Of a stretch of 64,000 nucleotides of DNA, positions 1 to 64,000 are shown piece after piece. The translations under genes and the position numbers were made by a program. Position 1 is the stretch's first letter; every line of letters starts with the position of its first letter. The DNA is from Mycolicibacterium sp. HK-90 (GTDB lineage Bacteria; Actinomycetota; Actinomycetes; Mycobacteriales; Mycobacteriaceae): positions 4,898,001-4,962,000 of the forward strand of contig NZ_CP129613.1 in assembly GCF_030486405.1 (NCBI RefSeq), read 5' to 3'. The notes beneath the pieces are model-generated. The model searched no databases and had not been told where the DNA came from. It saw nothing but the letters and a program-made list of their open reading frames with translations.

Positions 1-470
1 AGACCTCCAAGAGTCAGCTCTTCCACTACTTCCCCGACGGCAAGGACCAGCTGCTGCTCGCGGTCGCCGAGCGCGAGGCGCAGATGGTGCTGGAGGATCA
101 ACAGCCATATCTGGGTGAGCTGACCTCGTGGGCCGCCTGGCAACGCTGGCGTGACGCGGTGGTCGAGCGCTACCGCAGGCAGGGCCAGAGCTGCCCGTTG
201 AGCCTGTTGATGTCGGAGATCGGACGCACCACCCCCGGCGCCCAGGCGGTCACCAAAGCCCTGCTGCGCCAGTGGCACGACGAGATCGCCGCCGGGATCC
301 GGCACATGCAGTCGCAGGGCAAGATCGCCACCGATCTGGACGCCGACCGGGTCGGTGCTGCACTGCTGGCCGGAATCCAGGGCGGCGTCAGCGTGATGCT
401 GGCATCGGGCGACCTGAGCTATCTCGAGTCCGCGCTGGACGTCGGAATCGCGATGCTGCGCCGCGGTTAG
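1..470 (+). CDS. TetR-family regulator, 5'-truncated by window edge
   Basis: The frame is already open at the window edge. It begins in the recognition helix of a TetR DNA-binding domain (SKSQLFHYFPDGKDQLL, about residues 3-19 of what is visible), so the true start lies upstream. The remaining roughly 135 residues form the helical ligand-binding and dimerisation domain (TetR_C type), including RWRDAVVERYRRQGQSCPLSLL and a C-terminal IQGGVSVMLASGD stretch. It ends at the TAG at 468-470 and overlaps the 3' end of the convergent acyltransferase by a few bases. The regulated target cannot be told from here because the neighbouring gene on the 5' side is outside the window. Confidence 0.85.
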   Translation, partial: TSKSQLFHYFPDGKDQLLLAVAEREAQMVLEDQQPYLGELTSWAAWQRWRDAVVERYRRQGQSCPLSLLMSEIGRTTPGAQAVTKALLRQWHDEIAAGIRHMQSQGKIATDLDADRVGAALLAGIQGGVSVMLASGDLSYLESALDVGIAMLRRG

Positions 471-1723
471 CCGCCGAGCTCGGCCTCCAGGCGGGCCACA
501 TACGCGTCGATGTCGCCGACCGCCGACTGCGCGGCGTGCACACTGACGGCCACGGTCTCGCCGATGCCGTGCACGCCGTGGGTCAGGCCCATCATGAGCG
601 AGAGCGACGGGTATCCGGCGGTCACCACCACCCCGGCAGTTCCGAACCGCAGGTCGGCGGCTCCTCGGTTGACGCTGGACACCACCGTGTTGCCGGTTAC
701 CGTCGGGGCGCGCACTGTCGGATCGAATTGCGCCACCCCCCAACGCAACAACGGTGCGGGGGTCGCCGCGAACGCCCGGCCGCCCGCGACCATCCCCGGA
801 TGCGCCGCCCGCCGGCGTCGGTCGGCGAAGTCGGCCGCGATGCGCGAGATGCGTTCGTCGCCGGCCAATTCGGGATACAGGCCGATGCCGACGTTGCCGA
901 AATGGTTGTGGGCGAGCCGCTCCCCCGCCTTGGCCATCGGCACCTCGGCGCCGAGTTCGGCGGTATCGTCGCCGAACTCACGCAGGTGCGCGCCCAACGC
1001 CGAGGAGACGGCTGCCAGCACCCCGATGGTCACGGTCGGGCCGGGTATCTGGCAGCGACGCCGGATGATCGTGCGGATCCAGCGTCGTCCCGCCGGTTCG
1101 GTGTTGCTGTGCATCACCGGGCGCGACGGCGCCTGGGCCGGCACCGCGCCGGATTCGGTGTCGCGCATCAGATCGCGGTGAGTACGGGCAGCCTGCACCG
1201 CACGCCATGGCAACCGGGCCGGCGCAAACCGCTGCGACGGCACCGGGACGATCTCACCGGGCCGGCCGAACAGCCAGGCGGCCAGCGCCGAGGCCCGGGT
1301 GCCGTCGGCAAGGGCATGCGAGACCTGGAGCACCGCGACGGTACCGGGACCGGTTTCGGCACCGGGAACCCCGCGGACCCGGGCGAACACGTGCAGACGC
1401 CACGGAGCGACGGTGGCGTCGAGCTGGTGATCGGCCAGCCCGGCAACGGCGTCCAGACACTCGTTCCAGTCGAGTTCGCCGTCGTATCTGGCGAACTGGT
1501 CGTCACCCACCGGCCGCGGCGCCCAGGCCGGATAGGTCAGCCGGCAGTCGTCGCGAACCCGCACGCCCAGATCCGGGCAGCGTTGCGCGCGGCCGCGGAC
1601 CTCGGCTGTCGCGGCATCCAGGTCGGCGGCCACACCGTCGAATCCGTAGAGCAGGAACTGATCGTTGGGAAGTTTGGCCGACATCCACCAGTTCTGGGCA
1701 TCGATTGCGGCCAGCCGGCGCAC
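467..1723 (-). CDS. WS/DGAT-like acyltransferase family protein
   Basis: This 418-residue protein resembles the wax-ester synthase/diacylglycerol acyltransferase (WS/DGAT, condensation-domain fold) family that is expanded in mycobacteria. The catalytic motif reads SHALADG with H136 and D140, a variant of HHxxxDG with the first His replaced by Ser. An APWRLHVF segment at about 107 corresponds to the PLW motif, and GNTVVSSVNRG near residue 335 resembles the family ND motif. It starts with a GTG 3 nt after the stop of the upstream hydrolase, so the two genes are probably co-transcribed. The loss of the first motif His and the shorter length (family members are usually about 450-480 residues) make genuine triacylglycerol synthase activity uncertain; another acyl-transfer role is possible. 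Confidence 0.7.
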   Translation of the reverse strand: MRRLAAIDAQNWWMSAKLPNDQFLLYGFDGVAADLDAATAEVRGRAQRCPDLGVRVRDDCRLTYPAWAPRPVGDDQFARYDGELDWNECLDAVAGLADHQLDATVAPWRLHVFARVRGVPGAETGPGTVAVLQVSHALADGTRASALAAWLFGRPGEIVPVPSQRFAPARLPWRAVQAARTHRDLMRDTESGAVPAQAPSRPVMHSNTEPAGRRWIRTIIRRRCQIPGPTVTIGVLAAVSSALGAHLREFGDDTAELGAEVPMAKAGERLAHNHFGNVGIGLYPELAGDERISRIAADFADRRRRAAHPGMVAGGRAFAATPAPLLRWGVAQFDPTVRAPTVTGNTVVSSVNRGAADLRFGTAGVVVTAGYPSLSLMMGLTHGVHGIGETVAVSVHAAQSAVGDIDAYVARLEAELGG

Positions 1724-1726
1724 CGG

Positions 1727-2638
1727 TCAGCTCCTCCCGGGGCTACCGACGAAATCGACGATGTGCTTCGCGACCACGTCCGGCTGCTCGAGCTGCAGGA
1801 AGTGACCGGCATGCTCGACGATGTTCACCGCGCTGTCCGGCGGCAGCACCTTCTGCACCCAATGGGCGTAATCCGGTGTCGCGCAGCCGTCGTCGGTGCC
1901 GTGCAGATACAGCGTCGGCACCACCGGCGCAGACAACCAGTACTGGTGCAACTCGGCGTACTGCGGCGGCGGCTTGGTGAGCCGGATCGTGGCCCGGTAG
2001 TACCCGAGGGCAGCACGCCACCGGTCCCGGGCCCCGATGGCGGCGTCGACGTGACGTACATCCTCGGCGGCGTCGTAACCGGGTGACCACAGCTTCCACA
2101 GTCGGGGCACCACCCACGACGCGGAACGGTCTGGCAGCCAGGGCAATTGGAAGTACATCATGTACCAGCTGCGCAGCATCTGGTGCGGCAGCTTGGCCAT
2201 CAGCTTGCCGGCCTCGGGCACCCGGCCCAGCGGTTGGAACGAGGCAGGCGGAGGCACGGACATGATCACGGTCTTGGCGAACGCGTTGTCCGGCATCGCG
2301 GCCAGACCCGCTGCCGCGATGGCACCCCAGTCGTGCCCGATCAGGACGTCCTCACCGGTCGGCCCGGCCGCCTGCAGGACACGCAACGCATCGTCCATCA
2401 ACGCGCCGACGTGATAGCTGCCGTCGGTGGGGATCGATGACGGCACATAGCCACGGAGAAAAGGCGCCACCACTTTCCAGCCGGCCTCGGCCAACGCCGG
2501 GGCGACCTTGCGCCATCCATAGGCCGTATCGGGAAAGCCGTGCAGGCACAACGCAACCGGGCCGTCCTCGGGGCCCCACACCAGCGCCCGCAGCTGCACC
2601 GCGGGGGTGGCGACATCGATCCAGCGTGGCTCGGTCAC
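1727..2638 (-). CDS. Alpha/beta hydrolase, epoxide-hydrolase-like
   Basis: A 303-residue alpha/beta hydrolase. The oxyanion motif HGFPDTAYGW lies at about residue 33, the nucleophile elbow is GHDWGA with Asp as nucleophile (as in epoxide hydrolases and haloalkane dehalogenases rather than Ser esterases), and the catalytic His is in EHAGHFLQLEQPD near the C-terminus. The cap domain carries Tyr-rich segments (SWYMMYFQLPWLP) expected for epoxide ring activation. The start overlaps the stop of the preceding Mce-associated gene by 4 nt (ATGA), and the stop is 3 nt from the WS/DGAT-like gene, so the minus-strand genes from 4082 down to 467 look like one transcription unit. Mycobacteria encode several Eph paralogues; I cannot say which this matches. 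Confidence 0.8.
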   Translation of the reverse strand: MTEPRWIDVATPAVQLRALVWGPEDGPVALCLHGFPDTAYGWRKVAPALAEAGWKVVAPFLRGYVPSSIPTDGSYHVGALMDDALRVLQAAGPTGEDVLIGHDWGAIAAAGLAAMPDNAFAKTVIMSVPPPASFQPLGRVPEAGKLMAKLPHQMLRSWYMMYFQLPWLPDRSASWVVPRLWKLWSPGYDAAEDVRHVDAAIGARDRWRAALGYYRATIRLTKPPPQYAELHQYWLSAPVVPTLYLHGTDDGCATPDYAHWVQKVLPPDSAVNIVEHAGHFLQLEQPDVVAKHIVDFVGSPGRS

Positions 2639-3423
2639 AGCGGCACCGGCTCATACTCGGACATCAGCCACCGGTCTCCCTCTTTGACCATGGTGGCCCG
2701 TGCCACCGACGGCGTTCTCTGCGGCATCTGCCCTCCGACCTGCACGGCCTGGTTGACGTACAGCACCAACTCGGCGCTGTTGGGCTCGGCGCTCACCACC
2801 GCAATCTCCGGCACGTCGGCGACCGCGGCGATCTGCTGCGCCTGTGCCGCCGGGATGATGTCGTTGATCATCGCGGTGTAGCTGCCGAGGAAGTTGCCGG
2901 TCAACCGCTCACGGACCGCATTGAGCTGCTCCGCAACGGTTTCGGTCTCGTACGACAGCATCTGGACGGTGATGTCCCTGGCCGCCTCGACGGATTCGGC
3001 CCGGGCGGTGTCACTGGCCTCGGACGAGACGATCTGCCACCGCAACACCGCGGCCGCCACCGCCAATACCAGTGCGACGGTGGCCAGCACGGCCGGCAGG
3101 CTGACTCGCGAGCCGGTGCGGACCGGTGGTTGGGCCTCGGCCGGCTCTGCTGCTGCGGGCGGCTCCTCGGTGTCTTCGGCCGGCTCCTCGGTGTCTTCGG
3201 CCGGCTCCGTGTCCGCGACCAAGTCTTTTACCTCGGTGTCCGCGGGCGTTTCAGCCGTTACTGCCTCTTCGGGCGTGGGGTTTTCGGGGCCGGACTCCTG
3301 GGCGGTGGGCTCCTCGGAGATGCCCTCTGTCACCTCTGCGGGCGCTGTCCGCTCGGCACCCTCGACCGGATCCGCCGCCGCCTTCCGCCGCCCGGCCGGT
3401 GGCATCTTGTGCCGGCCGCTCAC
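2635..3423 (-). CDS. Mce-associated membrane protein
   Basis: A protein of about 262 residues with the architecture of mycobacterial Mce-associated (Mam/Mas) proteins: an acidic, low-complexity N-terminal cytoplasmic region, one transmembrane helix (VSLPAVLATVALVLAVAAAV), then an outer domain of about 140 residues. A GTG start is chosen because it overlaps the upstream stop as GTGA; an ATG at 3405 is the alternative. The acidic region contains a 21-bp perfect tandem duplication (3161-3202) giving two PAEDTEE units. It pairs with the next gene, as these proteins commonly do. No mce operon is visible in the window, so any link to a lipid-import complex is inferred from the family only. Confidence 0.75.
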   Translation of the reverse strand: MSGRHKMPPAGRRKAAADPVEGAERTAPAEVTEGISEEPTAQESGPENPTPEEAVTAETPADTEVKDLVADTEPAEDTEEPAEDTEEPPAAAEPAEAQPPVRTGSRVSLPAVLATVALVLAVAAAVLRWQIVSSEASDTARAESVEAARDITVQMLSYETETVAEQLNAVRERLTGNFLGSYTAMINDIIPAAQAQQIAAVADVPEIAVVSAEPNSAELVLYVNQAVQVGGQMPQRTPSVARATMVKEGDRWLMSEYEPVPL

Positions 3424-4082
3424 TGGATGAACTCCACGTTGGAAACCTTCGCCTTGCCCTCGATGTCCTGCACCGTCAACACCATCCGCCACACCTGCGG
3501 CTTCTGCTCGGGCACGCCCGCGTTGGTGGACCGGACCGTGACCGAGACGAGAACGTTGGCCTCGCCGCCCGAGTAGGACTGCAGCCCCGACGCGGTGACG
3601 GTGCCCTCGGACTTCGATTTGATCTGTTTGACCACGTCGAGGAACGACGTCGACCGCTTCTGGAAATCGTCGTAGAACCGGCCGGTGGAGCTGTCCAGCA
3701 CGCGCTGGACGTCGGCCTCGGCGTGCTCCCAGTTGATGGTGGTCAGGTTCAGCGCTCCCTGCCGCGCGGTGTCCACGAACATGTCGCGTCGTTGCTGTTC
3801 GCGTTGAACCTCATAGAACTGGTAGCCCAGCCAACCGGTCAGTGCCACGAGCGCGACGACGAGCACTCCACCGACGAGCCCGGCCGTCGGCGTGGGCAGG
3901 AACCGTCGCCGCTTCGGCGGGCCCTCATCCGCTTCCCCGGCCTCGTCCTGGGCCGCTCCGGCGTCACCCGCCGGGTCGTTGTCAACCGTGGCTTCTGGAG
4001 CCTCCGGCTCTGGGGCGGACTGGCTCGACTCCTCGGTCCCGGTCGGCTCGACCGGCTCGGCGTCGGCGCTGTCGTCTGCCAT
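3420..4082 (-). CDS. Mce-associated membrane protein
   Basis: A 220-residue protein with the same plan as its downstream partner. It has an acidic N-terminus rich in Glu/Pro/Ala, a basic stop-transfer stretch (PPKRRRF), a transmembrane helix (TAGLVGGVLVVALVALTGWLGYQF) and a periplasmic domain containing the conserved DTARQGALNLTTINW and GRFYDDFQKRSTSF segments typical of Mce-associated proteins. The ATG at 4082 is preceded by a good GAGGAG ribosome site at 8-9 nt; a longer frame upstream lacks one. The stop overlaps the next start (GTGA), so translation is probably coupled. In the family such proteins stabilise Mce lipid transporters (OmamA is an example), but no transporter genes are nearby. 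Confidence 0.8.
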   Translation of the reverse strand: MADDSADAEPVEPTGTEESSQSAPEPEAPEATVDNDPAGDAGAAQDEAGEADEGPPKRRRFLPTPTAGLVGGVLVVALVALTGWLGYQFYEVQREQQRRDMFVDTARQGALNLTTINWEHAEADVQRVLDSSTGRFYDDFQKRSTSFLDVVKQIKSKSEGTVTASGLQSYSGGEANVLVSVTVRSTNAGVPEQKPQVWRMVLTVQDIEGKAKVSNVEFIQ

Positions 4083-4162
4083 ACATCTGCTCCTCGGTGG
4101 CACTGCGTGTCGCGTGCGATGGGCGCGCGTGCGGTCCAACGTACGTGGCACCCGTCACACCG

Positions 4163-4771
4163 TCATAGGGTGGGCGCCCCGACCGCGCGCAGCGCAAAGT
4201 CCACAACCTCGGCCTGCGCGATCTCGCACTCGCCGTCGGAACACAGTCGCGACATCGAATGGCTGACCATCGCGCCGATGGCGACCGCATCCTGTTCGGG
4301 CTTGGCCAGCGGAAATGAGCCGTCGTCCAGGCCGCGACGCAGAATCGCCGCCAATGACCGCTCACGGTCGGCGTGCCACTGCTCACGGGCCGCGCGATAG
4401 CCCTTGGCCGCGCGGACCTCGTCGGAATCGAGGACCGTCATGTGCATGTTCAGCCGCGCGTCCTGCAACAGGCCGAAAATCTGGCCGAGCCAGACCCGCA
4501 GCTGATCGGCGGGAGGGCCGTCGTACCGGGCGGCGATCTGATCGAGACGGCGGGCCAGGGAGTCGCCCTCACCTCTCATCATCGCCAGGAACAACGCGTC
4601 CTTCGACTCGAAGTGCCGGTAGAACGCGCGCGTCGACAATCCGGCCCTGGCCAGCACCGCAGCCACCGGCACCGCCCCGCTGTGCGGCTCGGAGAGGCAG
4701 TCGAAGGCAGCCTCGATGATGGCGTCGCGTTCACCCGCGTCGCCCACGCCGTGACCCGCCTCGGTCTGCAC
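4163..4771 (-). CDS. TetR-family transcriptional regulator
   Basis: A 202-residue TetR-type repressor. The N-terminal helix-turn-helix includes GAVPVAAVLARAGLSTRAFYRHFESKDALFLAMM at about residues 33-66, followed by an all-helical effector domain. A GTG start (VQTEAGHGVGD) is chosen because the frame further upstream reads antisense through the divergent hydrolase. It is transcribed away from the alpha/beta hydrolase at 4871, and the roughly 100-bp gap contains an 8-bp palindrome TTCTAGAA (4781-4788), a possible but unproven operator. A role in controlling the hydrolase/kinase-aminotransferase pair is the simplest inference. Confidence 0.85.
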   Translation of the reverse strand: MQTEAGHGVGDAGERDAIIEAAFDCLSEPHSGAVPVAAVLARAGLSTRAFYRHFESKDALFLAMMRGEGDSLARRLDQIAARYDGPPADQLRVWLGQIFGLLQDARLNMHMTVLDSDEVRAAKGYRAAREQWHADRERSLAAILRRGLDDGSFPLAKPEQDAVAIGAMVSHSMSRLCSDGECEIAQAEVVDFALRAVGAPTL

Positions 4772-4870
4772 GGTTGCCGATTCTAGAAATTCCGCACCGC
4801 ACCGGGTCGCAGTTACGACGAAAACCCCTCTGGGTAACGTGACTTCCCGGGGGTGCCGAGAGGAGTGTCC

Positions 4871-5743
4871 GTGAGCAGCGGGAAAACCGAGCGAACAGAA
4901 TCGCGCACCGTCACGTTCCGCGGCGTCGACGACCTGAACCTGGTCGGGGACGAGTGGAACCGGGACGCCCCGACTGCTGCCGACAGACCGACGATCGTGC
5001 TGTTGCACGGCGGTGGCCAGAACCGGTTCTCCTGGAAGAACACCGGCCAGATCCTGGCCGACCGCGGCTGGCACGTGATCGCACTGGACGCGCGTGGCCA
5101 CGGCGACAGCGACCGCTCGCCCAGCGCGAACTATTCGGTGGAAGCGCTGTCCGCCGATGTGCAGCACGTGCTCTATCAGATCGGCCGCCCGGTGGTGCTG
5201 ATCGGCGCCAGTATGGGCGGGCTGACCAGCATCCTGGCCTCCCACGAGGCGGGCCCGGAACTGGTCACCAAGCTGATCCTGGTCGACGTCGTGCCGCGGT
5301 TCGAGAAGAGCGGCAGTGCACGCATCCGCGAGTTCATGTTCACCAACGTGGATGGGTTCGATTCCCTGGAGCAGGCGGCCGAGGCCGTCGCCGGGTACCT
5401 GCCGCACCGCACCAAACCACGCAGCCCCGAGGGGCTGAAGAAGAACCTGCGGCTGCGCGACGGACGCTGGTACTGGCACTGGGATCCGGCCTTCCTCACC
5501 AAACCCGAGGACGATCCGTTCATGCGGGTGGAGAAGCTGGAACAGGCCGCGATGAACCTGACCATCCCGATCCTGCTGATCCGCGGCAAGCTGTCCGATG
5601 TGGTGAGCCCCGAGGGCGTTCAGGACTTCCTGCAGAAGGTGCCTGCCGCCGAGTTCGTCGAGTTGTCGGACGCGGGACACACCGCCGCCGGTGACGACAA
5701 CGACGCGTTCACCGAGGTGGTCGTGGAGTTCGTCGGCCGGTGA
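4871..5743 (+). CDS. Alpha/beta hydrolase
   Basis: A 290-residue alpha/beta hydrolase with a full Ser-His-Asp set: oxyanion loop LLHGGGQNRFSW, nucleophile elbow GASMGG, an acidic residue in the SDVVSPEG loop, and His in DAGHTAAGDDND. The GTG at 4871 is chosen because GAGAGGAG lies at a suitable distance upstream; a GTG 18 nt earlier is in frame but has no such site. The stop overlaps the next gene's GTG by 4 nt, which couples it to the kinase-aminotransferase fusion. Substrate unknown; an esterase or lactonase acting in the same pathway as the fusion is a reasonable guess only. Confidence 0.85.
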   Translation: MSSGKTERTESRTVTFRGVDDLNLVGDEWNRDAPTAADRPTIVLLHGGGQNRFSWKNTGQILADRGWHVIALDARGHGDSDRSPSANYSVEALSADVQHVLYQIGRPVVLIGASMGGLTSILASHEAGPELVTKLILVDVVPRFEKSGSARIREFMFTNVDGFDSLEQAAEAVAGYLPHRTKPRSPEGLKKNLRLRDGRWYWHWDPAFLTKPEDDPFMRVEKLEQAAMNLTIPILLIRGKLSDVVSPEGVQDFLQKVPAAEFVELSDAGHTAAGDDNDAFTEVVVEFVGR

Positions 5744-8652
5744 GCGGCGAGCGCGACACCGTCGGTTTCAACTTCCTGCGCGAGCCCGAACTGCCGGCTC
5801 CTCAGGTCGGCGAAGCACAGGCCGCCGACCTCCTGGCCACCCACTACGGCCTGACCGGCGACGTGAAATCGCTGGGCAGCCAACAGGACAGGAATTTCCT
5901 GGTCGGCGGCGACCCGATCACCGGAGTACTGAAAATCGCCAACCCGGCGTTCAACGAGACCGAGCTGACGGCCCAGGAGTTGGCCGCCGACCTGATCGCC
6001 CAGGCCGAGCCAACGGTGCGGGTCGCCCAGTCGTTGCCGAATCTGCGCGGCGAGAAGCTCACCGCGGTAACAGGTTTGGATCTCGACCAGGCGCATGCCC
6101 GGCTGCTGCGGTATCTGCCCGGCGGCGCCCTGATCGAATTCGGGTACCTCTCGCCTGCCACGGTCGCCGAGCTCGGCGCACTCGCCGGGCGGGTCAGCCG
6201 GGCACTGGCCGGGTTCGACCATCCCGGCCTGGACCGCATCCTGCAATGGGACCTGCGCTACGGCGCCGACGTGGTCAGCCGACTCGCCGATCACGTCGAC
6301 GACGCGGCGGCGCGGTCCCGGCTCCGGGCCGCCGCCGAACAAGCCTGGTCCCGCATCGCACCGCTGGCCGACGCGCTGCCCCGGCAAGCCGTGCACATGG
6401 ACCTCACCGACGCCAACGTGGTGGTCACACGGGATGCCGGCGGTGCGGTGCATCCCGACGGGATCATCGACTTCGGCGACCTGTCCGACAGCTGGGCCGT
6501 GGGCGAACTGGCCATCACGCTGTCCTCGGTGCTGCAGCATCCCGGTGCCGATCCGGCCACTGTGCTGCCCGGTGTCAGGGCCTTCCACGCTATCCGTCCG
6601 CTGAGCCTCGCGGAGGCAGAAGCGTTGTGGCCGTTGCTGGTTCTGCGGACCGCAGTGCTGATCGTCAGCGGAGCGCACCAGAAGAGTTTCGACCCGGACA
6701 ACGACTACCTGACCGAGCAGGCCGACGGCGAATGGCAGATGTTCGAGCGCGCCACCTCGGTGCCGATCGATGTGATGACCGCGCTCATCACCGCCGACCT
6801 CCGCCTGGCCGCACCACCCGCGCCGGTGCGGGTGCGCCCGATGATCACTCCGTCGCCGGCGGTGACGCTGGACCTGTCCGCGACCTCCGATGCCCTGGAC
6901 GGCGCCTTCACCCCCGGCGGCTGGGTCGAACCGGACGTCGAGGACCAATTGGCCAGGGCGGCAATCGAAGCCGGTGCGGCGTTGGCGGTGACCCGGTTCG
7001 GACAACCGCGGATCTCGCTCGCCCCGGCGCTGAGCCAGGACGAGCCTGAAGTGGTCGCGACCGGAATCACCATGTGGCCGGCCGATCGGGTGGAGTTCGC
7101 CGCCCCGTTCGACGGTGAGGTGATTGACCGGACTCCGGATTCCGTGACCTTCCGTGGCGCCGAGTACGAGGTGACGCTCTCTGGAATCACCACGGCCGAC
7201 AGCTTTTTGGGTATCGCCGAACCTGGCCGTCGGGTGCATGTGGCACTGCGCCCCGTCGGATCACCCCCGGCCCCAGAACTGACCACGCCCGCGTTGGCGC
7301 CGGGATGGCTGGCGTACAGCCGTGACCCGGGGCCGCTGCTCGGATTGCCGGAGTCGGAGGCGCCGGTCGCGGACGCCGATCTCATGATCCGGCGCGACCG
7401 CGCCTTCGCGCCGGTGCAGGAGCACTACTACCGTCGGCCACCGCGCATCGAGCGGGGCTGGCGGCATTTCCTGATGTCCACCAGCGGGCGCTGCTACCTC
7501 GACATGGTCAACAACGTCACGGTGCTGGGCCACGCCCATCCTCGAGTCGCGGCGGCCGCGGATCGTCAGCTGCGCAAGCTGAACACCAACTCGCGGTTCA
7601 ACTATGCGTCCGTCGTCGAGTTCAGCGAACGCCTCGCCGGACTCCTGCCCGATCCGCTGGACACGGTGTTCCTGGTCAACTCCGGATCGGAGGCCAGCGA
7701 TCTGGCCCTGCGGTTGGCGATCGCGGCGGCCGGCCGACCTGATGTGGTGGCCATGCGCGAGGCCTACCACGGTTGGACCTACGGCACCGACGCCGTGTCG
7801 ACCTCCACCGCCGACAACCCGAATGCGCTTACCACCCGCCCGGATTGGGTGCACACCGTCGAATCTCCCAACAGTTTCCGCGGCAAGTACCGCGGTGACG
7901 AGGTCGGCCGCTACGCCGTGGACGCGGTAACCCAGATCGAGGGGTTGATCGCCGCCGGTCGCGCTCCGGCGGCGTTCATCTGCGAGACGGTGTACGGCAA
8001 CGCCGGCGGCATGGCGCTGCCCGACGACTACCTCCGGCAGATCTACGCCACGGTCCGCGGGGCCGGCGGCTACGCCGTCGCCGACGAGGTGCAGGTGGGG
8101 TACGGCCGGCTCGGCGAATGGTTCTGGGGTTTCCATCAGCAGGGCGTGGTCCCCGACATCGTGTCGATGGCGAAGTCGGTGGGCAACGGATATCCACTGG
8201 GCGCCGTGGTCACCAGCCGCGAGATCGCCGACGCGTTCCGCAGCCAGGGCTATTTCTTCTCCTCCACCGGTGGCAGCCCGCTCTCGTGTGCGATCGGTAT
8301 GACGGTGCTCGACGTACTGAACGACGAAGGGCTGCAAGCCAACGCGGCCCGCGTCGGCGCCCACCTGAAGACGCGGCTACAAGAACTCGCCGAACGGCAT
8401 CCGATCATCGGCACCGTGCACGGGGTCGGCTTGTATCTCGGCGTCGAGATGATCCGGGACCCACAGACCCTGGAGCCCGCCACCGAGGAGACCGCACTCA
8501 TCTGCGACCGGATGCTCGAGCTCGGGGTGATCATCCAGCCGACCGGCGATCACCAGAACATCCTGAAGACCAAGCCTCCGTTGTGCATCGACGTCGAGGC
8601 GGCCGATTTCTACGTCGACGCCCTGGATCGGGTGCTGACCGAGGGCTGGTGA
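5740..8652 (+). CDS. APH-type kinase fused to class III PLP aminotransferase/phospho-lyase
   Basis: A 970-residue multidomain protein. Residues about 30-330 form an aminoglycoside-phosphotransferase (APH/choline kinase fold) domain with the catalytic loop HMDLTDANVV at about 219 and the metal-binding IDFGD at about 243. Residues about 430-500 (APFDGEVIDRTPDSVTFRG and on) resemble a degenerate peptidase-M23/barrel-sandwich linker. Residues about 540-970 are a class III aminotransferase-fold enzyme with the PLP lysine K812 in SMAKSVGNGYPLG and the acidic DEVQVGYGR upstream. In animals the separate kinase AGPHD1 and phospho-lyases AGXT2L1/L2 phosphorylate hydroxylysine and eliminate phosphate and ammonia from phospho-amines. 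By analogy this fusion could do both steps on one amino-alcohol; the substrate is not visible. It starts with GTGA overlap on the hydrolase. Confidence 0.85.
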   Translation: MSGERDTVGFNFLREPELPAPQVGEAQAADLLATHYGLTGDVKSLGSQQDRNFLVGGDPITGVLKIANPAFNETELTAQELAADLIAQAEPTVRVAQSLPNLRGEKLTAVTGLDLDQAHARLLRYLPGGALIEFGYLSPATVAELGALAGRVSRALAGFDHPGLDRILQWDLRYGADVVSRLADHVDDAAARSRLRAAAEQAWSRIAPLADALPRQAVHMDLTDANVVVTRDAGGAVHPDGIIDFGDLSDSWAVGELAITLSSVLQHPGADPATVLPGVRAFHAIRPLSLAEAEALWPLLVLRTAVLIVSGAHQKSFDPDNDYLTEQADGEWQMFERATSVPIDVMTALITADLRLAAPPAPVRVRPMITPSPAVTLDLSATSDALDGAFTPGGWVEPDVEDQLARAAIEAGAALAVTRFGQPRISLAPALSQDEPEVVATGITMWPADRVEFAAPFDGEVIDRTPDSVTFRGAEYEVTLSGITTADSFLGIAEPGRRVHVALRPVGSPPAPELTTPALAPGWLAYSRDPGPLLGLPESEAPVADADLMIRRDRAFAPVQEHYYRRPPRIERGWRHFLMSTSGRCYLDMVNNVTVLGHAHPRVAAAADRQLRKLNTNSRFNYASVVEFSERLAGLLPDPLDTVFLVNSGSEASDLALRLAIAAAGRPDVVAMREAYHGWTYGTDAVSTSTADNPNALTTRPDWVHTVESPNSFRGKYRGDEVGRYAVDAVTQIEGLIAAGRAPAAFICETVYGNAGGMALPDDYLRQIYATVRGAGGYAVADEVQVGYGRLGEWFWGFHQQGVVPDIVSMAKSVGNGYPLGAVVTSREIADAFRSQGYFFSSTGGSPLSCAIGMTVLDVLNDEGLQANAARVGAHLKTRLQELAERHPIIGTVHGVGLYLGVEMIRDPQTLEPATEETALICDRMLELGVIIQPTGDHQNILKTKPPLCIDVEAADFYVDALDRVLTEGW

Positions 8653-11459
8653 GTGAGGCTGTCGGGCAAGACCCGAAGTTGCCGACGTGAGGTGACTCCG
8701 AGCTTGACGAACACTTTCCGCAGATGCCACTCGACGGTATGCGTGCTGATGAAGAGCTGCTCTGCGATCTTCGGGTTGGTGAGGCCCGCTGCGGCCAGCC
8801 GCGCGATCTGCGCCTCCTGAGCCGTCAGGGAATCGCCGCCGGCAACCGGCTGGTGGACCGTCCGCTCCCCCTTCGCGATCAACTCTCGCGCGGCACGATC
8901 AGCGAACGCCCGGGCACCGAACGTGTCGAACATGTCGTGGGCGATGGTGAGGTGTTCCTTGGCCGCTGACCGGCGTTTCCGACGCCGCAGCCATTCCCCG
9001 TAGCGCAGATGGGCGCGGGCCAGGTGAATCCTGACGCGGGTACGTCCCAGTCGGTCGATCGCCTCACGGTGGTGAGCCTCCGCCTCCCCGTCCTCGGCCA
9101 CCAATGCCTGCGCGCTCGCCAAAGTTCCCAGGGCCCAGTCGGTATCGCACCCCGTCATGCGGTTGGCCAGACGCCGGTAGGCGTCGCGCGCGGCGTCGAC
9201 GTTGCCGATGCGGGTGGCGGCCTCGATCAGTTCGACCAGATACCAGCCGTAAAGTCCGAGGTCCTCGTACTCGGCAGCCTGCTGGGCAGCGGCGAACGCC
9301 TCCTCATAGCGGCCGAGCCCGTTGCAGAGCACAGCAGTCGCATACCGGGCGAGGCCCAGGACCCGGCCTTCGCCGCAGGCCGACGCTGCCTCGGCATGCG
9401 CCTTGAGCGCATCGAGATCGTCCGGATCGCCCCTCCACGCATCCACCGCAAGGGAATGAGAGCGCAGCGGGGAATGGAAGCGAGTGGCCGACGAGGTCGA
9501 ATCACTCTCCGCCAGAACAGCTTCGGCAGCATCGAGCTCCCCCGCCAAGATGTGCACGAGGGCCCGGTAACCCAGTGTCTGCGGAATCAGCGCCACCGCG
9601 TCGGCCGCCCGGACTTGCCGGACCGCCTCCGTGGAGAGCCGGTGCACCAGCGCGTCATCCCACAGTTCGTAGGCCGTGGGCTGCTGAATGATCGGTAGTG
9701 CGGGCACCATCCACCGCGACGCCGAGAACTCGGCATGAAGACGATGTGCGCCCAACGCTTCCAGGGCGACAGGCAGCGCCTCCCCCGCGTCAAGCACACC
9801 GGTGATGCGGCCCGCCATGGCCCGCAACACGGTCCCCACCGCCGTCGAGCCGGCGGGCAGCCGATCGATACCACGACGTGCGGTATCGGCAATCCGCGCC
9901 ACCGCCCCGACGTCTCCCAGGCGGCCGGCATACACCGCCGCGGTAAGAGCTTCGAGATACGTCTCGCAGCTCACCTCGGCGTCAAGGTCTTCGAATTCGA
10001 CTGCTGCGTCGAGCATTCGCGATGCGATGTCACGCAACGAGGCCGCGGTGGCGTCGCCGCCGCGGCGCTTGGCGAACTCCATCTGGGTGGACAGTCGCGC
10101 GGCCCGCGCCCTTTGCAGCGCGGTCATCGCTGCGAGCCCGGCCATGGCGAGCAACTCTTCGGCATCGGAAAAGGCACCAGCGTCGAGCTTGCCCCGGGCT
10201 GCCGCGAGGGCGCGGTCGCAGCGAAGCTCGGGGTCCGATGTCAGGATGGCGGCCCGTTCCAGGAATGTCGCTGCCACGGCCACCCCCATCTTGGCGTGCG
10301 CATGTCCGGCGGCCGCTTCGAGTTGTGCGGCCACCTCATCGTCGGGCCATGTCGCGGCGTTGGCGATGTGCCAGACCCGGCGGTCGGGATCGGCCTCGGC
10401 ATCGGTGGCTTCGGCCAGTGCGCGGTGTATCTCGCGTCGCACGGGGGGATCGGCAGCGTGGTAGGCGGCCGACCGGGCGAGTGGGTGCAGAAACCGCACA
10501 TCGGAATCGATCTCGACCACCTGGGCGGCCACCGCAGGGGCCAGCATGTCGGCGGCGATCCCCAGGTTGTCCGCGACGCGCGCCAACGTCGCGGTATCGC
10601 CGACCGGCTCGGCCGCGGCGGCCAGGAGCAACTGCCGGGTCGGTTCGGGCAACGTGCGGATCAGCTCGACATAGCCCAGCTCGATCCGCGTGATCGCCGA
10701 GTGGGTGGTGGTGCCACGGCGAAGCGCCCCGGCAAGTTCTGCGGCAGCCCGATCGTGTGGAAGCGAAACCAATGCAAGCGGATTGCCCCCGCTCTCGGCG
10801 ATGATCCGATCGCTGACGCGCGGGTCGAGACGACCCACCATCACCGTGCCCAACAGATCGCGCGCGTGCTCATCCGACAATGGGCCGACCGTCAGTTCGG
10901 GCAAGCCGCTGAGCGCATCTGGCCCGGCGCCGCGGGTGGCGAAGACCAGTCCCGCCGGTTCGGTCGTCAACCCTCTCGCCACGGAGGCCAGAACCTCCAG
11001 CGAGGCGCGATCCAGCCACTGCGCGTCGTCGACGACGCAGAGCAGCGGTTGATCCCCACATGCGGCGGTCAGCAAGCCGAGAAATGCCGATTTCACGAGG
11101 TTTTCGGGTGGGGGCGCACCGGCTTTGAGCCCCAGCGCCACCCTCAGGGCCTCGCGTTCGGCATCCGGCAACCCGTCGAGGTGGCCGAGCAGCGGTCGGC
11201 ACAGTTGCTGAAGGCCGGCGAAGTCGAGATCCATGTCGGATGGCACTCCGGACAGCTGTGTCGTTCGGTGGTGCTCGGCCCGCTCGAGTAGGTAGTTCAG
11301 CAGTTCGGTCTTCCCGACACCGGCCTCCCCGCGCAACACCAGCACCCGGCTGCCGCTCGGCACTCCCGCGACCAGATCCTCCACAAGCCGGCATTCGGCA
11401 TCGCGACCGAGCAGGACGGGTGTTCCCGCGTCCTGAAAAGGTTTCCGCCGCATACACAT
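8610..11459 (-). CDS. LAL-type LuxR regulator (giant ATPase), copy 1
   Basis: A regulator of about 949 residues of the large ATP-binding LuxR (LAL/MalT-like) class. Its N-terminal AAA/STAND ATPase has Walker A GEAGVGKTELL and Walker B LLCVVDDAQWLD. A long helical TPR-like region follows, and a C-terminal LuxR helix-turn-helix (LTAQEAQIARLAAAGLTNPKIAEQLF, then HTVEWHLRKVF). The start is taken at the first ATG after the preceding gene ends; no strong ribosome site decides between 11459 and 11453. The reading frame runs about 20 residues beyond the HTH and overlaps the 3' end of the convergent kinase-aminotransferase gene by 43 bp. It is third of three paralogues on this strand and probably the last gene of the operon. 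Confidence 0.88.
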   Translation of the reverse strand: MCMRRKPFQDAGTPVLLGRDAECRLVEDLVAGVPSGSRVLVLRGEAGVGKTELLNYLLERAEHHRTTQLSGVPSDMDLDFAGLQQLCRPLLGHLDGLPDAEREALRVALGLKAGAPPPENLVKSAFLGLLTAACGDQPLLCVVDDAQWLDRASLEVLASVARGLTTEPAGLVFATRGAGPDALSGLPELTVGPLSDEHARDLLGTVMVGRLDPRVSDRIIAESGGNPLALVSLPHDRAAAELAGALRRGTTTHSAITRIELGYVELIRTLPEPTRQLLLAAAAEPVGDTATLARVADNLGIAADMLAPAVAAQVVEIDSDVRFLHPLARSAAYHAADPPVRREIHRALAEATDAEADPDRRVWHIANAATWPDDEVAAQLEAAAGHAHAKMGVAVAATFLERAAILTSDPELRCDRALAAARGKLDAGAFSDAEELLAMAGLAAMTALQRARAARLSTQMEFAKRRGGDATAASLRDIASRMLDAAVEFEDLDAEVSCETYLEALTAAVYAGRLGDVGAVARIADTARRGIDRLPAGSTAVGTVLRAMAGRITGVLDAGEALPVALEALGAHRLHAEFSASRWMVPALPIIQQPTAYELWDDALVHRLSTEAVRQVRAADAVALIPQTLGYRALVHILAGELDAAEAVLAESDSTSSATRFHSPLRSHSLAVDAWRGDPDDLDALKAHAEAASACGEGRVLGLARYATAVLCNGLGRYEEAFAAAQQAAEYEDLGLYGWYLVELIEAATRIGNVDAARDAYRRLANRMTGCDTDWALGTLASAQALVAEDGEAEAHHREAIDRLGRTRVRIHLARAHLRYGEWLRRRKRRSAAKEHLTIAHDMFDTFGARAFADRAARELIAKGERTVHQPVAGGDSLTAQEAQIARLAAAGLTNPKIAEQLFISTHTVEWHLRKVFVKLGVTSRRQLRVLPDSLTHQPSVSTRSRAST

Positions 11460-11493
11460 ATAGACCGGTCGGCAACCGAGATTGTGACAGCGG

Positions 11494-14325
11494 CTAGCTC
11501 TCCAGTTTCGCCGCGATATCCCGGCGGGATCGGATACCGAACTTGCTGAACACTTTTCGCAGATGCCACTCGACAGTGTGGGCACTGATGAACAGTTGCG
11601 CTCCGATCTCGGAGTTGGTCAGTCCGTCGGCGGCGAGGCGGGCGATCTGCATCTCCTGTGTGGTGAGCGACACGGCGTCGGGCACCCGCCGCCCGGCCGT
11701 CGCTCCGTTCGACGGTGCCACCCCCGCGGCGGCCAGTTCCCGACGCGCTCGCTCGGCGAACCCGGCCGCGCCCATGTCGTTCAGCAGGGTGTAGGCCCGG
11801 CCGAGGAGTTGCCGCGCCTCGCCCCGGTGTTGTTCGCGCCGCAGCCATTCGCCGTAGACCAAATAGGCTCGCGCAGTGAGCATTCGGACGTCCGTACGCT
11901 CAAGAAGCTCGATCGCAGTCCGATACAGTTGTTCGGCGACGGCACTGTCTGCCACCAGCGCGCCGACGTAGGCCGCCGTGCCGCGGGCCCAGTCGGTCTC
12001 GCTCACCGCAGCCATGTCTTCGATGCGCCGCACCGCCTCGGCGGCGTCCGCGGGCACACCCGACCTTGCTGCCGCCTCGACCAGTTCGACCATCGACCAG
12101 GTCGAGAGTCCGAGCTCCCGTGGATATGCCGATCCGCGTCGAGCGGCCGCAAGCGCCTCGTCGTACCGGCCAAGCCCGTTGTACAGCACGGCTGCCGCCC
12201 ACTCGGTGGCGGTCAGGGTCTTACCCTCGCCACGCAGCAGCGGATCGGCGGTGATCAGGTCGATGGCTCGCCGCGTACGGGTCTCGTCGCCGCGCCAGGG
12301 TTCCACCACCAGCGCACCGTAGTGCGCGAAGAAGCTGCTTCCGGTGACCTCGCCCAGCGTTGTGGCCTGGGCCACCAGCGCGTCCGACGCGGCCAGGTCA
12401 CCGGCATACACCCGGTTCGACAACCGCAACAGCAGCGCCGACGGCAGGACGGCAAGCGCACCGGCGTCCACCGCCAGCTCGACCAGCCTGGCCGAAAGCG
12501 CCGACCAGGAGTCGAATTCCCAAGTGTTGTGCGCCAATCGGCACGCCAAGGGAAGCCAGCCCAACCCTTCCTCTGGAGACAACCCTCCCGTTCGATAGGC
12601 CGCCAGGGCACGGTGCACCAGCGGAGCTCCCGCCGCGTAGCCCACAACCGTCATCCGGGAAACTCCCTCAAGGAGCAGATCTGAGCAAGCCGGGTCCGTG
12701 GGTCGGCGCATCGCCAGGACCGCAGCCGCCACCTGCTCCAGGCCGACTCCGTCGGACAATCGGCCGGCCGTGAGAGCGGCGTAGAAGGCGTCGCGGTAGG
12801 TCTCGGTGGCCAGCGCGGGGTCAAGTACCTGAAGCTGTTCGGCGGCGCTGAGCAGTGCGGGCAGGCCCGCGCTCGCACTGCGGAACGAGAAGAGGCTGCG
12901 CCCGCGCACGAGTTCGGCGAGAGCGCGCTCACGCTTGGTCAACGACAGCGTCCGAATACCGTCGAGCAGGTCGAGAGCGTCGCCGAACTCGCCTGCCTCG
13001 CTCTTGGCCTGAGCCGCCGCGAGTGAACGGGAGCCACGGCGACCCGGATCAGGGGTCAGTTCCGCGGCCCGGCCGAGAAATGCCGCCGCTGCGGCGGCCC
13101 CGCCGCGGGCGCGGGCCCGGGCAGCGGCCAGCTCAAGGCCGGCAGCCACGTCCTCATCGGGCCGGGCTGCGGCACTTGCCAAATGCCAGGTACGTCGATC
13201 GGGGTCGTGTTCGGGATCGGTCGCCTCTGCCAAAGCCCGGTGCACCTGCCGGCGCTGCGATGTCGTCGCCGAACGATAGGCCGCCGACCGCACCAGCGGA
13301 TGCCGGAACCGGACCATGGCGCCGACGGTGAGTAGATCGGCCGCCTGCGCTTCGGCGTCGGCGGTGACGATGTCGATGTCCAATTCGACGGCCGCGCGCC
13401 GCAACAACGCCACATCCCCCACCGGATCAGCGGCGGCGAGCAGCACCAGATGCTGCGCCTCGGAGGACAACGAACGAAGACGACGCAGAAATCCCTTCTC
13501 GAGCTGGCCGGACAGCGGCTGGTCGTCGAGCCGGCCGGTCCCCATCGCCAACTGCGCGGCGCTCAGCGTGCGTGGAAGTTCAAGGAGTGCAAGCGGATTC
13601 CCGCGGGATTCGGCCAGAATGCGGTCGAGGACCCGATTCTCGATGCAACCCGGGCAGCCCCATGCCAACAGCGTCCGGGCGTCGTGATCGCCCAGTCCCT
13701 CGATCTGCAGAGCAGACAAGTCCTTCAGCGCATCGCCGTCTGCCGGCTCGCGTACCGCGAACAGCAGCACCACCCGCTCGGCCAGCAGCCGACGCCCGAC
13801 GAACGACAGGGTCTGGGCAGAGATCTGGTCCAACCACTGCGCGTCGTCGATCAGACACACCACGGGTTGCTGCGAGGCCACATCCGCCAGCAGGCTCAGG
13901 ACGGCGAGGCCGACGAGGAAGCGATCCGGAGGAGTGCCCGCACTGAGCCCGAACGCGGTTTCCAGCGCCGACCTTTGCGGAACAGGCAACCGGTCGAAGT
14001 GTTTTCGGAGCGGCGCACACAGTCGGTGCAGCCCGCCGAACGCCAGTTCGGCCTCCGCCTCGATTCCGGCGACCCGCACCACCCGGCACCCGGTGGCGTG
14101 GATGCTCACGTAGTCGAGTAGCGCGGTCTTTCCGATACCGGCCTCACCCCGCAGCACCAGGGCCGCGCTGTGACCGCCCGCCGCGCCGGCGATGATCTCG
14201 TCGAGGGTCGCGCATTCCCGGTGACGCCCGAGTAGGCGTCCCCGAGCGCCGTCGACCCGCTCCATGTCCTCGACGCGGGGCGTTTCGGCCGTCCAAGCCG
14301 GCCAACCTGCGGGCTCGGCACTCAT
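11494..14325 (-). CDS. LAL-type LuxR regulator (giant ATPase), copy 2
   Basis: A 943-residue LAL regulator. It has Walker A GEAGIGKTALLDY at about residue 60, Walker B VVCLIDDAQWLD at about 155, a sensor-like NPLALLELPR segment, a long alpha-helical repeat region, and a C-terminal LuxR HTH (LTTQEMQIARLAADGLTNSEIGAQLF). Its ATG overlaps the stop of the ECF sigma gene as ATGA, so sigma factor and regulator are translationally coupled. Copy 1 follows after 34 nt. In the family the ATPase/TPR parts sense an inducer and the HTH activates a target promoter; nothing here identifies the inducer. Confidence 0.9.
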   Translation of the reverse strand: MSAEPAGWPAWTAETPRVEDMERVDGARGRLLGRHRECATLDEIIAGAAGGHSAALVLRGEAGIGKTALLDYVSIHATGCRVVRVAGIEAEAELAFGGLHRLCAPLRKHFDRLPVPQRSALETAFGLSAGTPPDRFLVGLAVLSLLADVASQQPVVCLIDDAQWLDQISAQTLSFVGRRLLAERVVLLFAVREPADGDALKDLSALQIEGLGDHDARTLLAWGCPGCIENRVLDRILAESRGNPLALLELPRTLSAAQLAMGTGRLDDQPLSGQLEKGFLRRLRSLSSEAQHLVLLAAADPVGDVALLRRAAVELDIDIVTADAEAQAADLLTVGAMVRFRHPLVRSAAYRSATTSQRRQVHRALAEATDPEHDPDRRTWHLASAAARPDEDVAAGLELAAARARARGGAAAAAAFLGRAAELTPDPGRRGSRSLAAAQAKSEAGEFGDALDLLDGIRTLSLTKRERALAELVRGRSLFSFRSASAGLPALLSAAEQLQVLDPALATETYRDAFYAALTAGRLSDGVGLEQVAAAVLAMRRPTDPACSDLLLEGVSRMTVVGYAAGAPLVHRALAAYRTGGLSPEEGLGWLPLACRLAHNTWEFDSWSALSARLVELAVDAGALAVLPSALLLRLSNRVYAGDLAASDALVAQATTLGEVTGSSFFAHYGALVVEPWRGDETRTRRAIDLITADPLLRGEGKTLTATEWAAAVLYNGLGRYDEALAAARRGSAYPRELGLSTWSMVELVEAAARSGVPADAAEAVRRIEDMAAVSETDWARGTAAYVGALVADSAVAEQLYRTAIELLERTDVRMLTARAYLVYGEWLRREQHRGEARQLLGRAYTLLNDMGAAGFAERARRELAAAGVAPSNGATAGRRVPDAVSLTTQEMQIARLAADGLTNSEIGAQLFISAHTVEWHLRKVFSKFGIRSRRDIAAKLES

Positions 14326-14954
14326 GCGGCTCGTGAATCGGCGCTGTCGCCGGCGAGTAGCCGCTCCAGATCTCCCCGATCGCCGGTGCGAGCCGCCTCC
14401 AGGAACGCGGTGGCGAGACGACGATGCGCGGCGATCAAGACCGAAGCGGCGCGGTCACCGGTGTCGAGGCGGGCCTGGGCCCGGCGAACCAGTTGCCGCG
14501 CATTCGCGACACTGGTCCGCAGCAGCGCAGCGATGTAGGCGTAGGCGTATTCGAATCCCTTGCGCAGGACGTAGGCAGCCAGCTCGGCAGGCGTCAGCCT
14601 CGCCATGAGCAGGGCCAGCATCTCCTCGACCACCGCGGCCTGTTCGGTACGTGACAAGGGTTCGTCCTCGGCGGCGTCGGGCAGATAATCCAGCGGCGAC
14701 GCCGTCGGCGCCTCGTGGCGGTAACGGGCCGATTGGATGACGTTGATCGCGAGGTTGGTCGTTGTGGTGGTCAGGAAGGCGGCCGGATTCTCCACGGCCG
14801 CGCGGTCGGCGCGCTGCCACCGCAGCCATGCCTCTTGGACCAGATCTTCGGCACCACAGGTCTCGCCGGTTACCCGGTAGGCGATACCCAACAACCGCGG
14901 GCGGTGGGTGAGAAAGATGTCGAGAGCCAGGTCCAGGTCATCCGGTGTCGACAT
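14322..14954 (-). CDS. ECF sigma factor, SigJ/ECF41-like with shortened C-terminus
   Basis: A 210-residue sigma-70 family ECF factor. Region 2 spans LGIAYRVTGETCGAEDLVQEAWLRW at about 21-45. Region 4 spans LTPAELAAYVLRKGFEYAYAYIAALLRTSVANARQLVRRAQARL, the form typical of the SigI/SigJ (ECF41) group. In that group a SnoaL-like domain of about 100 residues normally follows. Here only its first helix is recognisable (FLEAARTGDRGDLERLLAGD) before the stop. ATG 14954 is chosen for its GGTGGAGGC ribosome site; longer frames upstream run into the preceding gene's terminator region. No separate anti-sigma gene is adjacent. The stop overlaps LAL copy 2 (ATGA). Confidence 0.88.
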   Translation of the reverse strand: MSTPDDLDLALDIFLTHRPRLLGIAYRVTGETCGAEDLVQEAWLRWQRADRAAVENPAAFLTTTTTNLAINVIQSARYRHEAPTASPLDYLPDAAEDEPLSRTEQAAVVEEMLALLMARLTPAELAAYVLRKGFEYAYAYIAALLRTSVANARQLVRRAQARLDTGDRAASVLIAAHRRLATAFLEAARTGDRGDLERLLAGDSADSRAA

Positions 14955-15058
14955 GCCTCCACCCTGGACCCCGGCTGCCCTTCGTCGCGCCACGGAACTC
15001 CGTGGTCGGGTCCGTAGGTTCGGGCACCACGGACTACGCGGTCCGCCGGGTGCCGGGG

Positions 15059-17830
15059 CTAGCCGGAGGTGGCCAGCGCGCCCGGCAGTTCGCGGCGGGA
15101 GCCGATGCCGAGTTTCGTGTACACCTTGCGCAGGTGCCACTCCACGGTGTGCGGGCTGAGGAACAGCTCCGCGCCGATCTTCGGATTGGTCATCCCGGTG
15201 GCCGCCAACGCGGCGATCTGCGCCTCCTGCGGGGTCAGACTGGTCGTCGGCCCGGTTTCCCGGGTCCGCACGTGCTCACCGGTGGCCGTCAGTTCGCGCC
15301 GCGCCCGCTCGGCGAACGCCGTGGCCCCCATGCCGTCGAACATCTCGTGCGCGGTGCGGAGCTGCTCCCGCGCCAGCACCCGACGGCGGTTCCGGCGCAG
15401 CCATTCGCCATACAGCAGATGGGTGCGGGCCACCTCGACGACCACGCGGTCGCGGGCAAGTTCCTCGATCGCCGTGCGGTACAGCGCGTCCGCCTCGTCA
15501 CCGTCGGCGAAAAGGGCCCGGCTGCGCGCGCTGACGCCCCGGGCCCAGCCGGAATCGGCGGCGCGGGTCAGTTCGACCAGACGATCCAGCGACGTCCGTG
15601 CCGTCTCGAGCTCACCGCACCGCACCGCGGCCTCGACATGCTCGACCAACGACAGCCCGGTGAAGTTGTAGCCGTCGTGTTCGACGCCGGCCCGGGCCAC
15701 CGCGAGTGCCTCGTCGTACCGGGCCAGGCCGTTGTACAGCACGCCCTGGACATAGCCGGCGACCCCTAGCAGCGATACCTCGCCGTGCTGGGCAGCCCGG
15801 GCCTTGGCCTCCGCGATCGGGCCGGCAGCGGCCTCCTCCTCACCCCGCCAAGCGGCCAGCACCAGCGAGGCGTAGGCGTGCGGGGTCTGTCCGGTGGCGG
15901 CGGAGATCGCGTCGGCCTCGTCGATCATGCGGGCCGCCGTGGCGAAGTCGCCATGGTGGATGTGGACACCGCCCAGGTAGATCAGCGCCGGCGGCAGCAC
16001 GCCGAGCGCGCCGATGTCGCGGGCCAGACGCACCGCACGGGTGGCGAAGGTGTCCCACGCGGGCAGATCCCAGCCGTAGTGGATGAACGATTCCAGCGCG
16101 ACGGGCACCAGCAGCAGCCATCGCATCGTCGCCTCGCGGCTGCGCAGTTCCTCCTGGGCAAAGGGTTCGAAGGCCCGGCGCAACGCGGGCACACCGGTCT
16201 CGTAGCCGTCGGCCAACAGGGTGGCAACGCCGTCGAGCAGCAGGTCCGCGGCCTCGGAGTTCGACGGCGAAGCGCCGGAGGCCCGGGCAGCGACTGCCGC
16301 GGCCTTGGCACCGGCCGGGCCGTGGACCCGGCCGGCGAAGACAGTCGCGCTGATCGCCTCCAGATAGGTCTCGCGGGCCAGTGGCGACCCGGCGGCTGTG
16401 AACTGTGCCGCGGCGTCGAGCAGCAACGGCGCCGCTTCGTCGCTACGACTGCGGCCGAACAGGATTCGGGCCCGCAGACGCGCCAGCCGGGCCTGGTCCA
16501 ACGGGTCGAGCGGGCACAGGCTGGCCAGGGTGGCCAGCTCGGTGGCGCGATCCGGGGCGGCGGCCGAGAAATGTGCCTCGGCGGCCGCGAGCGCCCGTCG
16601 TCCGCGCTGCCAGACATCCGGGGTCAGCTCGGTGGCACGTTCCAGCAGAACCGCTTCGGCCGCCATCCCGCCGCGCTGGCGCGCCCGGCCCGCCGCGTGG
16701 TCCAAGCCTGCCGCGACCTCTTCGTCGGGCCCGTCGGCCGCTTCCGCCGCGTGCCACGCGCAGCGGTCGGGATCGAGCACCGGGTCGGTGACGGCCGCCA
16801 AGGCGCGGTGCACCGCGCGGCGCTCATCGGGGTCGGCCTGGCCGTACACCGCTGAGCGCACCAGCGGGTGACGGAACCGCACCGACTCGCCGAATTCGAT
16901 CAGCCCGGCCGCCTTGGCCGGTGCGGCGTCGGGAACGATGTCGAGCGCCTCGGCCGCGCGCAGCAGCAGTCGGGCCTCCCCCACGGGCTCGGCGGCCGCG
17001 ATCAGCAGCAGCGTCCGGGTCGGCCCCGGCAGCAGGTTTATCCGGTCGGCGAAGTCCTGTTCGATGCGGCTCGACACCGATTGCCGGCTGGCCGCCGGGC
17101 CCGCCTCGACGCCATAGGCCAGCTCCGCGGCGCTGCGACCGCGGTAGAGCTCGAGCAGCGCGAGCGGATTGCCGGAGGTCTCGGCCACCAGCCGGTCCCG
17201 CACCGGCTCCTCCAGCCGGCCGTCGACCGCGGCCTCCAACAGTTCGCCGGCCGCCACGGGGTCGAGTCCACCGAGCCGCAACTCGGGCAGTTCCTTGAGC
17301 ACCGCGTGGCCCTCCGGGTCGCGGACCGCGAAGACCATCGCGACGGCCTCGGCCAACAGCCGGCGTGCCACGAACTCCAGGGTCAGCACCGAAACCTGAT
17401 CCAGCCACTGGGCGTCGTCGACGATGACCAGCACCGGCCGGGTCTCCGAGGCGCGGGTGAGCAGGGTCAACACCGCCAGACCGACCAGGAAGCGGTCCGG
17501 CGGGTCGCCGACGGCCAACCCGAAGGCGACCCGGAGCGCATCGCGTTGGGGCACGGGCAACGAATCCAGCGCGCCGAGGAATGGAGCGCACAGCTGGTGT
17601 AGGCCGGCATAGGCGAGCTCCATGTCCGCCTCGATCCCGCGGGCGGTGGTCACGGTCATCCCCGAGGCCTGGGCCGCGGTGTAGTCCAACAACACCGATT
17701 TCCCGATACCGGCCTCGCCCCGGATCACCGAGACCGCGGATTCACCACGGCGCAAACCGCTGAGCAGATCGGCCAATCGAGTGCACTCGCGTTGCCTGCC
17801 AACCAGGTTGGGCAACGGACTGGCACTCAT
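15059..17830 (-). CDS. LAL-type LuxR regulator (giant ATPase), copy 3
   Basis: A 923-residue LAL regulator with Walker A GEAGIGKSVLLDY at about residue 40, Walker B PVLVIVDDAQWLD, helical repeats, and C-terminal LuxR HTH (LTPQEAQIAALAATGMTNPKIGAELFLSP). Its start is preceded by CAGGAGCC on the minus strand. It is the first gene of the minus-strand regulatory block: 104 nt separate it from the sigma gene, which overlaps copy 2, which is 34 nt from copy 1. It diverges from the flavoprotein gene at 17961, which makes that gene a candidate target. Confidence 0.9.
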   Translation of the reverse strand: MSASPLPNLVGRQRECTRLADLLSGLRRGESAVSVIRGEAGIGKSVLLDYTAAQASGMTVTTARGIEADMELAYAGLHQLCAPFLGALDSLPVPQRDALRVAFGLAVGDPPDRFLVGLAVLTLLTRASETRPVLVIVDDAQWLDQVSVLTLEFVARRLLAEAVAMVFAVRDPEGHAVLKELPELRLGGLDPVAAGELLEAAVDGRLEEPVRDRLVAETSGNPLALLELYRGRSAAELAYGVEAGPAASRQSVSSRIEQDFADRINLLPGPTRTLLLIAAAEPVGEARLLLRAAEALDIVPDAAPAKAAGLIEFGESVRFRHPLVRSAVYGQADPDERRAVHRALAAVTDPVLDPDRCAWHAAEAADGPDEEVAAGLDHAAGRARQRGGMAAEAVLLERATELTPDVWQRGRRALAAAEAHFSAAAPDRATELATLASLCPLDPLDQARLARLRARILFGRSRSDEAAPLLLDAAAQFTAAGSPLARETYLEAISATVFAGRVHGPAGAKAAAVAARASGASPSNSEAADLLLDGVATLLADGYETGVPALRRAFEPFAQEELRSREATMRWLLLVPVALESFIHYGWDLPAWDTFATRAVRLARDIGALGVLPPALIYLGGVHIHHGDFATAARMIDEADAISAATGQTPHAYASLVLAAWRGEEEAAAGPIAEAKARAAQHGEVSLLGVAGYVQGVLYNGLARYDEALAVARAGVEHDGYNFTGLSLVEHVEAAVRCGELETARTSLDRLVELTRAADSGWARGVSARSRALFADGDEADALYRTAIEELARDRVVVEVARTHLLYGEWLRRNRRRVLAREQLRTAHEMFDGMGATAFAERARRELTATGEHVRTRETGPTTSLTPQEAQIAALAATGMTNPKIGAELFLSPHTVEWHLRKVYTKLGIGSRRELPGALATSG

Positions 17831-17923
17831 GAATCGGCTCCTGGCAGAACTGGCCGGGCACCGATGTGTACCTGGCTGGCGAGAAATCTACCGGGCTTGT
17901 CACAAACCGCGACTCCGCCCGGT

Positions 17924-17940
17924 CGGTATTTATAACCGGC
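17924..17940 (+). promoter_or_regulatory. Probable promoter/operator between LAL copy 3 and flavoprotein
   Basis: The 130-bp divergent gap contains an AT-rich island TATTTATAAC (17927-17936) in otherwise GC-rich DNA, about 25 nt before the flavoprotein ATG, suitable as a -10 element. It is flanked by CGGT and ACCG arms (CGGT-N7-ACCG), a small inverted repeat that could bind a dimeric regulator such as the adjacent LuxR proteins. Assignment is by composition and position only. Confidence 0.4.
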
Positions 17941-17960
17941 CGTCTGTACCAGGAGATTCC

Positions 17961-19625
17961 ATGTCACCCCGCGAACATCAGCTGGCCACGTCTGTCCTCG
18001 TGGTGGGGGTCGGCGGGGCCGGTCTGCGGTCGGCCATCGAACTCGCCGAGTCAGGGGTGGCGGTGACGGTGGTGGGTAAGCACATCCCCGATGACGACCA
18101 CACCGGTCTGACCCTCACCGGGATCAACGCGGCGCTGGACGCAGCCGACGGCTGGGAGCAGCACGCGGCTGACACGCTGATGTCGAGCTGCCTGCTGGCC
18201 GATCCACGCACGGTGCAGCGCGTCGCCCAGGGGGCCGCGCAAGGCATCCACGACCTGGAGCGCTTCGGCATGCGCTTCGAAAGACACGACGCCGGCCGGA
18301 TCACCGGGGCCCATCCGTACCGGCGTAGGGCCGACGCCGGCGAGGTGCAGCGCGTCCTGCGCGAACACGCGGTGCGCCTCGGGATCCCGGTCCTCTCGAC
18401 GTTCTACGTCACCCAGATCCTGGTGAACGACGGAGCGGTCTTCGGGGCCTACGGTTTCGATCTGGTCGACGGCGCGCGTTACCTGGTGCACGCCGACGCG
18501 GTGATCCTGGCGACGGGCGGACATACCCGGCTGTGGCGGCGGACGTCGGCCCGCCGGGACGAGAACACCGGCGACTCGTTCCGGCTCGCCGCCGAGGCGG
18601 GGGCCCGGTTGCGGGACGCCGAGCTGGTGCAGTTTCGGCCGTTCGGCTTGCTCACACCCGAGAACGCGGCGGGGACACTGATCAGCGATTCGGTGTGCGA
18701 CGAGGGCGGAGTGCTGCTGAACACCGCGGGCGAGCGGTTCATGTCGCGGTACGACCCCGAGCGGATGGAACGTGCCGGTCGCGACCGGGTCGCGATGGCG
18801 TCCTACGCCGAGATCCAGGCGGGGCGCGGCACCCGGGCCGGCGGGGTCTGGCTGGACCTGTCGCACCTGGCCGCCGAGCGGGTCGTGACGCGGCTGCCGC
18901 ACGTCTACCAGACCGTGCTCGACGTTCAGGGACGGGACATCACCCGGGACCCGGTCGAGGTGGCCCCGACCGCGCACTACTCATTGGGCGGGGTCGCGGT
19001 ACGTCCACAAGATCACGGCACCGAGGTCGACGGGCTGTTTGTCTCCGGCGAAGCCACCACCGGGCTGCACGGAGCGGGCCCACTGGACGGGAACTCCTTG
19101 ATCGCGGTGATGGTCTACGGCCGGCTGACCGGGCAGGCCGCGGCGGACTACTCGGCACGGCTCACCGCCCAGCGTCGCTCACTGGCGGCGATCCGGGCCG
19201 CCGAGGCGCAGGTCGACCGGCTGCTGACCGCCGATGGCAGTGAGAACATCCGGGGGTTGCAGCGCGCGGTGCGCAACCTGATGACCGAGCACGCCGGCGT
19301 GGTGCGCCACGAGGCGGGCCTGCTCGACGGATTGGCGGAACTGGAGAAAATCGAATCCCGGATGGCCGACGTGGGGGTACACACCGATATCAGCGGTTTC
19401 GCGGATCTGGCACACGCCTTCGATCTGAGGTCCGCGGTGCTGTCCGCGCGGGCGACGCTCGAGTGCGCGCTGGAACGACGCGAGACACGGGGCTGCCACA
19501 TCCGTTCTGACTATCCGGATCTCGACCCAGCACTACAGGTGAACCTGGCGTGGTCCCCACAGGCCAGCATACGGCACGAGCCCGTCGCGCCTATCCCCAC
19601 CGACCTCGCCGAGTTGATGCGATAG
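17961..19625 (+). CDS. FAD-dependent oxidoreductase, fumarate reductase/SdhA-like
   Basis: A 554-residue flavoprotein of the succinate dehydrogenase/fumarate reductase/L-aspartate oxidase family. The N-terminal dinucleotide-binding fold reads VLVVGVGGAGLRSAIELAESG at about residues 13-33, followed by the family substrate-side elements TAHYSLGGVAV (about 340) and the FAD-binding C-terminal GEATTGLHGAGPLDGNSL. The C-terminal helical domain is present (LMTEHAGVVRHEAGLLDGL). ATG 17961 is chosen because AGGAGA precedes it by 5 nt. No Fe-S or membrane-anchor subunit is adjacent, so it is a stand-alone soluble oxidase or reductase rather than part of a respiratory complex; L-aspartate oxidase is an alternative. 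Confidence 0.8.
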   Translation: MSPREHQLATSVLVVGVGGAGLRSAIELAESGVAVTVVGKHIPDDDHTGLTLTGINAALDAADGWEQHAADTLMSSCLLADPRTVQRVAQGAAQGIHDLERFGMRFERHDAGRITGAHPYRRRADAGEVQRVLREHAVRLGIPVLSTFYVTQILVNDGAVFGAYGFDLVDGARYLVHADAVILATGGHTRLWRRTSARRDENTGDSFRLAAEAGARLRDAELVQFRPFGLLTPENAAGTLISDSVCDEGGVLLNTAGERFMSRYDPERMERAGRDRVAMASYAEIQAGRGTRAGGVWLDLSHLAAERVVTRLPHVYQTVLDVQGRDITRDPVEVAPTAHYSLGGVAVRPQDHGTEVDGLFVSGEATTGLHGAGPLDGNSLIAVMVYGRLTGQAAADYSARLTAQRRSLAAIRAAEAQVDRLLTADGSENIRGLQRAVRNLMTEHAGVVRHEAGLLDGLAELEKIESRMADVGVHTDISGFADLAHAFDLRSAVLSARATLECALERRETRGCHIRSDYPDLDPALQVNLAWSPQASIRHEPVAPIPTDLAELMR

Positions 19626-19628
19626 CGG

Positions 19629-19799
19629 TCAGCGGGTCGGTTCGCCCTGCTCGGCCTCGGCCAGCCGCTGATGCAGGCGCTCGCGAATGTCCTGCGGGGT
19701 GTAGGCATTTCGGCGACGCTGATCACGCGCCACCATGACTCCGCCCGCCACGACCCCGGCGACACCGGCCAGCCCGACCCACTTCCAGATGCTACGCAT
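19629..19799 (-). CDS. Small single-pass membrane protein (56 aa)
   Basis: A short gene of 56 codons filling the gap between the flavoprotein and the cysteine-hydrolase-like gene. It begins MRSIWKWVGLAGVAGVVAGG, a clear transmembrane helix preceded by Arg/Lys, followed by a charged tail (ARDQRRRN, then DIRERLHQRLAEAEQGEPTR) predicted to be an amphipathic helix. The stop at 19629 is 3 nt from the convergent flavoprotein stop. Small proteins of this shape are common next to mycobacterial housekeeping genes; function unknown. Confidence 0.6.
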   Translation of the reverse strand: MRSIWKWVGLAGVAGVVAGGVMVARDQRRRNAYTPQDIRERLHQRLAEAEQGEPTR

Positions 19800-19825
19800 G
19801 CTCTGAGTGTGCCTAAGCTGCGGAC

Positions 19826-20521
19826 GTGAAAGCGAACACGGTGGCTTTGACCAAGGCGCTTGAGGAGACCCGCACCGGTGACATCTGGCTGTTTCGCGGG
19901 GGCTCCGGGCCGGACCGGGCGATCCAGACCCTGACCAACAGCCCCGTCAACCATGTCGGCATGACAGTGGCAATCGACGACCTGCCGCCGCTGATCTGGC
20001 ACGCCGAGCTCGGCGACAAGCTGCTCGACATGTGGACCGGCACCAACCATCGCGGGGTGCAGCTGAATGACGCCCGCCAGGTCGTCGAACGCTGGTCCCA
20101 CAGCTATGGGCAGCGCTGCTGGTTGCGTCAGCTCACCCCGTTCGCGTCGCGTGAGCAGGAGGACGAGCTGCTCAAGGTGATCGCCCGGATGAACGGCACC
20201 GCGTTCCCCACCACGGCCCGGCTGACCGGTCGCTGGCTGCGGGGGCGGATACCTGTCGTCAGCGACTTCACCCGTGGAATTCCCTTCGTCCACAAGAAGG
20301 TTCGGGAGTCAGCCGAACGCAAGAAGGCGCAGAATCGCCAGGTCGGGTTGGAGACCGCCTACTGCGCCGAGACCGTGGCCATCACCTATGAGCAGATGGG
20401 CCTGCTGAGCACCGAGAAGCACTACAACTGGTTCGATCCCGGCTCGTTCTGGAGCGGTGACGAGTTGCCCCTGGCCGCCGGTTACGCGCTGGGCGACGAG
20501 ATCTCGGTGCTCATCGACTAG
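19826..20521 (+). CDS. Permuted papain-fold (NlpC/P60-like) hydrolase
   Basis: A 231-residue protein with the signature of the circularly permuted NlpC/P60 (YiiX/YaeF-LRAT) superfamily: a His in NSPVNHVGMTV at about residue 41, a polar residue in WHAELGDK at about 60, and the nucleophile Cys in LETAYCAETVA at about 183. Such enzymes cleave amide or ester bonds in peptides or lipids. The GTG start lies 7 nt after a TAAGCT hexamer (19814-19819), fitting a leaderless transcript. There is no signal peptide, so it is probably cytoplasmic. It converges on the acetyltransferase gene with a few bases of overlap. Confidence 0.7.
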   Translation: MKANTVALTKALEETRTGDIWLFRGGSGPDRAIQTLTNSPVNHVGMTVAIDDLPPLIWHAELGDKLLDMWTGTNHRGVQLNDARQVVERWSHSYGQRCWLRQLTPFASREQEDELLKVIARMNGTAFPTTARLTGRWLRGRIPVVSDFTRGIPFVHKKVRESAERKKAQNRQVGLETAYCAETVAITYEQMGLLSTEKHYNWFDPGSFWSGDELPLAAGYALGDEISVLID

Positions 20522-21066
20522 GCGCGATCTTCGACCACGGAACGCTCGAACGCCAGCACCGTCGCCAACTCCCCCGACGGTGTGCGTTCCTCACGAGGCC
20601 CATCCGTCTGGACGAAGCCAACGCCCTCCAGCGCTCGGATCGAACCGTTGTTCTCGGGAGCGGTGCGCGCCCTCAGCTGGGTCAGCCCGGCATCGGCCGC
20701 CACGTCGGCGATGAGCCGCATGGCTTTCTGCGCCACGCCACGTCCTCGCGCCTCCGGGCACAGCCAGAAGCCGACCTCGGCGTGATCGGCGCGGAAGTCG
20801 AACAGGACAATACTGCCCAAGAATCGGTCGGACGACGCGTCCGCGATGGCCAGAACCGCGAGCGAGCCGTCATCCAGTCCCTGCGCGATGACGCCGTCGA
20901 TCTGCTCCCGCACGATGTCCGGCGAGTAATCGGCAAGCGGTAAGTGCCCGTACCTTCGCACCCCGGCATCCTTGGTGCCCGCGGCGAAAGCCTCTGCGTC
21001 ACCATGGCGTAGCTGCCGAACTCGCACATCGCCGTCGTCTTCGGGTAGCCGGTCGGCGATCGTCAC
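20518..21066 (-). CDS. GNAT-family N-acetyltransferase (RimJ/RimL type)
   Basis: A 182-residue acetyltransferase. The acetyl-CoA-binding motif A is EVGFWLCPEARGRGVAQKAMRLIADVA at about residues 97-123 with the RGRGVA pyrophosphate loop. The C-terminal TAPENNGSIRALEGVGFVQTDGPREE is the Asn/Ser-Ile-x-x-x-E-x-x-GF element typical of RimJ/RimL-type enzymes. Substrate unknown; ribosomal-protein, amino-acid or small-molecule acetylation are all possible. Confidence 0.85.
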   Translation of the reverse strand: MTIADRLPEDDGDVRVRQLRHGDAEAFAAGTKDAGVRRYGHLPLADYSPDIVREQIDGVIAQGLDDGSLAVLAIADASSDRFLGSIVLFDFRADHAEVGFWLCPEARGRGVAQKAMRLIADVAADAGLTQLRARTAPENNGSIRALEGVGFVQTDGPREERTPSGELATVLAFERSVVEDRA

Positions 21067-21205
21067 TTTTCCTCCTGCTCTCGGCGATCACGGGCCGCCT
21101 CTGGCACGAATGTCGTTGCGTGCGTTTGCCCTACGGTCGCCGCGCAAACGGAACTGGCCGCAGTTTCATCGTCGATCAACACCGCTGACCCATACTATCG
21201 AGACG

Positions 21206-21742
21206 ATGGACTTGCGAATCCCCTCGCCGACGCTCGTCGTCCTGTCCGGCCTCCCGGGCGTGGGCAAGACCACGCTCGCGCGACGGCTCAGCCGTGAGAT
21301 CGATGCCGTACACGTGCGGGTGGACACCATCGAGGCTGCGTTGACCGCATCCGGGATGGTCGACAAGGCCGGTGGATGGTCGGCGGTCCCCGATGCGGGC
21401 TACCGAGTCGCCTACGCGCTCACGCTCGACCATCTCGCCGCAGGGCACAGTGTCGTCGCCGACAGCGTCAATCCGCTCGCGATCACCAGGGAGGCATGGG
21501 CGAGGTGCGCACAGCCCAGCGGAGCCGCACTCGTCAATGTCGAAGTGATCTGCAGCGATCGCGCACTCCACCGGAACCGGGTCGAAGCTCGCACATCCGA
21601 CCTCGACGGACTGACAGTGCCGACCTGGCAACAGGTCGAGGACCGAACGTACGAGCCCTGGGTCACGCCGGTGCTTCGCGCCGACACCGCAGCAGGTGTC
21701 GATCAAGCAGTCCGGGTGATCACATCCGCTCTCCGGATTTGA
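21206..21742 (+). CDS. P-loop ATP-binding kinase-like protein
   Basis: A 178-residue AAA_33/zeta-toxin-like small kinase. Walker A is GLPGVGKTTLARRL at about residues 16-29, followed by a VRVDTIEAAL loop and a lid region with RNRVEARTSDLDG. The fold is shared by chloramphenicol phosphotransferase and polynucleotide-kinase-like enzymes that phosphorylate small molecules. ATG 21206 is chosen because TACTAT (21193-21198) ends 8 nt upstream, the geometry of a leaderless mycobacterial promoter; the frame extends upstream but overlaps the divergent GNAT gene. Substrate not identifiable. Confidence 0.75.
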   Translation: MDLRIPSPTLVVLSGLPGVGKTTLARRLSREIDAVHVRVDTIEAALTASGMVDKAGGWSAVPDAGYRVAYALTLDHLAAGHSVVADSVNPLAITREAWARCAQPSGAALVNVEVICSDRALHRNRVEARTSDLDGLTVPTWQQVEDRTYEPWVTPVLRADTAAGVDQAVRVITSALRI

Positions 21743-21757
21743 CCCCTCTGGCTCGAA

Positions 21758-22504
21758 TCAGACCGTTCCCCGTGCGGCCCAGGCGGTTGCGGTGACGGTG
21801 AAAGGCCCGGCCCCCAGCTGTTCGCGAGCCACCGATGCCAGCCGTGCCCGGCCGTCGTCGTCGAGTCGGCGCACATGGTCGCCGGCGGGGCCGACGCCGA
21901 ATGTGTACGGTTCCCACCACTCCTCGAATGTCGGGTGCACGACATCGACCGCGATCGGACGCTCTGCCACCGCGCGCAGGCCGGCCGCCTCGAAGATCTC
22001 GGTCAAGTGGCCCCGGTGGGCACCGGACAGCAGCGCTTCATCCTCGGCCTCGGGGTCGATGAGGTGGACGGCATCCCAGAACGGTGCCAGTGCGCCGGTC
22101 GGCCCGTCCCACACGCACGCCGCGACGACGCCCCCGGATCGCGTGACGCGTGCCATCTGCCCGATCCCGGCCACCGGATCCGGCATGAAGTGCACCACCA
22201 GTTGGGCGAGGGCCGCATCGAAACTATCTGCGTCATAGGGCAATTCCTCGGCCACGCCCTGACGCACGTCGACATCCGGATAGCCTGCGCGGACGGCGTC
22301 GACGAACGGCGGGGAGGGATCGATCGCCGCAACGTCGGCTCCTACCGACAGCAGGTGCGCCGTCAATGCACCCGGCCCGCACCCCACGTCGAGCACCTCG
22401 TCGCCCGCGCCCACCCCGGAGAACTCCACGAAAACCTTCGCCAGGGGCTCGGCGTACCTGCCCATGAAGCGTGTGTAGGCGTCCGGCGGGACGTCGAAGC
22501 TCAC
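21758..22504 (-). CDS. Class I SAM-dependent methyltransferase
   Basis: A 248-residue methyltransferase with motif I EVLDVGCGPGALTAHL at about residues 36-51, an acidic ribose-binding residue in ADVAAIDPSPPFV and motif IV AALAQLVVHFMPDP. This is the UbiE/Methyltransf_11 type. The GTG start lies 7 nt downstream of TAGCAT (22516-22511 on the minus strand), consistent with a leaderless message. It is divergent from the HEPN-like gene with only a short intergenic region. Substrate unknown. Confidence 0.85.
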   Translation of the reverse strand: MSFDVPPDAYTRFMGRYAEPLAKVFVEFSGVGAGDEVLDVGCGPGALTAHLLSVGADVAAIDPSPPFVDAVRAGYPDVDVRQGVAEELPYDADSFDAALAQLVVHFMPDPVAGIGQMARVTRSGGVVAACVWDGPTGALAPFWDAVHLIDPEAEDEALLSGAHRGHLTEIFEAAGLRAVAERPIAVDVVHPTFEEWWEPYTFGVGPAGDHVRRLDDDGRARLASVAREQLGAGPFTVTATAWAARGTV

Positions 22505-22531
22505 CAGGTCATGCTATGCCGCAGGCCGGGC

Positions 22532-23350
22532 ATGGTCAGCGGATGCTTCAATCGGTTCATGACCGGCGAGAGCGCAGACGTCTGGATCACCCCCTGTTGG
22601 GGCACATGGGTTCAAGACGGGATGAGCGCCACGATGTTGGACCGCGTCACCGCGAGCCGCGCCTATCAGCATTGGCACCTGGCCGAAGAGGATGCGCACA
22701 GGGTGCCACAGGATGATGTCAGGCGGGGCGCCGTCATGCAGAGGCTCTGGAACGCAGTCGATTTCAGGGTTCGCCTGTTGCACGACATATACGAGCTCCG
22801 TCGCCTCTCCGGTGTGCTCGGATGGGAGTCCGAAAAGCCGAATCTGCTGGAGATACTGACCCGCGTCGGCTTGGTACGGCCGCTGGCGCTCCGCCAGTTG
22901 CAGCGCATCAGAAACACCGTGGAACATGCGGACCGCGGGGCGCCGTCACATGAAGAATGTTTGAACTTCATCGATATCGTCTGGTACTTCCTGCGATCAA
23001 CCGACTTGTTCACCACCCGCCGGATCCTTCATCTCGATCTGGCACATCCGACCAGAGACTCCGAAACAGACCGCTTGTTCGTATCGTTCGACTTCGAAGA
23101 CCAAAGCTGGCTCCCCGGAGTGCGGGGATGGCTACCGCAGACGGCGGTGAGCACGGTGGAGAATGACCACAGCCTGCGCATTCAGCTCCACAAAGCCCCG
23201 ACAGTTGGTGGTGACAGCATCTACGTCAGCGGCGTGACCGTCCCCGGCTCACCCATGCTCGCCAACCTGGTCAGTCGCTACTTCCTCGTCGACCTTCCGG
23301 ACTCTTCCCGAGCCGTCGAAAGTGCCGAGGAGCAGCCGGTTTCGCGTTGA
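22532..23350 (+). CDS. HEPN-like domain protein, unknown function
   Basis: A protein of about 272 residues that I do not recognise as a named family. Its middle helical part contains RIRNTVEHADRG. R127-N-T-V-E-H132 fits the R-(N/D/H)-x3-H form of the HEPN ribonuclease motif (Rx4-6H), and the flanking helices (RLWNAVDFRVRLLHDIYEL and CLNFIDIVWYFLRST) fit a four-helix HEPN bundle. A C-terminal beta-rich region of about 100 residues follows (RLFVSFDFEDQSWLPGVRGWLP). Base composition is visibly less GC-rich than its neighbours and codon choice is less biased, suggesting recent acquisition. The start is uncertain (22532 or 22559). No partner nucleotidyltransferase (MNT) gene is next to it. Confidence 0.55.
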   Translation: MVSGCFNRFMTGESADVWITPCWGTWVQDGMSATMLDRVTASRAYQHWHLAEEDAHRVPQDDVRRGAVMQRLWNAVDFRVRLLHDIYELRRLSGVLGWESEKPNLLEILTRVGLVRPLALRQLQRIRNTVEHADRGAPSHEECLNFIDIVWYFLRSTDLFTTRRILHLDLAHPTRDSETDRLFVSFDFEDQSWLPGVRGWLPQTAVSTVENDHSLRIQLHKAPTVGGDSIYVSGVTVPGSPMLANLVSRYFLVDLPDSSRAVESAEEQPVSR

Positions 23351-23552
23351 ACAAATGGTCCGGGTCTTTCACCGACGAGCCTTTGGCGAAATTCACCTTG
23401 ACCTTGCCCTTGTACATCTCCAGCGTGCAGATCAGGCCGTCGAGTGAGAACGCAGGCACGCCGTCAGGGTTTGATGGCTTGCGCCACTTGATCTCGTCGA
23501 CCCGTGCGACAGCCATTGACTCTGCGGTCAAGGCCCAGAACTTCGAGAACAC
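23271..23552 (-). pseudogene. DUF1801-type protein remnant
   Basis: A 93-codon open frame on the minus strand. Its central part (VDEIKWRKPSNPDGVPAF, then LICTLEMYKGKVKVNFAKG and SVKDPDHLFNA, roughly 23340-23515) matches the core of DUF1801/YdhG-like proteins, which are normally about 120-140 residues. The first 12 codons come from inverted-repeat copy 1 and the last 20 read antisense into the HEPN-like gene, so both ends of the original protein are missing. The gene was probably truncated when the repeat element arrived. It might still be expressed, but it lacks most of the domain. Confidence 0.6.
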
Positions 23553-23574
23553 CTCGCCGTAGCCGCAGAGTCAA
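23516..23574. repeat. Inverted-repeat element, copy 1
   Basis: Perfect 12-bp terminal arms, TTGACTCTGCGG at 23516-23527 and CCGCAGAGTCAA at 23563-23574, with a 35-bp interior (including GGCCCAGAACTTCGAGAACAC). It is one of four related elements of about 55-59 bp in the window. Copies 2 and 3 share most of the interior. Confidence 0.85.
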
Positions 23575-23584
23575 CGACGAACCC

Positions 23585-23611
23585 CTAGACGTTGAAGCGG
23601 AACTCCACCAC
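23585..23611 (-). pseudogene. Displaced copy of the ychF 3' terminus (tail 1)
   Basis: Read on the minus strand, these bases encode VVEFRFNV followed by a TAG stop, identical at protein level to the last residues of YchF, whose gene ends 724 bp further right. No other part of ychF precedes it. It lies 10 bp after inverted-repeat copy 1, just as the true ychF end lies 6 bp after copy 3, so repeat and tail were duplicated together. Confidence 0.75.
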
Positions 23612-23769
23612 ATTCCGTTGCCGATCAACGTCGCAACTCACGAGCGTGGGTCCTATGCACGAAGGAGGCGCCGATTGCGGTGCACATGCGCCACGCTCGG
23701 CGGATATCGGCCGCCGCGCATGCGAGGATCTGCTCGAGCACCGCAATGCCTAGAACACCGGGAGAGACG

Positions 23770-24153
23770 ATGGCCAGCCGTTGGTCCGGAGTAACCATCG
23801 ATTGCGTCGATCCCGTTCGGCTGTCGACCTTTTGGGCGACCCTGCTCGGCATTCCAGTGTCGAGTGAACACGGAGGTGATCCGGCCTGGGCGACTGTGGG
23901 CTCACGCGCGGGACAGTTTCCCCGCCTCACCTTCCAGCGCGTAGCCGAACCGAAAGCCGGAAAGGTACGCATCCACCTGGACGTCGAGGTCGATGACATC
24001 GACGCCGGGCGTCACCAGGTCGAGGAACTGGGTGGACGCTTTTCCGGCTTCCGGCATGACTACGACGAAGGGGTGGTGCTGAACATGCTGGATCCCGAGG
24101 GGCATGAGTTCTGCCTGGTGCAGTATTTCGACAGGGCCGCCCCTAGACGTTGA
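23770..24153 (+). CDS. Glyoxalase/bleomycin-resistance fold (VOC) protein
   Basis: A 127-residue single-domain VOC-superfamily protein. It begins SRWSGVTIDCVDPVRLSTFWATLLGIPV, the canonical first beta-alpha-beta module, and ends DYDEGVVLNMLDPEGHEFCLVQY, with the metal-ligand-type E of GHEFCLV and the H of IHLDVEVDDID. ATG 23770 is chosen for the GGGAGAGA ribosome site 4-6 nt upstream. The last codons (PRR and stop) fall inside a degenerate ychF-tail copy, so the C-terminus was shaped by that insertion. It is flanked on both sides by repeat and ychF-tail sequence, suggesting that it entered as cargo. Substrate unknown. Confidence 0.8.
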   Translation: MASRWSGVTIDCVDPVRLSTFWATLLGIPVSSEHGGDPAWATVGSRAGQFPRLTFQRVAEPKAGKVRIHLDVEVDDIDAGRHQVEELGGRFSGFRHDYDEGVVLNMLDPEGHEFCLVQYFDRAAPRR

Positions 24154-24160
24154 CGCGGAG
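24143..24160 (-). repeat. Degenerate ychF-tail copy (tail 2)
   Basis: CCTAGACGTTGACGCGGA here aligns with the start of tail 1 (CCTAGACGTTGAAGCGGA) and with the true ychF end (CTTACACGTTGAAGCGGA). Similarity fades after about 18 bp. It supplies the stop region of the glyoxalase-fold gene and is followed by repeat copy 2. Confidence 0.55.
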
Positions 24161-24173
24161 ACGTCGGTACCCG

Positions 24174-24230
24174 TTGACTCTGCGATCAGGGCCCAGAACT
24201 TCGAGAACACCCCGCCATAGCCGCAGAGCC
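24174..24230. repeat. Inverted-repeat element, copy 2
   Basis: Left arm TTGACTCTGCG, right arm CGCAGAGCC (last bases diverged). The interior GGCCCAGAACTTCGAGAACAC is identical to copy 1, so copies 1 and 2 are closest relatives. It lies 14 bp before copy 3. Confidence 0.8.
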
Positions 24231-24244
24231 ATTAGCGACAGCCG

Positions 24245-24302
24245 TTGACTCTGCGATCGCGGCGCAAACTTCAAGAGCATCCCGCCATAGCCGCAGAGTC
24301 AA
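24245..24302. repeat. Inverted-repeat element, copy 3, at the ychF 3' end
   Basis: Arms TTGACTCTGCG (24245-24255) and CGCAGAGTCAA (24292-24302) are perfect inverted repeats around an interior of 36 bp that carries GCGGCGCAAACTTC and CCGCCATAG. It ends 6 bp beyond the ychF stop codon, where it could fold in the mRNA and act as a transcription terminator for ychF. Confidence 0.85.
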
Positions 24303-24308
24303 CGACCC

Positions 24309-25382
24309 TTACACGTTGAAGCGGAACTCGACGACATCCCCGTCGGCCATCACGTAGTCCTTGCCTTCCATCCGGACCTTGCCGGCGGCCTTGGCGGCGG
24401 CCATCGAGCCTGCCTCCACCAGATCGTTGAACGAGACCACCTCGGCCTTGATGAAGCCCTTCTCGAAGTCGGTGTGGATCACGCCGGCTGCCTTGGGGGC
24501 GGTGTCGCCTTGGTGGATGGTCCAGGCGCGAGATTCCTTCGGCCCGGCGGTCAGATAGGTCTGCAGTCGCAAGGTGTGGAAGCCGGCGCGGGCCAGCGCA
24601 TCCAGGCCACGCTCGGTCTGTCCGATCGACTCCAGCAGCTCTTGGGCCGACTCGTCGTCGAGCTCGATCAACTCCGATTCGATCTTGGCATCCAGGAACA
24701 CCGCGTCGGCCGGGGCCACCAGCGCCCGCAACTCGGCCTGCTTGGCCTCATCGGTGAGCACCGACTCGTCGGCGTTGAACACGTACAGGAACGGCTTGGT
24801 GGTCATCAGGTTCAGCTCACGCAGGATCGACCAGTCCTTGCCCGTCGAGAAGAGCGTCTTGCCGTCGTCGAACACCGCCTGGGCCGCGATCGCCGCCTCC
24901 AGGATCGGCTTGCGCTCCTTGTTGTTGCGGGCTTCCTTCTCCAGGCGCGGCACCGCCTTTTCCAGCGTCTGCATGTCGGCCAGGATCAGCTCGGTCTCGA
25001 TCACCTCGATGTCCGAGCGCGGGTCCACCCGCCCGTCGACGTGGACCACGTCGTCGTCGGCGAACACCCGCACCACCTGGCAGATGGCGTCGCACTCGCG
25101 GATGTTGGCCAGGAACTTGTTGCCGAGTCCGGCGCCTTCGGACGCGCCTTTCACGATTCCGGCGATGTCGACGAACGTCACCGGCGCAGGCACCGTCTTC
25201 TCGGAGCCGAAGATCTCGGCGAGCTTGTCGAGCCGGGGATCGGGCAACGGCACCACGCCCTCGTTGGGCTCGATGGTCGCAAACGGGTAGTTGGCCGCCA
25301 ACACGTCGTTACGCGTCAGGGCATTGAACAGAGTCGACTTTCCGACGTTCGGCAAACCGACGATTCCCAGGTTCAGGCTCAC
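24309..25382 (-). CDS. ychF: Redox-regulated ATPase/GTPase YchF (OLA1 family)
   Basis: A 357-residue Obg-related P-loop protein. G1 is GLPNVGKSTLFNALT at about residue 7, G3 is VDIAGIVKGASEGAGLGNKF, and in place of the usual NKxD the G4 element reads NADES, the OLA1/YchF variant that favours ATP over GTP. A coiled-coil insertion (TLEKAVPRLEKEARNNKERKP) and a C-terminal TGS domain ending DGDVVEFRFNV are present. The GTG at 25382 gives the conserved SLNLGIVGLPNVGKS N-terminus. It binds the ribosome and is implicated in stress responses. It is divergent from the DUF6542 gene, and its 3' end abuts repeat copy 3 and has been copied twice to the left. Confidence 0.97.
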   Translation of the reverse strand: MSLNLGIVGLPNVGKSTLFNALTRNDVLAANYPFATIEPNEGVVPLPDPRLDKLAEIFGSEKTVPAPVTFVDIAGIVKGASEGAGLGNKFLANIRECDAICQVVRVFADDDVVHVDGRVDPRSDIEVIETELILADMQTLEKAVPRLEKEARNNKERKPILEAAIAAQAVFDDGKTLFSTGKDWSILRELNLMTTKPFLYVFNADESVLTDEAKQAELRALVAPADAVFLDAKIESELIELDDESAQELLESIGQTERGLDALARAGFHTLRLQTYLTAGPKESRAWTIHQGDTAPKAAGVIHTDFEKGFIKAEVVSFNDLVEAGSMAAAKAAGKVRMEGKDYVMADGDVVEFRFNV

Positions 25383-25454
25383 AGGGACCACAGTCTAGGA
25401 CGGTGTGACGGGCGCGCCAGCGCGAGCTGGCAGCACGGGGCCGGATTGAGCCGG

Positions 25455-25466
25455 TACGGTCTACGT
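25455..25466 (+). promoter_or_regulatory. -10 element and leaderless start of the DUF6542 gene
   Basis: TACGGT at 25455-25460 ends 7 nt before the GTG at 25467, and there is no Shine-Dalgarno sequence. This is the spacing of a mycobacterial leaderless promoter and supports the chosen start. Confidence 0.5.
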
Positions 25467-26627
25467 GTGTCAGGACAGCGCGCACAGTCGGCAGTGCCGG
25501 CTGACCATCGCTCTGTGCACCCGCGATTCGCCGGTGTGCCGTGGTGGGGTGCCGTGCTGATCGCCGTCACGGCTACCGCGATCGGCTTTGCTTTCGACGC
25601 CGGTTCCGGCAATCGCGAGCTCAGCTCGGTCTTCGCGGTCTGTTACTCACTGGGTTGTCTGGCCGCGGTCCTGGCGGTTCAGCAAGCCGGGTTGTTCACC
25701 GCGGTGATCCAACCGCCGTTGATCCTGTTCGTCGCGGTTCCGGGCTCCTATTTCCTGTTCCACGGCGGCCAGCTCCAAGGTGTGAAAGACCTGGCCATCA
25801 ACTGTGGTTATCCGCTGATCGAGCGTTTCCCACTCATGCTGTTCCTGTCGGCGGCCGTGCTGCTGATCGGCCTGGGCCGGTGGTACGTCGGCCTGACGTC
25901 GCAACGCGGCGCCGACACGTCCGATTCGACCGATGCGTCCACTGCCGCCAAAGCCGCGAAGGCCACGCCCGCCGCGGGGATTGTGGCAGCTGTCACAACA
26001 AAACTTTCCGGTCTGGTTCTCCGCAAACCTGCCACCGCGTCGTCGCGCCGGGACAAGTCCGCTGCGCGGGAACCGGGAGCAGAGCCCCCGCCGCGCCGCC
26101 GCCCATCCGAACGGCCCCCGCGGCGACGCCCCGCCGGCGCAGACGCCGCAGCGGCCGCCGGAGCCGGTACGGGTCGGTCCCGGGGCGAACGCAGACCGAC
26201 CAAACGTTCCGCGCCTCCCCGGCCCCGTCCCGGCCGGGTGGCCGACGGCGATCTGGGCAGCGAACTCGACGCCGCGATGCCCGAGCGGCCGCGCCGGCCC
26301 AGGCCTCCGCGCTCGGCCGAGCCGGGAGCCGGTGAGCCACGCCGCCGGGTGCGCACCCAGCCGCGTGAACCCCGCAAGCAGCCACCGCCGGAGCGGCGGG
26401 ACGGCGCGCCGCGCGAGCGGCAGCCACGTCCGCGGCGCCGGTTCGACGACTATCAGCCGTTCGAGGATTCGTTCGAGGCGCCTTCCAACGGTTCCGGGCG
26501 CTCGACCCACCATCCGGTGTCGCGCGTGCGTTACCGGGGCACTGAGGACGAGGACCACCGGGTGGAGCACCGGACGCGGCCGCGGTCAGCCGCGAGGGGT
26601 CGTCACTCCTGGGACCCCGACGACTGA
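25467..26627 (+). CDS. DUF6542 membrane protein with long basic/proline-rich tail
   Basis: A 386-residue protein corresponding in position to M. tuberculosis Rv1111c. The N-terminal 130 residues carry about four hydrophobic helices (VPWWGAVLIAVTATAIGFAF; LSSVFAVCYSLGCLAAVLAV; LFTAVIQPPLILFVAVPGSYF; FPLMLFLSAAVLLIGLGRWYV), the DUF6542 module. The remaining 240 residues are a cytoplasmic low-complexity tail dominated by Arg, Pro and Ala with repeated RRRP/PRPR runs and a C-terminal acidic patch (YRGTEDEDHRVEH). The tail is probably disordered and could bind nucleic acid or acidic lipids; that is inference. It is convergent with ispH and divergent from ychF. Confidence 0.8.
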   Translation: MSGQRAQSAVPADHRSVHPRFAGVPWWGAVLIAVTATAIGFAFDAGSGNRELSSVFAVCYSLGCLAAVLAVQQAGLFTAVIQPPLILFVAVPGSYFLFHGGQLQGVKDLAINCGYPLIERFPLMLFLSAAVLLIGLGRWYVGLTSQRGADTSDSTDASTAAKAAKATPAAGIVAAVTTKLSGLVLRKPATASSRRDKSAAREPGAEPPPRRRPSERPPRRRPAGADAAAAAGAGTGRSRGERRPTKRSAPPRPRPGRVADGDLGSELDAAMPERPRRPRPPRSAEPGAGEPRRRVRTQPREPRKQPPPERRDGAPRERQPRPRRRFDDYQPFEDSFEAPSNGSGRSTHHPVSRVRYRGTEDEDHRVEHRTRPRSAARGRHSWDPDD

Positions 26628-26649
26628 CGAGAACGACCGACGACGCCGC

Positions 26650-27663
26650 TCAGGCGCGCGGCGGGCGGATCTCCCGCGGAAGGGCGAACACCAACGTCTC
26701 GTTGGCGGTGGTCACCGGCTGGACGGTCCCGTAGCCGTACTCGGCGAGCCGCTCCAGCACACCGCGCACCAGCACCTCGGGCACCGACGCCCCGGAGGTG
26801 ACGCCCACGGTGGTGACGCCCTCCAGCCAGGACGGGTCAATGTCCTCGGCGTAATCCACCAGATGCGATGCCTGCGACCCGGCGCCGAGGGCCACCTCGA
26901 CCAGTCGCACCGAGTTCGACGAGTTGCGCGAGCCGACGACGATCACCAGCTCGCACTCGGGAGCCATCGCCTTGACGGCAACCTGACGGTTCTGCGTGGC
27001 GTAGCAGATGTCGTCGCTCGGCGGATCCTGCAGCGTCGGGAACTTCTCACGGAGCCGGCGCACCGTCTCCATGGTCTCGTCGACGCTCAGCGTGGTCTGC
27101 GACAGCCAGATGACCTTGTTCGGGTCACGCACGGTGACCTTGTCCACCGCGTCCGGATTGTCGACAACCTGGACGTGGTCGGGTGCCTCACCGGCGGTAC
27201 CGACGACCTCTTCGTGGCCTTCGTGGCCGATCAGCAGGATGTCGAAATCGTCGCGGGCGAACCGCTTGGCCTCGTTGTGCACCTTGGTGACCAGCGGGCA
27301 GGTGGCGTCGATGACCTGAAGGCTGCGCTCGGCAGCGGTTTCATGCACGGTCGGGGCGACGCCGTGCGCCGAGAACACCACGATGGCCCCTTCGGGCACC
27401 TCGTCGGTCTCGTCGACGAACACCGCGCCGGCCTTGGCCAGCGTCTCCACCACGTGCTTGTTGTGGACGATCTCGTGGCGCACGTAGACGGGGGCGCCAT
27501 GCTTCTCCAGGGCGCGTTCCACCGTCTCGACGGCGCGGTCGACCCCGGCGCAGTACCCGCGGGGTTCTGCCAGCAGGACTCGCTTGCCAAAGGCTTGCGA
27601 ACCGCCGCCTGACCTCACCGAGCTGGTGGCACCCGGGATACCCATGTTGATTGTCGACGGCAT
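26650..27663 (-). CDS. ispH: 4-hydroxy-3-methylbut-2-enyl diphosphate reductase
   Basis: A 337-residue LytB/IspH, last enzyme of the MEP isoprenoid pathway, converting HMBPP to IPP and DMAPP with a [4Fe-4S] cluster. The three cluster cysteines are in [10 protein letters not shown] (about residue 40), [11 protein letters not shown] (about 131) and [11 protein letters not shown] (about 230). The substrate-binding residues [12 protein letters not shown] and [14 protein letters not shown] are intact. ATG 27663 gives an N-terminus ([11 protein letters not shown]) matching the mycobacterial LytB2 form. It is divergent from the lipid-droplet protein gene with 62 bp between them. Confidence 0.97.
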
Positions 27664-27713
27664 GTCTCCAGGGTACGGGGCGACAACACAACGGAGCCAG
27701 CCGTGGCTGTGGC

Positions 27714-27725
27714 TAGTCTGTGCAC
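27714..27725 (+). promoter_or_regulatory. -10 element and leaderless start of the lipid-droplet protein gene
   Basis: TAGTCT (27714-27719) ends 7 nt before ATG 27726, with no ribosome-binding site between, the standard geometry of a leaderless mycobacterial promoter. It decides for 27726 rather than the in-frame GTG at 27720. Confidence 0.55.
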
Positions 27726-28304
27726 ATGGGAACTGCACCGTATGGGGTCCGGCTGCTGGTGGGTGCGGCGGTGACCGCCCTGGAAGAAACTCGCCGGTTG
27801 CCTCAAACCATCCTGACCTATCCCATGACCGTGGCCAGCCAGGCGGCCAACATCGTCATGCACGTCCAGCAGAACCTCGCTGAACTGGTGGTCAAGGGTG
27901 ACGAGACACTTGAGCAGCTGTTTCCGCCCAAGGATGAGCAGCCGGAGTGGGCCACGTTCGACGAGGATCTCGAGTCCGACGACGCTGACGACACCCCTGA
28001 CGACACCGCCGCGGCCGATGGCGAGCGGCGCACCGAGGGACGGTTCGCGTTGTACAGCACCGGCGAGCCCGAGGCGGCCGGCGCGACCAACGGCAAGGCC
28101 GATCGCTCCACCACGGGCCAGGCGCCGGAGATCGCCGGCGACCTCGGCTACGACACCCTCACCTTGGCCCAGCTGCGAGCCCGGTTGACGTCACTGCGGG
28201 TCGCCGACCTCGAAGCACTGCTGGCCTATGAAGAGGCCGGCCGCGCCCGCGCACCGTTCGTGACGTTGCTCGCCAACAGGATCACCCGCGCGACCGCGAA
28301 GTGA
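27726..28304 (+). CDS. Lipid droplet-associated protein (Rv1109c-like)
   Basis: A 192-residue protein matching the mycobacterial lipid-droplet-associated family. It has an amphipathic/hydrophobic N-terminal helix ([40 protein letters not shown]) that would sit on a lipid surface, an acidic low-complexity middle ([18 protein letters not shown]), and a C-terminal helical segment ([45 protein letters not shown]) resembling phasin-like or Rho-N-like modules. It overlaps xseA by 4 nt (GTGA), so it heads the operon with xseA and xseB. The function is by family name; nothing links it mechanistically to exonuclease VII. Confidence 0.75.
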
Positions 28305-29530
28305 CCGAACCGGGTCAGTCGCCGGAAAACCCCTGGCCGGTCCGCGCCGTGGCGACCCGCGTCGCCAAATGGATCGACCGGCTCGGCACCGTGTGGGTCG
28401 AAGGGCAGTTGACGGAACTCAAGGTCCGCCCGGATTCCAAGACCGTCTTCATGGTGCTGCGGGATCCGGCGGCCGACATGTCACTGACCCTGACCTGCCC
28501 GCGCGATCTGGTGCGCAACGCCCCGGTCAAGCTGTCCGAGGGCACCCAGGTGATCATCTGCGGCAAGCCCAACTTCTACACCGGCCGGGGAACATTCTCG
28601 TTGCGGGTCAACGAGATTCGCGCGGTCGGCATCGGTGAGCTACTGGCCCGGATCGAGCGGCTGCGCCGGCTGTTGGAGGCCGAGGGCTTGTTCGATCCAC
28701 GCCTCAAGCGCCCGATCCCGTTCCTGCCCAACACCATCGGCCTGATCACCGGCCGCGCGTCGGCCGCCGAACGCGATGTCACCACGGTGGCCACCACCCG
28801 CTGGCCCGCGGTGCGGTTCGCGATCCGCAACACGATCGTGCAGGGGCCCAATGCGGTGCCACAGATCGTCGAGGCACTAGCGGCCCTGGACACGGACCCC
28901 GAGGTGGACGTGATCGTCCTGGCCCGCGGTGGCGGCAGCGTCGAGGACCTGCTGCCGTTCTCCGACGAGACCCTGTGCCGGGCCATCGTCGCCTGCCGCA
29001 CCCCGGTGGTCAGCGCGATCGGCCACGAACCCGACACTCCGCTGTCCGACCTCGTCGCCGACCTGCGCGCGGCCACCCCGACCGACGCGGCCAAGCGGAT
29101 CGTGCCGGATGCGGCCGCCGAGCAGGCACTGATCGCCGACCTGCATCGGCGCAGTGCCCGCGCGCTGCGCAACTGGGTGCACCGCGAGCAGCATCATCTG
29201 GAGCAACTGCGGAGCCGGCCGGTTCTGGCCCAGCCGCTGGCCGCGCTCGCCGCGCGTACCGACGAGATCATCCGTGCCCGGGCCACCGCCGAACGCGACA
29301 TCACCCGACTGATCGACGGGCAGGCCGACACCATCGGCCATCTGTCGGCCCGGCTGACCGCGCTCGGCCCGGCGGCGACGCTGGCCCGTGGATATTCGGT
29401 GGTGCAGGCGGTCCCGGCGTCCGGGCCACCGACCGTTCTGCGTTCGGTGGCCGACGCACCGAGCGGCACTCGGCTGCGGGTGCGGGTGTCCGACGGCGTG
29501 ATCTCGGCCGTCAGCGAAGGTAGCGAGTGA
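28301..29530 (+). CDS. xseA: Exodeoxyribonuclease VII large subunit
   Basis: A 409-residue XseA. The N-terminal OB-fold ([21 protein letters not shown], then [18 protein letters not shown]) is followed by the catalytic domain with [33 protein letters not shown] and [20 protein letters not shown], and by a coiled-coil C-terminus. The complex with XseB degrades single-stranded DNA from both ends to oligonucleotides. GTG start overlaps the upstream stop, and its stop region overlaps the xseB start region, so all three genes are coupled. Confidence 0.96.
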
Positions 29531-29538
29531 GGGTGTGC

Positions 29539-29751
29539 ATGAAGCCTATTAGTGAATTGGGCTATGAAGAGGCCCGCGATGAACTGATCGCAGTCGTGCA
29601 GCAGTTGGAACAGGGCGGGCTGGATCTCGATGCTTCGCTCAACCTCTGGGAAAGGGGCGAGAAGCTGGCACAACGTTGCGAGGAGCACTTAGCGGGAGCC
29701 CGTCAGCGGGTCGAGCAGGCACTGGCCGCGCGCGAGGCTGAAGAAAGTTGA
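29539..29751 (+). CDS. xseB: Exodeoxyribonuclease VII small subunit
   Basis: A 70-residue XseB with the conserved [46 protein letters not shown] sequence that forms the two-helix small subunit. ATG 29539 is chosen because GTGAGGG lies 5-6 nt upstream and the family usually begins MKPIS; a GTG at 29527 overlapping the xseA stop would add four residues. It is the last gene of the operon. Confidence 0.93.
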
Positions 29752-29785
29752 TCCAGCAACCATTTTTGCCATTCTTGCTCGAAAC

Positions 29786-29799
29786 TGGAACCTGTTTCA
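29786..29799. promoter_or_regulatory. KstR-type operator upstream of 3-beta-HSD
   Basis: TGGAACCTGTTTCA matches the KstR consensus TnnAACnnGTTnnA at all eight fixed positions. It lies inside a 16-bp near-palindrome (29785-29800) that ends one base before the predicted -10 (TACTCT, 29802-29807). KstR represses cholesterol-catabolism genes in mycobacteria until a sterol-derived CoA thioester binds. The site is placed to block the promoter of the 3-beta-HSD gene. Confidence 0.75.
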
Positions 29800-29814
29800 G
29801 TTACTCTGTCCGGC

Positions 29815-30903
29815 ATGGGTGACGCATCTCTGACCACTGAACTCGGCCGCGTCCTGGTGACCGGCGGCTCCGGCTTCGTCGGCGCCAATCTGGTGACCGA
29901 GCTGCTCGACCGCGGATATACCGTGCGCTCCTTCGACCGTGCGCCGTCACCGCTGGGCGATCACGCCGGCCTCGAGGTCATCGAGGGCGACATCTGCAAT
30001 CCGGAAACGGTGGCCGCGGCCGTCAAGGACATCGACACGATCATCCACACCGCGGCGATCATCGATCTGATGGGCGGCGCCTCGGTCACCGACGAGTACC
30101 GGCAGCGCAGCTTCGCCGTGAACGTCGAGGGCACCAAAAACCTCGTGCACGCGGGCCAGGCCGCCGGCGTCAAGCGCTTCGTCTACACCGCCTCCAACAG
30201 TGTCGTGATGGGTGGGCAGGACATCGTCAACGGCGACGAGACCATGCCGTACACCACGCGCTTCAACGACCTCTACACCGAGACCAAGGTGGTGGCCGAG
30301 AAGTTCGTGCTCGGTCAGAACGGCGAGCAGGGCATGCTTACCTGTTCCATCCGGCCCAGCGGTATCTGGGGCCGCGGCGATCAGACCATGTTCCGCAAGG
30401 TGTTCGAGAATGTGCTCGCCGGGCACGTGAAGGTGCTGGTCGGCAACAAGAACATCAAGCTGGACAACTCCTACGTGCACAACCTGATCCACGGCTTCAT
30501 CCTGGCCGGCCAGCACCTGGTGCCCGGTGGCACCGCGCCCGGTCAGGCCTACTTCATCAACGACGGCGAGCCGATCAACATGTTCGAGTTCGCCCGCCCT
30601 GTGATCGCCGCGTGTGGCCGCAAGCTGCCGACGTTCTATGTGTCAGGGCGCCTGGTGCACAAGGTGATGATGGCCTGGCAATGGCTGCACTTCAAGTTCG
30701 GCCTGCCTGAGCCGTTGATCGAACCCCTTGCGGTGGAACGGCTTTACCTCAACAACTACTTCTCCGTCGCCAAGGCCAAGCGCGACCTGGGCTACGAGCC
30801 GTTGTTCACCACCGAGCAGGCGATGGCCGAGTGCATGCCGTACTACGTCGAGCTGTTCCGCCAGATGGAGTCCGGACCGGTCAAACAGGCCGTCACCGCC
30901 TGA
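29815..30903 (+). CDS. 3-beta-hydroxysteroid dehydrogenase/isomerase family
   Basis: A 362-residue SDR-type enzyme corresponding to M. tuberculosis Rv1106c, which oxidises cholesterol to cholest-4-en-3-one. The NAD-binding motif is VTGGSGFVGANLVTELLDRG at about residues 12-31, and the catalytic tetrad is visible as YTASNSV, with Tyr and Lys in YTETKVVAEKFV at about residues 154-158. The C-terminal VHKVMMAWQWLHFKFGLPEP is the hydrophobic membrane-association stretch of 3-beta-HSDs. TACTCT ends 8 nt before the ATG, consistent with a leaderless message, and the KstR-type operator sits just upstream. Confidence 0.93.
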   Translation: MGDASLTTELGRVLVTGGSGFVGANLVTELLDRGYTVRSFDRAPSPLGDHAGLEVIEGDICNPETVAAAVKDIDTIIHTAAIIDLMGGASVTDEYRQRSFAVNVEGTKNLVHAGQAAGVKRFVYTASNSVVMGGQDIVNGDETMPYTTRFNDLYTETKVVAEKFVLGQNGEQGMLTCSIRPSGIWGRGDQTMFRKVFENVLAGHVKVLVGNKNIKLDNSYVHNLIHGFILAGQHLVPGGTAPGQAYFINDGEPINMFEFARPVIAACGRKLPTFYVSGRLVHKVMMAWQWLHFKFGLPEPLIEPLAVERLYLNNYFSVAKAKRDLGYEPLFTTEQAMAECMPYYVELFRQMESGPVKQAVTA

Positions 30904-31179
30904 TCAGCGGTAGAGGTGCACCGGGTGGTGCGTGGACTGTTCGATGCGAGCCGAGGCCGCGTGCAGTAGCTCGGTTCCCAGCTGAATGAGCGCACGGGCC
31001 GCCGCGATCTCCTCACCGATCATGGGCGCACCGGGGTCTTTCGGATTGCGGTAGGCATCTCCGGTCGTGGACATCGTGTCGTCGCGCAACTGGGCGCGGG
31101 CCGATGCGTGGGTATGGATCTCGTCTTCGGAGAACTCGATCTCGACGAGCCACTTGTTGGTCAGGTCCTTGTCGTACAT
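30904..31179 (-). CDS. DUF1876 family protein
   Basis: A 91-residue protein of the actinobacterial DUF1876 family (double-stranded-RNA-binding-like fold), recognised from KWLVEIEFSEDEIHTHASARAQLRDD and PGAPMIGEEIAAARALIQLGTELL. ATG 31179 is chosen for the strong GGAGGT ribosome site 7 nt upstream. It converges on the 3-beta-HSD gene with adjacent stops and lies downstream of the TDT transporter gene with 15 nt between. Relatives are often stress- or hypoxia-associated in mycobacteria; function unknown. Confidence 0.8.
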   Translation of the reverse strand: MYDKDLTNKWLVEIEFSEDEIHTHASARAQLRDDTMSTTGDAYRNPKDPGAPMIGEEIAAARALIQLGTELLHAASARIEQSTHHPVHLYR

Positions 31180-31194
31180 CGCGAACACCTCCAC

Positions 31195-32271
31195 CTACAA
31201 CTGTGCGCCCGGTACGGCGTCGATGCCAGGGGTGGCGTGGCGATTCGACCAGAGCGTGAGGGCGAGATGGCGCAGCATGGCCACGAACGTCAACACCCAC
31301 GCGGCCAGCGCGATCCAGCTCTCGGCGTAGCCGATGTGTTCCACGATCGGCAAACGGTCGGCCTGGCCGAGATAGTGGCCACCGACGCCGTACATGCCGA
31401 GCGGGAAGACCACGCTCCACAGCGTGGGGTCGTACCGCAACGGGACGCGGTGGACCCAGTGGCGCCAGATGCCGGCGGCGATCAACGGTGGGATCAGCCA
31501 GGTACCGAAGGCCCAGAAGAACACCGACGTACCCGCGATCAGCCCGCGGGTGGCCGCAACCATCGGGGCATCCGCCATCTCCACGATCCGGGCCCCGGCG
31601 ACCACGGTGATGGCGGTCGCGCCCATCGCCACCCAGTACGGCGGCGTGAGATCGCTGGGCCGCAACGGATACAGCAGCATCCGAACGGCCACGAAGATGC
31701 CCGCGGCGCCGTACAGGAAGATCCCGACCGACCATGAGAACACCGCCAGCAATGCCAATTCCGAACGGCCCACCGACATCTCGGGCTGCAACGCCGCCGC
31801 CAGCACGGCCACGGACTGACTCGCCACCACCCAGATGAACCAGGTTCCGTTGGCGCTCTGCAGCACCGGCCGGACGGCCTGGCCGACGACCGCGGTCCAC
31901 GGCACCACGTAGCCCAGGACCATCCACGCCAACCAACCGATCGCCAGCAACCCCAACGCCAGCCCGTAGTGGCGGTCAGCGGCCAGCCGGGTTCCCACCA
32001 CACACGTCGCCGCCACGAACGTGAACATGGCGAACCCTCGGCGCGGGTCGGTCAGGTCGGCCATGAACTCGCGGCGGTAGCCGATGGTCCGGACGACCGT
32101 CAGTACCACCAGAACCACGTAGGCGAACCCCGCCACCCACAGCAGCGCCACCGAAAGTGCATGCGCACGGTGGTAATTCATCGCGATGGACATGATGCCG
32201 GTGGCCATGACGAGCGCGAAGTAGCCCGGATGCAGGGTGCGCACCGCCTCGCGCGCGGTCGGCTCACTCAT
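31195..32271 (-). CDS. TDT-family (TehA/SLAC1-like) transporter
   Basis: A 358-residue integral membrane protein with about ten hydrophobic helices. It begins LHPGYFALVMATGIMSIAMNYH, the hallmark first helix of tellurite-resistance/dicarboxylate transporter (TDT) proteins, which include TehA, the malate carrier Mae1 and the SLAC1 anion channel. Further conserved features are WVMLGYV-like helix ends and FGTWLIPPLIAAGIWRHW. ATG 32271 is chosen because the helix-1 leader then has the normal length. It probably moves a small anion across the inner membrane; the substrate cannot be told. It is divergent from the sulfatase cluster. Confidence 0.85.
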   Translation of the reverse strand: MSEPTAREAVRTLHPGYFALVMATGIMSIAMNYHRAHALSVALLWVAGFAYVVLVVLTVVRTIGYRREFMADLTDPRRGFAMFTFVAATCVVGTRLAADRHYGLALGLLAIGWLAWMVLGYVVPWTAVVGQAVRPVLQSANGTWFIWVVASQSVAVLAAALQPEMSVGRSELALLAVFSWSVGIFLYGAAGIFVAVRMLLYPLRPSDLTPPYWVAMGATAITVVAGARIVEMADAPMVAATRGLIAGTSVFFWAFGTWLIPPLIAAGIWRHWVHRVPLRYDPTLWSVVFPLGMYGVGGHYLGQADRLPIVEHIGYAESWIALAAWVLTFVAMLRHLALTLWSNRHATPGIDAVPGAQL

Positions 32272-32422
32272 GACTCTGGTCTTACCACCGTACTGTCGGC
32301 GAACACGTAAATATCGGGCGACAGGCGGGCGAAGCTGCCACCTGGCGGGCCCGCCAGGGCCTATCGTCGGACGAAGGGCCGGGGGGTGCATGGCGTAAAC
32401 ATCGAGGGGCGAGGAGCCGAAC

Positions 32423-33964
32423 ATGCCGGACGGCAAACCGAACATCCTGGTGATCTGGGGCGATGACATCGGGATCAGCAACCTGAGTTGCTACAGCGAC
32501 GGTCTGATGGGCTACCGCACCCCCAACATCGACCGCATCGCCGCCGAGGGCATGCGATTCACCGACTCCTACGGTGAGCAAAGTTGCACCGCCGGCCGCG
32601 CGGCGTTCATCAGTGGGCAGAGCGTGTACCGCACCGGGATGAGCAAAGTCGGGGCGCCTGGATTCGACATCGGCTGGGCCGCTGAGGATCCCACGATCGC
32701 CGAACTCCTCAAACCGCTCGGTTACGCGACCGGACAGTTCGGCAAGAACCACTTCGGCGATCTCAACAAGTACCTGCCGACCGTGCACGGATTCGACGAG
32801 TTCTACGGCAACCTCTACCACCTCAACGCCGAGGAAGAACCCGAGCAGTTCGACTACCCGCACGCCGACCAATTCCCCGTCCTGCACCAACTGGCCAAGC
32901 CACGCGGCGTGCTCGACTGCAAGGCCACCACCGAGGTGTCGACCGAACCCGACGACCCGAAGTTCGGTCCGATCGGCAAGCAGACCATCACCGACACCGG
33001 CCCGCTGGACACCAAGCGGATGGAGACCATCGACGAGGACATCGCCGACCGGACCGTCGACTACATCAAGCGGCAGCATGAGGCCGGTAACCCGTTCTTC
33101 GTCTGGTGCAACTTCACCCACATGCACCTCTACACCCACACCAAGCCGGAAAGCCTCGGACAGTCCGGGCTGTGGCAGTCGCCGTACCACGACACGATGA
33201 TCGACCACGACCGCAATGTCGGCACGGTGCTCGATGTGCTCGACGAACTCGGCATCGCCGAGGACACCATCGTCATCTACTCCACCGACAACGGCCCGCA
33301 TCGCAACACCTGGCCCGACGCCGGCACGACGCCGTTCCGCAGCGAAAAGGACACGAACTGGGAGGGCGCGTTCCGGGTGCCGGAAATGATCCGCTGGCCG
33401 GGAAAGATCAAGGCGGGCACCGTCTCCAACGAGATCATCCAGCACCACGACTGGCTGCCCACGCTGCTCGCCGCCGCAGGCGAACCGGACATCAGCGACA
33501 AGCTCAAGAAGGGTCACAAGATCGGCGACGTCGAGTACAAGGTGTACATCGACGGGTACAACCTTCTGCCCTACCTGACCGGCGAGGTGGAGCACAGCCC
33601 GCGCCGCGGATTCTTCTACTTCTCCGACGACGGCGACCTGGTGGCGCTGCGGTTCGAGAACTGGAAGATCGTCTTCGCCGAGCAACGCTGTCAGGGAACC
33701 ATGCGGATCTGGGCGGAGCCGTTCACCCACCTGCGACTGCCCAAGCTGTTCAACCTGCGTACCGATCCGTACGAGTACGCCGACATCACCTCGAACACGT
33801 ATTACGACTGGTTCATCCATCACGCCTACTTCGTGATGTACGCGATCGCCATGGCAACCCAATTCCTCGACACCTTCAAGGAATTCCCGCCGCGGCATCC
33901 ACCGGCGAGCTTCACCATCGACCAGGCCGTGGAAACGCTCGAGAAGTTCCTCGCCAGAGACTGA
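32423..33964 (+). CDS. Type I sulfatase (formylglycine-dependent), copy 1
   Basis: A 513-residue alkaline-phosphatase-superfamily sulfatase. The metal-binding N-terminus is ILVIWGDDIG at about residue 7, and the modification motif is C55-T-A-G-R59 within GEQSCTAGRAAFISGQ. The form is CxAxR, in which Cys is converted to formylglycine. Further catalytic elements are HGFDEFYGNLYHLN and IVIYSTDNGPH. There is no signal peptide, so it is cytoplasmic unless exported unusually. GAGGAGC gives a good ribosome site. A very similar gene follows after 14 nt. Confidence 0.9.
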   Translation: MPDGKPNILVIWGDDIGISNLSCYSDGLMGYRTPNIDRIAAEGMRFTDSYGEQSCTAGRAAFISGQSVYRTGMSKVGAPGFDIGWAAEDPTIAELLKPLGYATGQFGKNHFGDLNKYLPTVHGFDEFYGNLYHLNAEEEPEQFDYPHADQFPVLHQLAKPRGVLDCKATTEVSTEPDDPKFGPIGKQTITDTGPLDTKRMETIDEDIADRTVDYIKRQHEAGNPFFVWCNFTHMHLYTHTKPESLGQSGLWQSPYHDTMIDHDRNVGTVLDVLDELGIAEDTIVIYSTDNGPHRNTWPDAGTTPFRSEKDTNWEGAFRVPEMIRWPGKIKAGTVSNEIIQHHDWLPTLLAAAGEPDISDKLKKGHKIGDVEYKVYIDGYNLLPYLTGEVEHSPRRGFFYFSDDGDLVALRFENWKIVFAEQRCQGTMRIWAEPFTHLRLPKLFNLRTDPYEYADITSNTYYDWFIHHAYFVMYAIAMATQFLDTFKEFPPRHPPASFTIDQAVETLEKFLARD

Positions 33965-33978
33965 AAGGAAATCGCAAC

Positions 33979-35532
33979 ATGCCAAACGGGAAACCGAACA
34001 TCCTGGTCATCTGGGGCGACGACATCGGGATCTGGAACCTCAGCTGCTACAGCCGCGGCATGATGGGCTACCAGACACCCAATATCGACCGGATCGCCAA
34101 CGAGGGAATGCTGTTCACCGACTCCTACGGTGAACAGAGCTGTACCGCGGGCCGGGCTTCGTTCATCACCGGCCAGAGTGTGTACCGGACCGGAATGAGC
34201 AAGGTGGGCATGCCCGGCGTCGATGTCGGCCTGCAGAAGGAAGATCCGACGATCGCCGAACTGCTGAAGCCCATGGGCTACGCCACCGGGCAATTCGGCA
34301 AGAACCACCTGGGCGATCTGAACAAGTATCTGCCCACCGCACACGGGTTCGACGAGTTCTTCGGCAACCTCTACCATCTCAACGCCGAGGAGGAGCCCGA
34401 GCACGAGGACTATCCCACCGAGGAGGAAGCGCCGAAGCTCCGAAAGGCGCTGCTGCCCCGCGGTGTCATCCATTCCTGGGCCACCGAGGAGGATTCCGGC
34501 GAGGTCGATCCACGTTATGGGCCGGTCGGCAAGCAGCGCATCGAGGACACCGGGCCGCTGACCAAGAAGCGGATGGAAACCATCGATGACGAAACCACTT
34601 CAGCGTGCGTGGATTTCATCAGACGGCAGCACGAGTCGGACACCCCGTTCTTCGTCTGGATGAACGCGACCCACATGCACTTCCGGACCCACACCAAGTC
34701 GGAGAGCAAGGGACAGGCCGGCCGCTGGCAGTCGGCCTATCACGACACGATGATCGACCACGACGGCCATGTCGGGACACTGCTCGACCTCGTCGACGAG
34801 CTCGGCATCGCCGAGGACACCATCGTCATCTACTCGACCGACAACGGCCCGCATGCCAACAGCTGGCCCGACGGTGCCACGACGCCGTTCCGCAGCGAGA
34901 AGAACACCAACTGGGAGGGCGCTTTCCGCATTCCCGAGATGATCCGCTGGCCCGGAAAGATCAAGGCCGGCAGCATCTCCAACGAAATCATCCAGCACCA
35001 CGACTGGCTGCCGACCTTCGTCGCGGCGGCCGGAGATCCCGACATCGTCGAGAAGCTCAAGAAGGGGCACAAGGCCGGCGCCGACGGCGAGACCGACTAC
35101 AAGGTGCACATCGACGGGTACAACCTGTTGCCGTATCTCACCGGCGAGGTCGACAAGTCCCCCCGGCGCGGGATGATCTACTTCTCCGACGACGGCGATG
35201 TCCTGGGCGTCCGCGCGGACAACTGGAAAGTCGTGTTCATGGAGCAGCGCTGCCAGGGCACCCTCGAGGTGTGGTTCGAACCGTTCACCAAGCTGCGCGC
35301 GCCCAAGCTGTTCAACCTGCGCACCGACCCGTTCGAACACGCCGACGTCACGTCGAACACATACTGGGACTGGGTGATCGACCGCCTGTACCTCATGTTC
35401 TACGCCGGGGCGATCGTGAACCAGTTCCTGGAGACGTTCAAGGAGTTCCCGCCGCGTCAGGAACCGGCCTCCTTCACGATCAACCACGCTGTGGAGGAGC
35501 TCGAGAAGTTCCTGGCTACGCGGGGCGGCTGA
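33979..35532 (+). CDS. Type I sulfatase (formylglycine-dependent), copy 2
   Basis: A 517-residue sulfatase clearly paralogous to copy 1 along its whole length, sharing ILVIWGDDIGIxNLSCYS, C55-T-A-G-R59, HGFDEFxGNLYHLNAEEEPE and IVIYSTDNGPH. The main differences are an altered segment at about 145-165 (EEEAPKLRKALLPRGVIHSW) and a six-residue insertion near residue 370 (GADGET), which suggests different substrate specificity. ATG 33979 has GAAAGGA at about 8 nt. A tandem duplication kept with both active-site motifs intact argues that both are functional. Confidence 0.9.
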   Translation: MPNGKPNILVIWGDDIGIWNLSCYSRGMMGYQTPNIDRIANEGMLFTDSYGEQSCTAGRASFITGQSVYRTGMSKVGMPGVDVGLQKEDPTIAELLKPMGYATGQFGKNHLGDLNKYLPTAHGFDEFFGNLYHLNAEEEPEHEDYPTEEEAPKLRKALLPRGVIHSWATEEDSGEVDPRYGPVGKQRIEDTGPLTKKRMETIDDETTSACVDFIRRQHESDTPFFVWMNATHMHFRTHTKSESKGQAGRWQSAYHDTMIDHDGHVGTLLDLVDELGIAEDTIVIYSTDNGPHANSWPDGATTPFRSEKNTNWEGAFRIPEMIRWPGKIKAGSISNEIIQHHDWLPTFVAAAGDPDIVEKLKKGHKAGADGETDYKVHIDGYNLLPYLTGEVDKSPRRGMIYFSDDGDVLGVRADNWKVVFMEQRCQGTLEVWFEPFTKLRAPKLFNLRTDPFEHADVTSNTYWDWVIDRLYLMFYAGAIVNQFLETFKEFPPRQEPASFTINHAVEELEKFLATRGG

Positions 35533-35534
35533 GC

Positions 35535-36434
35535 GTGGCTGCTCTACCATCCTGGGCCGACGGGCCCACGAAGTCGGCGATCGTCGACTTCGTGGGCCTG
35601 GCCACCACCGCGTTCGCTCCCGAAGAGCGCGTCGCGGTGTTCGACAACGACGGCACCCTGTGGTGTGAGAAGCCGGCCTACATCCAGCTGGATTTCCTGG
35701 TGCGACGGCTGGCCGAGCAGGCGGCCGCCGACCCGGCACTGGCCGCCGAACAGCCCTATCAAGCCGCGGCCGCCGGGGACCTGGCCTGGTTCGGCGATGC
35801 CGTCACCAAGCACTACAACGGCGATGACTCGGCCCTCAAAGTCCTTGCCGGAGGAATCCTTTCGGCCTACGCCGGCATGACCGTCGACGACCATGCCAAA
35901 CGGATAAAGGCCTTCTTCGACGAGGCGCGGCATCCCACGCTCGGCCGCCCGTACACATCGTGTGGCTATGCCCCGATGGTCGAGCTGCTGCGGTACCTGG
36001 AGGCCAACGGCTTCACGAATTACATCGTCTCCGGTGGCGGCCGTGATTTCATGCGCCCGGTGACAGCGTCGATGTACGGCGTTCCGCCGGAGCGGGTGAT
36101 CGGCAGTTCGGTGGGGTTGGATTTCGTCGACGGCCAGCTCAGGACAACTGCCACACCGGAATTCCTCAATGACGGCCCGGTCAAGGCGGTGCGCATCTGG
36201 GGGCGCGTCGGGCGTCGTCCGATCTTCGCGGCAGGTAACTCCAACGGCGACATCCAGATGCTGGAGTACACCGCGGGTGGGTCGGGCCCGTCGTTGGGTC
36301 TGCTGGTGCGCCATGACGATGCCGAACGCGAATTCGATTACACGGCAGGCGCAGAGAAGGCCCTGGACCTGGCGGCTTCCAACGGCTGGACGGTGGCCAG
36401 CATGCGTGACGATTGGACGACGGTCTTTGACTGA
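35535..36434 (+). CDS. HAD-superfamily phosphatase
   Basis: A 299-residue haloacid-dehalogenase-type phosphohydrolase. Motif I is VAVFDNDGTLW at about residue 33, motif II is IVSGGGRDF, and motif IV is FAAGNSNGDIQML, with an alpha-helical cap between I and II; it resembles phosphoserine-phosphatase-type HADs. The GTG start is 2 nt after the sulfatase stop, so it is in the same transcription unit. A linked role with the sulfatases (dephosphorylating a product, or releasing phosphate and sulfate from one substrate) is inference. Confidence 0.85.
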   Translation: MAALPSWADGPTKSAIVDFVGLATTAFAPEERVAVFDNDGTLWCEKPAYIQLDFLVRRLAEQAAADPALAAEQPYQAAAAGDLAWFGDAVTKHYNGDDSALKVLAGGILSAYAGMTVDDHAKRIKAFFDEARHPTLGRPYTSCGYAPMVELLRYLEANGFTNYIVSGGGRDFMRPVTASMYGVPPERVIGSSVGLDFVDGQLRTTATPEFLNDGPVKAVRIWGRVGRRPIFAAGNSNGDIQMLEYTAGGSGPSLGLLVRHDDAEREFDYTAGAEKALDLAASNGWTVASMRDDWTTVFD

Positions 36435-36452
36435 GTACGCACCGAGCCCATC

Positions 36453-36507
36453 GGCTCTGCGCCCACGGCGCAATAGTGCGAGTAGCTCTCGCCGTCACCG
36501 CAGAGTC
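36453..36507. repeat. Inverted-repeat element, copy 4
   Basis: Arms GGCTCTGCG (36453-36461) and CGCAGAGTC (36499-36507) with an interior that itself has inner arms CACGGCG and CGCCGTC, so the RNA can form a two-part hairpin. It occupies most of the gap between the phosphatase and the FGE-like gene and ends 5 nt before that ATG. Same family as the three copies at 23.5-24.3 kb. Confidence 0.75.
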
Positions 36508-36512
36508 GATGC

Positions 36513-37397
36513 ATGACTGACACCGATCTGGTGTGGATCCCTGCTCAGACCGCGATCCTCGGCTCCGAATCGCACTACCCCGAGGAGGCACCGGCACGCG
36601 AGGTAGCCACCGACGGATTCTGGATCCAGCGTCACCAGGTGACCAACGCCGACTATGCCGAATTCGTGGACGCCACCGGCTATGTCACGGTCGCCGAACG
36701 TCCGGTCGACCCCGATGAGTTCCCCGGTGCCCCACCCGAGAACCTGGTGCCGGGGTCGATGGTCTTCCGACGCACGGTAGGCCCGGTGGACCTGCGACAC
36801 ATCAATCTGTGGTGGGCCTGGACACCCGGCGCCTGCTGGAACCATCCTCGCGGACCGCGTTCTTCACTGAAGGGACGCGAGCACCACCCCGTCGTCCACG
36901 TCGCCTACGAGGACGCCGCATCGTACGCGGACTGGGCCGGCCTGGCGTTGCCGACCGAGGCGGAGTGGGAAACCGCGGCCCGTGGCGGCGTCTCCGGCGC
37001 GGCCTACACCTGGGGCGACGAACCCGAGCAACCCGGACAGCACCTGGCGAACTACTGGCACGGTGAATTCCCCTACCTCCCCGAGACCGGTTACGGCACA
37101 ACGAAACCTGTCGGTTCCTTCGAACCCAACGGTTACGGCCTGTTCGACATGGCCGGCAACGTGTGGGAGTGGACCACCGACTGGTACAGCGAGGACCGAG
37201 CCACCACGCCGTGTTGCGCCGCTGACACCTACGACCCGAACCAGCCACAGTTCCAGATCGGCCGCCGGGTGATCAAGGGCGGCTCGTTCCTGTGCGCCGA
37301 CAGCTACTGCATGCGGTACCGCCCCGCTGCCCGGCGGCCGCAGATGGTGGATACAGGCATGAGCCACATCGGTTTTCGGTGTGTGAGACGGCCCTAA
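36513..37397 (+). CDS. Formylglycine-generating enzyme (sulfatase-modifying factor)
   Basis: A 294-residue FGE/SUMF1-fold protein. The family core is seen in QRHQVTNADYAEFVDATGY, HHPVVHVAYEDAASYADWAGLALPTEAEWETAARGG and NGYGLFDMAGNVWEWTTDWY. The copper-binding active-site pair is C261 and C266 in GGSFLCADSYCMRYRP, the spacing seen in bona fide FGEs and absent from EgtB-type relatives. It oxidises the motif Cys of sulfatases to formylglycine and is encoded directly downstream of two CxAxR sulfatases. No clear ribosome site precedes the ATG; repeat copy 4 ends 5 nt upstream and may affect its translation. Confidence 0.92.
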   Translation: MTDTDLVWIPAQTAILGSESHYPEEAPAREVATDGFWIQRHQVTNADYAEFVDATGYVTVAERPVDPDEFPGAPPENLVPGSMVFRRTVGPVDLRHINLWWAWTPGACWNHPRGPRSSLKGREHHPVVHVAYEDAASYADWAGLALPTEAEWETAARGGVSGAAYTWGDEPEQPGQHLANYWHGEFPYLPETGYGTTKPVGSFEPNGYGLFDMAGNVWEWTTDWYSEDRATTPCCAADTYDPNQPQFQIGRRVIKGGSFLCADSYCMRYRPAARRPQMVDTGMSHIGFRCVRRP

Positions 37398-37948
37398 TCG
37401 AATGCCGGCGCCACGAACCGGCTCAGCATCTCCTGCTCGGTGGCGTCATCGGCGCCCGGCCACACCAGCATCGACAGCACCAGGCGCACGATCCACGCCG
37501 CCGCCACCGGGTCGTCCTCGCCCAGCCCACTGAGTTCGGTGGCGAATGCGGCCGGCACCGGCGATTGGGCCAGGTCCGCCATGCCACCGCCACTGCGCAG
37601 CGAGGCGGCCAGTAGATCGAACATCGGGTCGGCCCGAATGCGGTGCAGTGCGACGGTAACCGCGGTCAGCACCCGCTGGGCGCCGGTGAGCCCGTCGACC
37701 GCCCGACGCACTTCTCCGACGATCGAGGCGGCCAGCCGGACCAGCACGGCGTCACGGATCTGGGCCTTCCCACCCGCGTGCCGGTAGATCGTGGCGCGCG
37801 AGCAGTGCACCCGTGCCGCGAGCGCATCGATGTCGATGGACTCGAATCCGTCGCGGGCGGCCATCTCCGCGGCCGCGGCATAGATGCGCTCGGCAGCCGC
37901 GGCACGTCGGTCGCCACCGACCAACCAATCCGCGCCCTTGGGAGACAT
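37394..37948 (-). CDS. TetR-family regulator of the P450 locus
   Basis: A 184-residue TetR-type repressor with HTH FESIDIDALAARVHCSRATIYRHAGGKAQIRDAVL at about residues 34-68. ATG 37948 (MSPKGADWL) is chosen over an in-frame ATG 48 nt upstream because the longer version would run into the inverted repeat at 37967-37998. It is divergent from the P450 gene and convergent with the FGE gene, overlapping its stop by 4 nt. Confidence 0.87.
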   Translation of the reverse strand: MSPKGADWLVGGDRRAAAAERIYAAAAEMAARDGFESIDIDALAARVHCSRATIYRHAGGKAQIRDAVLVRLAASIVGEVRRAVDGLTGAQRVLTAVTVALHRIRADPMFDLLAASLRSGGGMADLAQSPVPAAFATELSGLGEDDPVAAAWIVRLVLSMLVWPGADDATEQEMLSRFVAPAFD

Positions 37949-37966
37949 GACAACCAATTTATCGCG

Positions 37967-37998
37967 TGATGAGACAGAACTCCGAATAATTCTCATCA
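37967..37998. promoter_or_regulatory. Inverted repeat, probable TetR operator
   Basis: TGATGAGA (37967-37974) and TCTCATCA (37991-37998) are perfect 8-bp arms separated by 16 bp, with inner AGAA/TTCT bases extending the symmetry. The site lies in the gap between the divergent TetR and P450 genes, 19 bp from the TetR start, as expected for autoregulation. Confidence 0.65.
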
Positions 37999-38113
37999 GA
38001 TGCGCAGGTCACCGCCCCGCACTGAGATGCCCGCGCCGCGGGCCCCCGACCTGTGGATATCAACCTGCCCCGGCATCGTTGACGGGGTCCGAACAGCCAG
38101 CCAGCCTGGGCAG

Positions 38114-39313
38114 ATGCTTCTGGCACACGAACTATTCGAGCCGACCTGCCTGCAGGATCCCTACCCGCTGTATGACCGGTTGCGGGCCGACGCACCGGTG
38201 GCGCAGGTGGGTGACTCCCCGTTCTTCGCGGTGACGTCATTCGACGCCGTCATCGAGGCGACCGCGCGTTCGCAGGAGTTCTCGTCGAACCTCACCGCCA
38301 CCATGTGGTCCCAGCCCGACGGCACCGTCACCGCGTTCGGCATGGGCGAGCCGGGCAACCCGATCCACGTACTGGCGACCGCCGACGAACCGGCCCACGC
38401 CGCCCACCGCAAGATGGTGCTGCCGCGGATGGCCGTCAAGCGGATCGCCGAGCTGGAACCCTTCATCGCCGCCACCACCGCTGACCTGCTGGTAGGAGCC
38501 CGCGGCGAGTTCGAGTGGATGTCGACGCTGGCCGACCGCCTGCCCATGCTGGTGGTCGCGCAACTGCTGGGGCTGCCGGCCACGGATGTGGACCGACTGG
38601 TCTCGTGGGCCTACGCCAGCACCCAGCTGCTGGACGGGCTGGTCGACACCGAACAACTGACCGCGTCGGGAATCGCAGCGGTGGAGCTCGGCGGGTACCT
38701 GACCGAACGGTTCGGTGAAGCTTCGGCAAACCCCGGGGAAAACCTGTTGGGAGACCTCGCCACCTACAGCGCGGCCGAGCGGGTGGCCCCGGACGTGGCG
38801 GTGTTCATGCTGATCCAGCTGGTCGGCGCGGGAGGCGAATCGACGGCGTCGTTGATCGGCAGCGCCGTCTGGATACTGAGCCACCGGCCCGAGCTGGCCG
38901 AACGGCTCCGCCACGAACCCGCGCTGGTCGTGCCGTTTCTCGAGGAGGTGCTCCGGTTCGAATCTCCGTTCCGGGGGCACTACCGCCACGTCCTGGCCGA
39001 TACCGAACTGGCAGGCGTCGCATTGCCCGCAGACAGCCACCTACTGCTGTTGTGGGGAGCGGCCAACCGGGACGGCACGGTGTTCGAGGCGCCGAACGAA
39101 TTTCGGCTGGATCGGCCGAACGTCAAGAACCACCTGGCATTTGGCAAGGGCGGGCACTTCTGCCTCGGAGCCGCACTGGCCCGCCTCGAGGCACGCATCG
39201 TGATCTCGTCACTCTTGTCGGCCGGCGGCACCATCTGCCCGGCAGGCGATGCCGAATGGCAGCCCAGCCTGCTGGTGCGCCGGTTGAAGCAGCTTCCGCT
39301 GAGCGTGCGCTGA
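38114..39313 (+). CDS. Cytochrome P450
   Basis: A 399-residue bacterial class I P450. The I-helix oxygen-binding segment is QLVGAGGESTASLIG at about residues 235-249, the K-helix ExxR is EEVLRFESP, and the heme-ligand loop is FGKGGHFCLGAALARLEA with Cys at about 348. The B-C loop region (ADEPAHAAHRKMV) is typical of soluble CYPs. ATG 38114 is chosen because the protein then begins just before the conserved FEPTCLQDPYPLYDRLRADAPV. No ferredoxin gene is adjacent. It is controlled presumably by the divergent TetR; substrate unknown. Confidence 0.93.
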   Translation: MLLAHELFEPTCLQDPYPLYDRLRADAPVAQVGDSPFFAVTSFDAVIEATARSQEFSSNLTATMWSQPDGTVTAFGMGEPGNPIHVLATADEPAHAAHRKMVLPRMAVKRIAELEPFIAATTADLLVGARGEFEWMSTLADRLPMLVVAQLLGLPATDVDRLVSWAYASTQLLDGLVDTEQLTASGIAAVELGGYLTERFGEASANPGENLLGDLATYSAAERVAPDVAVFMLIQLVGAGGESTASLIGSAVWILSHRPELAERLRHEPALVVPFLEEVLRFESPFRGHYRHVLADTELAGVALPADSHLLLLWGAANRDGTVFEAPNEFRLDRPNVKNHLAFGKGGHFCLGAALARLEARIVISSLLSAGGTICPAGDAEWQPSLLVRRLKQLPLSVR

Positions 39314-39335
39314 ACTGTCGACGAACTCGGGCGGC

Positions 39336-39602
39336 CTACGCCGCGAGCGCGATGCTGTCGTCGTCGACGAACACCAGGCCACCGTCATCAAGGTTGACGG
39401 CCCAGCGTCGCGCCGGTTCGACGATTCGCTCGCCGGCGACCTCGACCGCGGCCCCGGCCAAGTCGGCGAAATCTTCTACGACGGTGCCGTGCAGTTCTTC
39501 CTCAGTGCCCGGATAGACCACCACCGAGGAACCCACAGCAACGACTCCGGCAATTTCGTCGGAGTCACTGTCGTTAACCCCCGTCACGACATCTTCGGAC
39601 AT
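39336..39602 (-). CDS. Small conserved actinobacterial protein
   Basis: An 88-residue acidic protein with an SH3-like beta-rich pattern: GSSVVVYPGTEEELHGTVVEDFADLAG, then RRWAVNLDDGGLVFVDDDSIAL. ATG 39602 has an excellent GGGGAGGTG ribosome site. I recall similar small proteins in mycobacterial genomes but cannot name a family. It is convergent with the P450 gene. Function unknown. Confidence 0.65.
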   Translation of the reverse strand: MSEDVVTGVNDSDSDEIAGVVAVGSSVVVYPGTEEELHGTVVEDFADLAGAAVEVAGERIVEPARRWAVNLDDGGLVFVDDDSIALAA

Positions 39603-39974
39603 CACACACCTCCCCAATTACTGACGCGTGCAACCGAGTACATCACAAACGCCCGCGATTGGCTTACTTTCGTCGATACCTACAGCCACACCTTGCATAG
39701 GCCTCCGGCAAATTTCCAAATCCGGATACGAAGACCCCTCTGGCAAACGCGTCACAGCGAGGCGCCTGACGTGGGCCCGATCACATTTCTGGTCGGACAA
39801 TGCCATCAGCCAATGCTTTTGAGGCAATCCCAGCAACATTCGCCCGGCCCGACACTCCCCCTGTTCGACCGCCATGAGCCAGTTGCTGAGCAGTGACGGG
39901 CTAACAGCCCATTTACGGCGCCGGAACACCGTCCGGATCGTGGTGACACACACCACATCCGCATTCGCTAGTGT
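39603..39974. other. Intergenic region of about 370 bp, no convincing gene
   Basis: Less GC-rich than surrounding coding DNA. A 112-codon open frame exists on the minus strand (39618-39956), but its composition, lack of a ribosome site and lack of a recognisable motif argue against a gene. The right end holds the operator and promoter region of the epimerase operon. Confidence 0.5.
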
Positions 39975-39988
39975 TGCAACACGTTCTA
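39975..39988. promoter_or_regulatory. KstR-type operator upstream of the epimerase/SDR operon
   Basis: TGCAACACGTTCTA matches TnnAACnnGTTnnA at all eight fixed positions. It overlaps a perfect 12-bp palindrome GTGTTGCAACAC (39971-39982). It ends 12 bp before ATG 40001, overlapping the 5' leader and just ahead of the GAGGAGG ribosome site, where repressor binding would block transcription. Confidence 0.72.
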
Positions 39989-40000
39989 GCGAGGAGGCCC

Positions 40001-41071
40001 ATGTCCGACGCTGTCTTGGTCACCGGAGCTTTTGGTTTGGTCGGCTCCGCCGTCGTGAAGACGCTCGCCGCCCGGGGACGCACCGTGGTCGCGACCGACC
40101 TCGATGTGCCCGCCAACCGCAAGGCCGCCGCCGCCCTCCCGCCATCGGTTCAGGTGCGCTGGGCCGACCTGACCGATGCGGCCGCGGTCGACGGCCTCGT
40201 GTCGGCGGTCGCACCGGCCGCGATCGTTCACCTCGCCGCGATCATCCCGCCGTTCTGCTACATGCGCCGCGGGCTGGCCCGCAAGGTCAATGTCGAGGCC
40301 ACCGGATCGCTGCTGCGTGCCGCGCAAGCCCAGCCCTCGCCGCCGCGATTCATCCAGGCCTCCAGCATCGCGGTGTACGGCGCCCGCAATCCGCACCACA
40401 TCGACGACGTGCTGACGCCGGACACTCCGACCAACGCCTCCGACATCTATGGCGCGCACAAGGTCGAGGCCGAGGCACTGGTCCGGGCCTCCACCCTGGA
40501 CTGGCTGATCCTGCGCCTGGGGGGCGTGATGAGCTCCGAGTTCAGCGTGGACATGGACGTCGACCTCATCTCCTTCGAGAGCGTGCTGCCCGCCGACGGG
40601 CGACTGCAGACGGTCGACGTGCGTGATGTCGCGGCGGCCTTCGTCGCGGCCACCACCGTGGACGCCAACCGCGAGGTGCTGCTGATCGGCGGCGACCCCG
40701 CCACGCACCGCCACATCCAGTCCGCAGTCGGCTCCCAGGCGGCGGCCGCGATGGGCATCAAGGGCGGTCTGCCGATCGGGCGCCCCGGCAATCCCGACGA
40801 TGACGCCGCCTGGTTCGCCACCGACTGGATGGACACCACCCGCGCGCAGGAAGTGCTCGGGTTCCAACATCACAGCTGGCCCGAGCTGCTGGCCGACACC
40901 AGAGCGAACGCCGGATGGAAACGTTTCCCGATCGGCCTGGCCGCACCGCTGATTCGCGGGTTCCTGCGCTCCAAGTCCGCCTACAAGGACTATCCCGGGC
41001 GGTATGCCGACGTGTGGAACGCCATCGACAAGAAATGGGGCGACCACCGGCCCGACGGGAGTAACTCATGA
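40001..41071 (+). CDS. NAD-dependent epimerase/dehydratase (3-beta-HSD-like)
   Basis: A 356-residue extended SDR. The cofactor motif is VTGAFGLVGSAVVKTLAARG at about residues 6-25, and the active site is SSIAVYGARN followed by YGAHKVEAEAL (Y-x3-K). The C-terminal region (GFQHHSWPELLADTRANAGWKRFPIGLAAPLIRGFL) is like that of NAD-dependent steroid or nucleotide-sugar enzymes. GAGGAGG precedes the ATG. A KstR-type operator in its promoter suggests a sterol-related substrate. It overlaps the next SDR gene by 4 nt (ATGA). Confidence 0.85.
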   Translation: MSDAVLVTGAFGLVGSAVVKTLAARGRTVVATDLDVPANRKAAAALPPSVQVRWADLTDAAAVDGLVSAVAPAAIVHLAAIIPPFCYMRRGLARKVNVEATGSLLRAAQAQPSPPRFIQASSIAVYGARNPHHIDDVLTPDTPTNASDIYGAHKVEAEALVRASTLDWLILRLGGVMSSEFSVDMDVDLISFESVLPADGRLQTVDVRDVAAAFVAATTVDANREVLLIGGDPATHRHIQSAVGSQAAAAMGIKGGLPIGRPGNPDDDAAWFATDWMDTTRAQEVLGFQHHSWPELLADTRANAGWKRFPIGLAAPLIRGFLRSKSAYKDYPGRYADVWNAIDKKWGDHRPDGSNS

Positions 41072-41832
41072 GCACCCAGCGCGTCGCGATCGTCATCGGC
41101 GGAGCCTCGGGAATCGGGTGGGCCAGCGCCCGGGCCCTGGCCGCCGACGGCTGCCGCATCGTGGTGGCCGATCGGGACACCGAGGGCGCGGCGGCCCGTG
41201 CTGCCGAACTGGGTGCCCCGCACACGAGCCGCTACGTCGACGTCACCGACGAGGGCTCGGTCGAGCAGCTGTTCGCCTCGGCCGGGCCGGTCGATGTCGT
41301 CCTCAACTGCGCCGGGTTCAGCAATGTCGGCCTGATCACCGACATGCCGGTCGAGGATTTCCGCTCGGTCATCGACGTCTGCCTCAACGGCGGATTCGTC
41401 GTAGCCAAGCACGCCGGCCGGAACCTGTCCGAAGGTGGTGTGCTGGTATCGATTTCATCGTTGAACGGCCGTCAGCCAGCGGCGGGCATGAGCGCCTATT
41501 GCGCGGCCAAGGCCGGATTGTCGATGCTCACCCAGGTCGCCGCACTCGAGCTGGGACCGCGCGGCATCCGGGTCAACGCGATCGCGCCGGGCTTCGTCAA
41601 GACCCCGCTGACCGATCCCGCGGCGATGATCCCGGGTGTGGTCGAGGAGTACGTCGAGAACACCGCGTTGGGCCGCACCGGAACGCCCGAGGACATCGCC
41701 GCCGCGGTGGTGTTCGTCTGCTCGCCGCAGGCGTCCTGGCTGACCGGTGAGGTGCTCGACCTCAACGGCGGTGCGCACCTCAAGCGGTACCCCGACGTGC
41801 TCGGGCACGTCATGAAGCTGGCCCAGACGTGA
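41068..41832 (+). CDS. Short-chain dehydrogenase/reductase
   Basis: A 254-residue classical SDR with GGASGIGWASARALAADG at about residues 10-27, NCAGFSNVG (NNAG motif variant), catalytic SSLNGRQPAAGMSAYCAAKAG (S, Y-x3-K) and the C-terminal WLTGEVLDLNGGAH. This is the class containing 3-alpha/17-beta-hydroxysteroid dehydrogenases. The ATG overlaps the upstream stop. Co-transcription with the epimerase behind a KstR-type box fits, but does not prove, a role in steroid side-chain or ring oxidation. Confidence 0.88.
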   Translation: MSTQRVAIVIGGASGIGWASARALAADGCRIVVADRDTEGAAARAAELGAPHTSRYVDVTDEGSVEQLFASAGPVDVVLNCAGFSNVGLITDMPVEDFRSVIDVCLNGGFVVAKHAGRNLSEGGVLVSISSLNGRQPAAGMSAYCAAKAGLSMLTQVAALELGPRGIRVNAIAPGFVKTPLTDPAAMIPGVVEEYVENTALGRTGTPEDIAAAVVFVCSPQASWLTGEVLDLNGGAHLKRYPDVLGHVMKLAQT

Positions 41833-41863
41833 CGCCCAGCGAGAATCCGGAGGCGGATCGCGC

Positions 41864-42712
41864 ATGACAGTGTCCCTGGCCGGCAAGCAGGCGATCGTCA
41901 CCGGTGCCGGCTCCGGGATCGGCGCGGCCCTGTGCCGGGCCCTGGCAGCCGCCAGGGCCGAGGTGCTGTGCACCGACATCGACGAGGACGCCGCGGCACG
42001 CACCGCGACTCCGCTGGGCGCACGGTCGGCGCGTCTCGACGTCACGGACGCGGCCGCCGTGCAGGCCGCGGTCGACGGCGTCGTGCAGCGGGCCGGTCGG
42101 CTCGACCTGATGTTCAACAACGCCGGCATCGTCTGGGGCGGCGACACCGAACTGCTGACACTGGACCAGTGGAACGCAATCATCGACGTCAACGTGCGCG
42201 GCGTCGTGCACGGGGTCGCCGCGGCGTACCCGCAGATGATCCGGCAGGGCCACGGCCACATCGTCAACACCGCCTCGATGGCCGGTCTGGCCGCCGCGGG
42301 CCAGCTCACCAGCTATGTGATGACCAAGCATGCCGTCGTCGGGCTGTCACTGGCCCTGCGTTCGGAGGCTGCCGCCCGTGGCGTCGGCGTGCTGGCGGTG
42401 TGCCCGGCCGCGGTCGAGACGCCGATCCTCGACAAGGGCGCGGTCGGCGGGTTCGTCGGGCGCGACTATTTCCTGCAGGGCCAGGGCGTCACGACCGCCT
42501 ACGACGCCGACCGCCTGGCCGCCGACACCCTGCGCGCCATCGCCCGCAACAAGGCCGTCGTGGTCAAACCCCGTCGCGCCCATGCTTCCTGGCTGTTCGC
42601 GCGGCTCGCACCCGGCCTGATGCAGCGGCTGGCGGTGAAGTTCGTCGCCGCTCAACGGGCCGGCCAGGCCGCCCGTCGCACCGATCCGAGCCCCACCGTC
42701 ACGCTGGAGTGA
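41864..42712 (+). CDS. Short-chain dehydrogenase/reductase
   Basis: A 282-residue classical SDR with VTGAGSGIGAALCRALAAARAEV at about residues 13-35, NNAGIVWGG, and the active site TASMAGLAAAGQLTSYVMTKHAV (S, Y-x3-K). The extra C-terminal 30 residues (LAPGLMQRLAVKFVAAQRAGQAARR) are basic and helical, perhaps for membrane association. It follows the previous SDR after 31 nt on the same strand. Confidence 0.88.
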   Translation: MTVSLAGKQAIVTGAGSGIGAALCRALAAARAEVLCTDIDEDAAARTATPLGARSARLDVTDAAAVQAAVDGVVQRAGRLDLMFNNAGIVWGGDTELLTLDQWNAIIDVNVRGVVHGVAAAYPQMIRQGHGHIVNTASMAGLAAAGQLTSYVMTKHAVVGLSLALRSEAAARGVGVLAVCPAAVETPILDKGAVGGFVGRDYFLQGQGVTTAYDADRLAADTLRAIARNKAVVVKPRRAHASWLFARLAPGLMQRLAVKFVAAQRAGQAARRTDPSPTVTLE

Positions 42713-42776
42713 CGCGCAATGCCGACCGTCGCGCCAGCGTGACGATAAGGTCAGCGCAACGGCGGGAAGGGGCCCG

Positions 42777-43970
42777 ATGAAAGACGAGTTCACCCTCAGC
42801 CAGAAGCGCGCCCTCGCCGTCGTCACGGTGCTGGCCATCTTGCTGGGGGCGTATTTCCTGCGCAGCTTCTTCGTGCTGATCGTGATGGCCGCCGTCGGCG
42901 CCTACCTGTTCACCCCGCTCTACCAACGGTTTCAGCGCCGCATGGGCACCGGCCTCTCGGCCACGCTGACGCTGCTGGTCGCCATCCTGATGGTGATCAT
43001 CCCGGTGTCGCTGGTGGTGTTCATGGCCATCGTCCAGGTCACCCAGCTCGTCAACACCGTGAGCACCTGGATCGCCGACACCGACATCAGCACCCTCGGC
43101 GACCGGGCCTTGCAACTGATCAACTCACTGGCCGACCGGGTGCCGTTCCTGGACGTCAACGTCACCGCGGATTCGTTGCGCGACACCGTGGTCAAGCTTT
43201 CTCAGCACCTCGGCGAATGGCTGCTCGGCATCCTGCAGGGCGCCGTCGGCGGCCTGGTCGGCGCGATCACCTCGTCGATCATCTTCCTGTACGTGTTCAT
43301 CTCCATGCTGGTCAACAGCTCCGAGATCGCCACCCTGATCCGCCGGCTCAACCCGCTCGGCGAGGAGATCACCGACCTGTACCTGGCCAAGACCGGCGCC
43401 ATGGTGAAGGGAACGGTCAAGGGCCAGTTCGTGATCGCGTTCTGCCAGGGCGTGGCCGGGGCCATCTCGATCTACATCGCCGGCTTCCACAACGGGTTCT
43501 TCGTCTTCGCAATCCTGCTGACCGCGCTGTCGGTGATCCCGCTCGGCGGCGGCATCGTGACCATTCCCTTCGGCATCGGAATGATGTTCTTCGGCAACAT
43601 CATCGGCGGCATCTTCGTCGTGGTGTTCCACCTGCTCGTGGTCACCAACATCGACAACCTGCTGCGCCCGTGGCTGGTGCCCAAGGCGGCCCGGCTGGAC
43701 CCCGCGCTGATGCTGCTGGCCGTGTTCGCCGGCATCTCGATGTTCGGCTTCTTCGGCCTGGTGATCGGGCCCGTGCTGATGATCATCATCGTCACCACGG
43801 TCAGCGTGTACCTGGCCGTCTACAAGGGTGTCGAGCTCGAGGTGACCGAGCCCGACGAACCGGGTCAGCGGCCGTGGCGGCGGCTGCGGGACTGGGTGCA
43901 GAAACGGCTCGGGGGCAAGAAGGCTGCGCCCCCCGCCGAATCCCAGGCCAAAGCCGACGCCGAGAACTGA
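42777..43970 (+). CDS. AI-2E family transporter (PerM-like)
   Basis: A 397-residue polytopic protein with about eight hydrophobic helices. Conserved signatures of the AI-2E/PerM family are TLTLLVAILMVIIPVSLVVFMAIVQ, the amphipathic region following it, PLGGGIVTIPFGIGMMFFGN and VTNIDNLLRPWLVPKAARL. It corresponds in position to Rv1101c. Family members have been linked to autoinducer-2 export or Na+/H+ exchange, but the mycobacterial substrate is not known. It ends in a charged cytoplasmic tail. GGGAAGGGG precedes the ATG. Confidence 0.88.
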   Translation: MKDEFTLSQKRALAVVTVLAILLGAYFLRSFFVLIVMAAVGAYLFTPLYQRFQRRMGTGLSATLTLLVAILMVIIPVSLVVFMAIVQVTQLVNTVSTWIADTDISTLGDRALQLINSLADRVPFLDVNVTADSLRDTVVKLSQHLGEWLLGILQGAVGGLVGAITSSIIFLYVFISMLVNSSEIATLIRRLNPLGEEITDLYLAKTGAMVKGTVKGQFVIAFCQGVAGAISIYIAGFHNGFFVFAILLTALSVIPLGGGIVTIPFGIGMMFFGNIIGGIFVVVFHLLVVTNIDNLLRPWLVPKAARLDPALMLLAVFAGISMFGFFGLVIGPVLMIIIVTTVSVYLAVYKGVELEVTEPDEPGQRPWRRLRDWVQKRLGGKKAAPPAESQAKADAEN

Positions 43971-44007
43971 CCGGCCGGCCGCGCCCTAAGCCGTCAACCG
44001 CGCTTTC

Positions 44008-44838
44008 CTAATTCGAGCTGAGCCGCTCGGTGAGGAACGCCACCACCCGCTTGCGCGCCTCATAGGCGGGATGCCCGTCGACCTCGCGAACCTGATCGGT
44101 CAGCACCGAATGCGCGGAGGCCTGGATGCCGTGCGCATTGCCCTTCTTCGAGTCGATCTCGATGACCTCGAACGCGTCGCCGAGGCGGGCCTTGAGCGTG
44201 GTGAACCGCTCCCCTGGCGCCATCCAGTCCTGGCTGAATCGCAATCCGAGCGCGCACAGTCCCTCCTCGGCGGCGCGCTTCTCGATGACTTTCAGCTCGT
44301 CTTCGGAGAGCCCCGGGTCCCGCTTGTGCCTGGCCGTCAACGGCAATGGCAGCGACGGCTGGCTGAGCACCGGGGCCAGCACGCTGTCGTCGACCGCAGC
44401 CGCGAGGGCGAACCCGCCGGTGAAGCACTGGCCGATGACGCCGACCCCCTTGCCCGGTGTGTTGGCGTTGAGGCCACGGGCCAAGGCCCGCAGGTAATGG
44501 GCGACGGGCCGGTCGGCGTTCGTCGCGAATGCCGCGAATTCCTTTGTCACACAACCCTTGAGGATCACCGGAACCGCGCCCGGCCTCAGTGCCGCGGCAC
44601 CGGGCGTACCGAACAGCGAGGGCACCGCCACGGTGAACCCGTTGTCGACCAGGTGGTTGCCGAGCGCGGCCACCCCCGGATGGAATCCGGGCATCTCCGG
44701 GATCAGCACCACACCGGGGCCGGAACCCTTGCGGTAGACGTCATGCGTCTGATTGGCGGCGGTGAAGGGAGCGACGCTCCACCCGGTCAGATCTGCTTCT
44801 GGCGACGTCAACGCGGGCTCCGTCCGTTGGTGCGTCAC
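44008..44838 (-). CDS. Dienelactone hydrolase family protein
   Basis: A 276-residue alpha/beta hydrolase of the dienelactone hydrolase type. The oxyanion region is [21 protein letters not shown], the nucleophile is Cys in [16 protein letters not shown], and the catalytic His is in [15 protein letters not shown]. The GTG at 44838 overlaps the upstream stop by GTGA, so it is coupled to the DUF4245 gene. It probably hydrolyses lactones or small esters; a specific catechol pathway is not indicated by neighbours. Confidence 0.85.
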
Positions 44839-45473
44839 GGCCTCTTGATCGGCAGCGGCGACTGCGTCTGCGTCGCACGTGCCAGCGTACGGAACTCCTC
44901 CGTACCACCGGCGCCGGTGATGGCGACCTGCGCCGGTCCACTCAGCCGCGTCGTCCACACCGGTTCCGGGTCGCTGCTCTCGTAGACCACCCAGGTCACC
45001 CCGTCGACATCCTGCGCGCCCGACGGGTAGGAATCCGGCTTGATCGAGGCCACCAGCGCGGCCTCGTCAGCGTTGCTCTGGGTCAGGCTCAGGTACTTGC
45101 CGGTGGGCGCCAGGTAGCCGACCCGCGAGGCCACGGCCCGGCCGCGCTGTCCGTCGGGCAGGGTCATTCCCCCGTCGATACCACTGCGACCACCGGAGTT
45201 GGGCTGCCAGCCCTCGGGCAACCGGGGCAACCGGATCGGGATCTTCAGCGCGTCGGCGTCGGCCTGCAGGGCGGCCGGGGCATCGAACTGCGGTACCGGC
45301 CCGGCGCCTGGCCCGCCCGCCTGCAGCGAGCACATCCCCAGCATTCCGGCCAGCACGATGCAGGCCACGACCAGCGGGGCCATCGACCAGAACATGTCCC
45401 GGCCATCCTGCAGCAACCGGGACTTTTCGGGTCTCGGAGCCGGGGTTGGCTGGGAGGTCGGCTCAGTGGACAT
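44835..45473 (-). CDS. DUF4245 membrane-anchored protein (Rv1100-like)
   Basis: A 212-residue protein with a Pro-rich N-terminal cytoplasmic stretch, one transmembrane helix ([22 protein letters not shown]) and a periplasmic domain with [19 protein letters not shown] and [20 protein letters not shown], the DUF4245 signature. It sits divergent from glpX exactly as Rv1100 does beside Rv1099c. Function unknown; probably a cell-envelope protein. Confidence 0.83.
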
Positions 45474-45515
45474 GCTCGCCAGTATCCCAGCTCTCAAACC
45501 CGCAGCCCGTTCTGG

Positions 45516-45527
45516 GACAATTTCGCC
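45516..45527 (+). promoter_or_regulatory. -10 element and leaderless start of glpX
   Basis: GACAAT (45516-45521) ends 7 nt before ATG 45528 with no ribosome-binding site, again the leaderless geometry. Confidence 0.45.
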
Positions 45528-46556
45528 ATGAGTCCCACGCGGGGGGAAGCCCCGGATCGCAACCTTGCCCTCGAACTCGTCCGAGTGACCGAGGCCGGCG
45601 CCATGGCCGCCGGCCGCTGGGTCGGCCGGGGCGACAAGGAGGGCGGTGACGGAGCCGCCGTCGACGCCATGCGTGAGCTGGTCAATTCCGTGTCCATGCG
45701 TGGCGTCGTGGTGATCGGCGAGGGCGAGAAGGACGAAGCCCCGATGCTCTACAACGGCGAAGAGGTCGGCAACGGCGACGGACCGGAGTGCGACTTCGCC
45801 GTCGACCCCATCGACGGCACCACCCTGATGAGCAAGGGCATGCCCAACGCCATCTCGGTACTCGCCGTCTCCGAGCGCGGCGCCATGTTCGACCCGTCGG
45901 CGGTGTTCTACATGAACAAGATCGCCGTCGGTCCGGAAGCTGCCGAGGCCATCGACATCACCGCCCCGATCGGTGAGAACATCCGGCGGGTGGCCAAGGT
46001 GCGCGGCGCCTCGGTCAGCGACCTGACCGTGTGCATCCTGGACCGCCCGAGGCACGCCCAGCTGATCGAGGACACGCGTGCCGCCGGTGCCCGTATCCGG
46101 CTGATCACCGACGGCGACGTCGCGGGCGCCATCTCGGCCTGCCGCCCCAACTCGGGCACCGACATCCTGGCCGGCATCGGCGGCACCCCCGAGGGCATCA
46201 TCGCCGCGGCGGCCATCCGCTGTATGGGCGGCGCGATCCAGGCCCAGCTCGCCCCCACCGACGACGCCGAACGCCAGAAGGCCATCGACGCCGGCTACGA
46301 CCTGGACCAGGTGCTCTCCACCGAAGACCTCGTCTCGGGCGAGAACGTCTTCTTCTGCGCGACCGGCGTCACCGACGGCGACCTGCTCAAGGGCGTGCAG
46401 TACTACCCCGGCGGCTGCACCACCCAGTCCATCGTCATGCGGTCCAAGTCCGGCACCGTCCGGATGATCGAGGCCTACCACCGGCTGGCCAAGCTCAACG
46501 AGTACTCCGCCATCGACTTCACCGGCGACAAATCCGCCGCCTACCCGCTCCCGTAA
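45528..46556 (+). CDS. glpX: Class II fructose-1,6-bisphosphatase
   Basis: A 342-residue GlpX, the sole gluconeogenic FBPase of mycobacteria, hydrolysing fructose-1,6-bisphosphate to F6P. Metal-binding and catalytic motifs are [46 protein letters not shown] and [10 protein letters not shown]; the catalytic Thr lies in the PIDGTT segment. It is followed by fum after 18 nt, an association kept in M. tuberculosis (Rv1099c-Rv1098c). Confidence 0.97.
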
Positions 46557-46574
46557 CTCGCTAGAAAGGCAAGC

Positions 46575-47996
46575 ATGAGCACCTACGCCGGGAAAGACGA
46601 AGACGTCGAATACCGCATCGAGCACGACACCATGGGCGAGGTCCGGGTGCCGGTCAACGCCCTGTGGCGGGCACAGACCCAGCGGGCCGTGGAGAACTTC
46701 CCGATCTCGTTCCGCGGCCTGGAGCGCACCCAGATCCGCGCCCTCGGGCTGCTGAAGGCCGCCTGCGCACAGGTCAACAAGGACCTGGGTCTGCTGGCCG
46801 CCGACAAGGCCGACGCCATCATCGCCGCCGCAGGCGAGATCGCCGACGGCCTGCACGACGACCAGTTCCCGATCGACGTGTTCCAGACCGGCTCGGGCAC
46901 CAGCTCGAACATGAACGCCAACGAGGTGATCGCCTCGATCGCCGCCGCGGGCGGCGTGACCGTTCACCCCAACGACGACGTGAACATGTCGCAGAGCTCC
47001 AACGACACGTTCCCGACCGCCACCCACATCGCGGCCACCGAAGCCGCTGTGCGCCACCTGATTCCGGCGCTCGAGGTGCTCCACGAGTCGCTGGCCGCCA
47101 AGGCCAAGCAGTGGAAGACCGTGGTGAAGTCCGGCCGCACCCACCTGATGGACGCGGTGCCGGTGACGCTGGGTCAGGAATTCGGCGGCTACGCCCGTCA
47201 GATCGAGGCCGGCATCGAGCGCGTCAGGGCCACGCTGCCCCGCCTCGGTGAGCTCGCCATCGGCGGCACCGCCGTCGGCACCGGCCTGAACGCCCCCGAC
47301 GGCTTCGGCCCCAAGGTGGTCGAGGTGCTGGTGAACCAGACCGGGCTGGCCGAACTGCGCACCGCCGCAGACTCGTTCGAGGCCCAGGCCGCCCGCGACG
47401 GGCTGGTCGAGGCGTCGGGCGCGCTCAAGACCATCGCGGCCTCGCTGACCAAGATCGCCAACGACGTCCGCTGGATGGGTTCGGGCCCGCTGACCGGCCT
47501 GGGCGAGATCCAGCTGCCCGACCTGCAGCCGGGTAGCTCGATCATGCCGGGCAAGGTCAATCCCGTTCTGCCCGAGGCTGTTACACAGGTCGCCGCTCAG
47601 GTCATCGGCAACGACGCCGCCGTCACCGTCGGCGGTCTGTCGGGCGCCTTTGAACTCAACGTGTACATCCCGATGATGGCGCGCAACGTGCTGGAGTCGT
47701 TCACCCTGCTGTCCAACGTGTCTCGGTTGTTCGCCACCAAGTGCATCGACGGCCTGGTGGCCAACGAGGAGCACCTGCGCACCCTGGCTGAGTCGTCGCC
47801 GTCGATCGTGACGCCGCTGAACTCGGCGATCGGCTACGAGGAGGCCGCCAAGGTCGCCAAGCAGGCGCTGAAGGAGAAGAAGACCATCCGCCAGACGGTC
47901 ATCGACCGCGGCCTGATCGGCGACAAGCTGAGCGAGGCCGAGCTGGACAAGCGCCTCGACGTGCTGGCCATGGCCAAGGTGAAGGACGGCGAGTAG
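46575..47996 (+). CDS. fum: Class II fumarase
   Basis: A 473-residue fumarase C-type enzyme interconverting fumarate and malate in the TCA cycle. Signatures are [53 protein letters not shown] and the superfamily motif [15 protein letters not shown] with the catalytic Ser of the flexible loop. AGAAAGG precedes the ATG. A canonical terminator follows the gene. Confidence 0.97.
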
Positions 47997-48028
47997 CCCT
48001 CACCTTTTCTCTGCGCTCGCGCACCTCG

Positions 48029-48064
48029 AACTGCCCATCTTCTTCGGGAGATGGGCAGTTTTTT
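48029..48064 (+). terminator. Intrinsic terminator after fum
   Basis: A perfect 12-bp stem (AACTGCCCATCT with AGATGGGCAGTT) around an 8-nt loop containing TTCG, followed by a run of six T. It is one of the few textbook Rho-independent terminators in this GC-rich window and separates fum from the convergent devS gene. Confidence 0.9.
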
Positions 48065-48074
48065 CTGCTCGGCG

Positions 48075-50257
<2,183 letters not shown>

Positions 50258-50323
50258 TCCGGTTTCCATGGCTACGACGCTATTGCGGTCCACAGCTCGG
50301 CGCCACGGGCGAAAGCCCTGTCC

Positions 50324-50343
50324 CTCAGGGACCAAAGACCCTG
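50324..50343 (-). promoter_or_regulatory. DosR-box-like site upstream of the PPOx-fold gene and devS
   Basis: The core GGGACCAAAGACCC matches 12 of 14 positions of the DosR core GGGACTWWAGTCCC (13 of 20 over the full box). It lies 55-86 bp upstream of the PPOx-fold start, in the gap below devR. A weaker GGGC-GAAA-GCCC palindrome adjoins it (50306-50317). Confidence 0.6.
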
Positions 50344-50346
50344 GCA

Positions 50347-50988
50347 TCACTCATGGTTGCGACGTTCCAGCGTCGAGGCGAACACCGCGGCCTGCGTGCG
50401 GCGCTCCATGCCCAGCTTCGCCAGCAACCGCGAAACATAGTTCTTGACGGTCTTCTCGGCGAGGAACATCCGGGCCGCGATCTGCCGGTTGGTCAACCCC
50501 TCCCCCAGCAGATCCAGCAGCACCCGCTCCTGCTGCGTCAGGCCGGCCAGCGGATCGGACCGCTCGGCATCCCCACGCAACTTGGCCATCAGCGCCGTGG
50601 CGGCACGATTGTCCAGCAGCGACTTCCCGGCCCCGACGTCCTTGATCGCCTTGGCCAGTTCCATGCCCTTGATGTCCTTGACCACGTAGCCACTGGCGCC
50701 GGCCAGGATGGCATCCAGCATGGCCTCGTCGGAGGTGAACGAAGTCAGCATCAGGCAGCGCAGATCGGGCATGCGCGACAACAGTTCCCGGCACAGCTCG
50801 ATGCCGTTGCCGTCGGGCAGCCGGACATCGAGCACCGCGACGTCCGGCGCCACGGCAGGCACCCGGGCCAGCGCCTGGGCCACCGAGTCCGCCTCGCCGA
50901 CCACGTCCAGTTCCGGGTCGGCGCTCAGCAGATCGATCAGCCCGCGCCGCACCACCTCATGGTCGTCGACCAGAAATACTCTGATCAT
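50347..50988 (-). CDS. devR: Dormancy response regulator DevR/DosR
   Basis: A 213-residue NarL-type regulator nearly identical in layout to M. tuberculosis DosR. The receiver has [13 protein letters not shown], phospho-acceptor D54 in [12 protein letters not shown], and T/K switch residues in [10 protein letters not shown] and GYVVKDIKG. The C-terminal LuxR HTH reads [26 protein letters not shown] with the DNA-contacting [17 protein letters not shown]. It activates genes for hypoxic and nitric-oxide survival after phosphorylation by DevS. It is 10 nt downstream of the universal stress protein gene, so it is in one unit with it and the nitroreductase. Confidence 0.96.
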
Positions 50989-50998
50989 TCCCCGAGTC

Positions 50999-51439
50999 TC
51001 ACAACCGGGGACGCCGATCGCAAGTGAGCACCGCGCAACCCGCGTGCGCCAGCGCCTCCTGCAGCCCGGCCGAGTCCGGATGATCGGCGCCGAGCACGAG
51101 CACCTGCGCCGACTCGGGGTGTGCGGCCAGGTATTCCGCCGCGCTGTCATATCCGTCGATGCTCTGCACATCGAGGTCCGGAGAGCGCTTGAGCGCACGG
51201 TTCAGCCGGCGCTCGAGCTGCGCCGCCGACAACCGGTCACGCTCGGCGACGGCGGTCGCGTCGTACATCTCACGGTGCCGTGGACCCCAGGTGGTCAGCA
51301 CCCGCAGCGGTGCGCCGCGCCGGACGGCCTCGTCGATCGCGGTGTGCAGGGCATCGTTGCTGGCGGTGCGGCCGTCGGCTTCGACCACGACGGCGGCGGT
51401 GGCGACGGTGCTGGCGGGTTCGATCAGGGTATCGGTCAT
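50999..51439 (-). CDS. Universal stress protein-family protein
   Basis: A 146-residue single UspA-like domain: [38 protein letters not shown], then [33 protein letters not shown]. The usual ATP-binding G-x2-G-x9-G(S/T) motif is not clear, so it may not bind ATP. The second of two closely spaced ATGs is chosen since AGGAGAT lies 6 nt before it. In position it parallels Rv3134c, which is co-transcribed with devR in M. tuberculosis. Confidence 0.82.
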
Positions 51440-51448
51440 GGTCATCTC

Positions 51449-52429
51449 CTATTCGAAGGTCAGGAAGGTCTCCGCGGCACGGCGCGGGGTGGGCGGTGGC
51501 GCGTCGGTGAGGGTCGGGGCGATGCCGACCCGGACCAGCAGCTGCGGGCAGGCGTCGCGGTCGATCAGGGTGCCGATGATGTCGCGGCTGGCGTGCAACT
51601 CGGTCACGTGGCTCACCGGGCAGCTACCCAGCCCCGACAGCGTGCATTCCAGCAGCAGCGCCGAAAGGGCCTCACCGGCATCGAGCGCGTCGGCCCGGCT
51701 GTACCCGTCGGTGGACAGCACCACGAGGGTGGCCGAATCGTCGCGGACGGCAGGACGCCGGTCGCTGTGTGCGGTCACCGGGAACGACCGCGACACCGCG
51801 ACCCGTTCACTTTCGGCAGCCGACACCAGGGCACTTTGCGGGATACCGTCTTCGGTCGCGAACGGGGTTGTCCACCAAGCCAGTTCGGCGTGATACGCGG
51901 AATCATAGAGGCGCAGCGACTCATTCAGCGCCGCCGCCTCGGCCACCTCGCCACGCTGATCCTCGGCCAGCACGTCCAGATGCACCGGGCTGGATTCCAG
52001 CCGCGCGCGCAGCAGCAGCTCGAAGGCCTCCCAGTCCGCATACCGAGTCATCGGCAACCGGTCGGTGCGCCGGGCCAGGATCGCATCTGCCCTGCGGCGG
52101 TGCCCATCGGTGACGAACTGCATGGGCGTGAACTGCAACGTCGCCAGATGGTCGAGATCGTTCGGATTGGGAAAGCGGTCGACCGAGGTGGCCCAGCCGG
52201 CCGCAGCCATGGCGACCCGCAGATGATCCAGCAGCACACCACAACTGATCACTGCCTCCCGCGCGGACCGGTCCGTCGCGGACACCACCCGGTTCGGGTC
52301 GAGGTACAGATGCAGGCCGGTGGAGTCGGCCACCAGCCGCCACGGTTGCGTGTTGTGCAGCGACGGGGCGCGGGATGCCAGCCGCACGGCACTGGTGAGG
52401 GTTGCGGAGTCGAGCATCGTGTCGGGCAT
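51449..52429 (-). CDS. Acg-family nitroreductase-like protein
   Basis: A 326-residue flavin-reductase-fold protein of the Acg (Rv2032/Rv3131) group found in the DosR regulon. It begins SAVRLASRAPSLHNTQPWRL, the first helix/FMN-phosphate loop, and has a second nitroreductase half with STDGYSRADALDAGEALSALLLECTLSGLGSCPVSH and a C-terminal PQLLVRVGIAP. Members of the group sequester FMN rather than show strong nitroreductase activity. It heads the minus-strand devR operon: the stress-protein gene starts 9 nt after its stop, and a good DosR box lies upstream. Confidence 0.87.
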   Translation of the reverse strand: MPDTMLDSATLTSAVRLASRAPSLHNTQPWRLVADSTGLHLYLDPNRVVSATDRSAREAVISCGVLLDHLRVAMAAAGWATSVDRFPNPNDLDHLATLQFTPMQFVTDGHRRRADAILARRTDRLPMTRYADWEAFELLLRARLESSPVHLDVLAEDQRGEVAEAAALNESLRLYDSAYHAELAWWTTPFATEDGIPQSALVSAAESERVAVSRSFPVTAHSDRRPAVRDDSATLVVLSTDGYSRADALDAGEALSALLLECTLSGLGSCPVSHVTELHASRDIIGTLIDRDACPQLLVRVGIAPTLTDAPPPTPRRAAETFLTFE

Positions 52430-52461
52430 GCTTCAAGCCTCGTCATGCCCGGGCCCGCCGG

Positions 52462-52481
52462 TTAGGGTCTTTGGTCCTCAA
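52462..52481 (-). promoter_or_regulatory. DosR box upstream of the nitroreductase-USP-devR operon
   Basis: TTAGGGTCTTTGGTCCTCAA matches 16 of 20 positions of the DosR consensus TTSGGGACTWWAGTCCCSAA. It lies 33-52 bp upstream of the nitroreductase start, a usual distance for activation, and implies autoregulation of devR. Confidence 0.75.
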
Positions 52482-52499
52482 CTCGGCGCGATCTGCGTC

Positions 52500-53384
52500 T
52501 CACGCCCCGTTGTTCGGGCCTCCCGAATTCGCCCCGGGAATGTCGGTGATCGGGAAGTTCGGCATGGGGGCCGGCGACGGCGTGTTCGGCAACGAGGGGA
52601 TGTCGGCGGGCGGGATGTCCTTGAGTGCCTCGGCCGGTGGCACCGGCGGGCCGTTCTCGCGGCTGCCGTAACTGCTGCCCGGTTCGAGCTCACCGAGCAT
52701 GTGGCTCACCGTCACCAGGTGGTAGCCGTTGGCCTTGAGCACCGGGATGAACTGATACACCAAATCGACGGTCGACGAGTAGGTGTCGTGGAAGAGCACC
52801 ACCGAATTCGGCTTGATCTGGGTCATCAGCATGAAGCGTGTCGCCGCGAGGTTGGCGTCGTTGGCCCAGTCGAACGGGATGACGTCCCAGTTGACGTCGG
52901 CCAGCCCCTGTTTGCGGGCCTCGGCCAGCACCTGGTCGTTGATCAGACCGCCCGCCGTGCGCACCAGCTTCGGCCGCTGGCCGGTGGCCTGTTCGATGGC
53001 GTCGTTGGCCCTGCTGAACTGTGCCGGGATCTCCTCGGGCGGGATGGTCGTCATGTTGGGGTGTTCCCAGGTGTGGCTGCCGACCTCCATGCCCGCCTCG
53101 GCGATGCTCTTGGCCCCCTCAGGATCGGCCGCCACCTTGTTGCCGATCAGGAAGAACGTGGCCGTGGCGTCGTTGTCCTGCAGGATCTGCAGGAGCCGTT
53201 TCGTGTACGGGCCGGGGCCGTCGTCGAAGGTCAGCGCGATGCACTTCTCTTTCGCGCAGTCGACGTGGTCGGGATCGTCACGGCGAATGTGCCCGGTGAG
53301 CGCTCCCACCACCAGGATCGCGACGGCGGCGGCCACCCCGACAACGGTCCACCGCCAGGCCTGCTTGTTGGGGAACCTCGCCAC
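52500..53384 (-). CDS. Membrane-anchored polysaccharide deacetylase (Rv1096-like)
   Basis: A 294-residue NodB-domain protein. It has an N-terminal signal anchor (WRWTVVGVAAAVAILVVGALTG), then a carbohydrate esterase family 4 domain with motif 1 ALTFDDGPGPYT, motif 2 SHTWEHPNM (metal-binding H-x3-H), motif 3 modified to VRTAGGLIND, and motif 5 VVLFHDTY. The Pro/Asn-rich C-terminus is an extracellular tail. It probably deacetylates peptidoglycan sugars, which protects against lysozyme. It is downstream of phoH2 on the same strand but separated by a strong hairpin. Confidence 0.88.
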   Translation of the reverse strand: MARFPNKQAWRWTVVGVAAAVAILVVGALTGHIRRDDPDHVDCAKEKCIALTFDDGPGPYTKRLLQILQDNDATATFFLIGNKVAADPEGAKSIAEAGMEVGSHTWEHPNMTTIPPEEIPAQFSRANDAIEQATGQRPKLVRTAGGLINDQVLAEARKQGLADVNWDVIPFDWANDANLAATRFMLMTQIKPNSVVLFHDTYSSTVDLVYQFIPVLKANGYHLVTVSHMLGELEPGSSYGSRENGPPVPPAEALKDIPPADIPSLPNTPSPAPMPNFPITDIPGANSGGPNNGA

Positions 53385-53404
53385 CCCGGCAGCCTACCGG
53401 CCCT

Positions 53405-53457
53405 GTGATTTGTGCACCCGCACCGGCGGTGAGCGCCGGTGCGGGTGCACAAATCAC
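53405..53457. terminator. 24-bp perfect hairpin between phoH2 and the deacetylase gene
   Basis: Arms 53405-53428 and 53434-53457 are perfectly complementary over 24 bp around a 5-nt loop (GTGAG). There is no T-run, so it is a non-canonical GC-rich terminator or an mRNA-stabilising structure. It ends 4 bp from the phoH2 stop and starts 20 bp before the deacetylase start. Confidence 0.75.
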
Positions 53458-53461
53458 TCAA

Positions 53462-54775
53462 TCAGGGCAGGGCGCCGGGGCTGAACTCCTCCAGCATCTC
53501 GGTGACCAGCGCGGCGATCGGCGAGCGCTCACTGCGCTGCAGCGTGATGTGGGCGAACAACGGGTGCCCCTTGAGCTTTTCGATCACCGCCGCGACGCCG
53601 TCGTGCCGGCCCACCCGCAGGTTGTCGCGCTGGGCCACGTCGTGGGTCAGCACCACCCGGGATCCCGCACCCAACCGTGACAGCACGGTCAGCAGCACGT
53701 TGCGTTCCAGCGACTGCGCCTCGTCCACGATGACGAACGAGTCGTGCAGCGAACGGCCCCGAATGTGGGTCAGCGGAAGCACTTCCAGCATCCCGCGGGA
53801 CAGCACCTCTTCGAGCACCGCGGGGCTGGCCAGCCCTTCGAGGGTGTCGAACACGGCCTGGGCCCAGGGGCCCATCTTCTCGCTCTCGCTGCCCGGCAGG
53901 TAGCCGAGATCCTGGCCACCGACCGCATACAGCGGGCGGAACACCACGACCTTGCGCTGGGTCCGGCGTTCCAGCACTGCCTCCAGGCCCGCACACAGTG
54001 CCAGCGCGGATTTGCCGGTGCCGGCCTTGCCACCGAGCGACACGATGCCGACGGATTCGTCGAGCAGCAGATCGAGGGCGACGCGCTGTTCGGCTGACCT
54101 TCCCCGGAGGCCGAACACTTCGCGATCACCACGCACCAACTGCACCCGCTTCTCGGCATTGACCCGGCCGAGAGCCGACGAACTTCCGCCCAGCAACCGA
54201 ATTCCGGTGTGGCACGGCAGGTCCCGAGCCTCGGCCAGATCGATCTCACCATCGGCGAACAGGGTGTCGATCTCCTCGGCCGCCACATCCACCTCGGTCA
54301 TCCCGGTCCAGCCGGACACGACGACATCCTGCGCGTGGTACTCGTCGGCGGCCAGGCCCACCGCGCCGGCTTTGACGCGCAGCGGGATGTCCTTGCTCAC
54401 CAGCGTGACGTGCTTGCCCTCTGTCGCGAGATTGGCCGCACACGCCAGGATCCGGGTGTCGTTGGTGTCGGTACGGAAGCCGGTGGGCAGCACCGTCGGG
54501 TCGATGTGATTCAACTCGACCTGCAGCGTACCGCCTTCTGTCCCAACGGGAATCGGCTGATCCAGCCGCCCGTGCTCAAGCCGCAGATCGTCGAACATCC
54601 GCAGCGCCTGCCGGGCGAACCAGCCCAGCTCGTGGTGATGCCGTTTGGCCTCCAGCTCGCTGATCACGACCAGCGGGACCACCACTTCATGCTCGGCGAA
54701 CCGGTTGCATGCCCATGGATCGGACAGCAACACGGATGTGTCGAGCACATAGGTACGGACAGGCGAATCAGTCAC
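53462..54775 (-). CDS. phoH2: PIN-PhoH RNA helicase/RNase
   Basis: A 437-residue PhoH2. The N-terminal PIN ribonuclease domain has acidic residues in [24 protein letters not shown] and [14 protein letters not shown]. The C-terminal PhoH ATPase has Walker [16 protein letters not shown], Walker [13 protein letters not shown] and a [14 protein letters not shown] element. Mycobacterial PhoH2 unwinds and cleaves RNA and is the toxin part of a module with the small upstream gene phoAT. The GTG start overlaps the stop of that small gene by 8 nt. It corresponds to Rv1095. Confidence 0.95.
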
Positions 54776-54905
54776 GTGGCGCTCCTAGAACCCGCGCGGC
54801 CCCACACGAGTTGCTCGGTGGACACTGCGGCACCAGGACCGGAGCCGGTCCTCTCGTAAAAAACCGATCGGTACCGTCCGGACAGCAGAGCATGTCGCTA
54901 GCCAT
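54768..54905 (-). CDS. phoAT: PhoAT-like small antitoxin upstream of phoH2 (45 aa)
   Basis: A 45-codon gene starting ATG at 54905, encoding [19 protein letters not shown] and continuing to [11 protein letters not shown]. Its stop lies within the first codons of phoH2 (8-nt overlap), the arrangement reported for the phoAT antitoxin gene of mycobacteria. GGGAGTAG upstream could serve as ribosome site. Four cysteines (C7, C8, C28, C34) could bind metal. Assignment rests on position and overlap rather than on a motif. Confidence 0.6.
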
Positions 54906-54974
54906 CGGATCCGACGCTACTCCCGCGGTGGCGGGGTTGCTGATTGGCGCGCCGCGTGAACTTTGCCCAGCGCG

Positions 54975-55802
54975 TTACGTGTTGATGAACTCCTGGAGCT
55001 CGGGCTCGTCGGCGAGGCCCCAGGCGGCGATCCGGTCGGCGATGACCTTGGTCAGCGCGGCCTTGTCGAAGATGCCGGCCTCGGCCACCACGGCGACCTT
55101 GTCCTGGTAGGCGTCGATGTCCGCGCCGATCACGTCGAGTTCGCGGGCCCGGGCGGCGATGGCGGCCACGGTCTCGTCGCGGTGGGTGCCCAGCAGGTAC
55201 GACACCAGGTTGGCGAAGAACAGCTCGTGCCGCTCCTCGTCGAGGACGATGCGGCCCATCATCGAGGCCAGCACCGGCTCGGTGATCTGGTCCTTGAGGT
55301 TGCGGGTGAAGACCGCGTGCGCGCGCTCGAAGAACGCCATGAACACCAGCGTCTCGATCTGGCTGTAGCTGTCGGCGCGGTAACCCTTCATCACGTGCTC
55401 GACGCGGACGTCCTCGTTGGCCGTCGGGTCGATCTCACGGGTGACGACGAGGTAGTTGCGCAGCGCCACGGCGTGCAGGTGCTCCTCGGCGGTCCAGCGG
55501 CCGAGGAAGCGGCCCCACTTGTCCTCGAGGATGAAGTGCTCGACGAGCTCGCGGTGGTAGCCCGACAGGTTGTCCTTGGTGATCAGCAGGATCTCCAAGG
55601 CGTCGGTGATGGTCTTGGGCAGGGTGACCTGCGACGGATCCCAGTCCTGGCCACCGAGGAAGGCGAAGTTCTCGCCCTGGTCGAACGGCACGTAATCGTG
55701 CGCGTACCAGAGGTCCTCGGTATCCAGGTGGCGACGCAGCTCGGCCTCGACAACGGGCTCGAGCTCCAAGGTCAGCGCATTAGCTACAGGTTTCTGTGCC
55801 AT
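54975..55802 (-). CDS. desA2: Acyl-ACP desaturase DesA2
   Basis: A 275-residue ferritin-like di-iron acyl-ACP desaturase, the same length as M. tuberculosis DesA2 (Rv1094). Iron ligands are in RWTAEEHLHAVALRNY (ExxH), ETLVFMAFFERAHAVF and MGRIVLDEERHELFF (second ExxH). DesA1/DesA2 introduce double bonds into mero-mycolic chains, an essential envelope step. ATG 55802 (MAQKPVANALTLELE) follows the family N-terminus. A palindrome 9-25 bp upstream probably binds a repressor. Confidence 0.93.
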   Translation of the reverse strand: MAQKPVANALTLELEPVVEAELRRHLDTEDLWYAHDYVPFDQGENFAFLGGQDWDPSQVTLPKTITDALEILLITKDNLSGYHRELVEHFILEDKWGRFLGRWTAEEHLHAVALRNYLVVTREIDPTANEDVRVEHVMKGYRADSYSQIETLVFMAFFERAHAVFTRNLKDQITEPVLASMMGRIVLDEERHELFFANLVSYLLGTHRDETVAAIAARARELDVIGADIDAYQDKVAVVAEAGIFDKAALTKVIADRIAAWGLADEPELQEFINT

Positions 55803-55810
55803 GAGGTAAC

Positions 55811-55827
55811 TGTAACCCGGGTTTACA
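55811..55827. promoter_or_regulatory. 17-bp palindrome upstream of desA2
   Basis: TGTAACCCGGGTTTACA is symmetric at all but one base pair around its central G and starts 9 bp upstream of the desA2 ATG. Mycobacterial desA1 and desA2 are regulated by the TetR-type repressor MadR through a palindromic promoter site; this is the obvious candidate, although I have not compared the exact sequence. Confidence 0.65.
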
Positions 55828-55880
55828 TGTTTCTGAAACTCGGGCCACTGCATGTCACAGTAGCCCGGCTCAGAGGTGTG

Positions 55881-57344
55881 TCAGAGGGTCAGGCCCGGGT
55901 ACAGCGGGTTGGCGTTCAACAGCTCGGCCGAGGCCGCGTGCACGCGCTCGGCGGTTCCGTCGGCGAGCTTGTACTTGGCTTTCGATGTCCCCTCGGGCTG
56001 CGTGTTGGACAGCACGTCGACGATCAGCTCGGCCACCCGGTCGAAGTCGTCGGCCCCGAATCCGCGGCTGGTCAGCGCCGGGGTGCCGAGCCGGATCCCG
56101 CTGGTGTACCAGGCGCCGTTGGGGTCGGCCGGGACGGCGTTGCGATTGGTGACGACGCCGGCGTCGAGCAGCGCGGACTCGGCCTGGCGGCCGGTCAGGC
56201 CGAACGAACGCACGTCGAGCAGCACGATGTGGTTGTCGGTGCCGCCGGTGACCAGGCCGGCGTCGCGCTTGACGAAGCCGTCGGCCAGGGCCTGGGCGTT
56301 GTCGGCGACCTGCTGGGCGTAGGTCTGGAAGGCCGGCTGACGGGCCTCGGCCAGCGCGACGGCCTTGGCCGCCATCACGTGGCTCAGCGGTCCGCCGAGC
56401 ACCATGGGGCAGCCCTTGTCGACGGCCGGGGCGAATTCCTCGGTGGCCAGCACCATGCCGCCGCGCGGTCCGCGCAGCGACTTGTGCGTCGTCGTGGTGG
56501 TGACGTGGGCGTGCGGCACGGGGTCCTCGTCGCCGGTGAACACCTTGCCCGCCACCAGGCCGGCGAAGTGGGCCATGTCGACCATCAGGGTGGCGCCGAC
56601 CTCGTCGGCGATCTCGCGCATCTTGGCGAAATTCACCCGGCGGGGGTAGGCCGAGTAGCCGGCGACCAGGATCAGCGGCTTGAATTCGCGCGCCGCGGCG
56701 GCCACCGCGTCGTAATCCAGGAAGCCCGTCTCGGGATTGGTGCCGTAGCTGCGCTGGTGGAACATCTTGCCGGAGATGTTGGGCCGGAAGCCGTGGGTCA
56801 GGTGACCGCCGGCGTCCAGGGACATACCGAGCAGCCGCTGGTTGCCGAGCTTGTTGCGCAGGGTCTCCCAGTCGGCCTCGGACAGGTCGTTGACGTGCTT
56901 GGCACCGAAGTTCGCCAGCTCCGGCGCCTCCACCTTGGTGGCCAGGATGGCCCAGAAGGCAACGAGATTGGCGTCGATGCCCGAGTGCGGCTGCACGTAG
57001 GCGTAGGGGGCGCCGAACAGTTCACGCGCGTGCTCGGCGGCCAGCGCCTCCACGGTGTCGACGTTCTGGCAGCCCGCGTAGAAGCGGTGTCCGACCGTGC
57101 CCTCGGCGTACTTGTCGGAGAACCAGGTGCCCATGGTGAGCAGCACGGCCGGCGAGGCGTAGTTCTCGCTGGCGATCAGCTTGAGCGAATCGCGTTGATC
57201 GGCAAGCTCTTTGCGAGTGGCTGCGGCGACCCGTGGCTCGACCTGCTCGATGACCTGCAAGGCGGCCCGGTAGGCGGCGCTTGAGGTGTCGGCGTAATCA
57301 GCGCCGGAAGCCGCGGGCAAGGTGGATGACGAGTCTGCTGCCAT
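55881..57344 (-). CDS. glyA: Serine hydroxymethyltransferase, long divergent form
   Basis: A 487-residue PLP enzyme converting serine and tetrahydrofolate to glycine and methylene-THF. Core motifs are [31 protein letters not shown], the PLP lysine in [24 protein letters not shown] sequence ([14 protein letters not shown]) and [12 protein letters not shown]. It is about 60 residues longer than the usual 420-430-residue GlyA, with an N-terminal extension and an insert around [25 protein letters not shown]. Its [10 protein letters not shown] is nearer the eukaryotic/chlamydial type than the HKTLGGGRSG of Rv1093. ATG 57344 is the best-supported start. Confidence 0.92.
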
Positions 57345-57463
57345 GGCTTTTAGCGTAGTCGGGCCCGTTGTGGCCGTTGATCGGGCCCGGGGCTCGATCA
57401 ACGGGCGGCACCCCGGGTGAGGATCTGGCTGCTGGGTCCGCCCGGAACTCGAGGTTGGTCAGA

Positions 57464-57781
57464 TCACTCGGCGGTGTGGTTCCACGCGCCGCCGGCCTTT
57501 CCGTTTGCGAAGCCGCCGCCGGGCCACCCCTTGCTCCAGTCGTGACCGGCCCAGGCACCTCCGGGCCAACCCTCGCTCCAGTCATGGCCGGCCCACGCGC
57601 CGCCGGGCCATGGGATCACGAGACCGGGGGTGGGCGGTTCCACCTCTTCGCCGTTCAAGATGACGACGGGATCGGCATTGGCCACCGCCGCGGACCCGAT
57701 GAGTCCGGCCATCGAGCCCGCCACCACGGCCACCCCGGCCATCAGCTTGACCCGGTTCGATTTCGTGCTCGTTGCCGCCAT
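57464..57781 (-). CDS. Small secreted protein with WPGGAWAGHDWS repeats
   Basis: A 105-residue protein with a Sec signal peptide (VKLMAGVAVVAGSMAGLIGSAAVANA, cleavage before DP). The mature part of about 65 residues contains two 14-residue tandem repeats, WPGGAWAGHDWSEG and WPGGAWAGHDWSKG, plus two partial units (WPGGGFANG and GGAWNH). It is Trp/Gly/His rich, without cysteine. The repeats could bind metal (His, Asp) or surface sugars (Trp). I do not recognise the family. It stands alone between glyA and a non-coding gap. Confidence 0.75.
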   Translation of the reverse strand: MAATSTKSNRVKLMAGVAVVAGSMAGLIGSAAVANADPVVILNGEEVEPPTPGLVIPWPGGAWAGHDWSEGWPGGAWAGHDWSKGWPGGGFANGKAGGAWNHTAE

Positions 57782-58010
57782 GTCGACTCCCTTGCCGTCA
57801 GCCCGGTTGTGTCGCCGCGATGCTCAGCAAACACTCTACTCTTCGGCGGCAAGACCGAACAAGAAGCGGAGCGCGGTGGCGGCCGGTGCCCGCCACTGCC
57901 CGAATCAAGATCAATTTCTGAAGGTTCAGCTGTATGTTTCGGCGGCGGATCGACCGCAGGCGTAACTACATGACCCGGGCCGCAGTGCCGAACGCAGGCA
58001 ACTCCTCAGC
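57782..58010. other. Non-coding gap upstream of the secreted-protein gene
   Basis: No convincing gene on either strand. It is less GC-rich around 57905-57935 (ATCAAGATCAATTTCTGAAG) and probably carries the promoter of the secreted-protein gene; I see no clear operator. Confidence 0.4.
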
Positions 58011-58028
58011 AAAGGCCCGCTGCGGGCC
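58011..58028 (-). terminator. Terminator after the DUF885 gene
   Basis: On the minus strand GGCCCGC-A-GCGGGCC forms a 7-bp GC stem followed by TTT, 10 nt after the DUF885 stop codon. Confidence 0.55.
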
Positions 58029-58037
58029 GTCATCGGG

Positions 58038-59261
58038 CTACAACGTCGACGGGATCAGGGGCTCATCGAGCAGTCGGCCGAAGCGCTCCGCCAGCGTCAC
58101 CCCGTCGGGCCGCTCGTCGAGCCATCCGCGTAGCAGCCGGTAACCCTCGATGTAGGTGCTGGTGTAGGCCCGCCACAACGGCGACGACAGGAAGCGCAGG
58201 GACTGCCGGGCCCGGGTGTCGTCGATCAGCTGCCACCGCTTGAGGAACTCCACCACCTCGTCGACGTCGCGGTGCTCGTCGTGCAGCATCAGCGCCGCGT
58301 CCTGGCGCACATCGGCCAGACCTGCCACGGCTTCGGAGATCGCCTCGGCGCGCTGCCCGTCGAACCGCAGGCCGAGGTCCGCGTAGATGTCGGCGGCCCA
58401 GCTACCCCAGCCGGGCCCGACGATCGCGTACAGCGCCAGGTCGGCCAGACCCTCGGCCATCAGGCATTGCGGGGTGTTGACGAGGAAGATCGTCTGTTCG
58501 GCCTGGCCGTCCCGGGCCACCAGGCCGGCCTCTTTGCGGCAGTGCTCGGTGTGATGGCCGGGATAGGACTCGTGGGCGACGAGCCGGGGCAGGTTGGCCA
58601 TCTGTTGTTTGAGGTCGGCATTGACCGCGACCGTGGACTTGTAGTCGCCCAGGTAGTAGTTGAACCCCGACCACGGCTTGTCGGTGACCACCTCGTACGT
58701 GATGGTCTCGGCTTCAGGCAGCGGGTAGGCGGCGCGCACCTTGTCGCGCAGGGCAGACGAGAACGCGTGAATGCACTCCTCCAGCCGGGCCGGCGGGATC
58801 TCATCGCCGGAACGGTGCGCAGCCATCCGCTCGGCGAGCGGCCCGGTGCCACCGAGCGCCTCGTCGAGTTTGGCGTGGGCCTGCCGGTATTTCTCCGGAT
58901 CGCCCTTGCCGATCCGGACGTCGAAATACGCCTGCACCTCGTCTACGAATCCGACGTCCTCACCGGCGAACTTGCGGCCGGCACAGTTGAGCGCGCGCAG
59001 GTGGGCGGCGATGTACTCGGCGCGGTCGCGGTCGAGGTCGTCGGGGATCTGGCCGAGCAACCGGTCGGCCTGCCGGGCCAGGTCGGCCGGGTCGGGCGCG
59101 GGCTCGTTCTCGACCGACCGACGCAGCTCCGGGTCACCGGTGAAAGAGTCGACGTAGCCGTCCTCGACGCGGTTGAAGCGCAAACCGAGCAGCAGATATT
59201 CGCGGATCAACACCGCGGAATCCGTCGCCGGGGCGCTGCCAATGTCCATCCCGTTACCCAT
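58038..59261 (-). CDS. DUF885 zinc-peptidase-like protein
   Basis: A 407-residue member of the DUF885 family, predicted metalloproteases. The zinc motif is [11 protein letters not shown] (HExxxGHH form) at about residue 223, and a downstream Glu is in [12 protein letters not shown]. The N-terminal half is helical ([21 protein letters not shown]). ATG 59261 is chosen because TACGGT ends 8 nt upstream on the minus strand, the leaderless geometry, and a longer frame would read antisense through coaA. There is no signal peptide, so it is probably cytoplasmic. Substrate unknown. Confidence 0.82.
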
Positions 59262-59291
59262 GCCCTCAACCGTAAATGCAAGACTGACCGA

Positions 59292-60230
59292 ATGCCGCGG
59301 CCGAGCGAGCCGAGCCCCTATGTGGAGTTCGACCGAAGTCAATGGCGTGCACTGCGCATGTCGACACCGCTGAAACTCACCGAGGACGAGCTGCTGCGCC
59401 TGCGAGGTATGGGCGAAAAGCTCGACATCCTCGAGGTCGAAGAGGTCTATCTGCCGCTGGCCCGGTTGATCCACCTCCAGGTGGCCGCCCGGCAGCGATT
59501 GTTCGCCGCGACCGCGGAGTTCCTCGGTGAGCCGCAGCAGAATCCGGACCGCCCGGTGCCGTTCGTCATCGGCGTCGCGGGCAGCGTGGCGGTCGGGAAA
59601 TCCACCACCGCGCGCGTGCTGCAGGCCCTGCTGGCCCGCTGGGGCCACCATCCTCGCGTCGACCTGGTCACCACCGACGGTTTCCTGTACCCCAACAAGG
59701 AGCTCAACCGCCGGAACCTCATGCACCGCAAGGGGTTCCCGGAGAGCTACGATCGGCGCGGCCTGATGCGGTTCGTCACCGCGGTGAAATCCGGTGCCGA
59801 CGAGGTCTGTGCACCGGTGTACTCACACCTGCTGTACGACATCGTGCCCGGCGAGAAGCAGGTGGTGCGCCATCCCGACATCCTGATCCTGGAGGGCCTC
59901 AACGTCCTGCAGACCGGGCCGGCGCTGATGGTGTCGGACCTGTTCGACTTCTCGGTGTACGTCGACGCGCGCATCGAGGACATCGAGCAGTGGTACATCT
60001 CCCGGTTCCTGACGATGCGTTCGACGGCGTTCGCCGATCCGGCCTCGCACTTCCATCACTACTCGACGCTGACCGACGAACAGGCCGTGTTCGCCGCCCG
60101 CGACATCTGGCATTCGATCAACCGCCCCAACCTGATCGAGAACATCTTGCCGACCCGCCCGCGGGCCACCCTGGTGCTACGCAAGGACAGCGACCATTCG
60201 ATCAACCGGCTGCGGCTGCGCAAGCTCTAG
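59292..60230 (+). CDS. coaA: Type I pantothenate kinase
   Basis: A 312-residue CoaA catalysing the ATP-dependent phosphorylation of pantothenate, first step of CoA synthesis, with the same length as the M. tuberculosis enzyme. The P-loop is [17 protein letters not shown] at about residues 93-109. Other motifs are [11 protein letters not shown] (catalytic Asp), [23 protein letters not shown] and a C-terminal [25 protein letters not shown] ends 7 nt before the ATG, suggesting a leaderless transcript divergent from DUF885. Confidence 0.97.
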
Positions 60231-60239
60231 CCGGAACGC

Positions 60240-60812
60240 TCAGGCGCGTTCCCAACCGCCCCACTCGTTGCCGACGAACTGTTGGCCGTCGGGAATCACG
60301 AAGTGGCGCAGGAACACCTGGAGCGCGGGCTGCATGCGCTGGTGCAGCTCGGTCATCGCGCTGACCAGTTCGGGGGTCATCGGATCCTCCCCCTCGGGTT
60401 TCTTCGGCGGGATCAACCCCAGGTGCAGCGCCATCTCCAGCTGGTAGAAGGTGAAGTCGCCGTAGGGCCGCTTGGGATCACAGCCGGGAACCTCCTCGTC
60501 GAAATAGGGATCCGACAGTTCCCAGCTCATGTTCGCCAGCAGCGTCCGGTGCTGATCGGTGAAGCCGAACGGGCCCGACTCGGGCAGGTCCTCGACGAAG
60601 AACGAGTACTCGTGGTCGGCCGGCGGGCGCTCATAGGCGTATTCGCCTGCCGCGCAGTCACCGAATCCGGTGGCGATGCGCAACAGGTCGAGATCGCCGG
60701 GCTCGGTCTCCCAGTCCGGTGGAAAACATGGCGCGCCTACTTCGGTTCCGTCCCAGCCGACGCGCACCGCCCGCAGTCGCTCCGTGTGCTCGGGTGCCCA
60801 ATTCAGTTCCAC
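60240..60812 (-). CDS. Conserved hypothetical protein, unknown function
   Basis: A protein of about 190 residues without a domain I recognise. It is Pro/Asp/Glu rich and soluble, with conserved-looking segments CFPPDWETEPGDLDLLRIATGFGDCAAGEYAYERPP and DPKRPYGDFTFYQLEMALHLGLIPP. The GTG at 60812 is preferred because GATAAT (60824-60819 on the minus strand) ends 7 nt upstream, the leaderless geometry. A GTG at 60902 would add 30 residues. It converges on coaA with stops 10 bp apart. Confidence 0.6.
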   Translation of the reverse strand: MELNWAPEHTERLRAVRVGWDGTEVGAPCFPPDWETEPGDLDLLRIATGFGDCAAGEYAYERPPADHEYSFFVEDLPESGPFGFTDQHRTLLANMSWELSDPYFDEEVPGCDPKRPYGDFTFYQLEMALHLGLIPPKKPEGEDPMTPELVSAMTELHQRMQPALQVFLRHFVIPDGQQFVGNEWGGWERA

Positions 60813-60928
60813 CCGGCCATTATCAAGCAGCCGGCGGTTGGCCGAACGAGGTTGGATCGACAGCACGGATCCGTTCGCAGACACGCACGGCTCGTATGTC
60901 ACGTCGGTCTTGGTGATGTATCCCGTGC

Positions 60929-60962
60929 GGAACGCCCAGAGCCATCGGGCTCTGGGCGTTCC
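60929..60962. terminator. 15-bp perfect hairpin
   Basis: GGAACGCCCAGAGCC (60929-60943) and GGCTCTGGGCGTTCC (60948-60962) are perfect inverted repeats around a 4-nt loop. It lies 10 bp after the stop of the membrane-protein gene at 60972 and upstream of the hypothetical gene, so it likely ends transcription of the former on the minus strand. Confidence 0.7.
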
Positions 60963-60971
60963 TGCTGTCGA

Positions 60972-61385
60972 TCAGGCCGGGATCCGCCGGACGCCGACGT
61001 ACTGCCATTCGGCCATCGCCAGCGTGTAGATGCCGGCGACGATGACGAATACGACGCCTGCGGTGGTCAGCGCCATGGTGAAGACAGCCACCAGGGCGAT
61101 CACCGTGCAGGCGGCATTGGCGATCACAGTGCCGATGCCGGCGGGACGCACCCGCTCGATCCCGGCGAGCGCGAACACCACGATGCCGTAGACGACCGAG
61201 AAGATGCCGACGCCGTACTCGACGGAGACCGGCAGCCCGGTGAAATCGGCGAACCAGCCTGCCGCGGCCAGCAGGGCGATCCCACAGATGCCGACGATGA
61301 CTGCGTCGGCCCGCATGGCCAGGCGCAGCAGCGAGTCGGCGCCCTTCCTCGTGCCGGCGGCTCCGGTGGCGGTGATGGCGGTCAT
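60972..61385 (-). CDS. Four-helix membrane protein, paralogue 1
   Basis: A 137-residue integral membrane protein with four hydrophobic helices (VIVGICGIALLAAAGWFADF; YGVGIFSVVYGIVVFALAG; GTVIANAACTVIALVAVFTMALT; GVVFVIVAGIYTLAMAEW). It shares the start MTAI-x-T/R, the motif DSLLRxAxRADA and the end LAxAxxQYxGVRR with the next gene, so the two are tandem duplicates. GAGAAGGAGAATC gives a good ribosome site. Function unknown. Confidence 0.75.
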   Translation of the reverse strand: MTAITATGAAGTRKGADSLLRLAMRADAVIVGICGIALLAAAGWFADFTGLPVSVEYGVGIFSVVYGIVVFALAGIERVRPAGIGTVIANAACTVIALVAVFTMALTTAGVVFVIVAGIYTLAMAEWQYVGVRRIPA

Positions 61386-61505
61386 GATTCTCCTTCTCTC
61401 TGGTGTGTTTCCGGTCGTTCATTCACTTCGCGTGCGGTGGAGCACGGTGCGGGGTCGCGCGCCGTAACCTCTTCCGGCGGCACCCCGCACCGGCTCGGCA
61501 GGGAG

Positions 61506-61913
61506 TCACGCCAGACGGCGCACTCCGCGGTATTGGAGCCAGGCCAGCCCTGCGGTGGCGAGGACGAATCCGAGGACCATCTCGGCTCCGGCCCCGGTCA
61601 ACGGCAACCAGCCGGCCACCAGGGCCACGACGGTGGTGGCGGCGAACACCACGTTTGCGGTGAGCACGGCGAGGCCGACCCGCCGAACGTCGGACACGGC
61701 CGCCAGGACGTACAGCAGCGCGCCGTAACCGACCAGCGCGGCACCGGTCAGCCAGCCGGCGGTGGCGGACACCCCCGCGATCCGGGCCAGTTGGTCGGCG
61801 GCCATCGCAACCAGCAGGCCGACCCCCGCGCACACCGTGGCGTCGGCGCGGAGGGCGAACCGCAGGAGGGAGTCGGTCGAGTCGGACAGTGGTCGGGTGA
61901 CGATGGCGGTCAT
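61506..61913 (-). CDS. Four-helix membrane protein, paralogue 2
   Basis: A 135-residue four-helix membrane protein paralogous to its neighbour (TDSLLRFALRADATVCAGVGLLVAMAAD, then GLAWLQYRGVRRLA). ATG 61913 is chosen for the GAGGAGACC ribosome site, with another in-frame ATG further upstream. The two genes are on the same strand with 120 bp between them, probably one operon. The RADA and QYxGVRR motifs at the ends of the helices are the features to search with. Confidence 0.75.
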   Translation of the reverse strand: MTAIVTRPLSDSTDSLLRFALRADATVCAGVGLLVAMAADQLARIAGVSATAGWLTGAALVGYGALLYVLAAVSDVRRVGLAVLTANVVFAATTVVALVAGWLPLTGAGAEMVLGFVLATAGLAWLQYRGVRRLA

Positions 61914-62051
61914 GTCGGTCTCCTCGGCGATGAGGGTGTCGATTCGGTGGAACACCTCCGACACTGCTCACCGGCCGCTGCCAGATCGACACAGATCACT
62001 GCCAAGCACTGCCAACCGCAGGTCAGCGCTATTTCAGAAGGGGAAGGTCCG

Positions 62052-63422
62052 CTATCGACCGGCCGGGATCGCCGGTGTGAGATCACCGCGCAGATCGGCG
62101 GCGATCACCCGCGCCGCAGCGTTCTGCCAGTTGTGCAGGGAACGCTGGGGCACCTCGGTGACGAACCACTGCCAGGCCTGCCGCGCAACCGGGTCGAGGC
62201 CGGCGGCGGTGGCGTTCTGGGCGTAGGCACGGACCCCGACGACATATGGGAAGTACAGCGAGTTGTAGTGGCGCCACTGCTCGGTGGTGCCGAAGTCGCC
62301 GCCGTCGCGGGGCTTGAGCGCCGCGATGCGGTCGGCCAGCAGTGCCTTGAGTTCGTTGGCCCGTTCCAGCGGCTGATCCGGCGCGCCACGCTCGGCCAGC
62401 CGGGCGTCGATGGCCGGCAGCGCGGTCAGCGGACTGGCGACCAGCTTGGACAGATCGCCGTAATGGCCGAGTGCGCGCCGGGTGAGCCGGGCGAAGGCGT
62501 CGTCGTCGATGCCACCCAGCGGGTGTCCCGATCGCAGCGGCAGCGCGGCCTCGGTCTGGCGCAGTGCCTCACGGTCGGCCCGCAGGTCCGGTGACCTGGA
62601 GAAGGCCAGCCGGTCGAACAGCCCGGCCAGCGGATCGGCCAGCACCTCAACGGCCACGGCGACCGCCAGACTGGTGAACAACAGGATCGTCATCACGGTG
62701 TGGCCGGTGCCGGAGTCCAGCACGACCATCCCGACCAGCGCCTGGGCCGCGAACGGAACCGCGATCACCAGGGTGCCGATGATCGAGCGGCGCATGTCCA
62801 CCCGCAATGCCTGGCCTTCGTCGAAGGCGTCCCAGATCGCGACCGCCACCCCGAGCAGCGCGACGTCGAACCCGGTGGAGGCCAGTGCCAGCCAGCTCGG
62901 CACCAACCCGAGCGGGATCACCAGGATCACGTTGCCGAGGGCGAAGAACAACGTCGCGACGATGATGAAACCCACGACCGATCGGGGTTTCGCACCGCCC
63001 AGGACGGCCTTGATCATGGCGCCGAGCGCGGACAGCGAGATCACCGCGAACATCACCCAGTGCCCGGTGCGCAGCGGCCCGTCGACGCTGCCGGCCAGGC
63101 CGGCTCCGGCCAGCGCCAGGACGGCCACGGCGAAAATGGCCGCGACCTCGCCGACGCGGGATCGGAACGTGTCGGACGGCCGCGCCAGCTCGACCATCAC
63201 CGCGAACCAGGCGATGCCCGGCACGGCCACCAGATAGATCTCGACGCGGCTGAGCAGCTCCGAGCCGGTGACCACTCGCACCGCGTCGAGGGCGACGACG
63301 AGCGCGAAACTGGTCAGCCCGATCGCGGCAAGGACCAGAACGGGCTTACGCGGGTCGCGGGCGAGCAGGTACAGACCCAGCCACCAGCTGAGGGTGAAGA
63401 CCACCGCCGACAGCGCAGCCAT
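62052..63422 (-). CDS. Polytopic membrane protein with cytoplasmic C-terminal domain
   Basis: A 456-residue protein whose first 275 residues contain eight or nine hydrophobic helices (beginning LSAVVFTLSWWLGLYLLARDP) and whose last 180 residues are soluble and helical (ALGHYGDLSKLVASPLTALPAIDARLAERG; FGTTEQWRHYNSLYFPYVVGVRAYAQNATAAGLD; WFVTEVPQRSLHNWQNAAARVIAADL). The N-terminal half resembles the histidine-kinase-type N-terminal 7TM region, but no kinase motifs follow. It starts 16 bp after the prenyltransferase gene ends and is probably in the same unit. Function unknown; a sensor or scaffold is conceivable. Confidence 0.65.
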   Translation of the reverse strand: MAALSAVVFTLSWWLGLYLLARDPRKPVLVLAAIGLTSFALVVALDAVRVVTGSELLSRVEIYLVAVPGIAWFAVMVELARPSDTFRSRVGEVAAIFAVAVLALAGAGLAGSVDGPLRTGHWVMFAVISLSALGAMIKAVLGGAKPRSVVGFIIVATLFFALGNVILVIPLGLVPSWLALASTGFDVALLGVAVAIWDAFDEGQALRVDMRRSIIGTLVIAVPFAAQALVGMVVLDSGTGHTVMTILLFTSLAVAVAVEVLADPLAGLFDRLAFSRSPDLRADREALRQTEAALPLRSGHPLGGIDDDAFARLTRRALGHYGDLSKLVASPLTALPAIDARLAERGAPDQPLERANELKALLADRIAALKPRDGGDFGTTEQWRHYNSLYFPYVVGVRAYAQNATAAGLDPVARQAWQWFVTEVPQRSLHNWQNAAARVIAADLRGDLTPAIPAGR

Positions 63423-63437
63423 AGGTTCAGTTTGGCA

Positions 63438-64000
63438 CTACTTGCCGAAGCGACGGTGCCGGGCCGTGTAATCGCGCAGCGCGCGCAGGAAGTCGACACG
63501 GCGGAACGCCGGCCAGTACGCCTCGGTGAACCACATCTCCGAATAGGCGCTCTGCCACAACAGGAATCCGGACAGGCGTTGCTCCCCCGAGGTACGGATG
63601 ACGAGGTCGGGGTCGGGTTGGCCTGAGGTGTAGAGGTTCTCCGAGATCCCGTCGACGGTGACCGCTTCGACGAGTTGCTCGGCGGTGGCTCCGTTGGCCA
63701 GTTCCTTGGACAACAGCGAGCGCACGGCGTCGACGATCTCCTGACGTCCGCCGTAGGCGACCGCCACATTCACATGGAACGAACCGGGCGCGTTCGATGC
63801 TGTGCTTTCTACGGCCTCGCGCAGCCGCCGGGCCGGCTCCTCCCCCAACAACTCCAGGTCGCCGACGGTGCGCACAGTCCAGGTGTTCGACGGCGCGCAG
63901 ATCTCCTCGACCACATCGGTGATGATCTCGAGCAGGGCGGCCAGCTCTTCGGGATCGCGTTGCAGGTTCTCGGTGGAGAGCAGGTACACCGTCGTCATCT
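63438..64000 (-). CDS. cis-Prenyltransferase (Rv1086-like), 5'-truncated by window edge
   Basis: The C-terminal 187 residues of an undecaprenyl-diphosphate-synthase-family enzyme; the N-terminal catalytic Asp and P-loop region are outside the window. Visible motifs are VYLLSTENLQRD, VNVAVAYGGRQEIVDAVRSL and the conserved PDLVIRTSGEQRLSGFLLWQSAYSEMWF, followed by YWPAFRRVDFLRALRDYTARHRRFGK. By context with the coaA/glyA region it corresponds to Rv1086, the short-chain Z,E-farnesyl diphosphate synthase that supplies decaprenyl phosphate synthesis, rather than to the long-chain UppS. Confidence 0.9.
   Translation of the reverse strand, partial: MTTVYLLSTENLQRDPEELAALLEIITDVVEEICAPSNTWTVRTVGDLELLGEEPARRLREAVESTASNAPGSFHVNVAVAYGGRQEIVDAVRSLLSKELANGATAEQLVEAVTVDGISENLYTSGQPDPDLVIRTSGEQRLSGFLLWQSAYSEMWFTEAYWPAFRRVDFLRALRDYTARHRRFGK

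Follow-up and report, generated by a model that had tools for sequence, protein, structure and literature searches.

In the window, a stretch of 64,000 nucleotides of mycobacterial DNA, three genes for large LuxR-type ATPases (LALs) and one for an ECF sigma factor follow each other on the minus strand, and on balance we favor, with modest confidence, a relay that would run from LAL copy 3 to the sigma factor and LAL copy 2, and from there to a divergent flavoprotein and LAL copy 1. LAL copy 3, as the sensor, would bind a box located in the 104 nt that follow its own gene, thereby switching on the sigma gene and LAL copy 2 together. The sigma factor is an ECF41 descendant without the fused SnoaL domain that serves as a brake, and therefore should be active once made; its level would be set by LAL-driven transcription and perhaps also by ClpXP. 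It would then read two TGTCACA-N16-GGTC promoters, one before the flavoprotein gene and one before LAL copy 1. The observed base of this relay comprises the gene order, the domain loss, two conserved ECF41-type sites, a box that is likewise conserved, and the association of its genus-wide form with LAL genes. Parts of the arrangement recur in related bacteria.

Gene order and ECF41-type promoter motifs

Read 5' to 3' on the minus strand, the genes encode LAL copy 3 (15059..17830, 923 aa), a STAND ATPase with a LuxR HTH and the first gene of the proposed relay, the ECF41-derived sigma factor P0001 (14322..14954, 210 aa), LAL copy 2 (11494..14325, 943 aa), and LAL copy 1 (8610..11453, 947 aa counted from the conserved ATG). 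All three LALs are intact, each with an N-terminal AAA_16 match, a C-terminal GerE/LuxR HTH match, the Walker A motif GEAGxGK[ST], and a Walker-B-like stretch with terminal DD (read by eye). Coordinates and domain matches thus confirm a preliminary description of this DNA, which had placed three LALs on one strand with an ECF sigma gene between copies 3 and 2. Its junctions hold as well, namely a gap of 104 nt after LAL copy 3, a 4-nt ATGA overlap of the sigma stop with the start of LAL copy 2, and 34 nt from LAL copy 2 to the first ATG of LAL copy 1 (40 nt to the conserved ATG). The length of 949 aa given there for LAL copy 1 probably reflects the use of an ATG six bases upstream of the conserved start. 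Each of L054-L058, the five named records nearest to the window, has the full arrangement, which rules out chance as an explanation of the gene order; LAL copy 3 orthologues are 92-93.5% identical in these records and 66-79% identical in ten further loci with SnoaL-less sigmas (L059-L068). No Rfam family reached the gathering threshold in 8000-20000, and no match to a sigma-70-type promoter was found in 8300-18100.

The motif TGTCACA-N16-GGTC occurs at two sites in the window, against 0.06 expected for the search pattern used there. Motif search and conservation place one on the plus strand before the flavoprotein gene (17898..17924) and one on the minus strand before LAL copy 1 (11463..11489). 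The -35 TGTCACA and the 16-nt spacer are exact, whereas the -10 is GGTC instead of the published CGTC. When the spacer was varied from 5 to 35 nt across the 98 loci of our first set, 233 of the 299 matches fell at 16 nt, none at 15 and four at 17. The same two sites are present in each of six window-like loci (the window and five close relatives), where the motif before LAL copy 1 retains both its -35 and its -10 around a spacer that has diverged; among the matches listed, and as judged by eye, these are the only two GGTC-type sites common to all four genomes compared. A scripted count found the motif before 1 of 57 LAL genes in SnoaL-less loci and 4 of 14 in SnoaL loci; it misses LAL copy 1 of the six window-like loci because the reading frame of that gene extends upstream, and those six were read directly. 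The window sigma is predicted to recognize both sites.

The divergent gene (17961..19625, plus strand, 554 aa) encodes an SdhA/FrdA/NadB-like flavoprotein, by family an oxidoreductase, which we propose as the output enzyme. The suggestion in the preliminary description that it is the nearest target gains ground from the promoter motif before it, and it is the probable target of the sigma factor. A flavoprotein near the sigma gene is not a universal partner, being found in 17 of 39 SnoaL-less and 26 of 59 SnoaL loci of the first set, and in 3 of 16 and 6 of 49, respectively, of the second. For LAL copy 1, the A of the conserved ATG is the tenth base after GGTC, and its mRNA is possibly leaderless.

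The box before the sigma gene

The box consists of half-sites CTACGGAC and CCACGGAG 12 nt apart, followed by TTCCGTGGCGCG (14986..15017, minus strand), and is the proposed LAL operator; it is conserved across genera. An inverted half-site, AGTCCGTGG, lies upstream of it (15027..15035, minus strand); taken by itself, this 9-mer shows no enrichment in the window (21 occurrences at one mismatch or fewer vs. 24.9 expected).

The preliminary description had treated all four regulator genes as a single nine-kilobase operon. Transcription from one promoter before LAL copy 3, with internal elements inert or minor, would mean co-expression and no cascade, and would agree with the shared strand, the short gaps, the ATGA overlap, and a number of terminator-like sites no different from chance in 8300-18100 (3 found vs. 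3.1 expected). However, the cross-genus conservation of the box and the retention of -35 and -10 before LAL copy 1 despite a diverging spacer both count against it. With the box before the sigma gene and an ECF41-type promoter before LAL copy 1, three transcription units are more likely and one simple operon is unlikely; read-through from LAL copy 3 into the downstream genes may occur even with these internal elements. The sequence also lends no support to the earlier proposal that the sigma factor and LAL copy 2 act on the same promoters, since the LAL-linked box does not stand at the genes that carry the sigma motif.

At least two half-sites lie near the start of the sigma gene in 24 of 39 SnoaL-less loci of the first set, whereas no SnoaL locus (0 of 59) and 39 of 2019 background stretches have them; the second set gave 9 of 16 vs. 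2 of 49. A weight matrix built on seven training blocks from these same loci reached scores of 19 and above solely in front of the sigma gene (16/39 SnoaL-less, 0/59 SnoaL loci). At lower scores it is noise (above 13 in ten loci, 8 true hits vs. 0 to 17 for column-shuffled controls), and therefore the argument is carried by the half-site count and a strict genus-wide pattern. The latter, built from LAL-linked sites, of which the window's own box fits only the first half, gave 127 matches in 82 of 198 genomes and none when reversed. A looser pattern with one mismatch came near its reversed control (11 vs. 9 in G000; 52 vs. 32 in four genomes).

With up to four LAL candidates scored per genome, and among the LAL matches listed, a LAL is present in at least 81 of the 82 strict-box genomes vs. 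at least 47 of the 116 box-less ones, these being the 47 LAL genomes without a strict box. At least 46 of the 127 strict boxes lie within 120 nt after the end of a LAL gene on the same strand. The genes after such LAL-trailing boxes vary and include sigma factors, NmrA-like or SDR, and nitroreductase-like genes (names by eye). For example, genome G065 has kept LAL copy 3 (84% identity) and the box, with an NmrA-like gene next in place of the sigma gene. These results indicate that the genus-wide box is probably a LAL operator, to which LALs would bind.

The box could instead be read by another factor, either an activator or another sigma, with LAL genes as frequent co-targets or neighbors. Such a reader would account for the 63 of 127 strict boxes that, among the matches listed, lie more than 5 kb from any LAL, and for the 15 of 30 sampled box loci with no LAL within 1.5 kb. 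It sits poorly with the near-constant presence of a LAL of the same subfamily in box genomes, with the variety of genes next to the box where it trails a LAL gene, and with the direct repeats, which fit the reported MalT sites and the proposed TpdR sites (excerpts of PMC6099782). We regard a different reader as improbable, about as much as the single operon.

Loss of the SnoaL domain and its LAL neighbors

The window sigma has the sigma-2/sigma-4 sequence of the ECF41 group, with SigX4, SigJ, and SigI as its best NCBIfam models. Its match to TIGR02957 stops at model position 193 of 281, and the protein terminates before the DG[GN]G motif, so that the fused C-terminal SnoaL domain is absent. 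The same domain is missing in 39 of the 98 loci of the first set (the window plus 17 plus 80; L034-L036 were dropped as duplicates of L055, L056, and L058). Of the SnoaL sigmas, 58 of 59 carry the W[LIVF][PL][ED]P linker motif, vs. none of the 20 sigmas in the window's clade. A frameshift as the origin of the short sigma was rejected because a search of all three forward frames over 1.8 kb from the gene start gave no SnoaL remnant at E<=0.01 in the 39 SnoaL-less loci.

According to excerpts of PMC3426412, ECF41 sigmas normally come without an anti-sigma gene and are held back by the fused domain; the absent anti-sigma gene is therefore normal for the group, and the loss of the fused domain is the unusual part. 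The same excerpts report that truncation raised ECF41 activity about 20-fold in B. licheniformis (204 aa) and 120-fold in R. sphaeroides (206 aa), and that proteins stripped of the whole extension (167 or 169 aa) were dead. Judged by its length, the window sigma appears to end near these hyperactive laboratory truncations, and its activity would be unrestrained.

The sigma-LAL pairing noted in the preliminary description recurs in other genomes. A LAL is nearby in 35 of 39 SnoaL-less vs. 9 of 59 SnoaL loci of the first set. The second set comprises 65 loci (16 SnoaL-less, 49 SnoaL; 3 of 68 were dropped as already in the first set), of which genome G395 supplies five, some overlapping, and one SnoaL-less member, L248, has a 564-aa reading frame that may be mis-called; here the counts are 12 of 16 vs. 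1 of 49. SnoaL-less sigmas without a nearby LAL number 4 of 39 and 4 of 16, respectively. The link reflects few independent events; the tree has 5 state changes, and an independent-pairs sign test of SnoaL loss against LAL presence had no power (median p 1). In the second set, L263 is the only SnoaL locus to have a LAL; it shares that LAL with locus L076 of the first set, and the LAL adjoins a SnoaL-less sigma (L273) on the same contig.

The search of other genomes for overlapping ECF and LAL genes, proposed earlier, showed that in 14 of 39 SnoaL-less loci the gene directly after the sigma, in the same orientation, is a LAL; for 7 of them an ATGA or GTGA overlap is possible. These cases, and the nearby LAL that accompanies SnoaL loss in both sets, would suit a control by partner proteins, in which a LAL binds the sigma protein in place of the SnoaL brake and the translational coupling of sigma and LAL copy 2 matters for stoichiometry. 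However, elsewhere the LAL is found upstream, on the opposite strand, or farther away, no interaction surface was identified, and the DNA box could already account for the linkage, which leaves such binding decidedly unlikely. Decay of the ECF41 gene into a short, inactive sigma is the least probable reading. It might be suggested by the lost SnoaL domain and WLPEP linker motif and by the inactivity of ECF41 proteins without the whole extension (excerpts of PMC3426412). However, the sigma persists across genera, with 54-85% identity in L054-L068, both promoter sites are retained in close relatives, and its length seems near that of active truncations.

The window sigma ends in Ala-Ala, a ClpXP-like degron, through which ClpXP perhaps sets the sigma level. 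This tail is present in 22 of 39 SnoaL-less vs. 0 of 59 SnoaL sigmas of the first set, in 15 of 20 members of the window's clade and in 2 of 14 other SnoaL-less sigmas; the enrichment was not replicated in the second set (3/16 SnoaL-less vs. 4/49 SnoaL).

More tentatively than the relay itself, and at somewhat less than even odds, we suggest that in several actinomycete lineages an ECF41 sigma lost its sensor-inhibitor domain and that STAND ATPases owning the box before the sigma gene took over. The cascade would then lead from LAL to unrestrained sigma to an enzyme and a further LAL. Transcription would set the sigma output, joined by tail-directed proteolysis in the window's clade. If true, ECF sigma control would be possible without an anti-sigma factor or a fused inhibitor, the laboratory ECF41 truncation would have natural counterparts, and many uncharacterized LALs of mycobacteria and other actinomycetes would gain a candidate DNA box and a target list. 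The relay is testable through the predicted binding of LAL to the box and the two predicted sigma promoters.

Comparison with known systems

The window sigma belongs to a sigma-2/sigma-4 lineage common to ECF41 (SigJ and SigI of M. tuberculosis, Ecf41Bli, and Ecf41Rsp), and a full-length relative (L037) matches the SigJ structure 5xe7. Further likenesses are the missing anti-sigma gene, nearby candidate promoters of the TGTCACA-n16 class, and an adjoining gene as probable target (excerpts of PMC3426412). In contrast to ECF41, the window sigma has no SnoaL domain, its clade has no WLPEP-type linker motif, the -10 of its candidate promoters is GGTC rather than CGTC, and it has LAL partners; the word LuxR is absent from the text of PMC3426412 by word search, and COE genes (carboxymuconolactone decarboxylase, oxidoreductase or epimerase) are the sole ECF41 targets in the excerpts of that paper.

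AntA (ECF282) of Streptomyces albus is likewise an orphan ECF without an anti-sigma factor and with a C-terminal Ala-Ala, which is found in 67 of 71 AntA orthologues vs. 15 of 20 in the window's clade. Its target promoters lie in one divergent intergenic region and its transcription is under a LuxR-family regulator (excerpts of PMC7142297 and PMC8999054). However, it belongs to another ECF group, whereas NCBIfam models place the window sigma with SigX4, SigJ, and SigI, and the LuxR-family regulator, FscRI, is termed a repressor (excerpts of PMC8999054).

The LALs resemble the activators MalT, TpdR of Rhodococcus jostii, and SARP-LAL in being large ATPases with a LuxR HTH. Direct-repeat sites are a further likeness to MalT, for which they are reported, and TpdR, for which they are proposed (excerpts of PMC6099782), although the TpdR repeat TnnAAnnGCGGAnTC is unlike the proposed box. 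Action on another regulator gene is described for SARP-LAL (excerpts of PMC5930380), whereas the proposed target here is a sigma factor gene.

The window sigma factor and its missing SnoaL domain

The single-contig genome (6.49 Mb) contains the window at 4898001-4962000. The preliminary description had placed three LAL genes (STAND ATPases with a LuxR helix-turn-helix) and an ECF sigma gene on one strand, and its genes, domains, sizes and gaps were all borne out on re-analysis; in transcription order on the minus strand stand LAL3 (15059-17830), the sigma gene (14322-14954), LAL2 (11494-14325) and LAL1 (8610-11453). All three LALs are intact, each with ATPase motifs and the LuxR helix-turn-helix, and cross-matches give about 42-47% identity among them. 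The 3' end of LAL1 overlaps tail to tail by 43 bases with a single reading frame (5740-8652) that contains APH phosphotransferase and class III aminotransferase domains.

The closest named records of the sigma protein, at 70-85% identity, come from two Mycolicibacterium peregrinum strains, M. setense and two Mycobacterium species, which makes a mycobacterium of the fortuitum complex the probable source of the window. Its top NCBIfam models are ECF41-type SigX4 (TIGR02957, which we take to be the ECF41 model), SigJ and SigI. The latter two are classed as ECF41 in an excerpt of PMC8999054. Usual ECF41 sigmas are fused to a C-terminal inhibitory SnoaL domain; the window sigma has 210 residues and ends directly ahead of the SnoaL DG[GN]G motif, and 11 more short sigmas from the genus stop no more than a few residues away from this point.

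In a first set of 98 loci (the window, 17 genus loci and 80 named loci), SnoaL was absent from 39 sigmas and present in 59, and the forward frames of the 39 SnoaL-less loci held no SnoaL remnant. The linker motif was kept in 58/59 SnoaL sigmas, 0/20 of the window's clade, 5/5 sigmas in a second short clade, also mycobacterial, and 3/14 others. Because of the difference between 0/20 and 5/5, SnoaL loss appears old in the window's clade and recent in the second.

C-terminal Ala-Ala ended 22/39 SnoaL-less sigmas, 0/59 SnoaL sigmas, 0/70 LALs and 0/43 flavoproteins in this set, including 15/20 sigmas of the window's clade, whose tails differ otherwise. An excerpt of PMC7142297 describes ClpXP degradation of AntA, another orphan ECF, via such a tail. 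The difference was gone in a second set (3/16 SnoaL-less vs 4/49 SnoaL sigmas); Ala-Ala is at most a clade feature.

Short sigmas beside LAL genes

A LAL lay within about 10 kb in 35/39 SnoaL-less vs 9/59 SnoaL loci of the first set. The SnoaL state changes at least five times on the tree of the 98 sigmas, on which an independent-pairs test had no power. The second set was drawn from 394 genomes of the class, our own included, where 68 further matches were fetched, 3 already known and 65 new; here a LAL accompanied 12/16 SnoaL-less vs 1/49 SnoaL loci (Fisher 5.5e-9, relatedness ignored). The pairing has eight exceptions, SnoaL-less sigmas for which about 10 kb of surroundings showed no LAL: L071 (1 kb upstream only), L072, L083, L118, L248 (possibly mis-called), L261, L303 and L308. 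In four full-length cases (L037, L039, L043, L044) the LAL gene itself has an ECF41-type motif, which suggests that a LAL can lie downstream of the sigma in the control hierarchy as well as upstream of it.

The box ahead of the sigma gene

Between LAL3 and the sigma gene, the 104-nt intergenic stretch contains CTACGGACCCGACCACGGAGTTCCGTGGCGCG, a conserved box (14986-15017, minus strand) and putative LAL operator. Related blocks precede short sigmas in Nocardioides, Actinomadura, Isoptericola, Kribbella, Streptomyces and others. Near the sigma start, at least two copies of the half-site C[CT]ACGNA[CG] were found in 24/39 SnoaL-less loci, 0/59 SnoaL loci and 39/2019 background stretches, and in the second set in 9/16 and 2/49, respectively; same-strand half-sites were spaced by 11 or 12 nt in 17/32 intervals. 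The second mycobacterial clade (L040-L042, L046, L047) has no half-sites near the sigma start; an SDR-like gene sits between LAL and sigma, and in L042 a strict box lies behind the LAL, ahead of that gene.

In our own genome, the only exact matches to a looser pattern were the window box and a site about 0.9 kb before another LAL, ahead of a nitroreductase-like gene (names by eye); a one-mismatch site lies directly behind a third LAL gene, at a stringency where counts approach the reversed control (11 vs 9 in this genome, 52 vs 32 in four genomes). The strict form, GACYACGNNNTTYCMAGGG, was derived from LAL-linked box sites, and the window's own box does not match its second half. It gave 127 matches in 82/198 genomes, and the reversed pattern none. 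With E up to 1e-100 and the best four or fewer candidates per genome scored, a LAL of the subfamily was found in at least 128/198 genomes; among the matches listed, it occurred in 81/82 box genomes vs 47/116 others (Fisher 1.6e-20, relatedness ignored). Compared with 125 of the 150 LAL rows listed, at least 64/127 boxes had a LAL no more than 5 kb away, and at least 46 of these 64 stood within 120 nt after a LAL end on the same strand.

A LAL stood within 1.5 kb in 15 of 30 sampled box loci, where the genes behind the box resemble, by eye, NmrA/SDR, nitroreductase, cupin or an ECF sigma of another kind. Genes resembling such other sigmas follow the strict box in L186, L187 and L208, all three beside a LAL gene, and in L196 and L197; those of L187 and L208 end in Ala-Ala. 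One genome (G065) has a LAL3 orthologue (84%) with the box and an NmrA-like gene in the place of the sigma gene, with no match to the window sigma in the 20 kb covered.

Putative promoters and a proposed relay

The published ECF41 promoter signature is TGTCACA-n16-CGTC. Among 299 matches to TGTCACA-Nk-GGTC (k=5-35) in the 98 loci, k was 16 in 233, 15 in none and 17 in 4. Putative promoters with N16 lie upstream of the divergent SdhA/FrdA/NadB-like flavoprotein gene (17961-19625), at 17898-17924 (plus strand), and upstream of LAL1, at 11463-11489 (minus strand). Both sites are kept in five close relatives, with differing spacers ahead of LAL1. The CGGTC form with 14-17-nt spacing occurs four times in our genome vs once for the reversed control, about three being estimated by base counting, so it is position, exact spacing and conservation that argue for the two sites. 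When the sites listed in four genomes were compared by eye, these two were the sole GGTC-type sites in all four, with a few others recurring in two. In 6/6 loci the conserved LAL1 ATG begins at the tenth base after GGTC, which would be compatible with a leaderless mRNA. In 17831-17960, about 20 bases next to the flavoprotein -35 element are near-invariant across the same six loci and may be part of the LAL3 promoter.

The flavoprotein gene was present in 17/39 SnoaL-less and 26/59 SnoaL loci of the first set, and in 3/16 and 6/49 of the second. Where found in the first set, it was preceded by the motif at a distance of up to 350 nt in 12/17 and 21/26 loci, respectively, which suggests that sigma to flavoprotein is the older link.

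The anatomy behind the proposed relay and its conservation can be read directly from these loci, and we infer recognition, direction and activity as follows. LAL3 would act at the box on sigma and LAL2, and the sigma would act at TGTCACA-N16-GGTC on the flavoprotein gene and LAL1.

In our genome, L179 (G000:C1:5109000-5119000) holds a full-length ECF41-like gene with TGTCACA-N16-TGTC about 1.3 kb upstream, and L180 (G000:C1:6384000-6394000) another TGTC-type site that, by eye, recurs in four genomes. Targets of different sigma factors may be told apart by the base at -10. Around full-length ECF41 genes of Streptomyces (L069, L070, L073, L075, L077, L080, L081, L086, L090, L099, L107, L110) there are 7-11 ECF41-type motifs (TGTCACA-N15-17-NGTC) per roughly 20 kb, perhaps a local multi-promoter regulon; one target per ECF41 is described in an excerpt of PMC3426412.

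No title or abstract opening found in the open-access literature describes the ECF41-LAL pairing or the window's box. According to Wecke et al. 2012 (PMC3426412), ECF41 proteins truncated to 204 or 206 residues are hyperactive; at 192 residues activity is reduced, and at 167 or 169 it is lost. Judged by protein length, the end of the window sigma is probably equivalent to the truncation point of the hyperactive forms.
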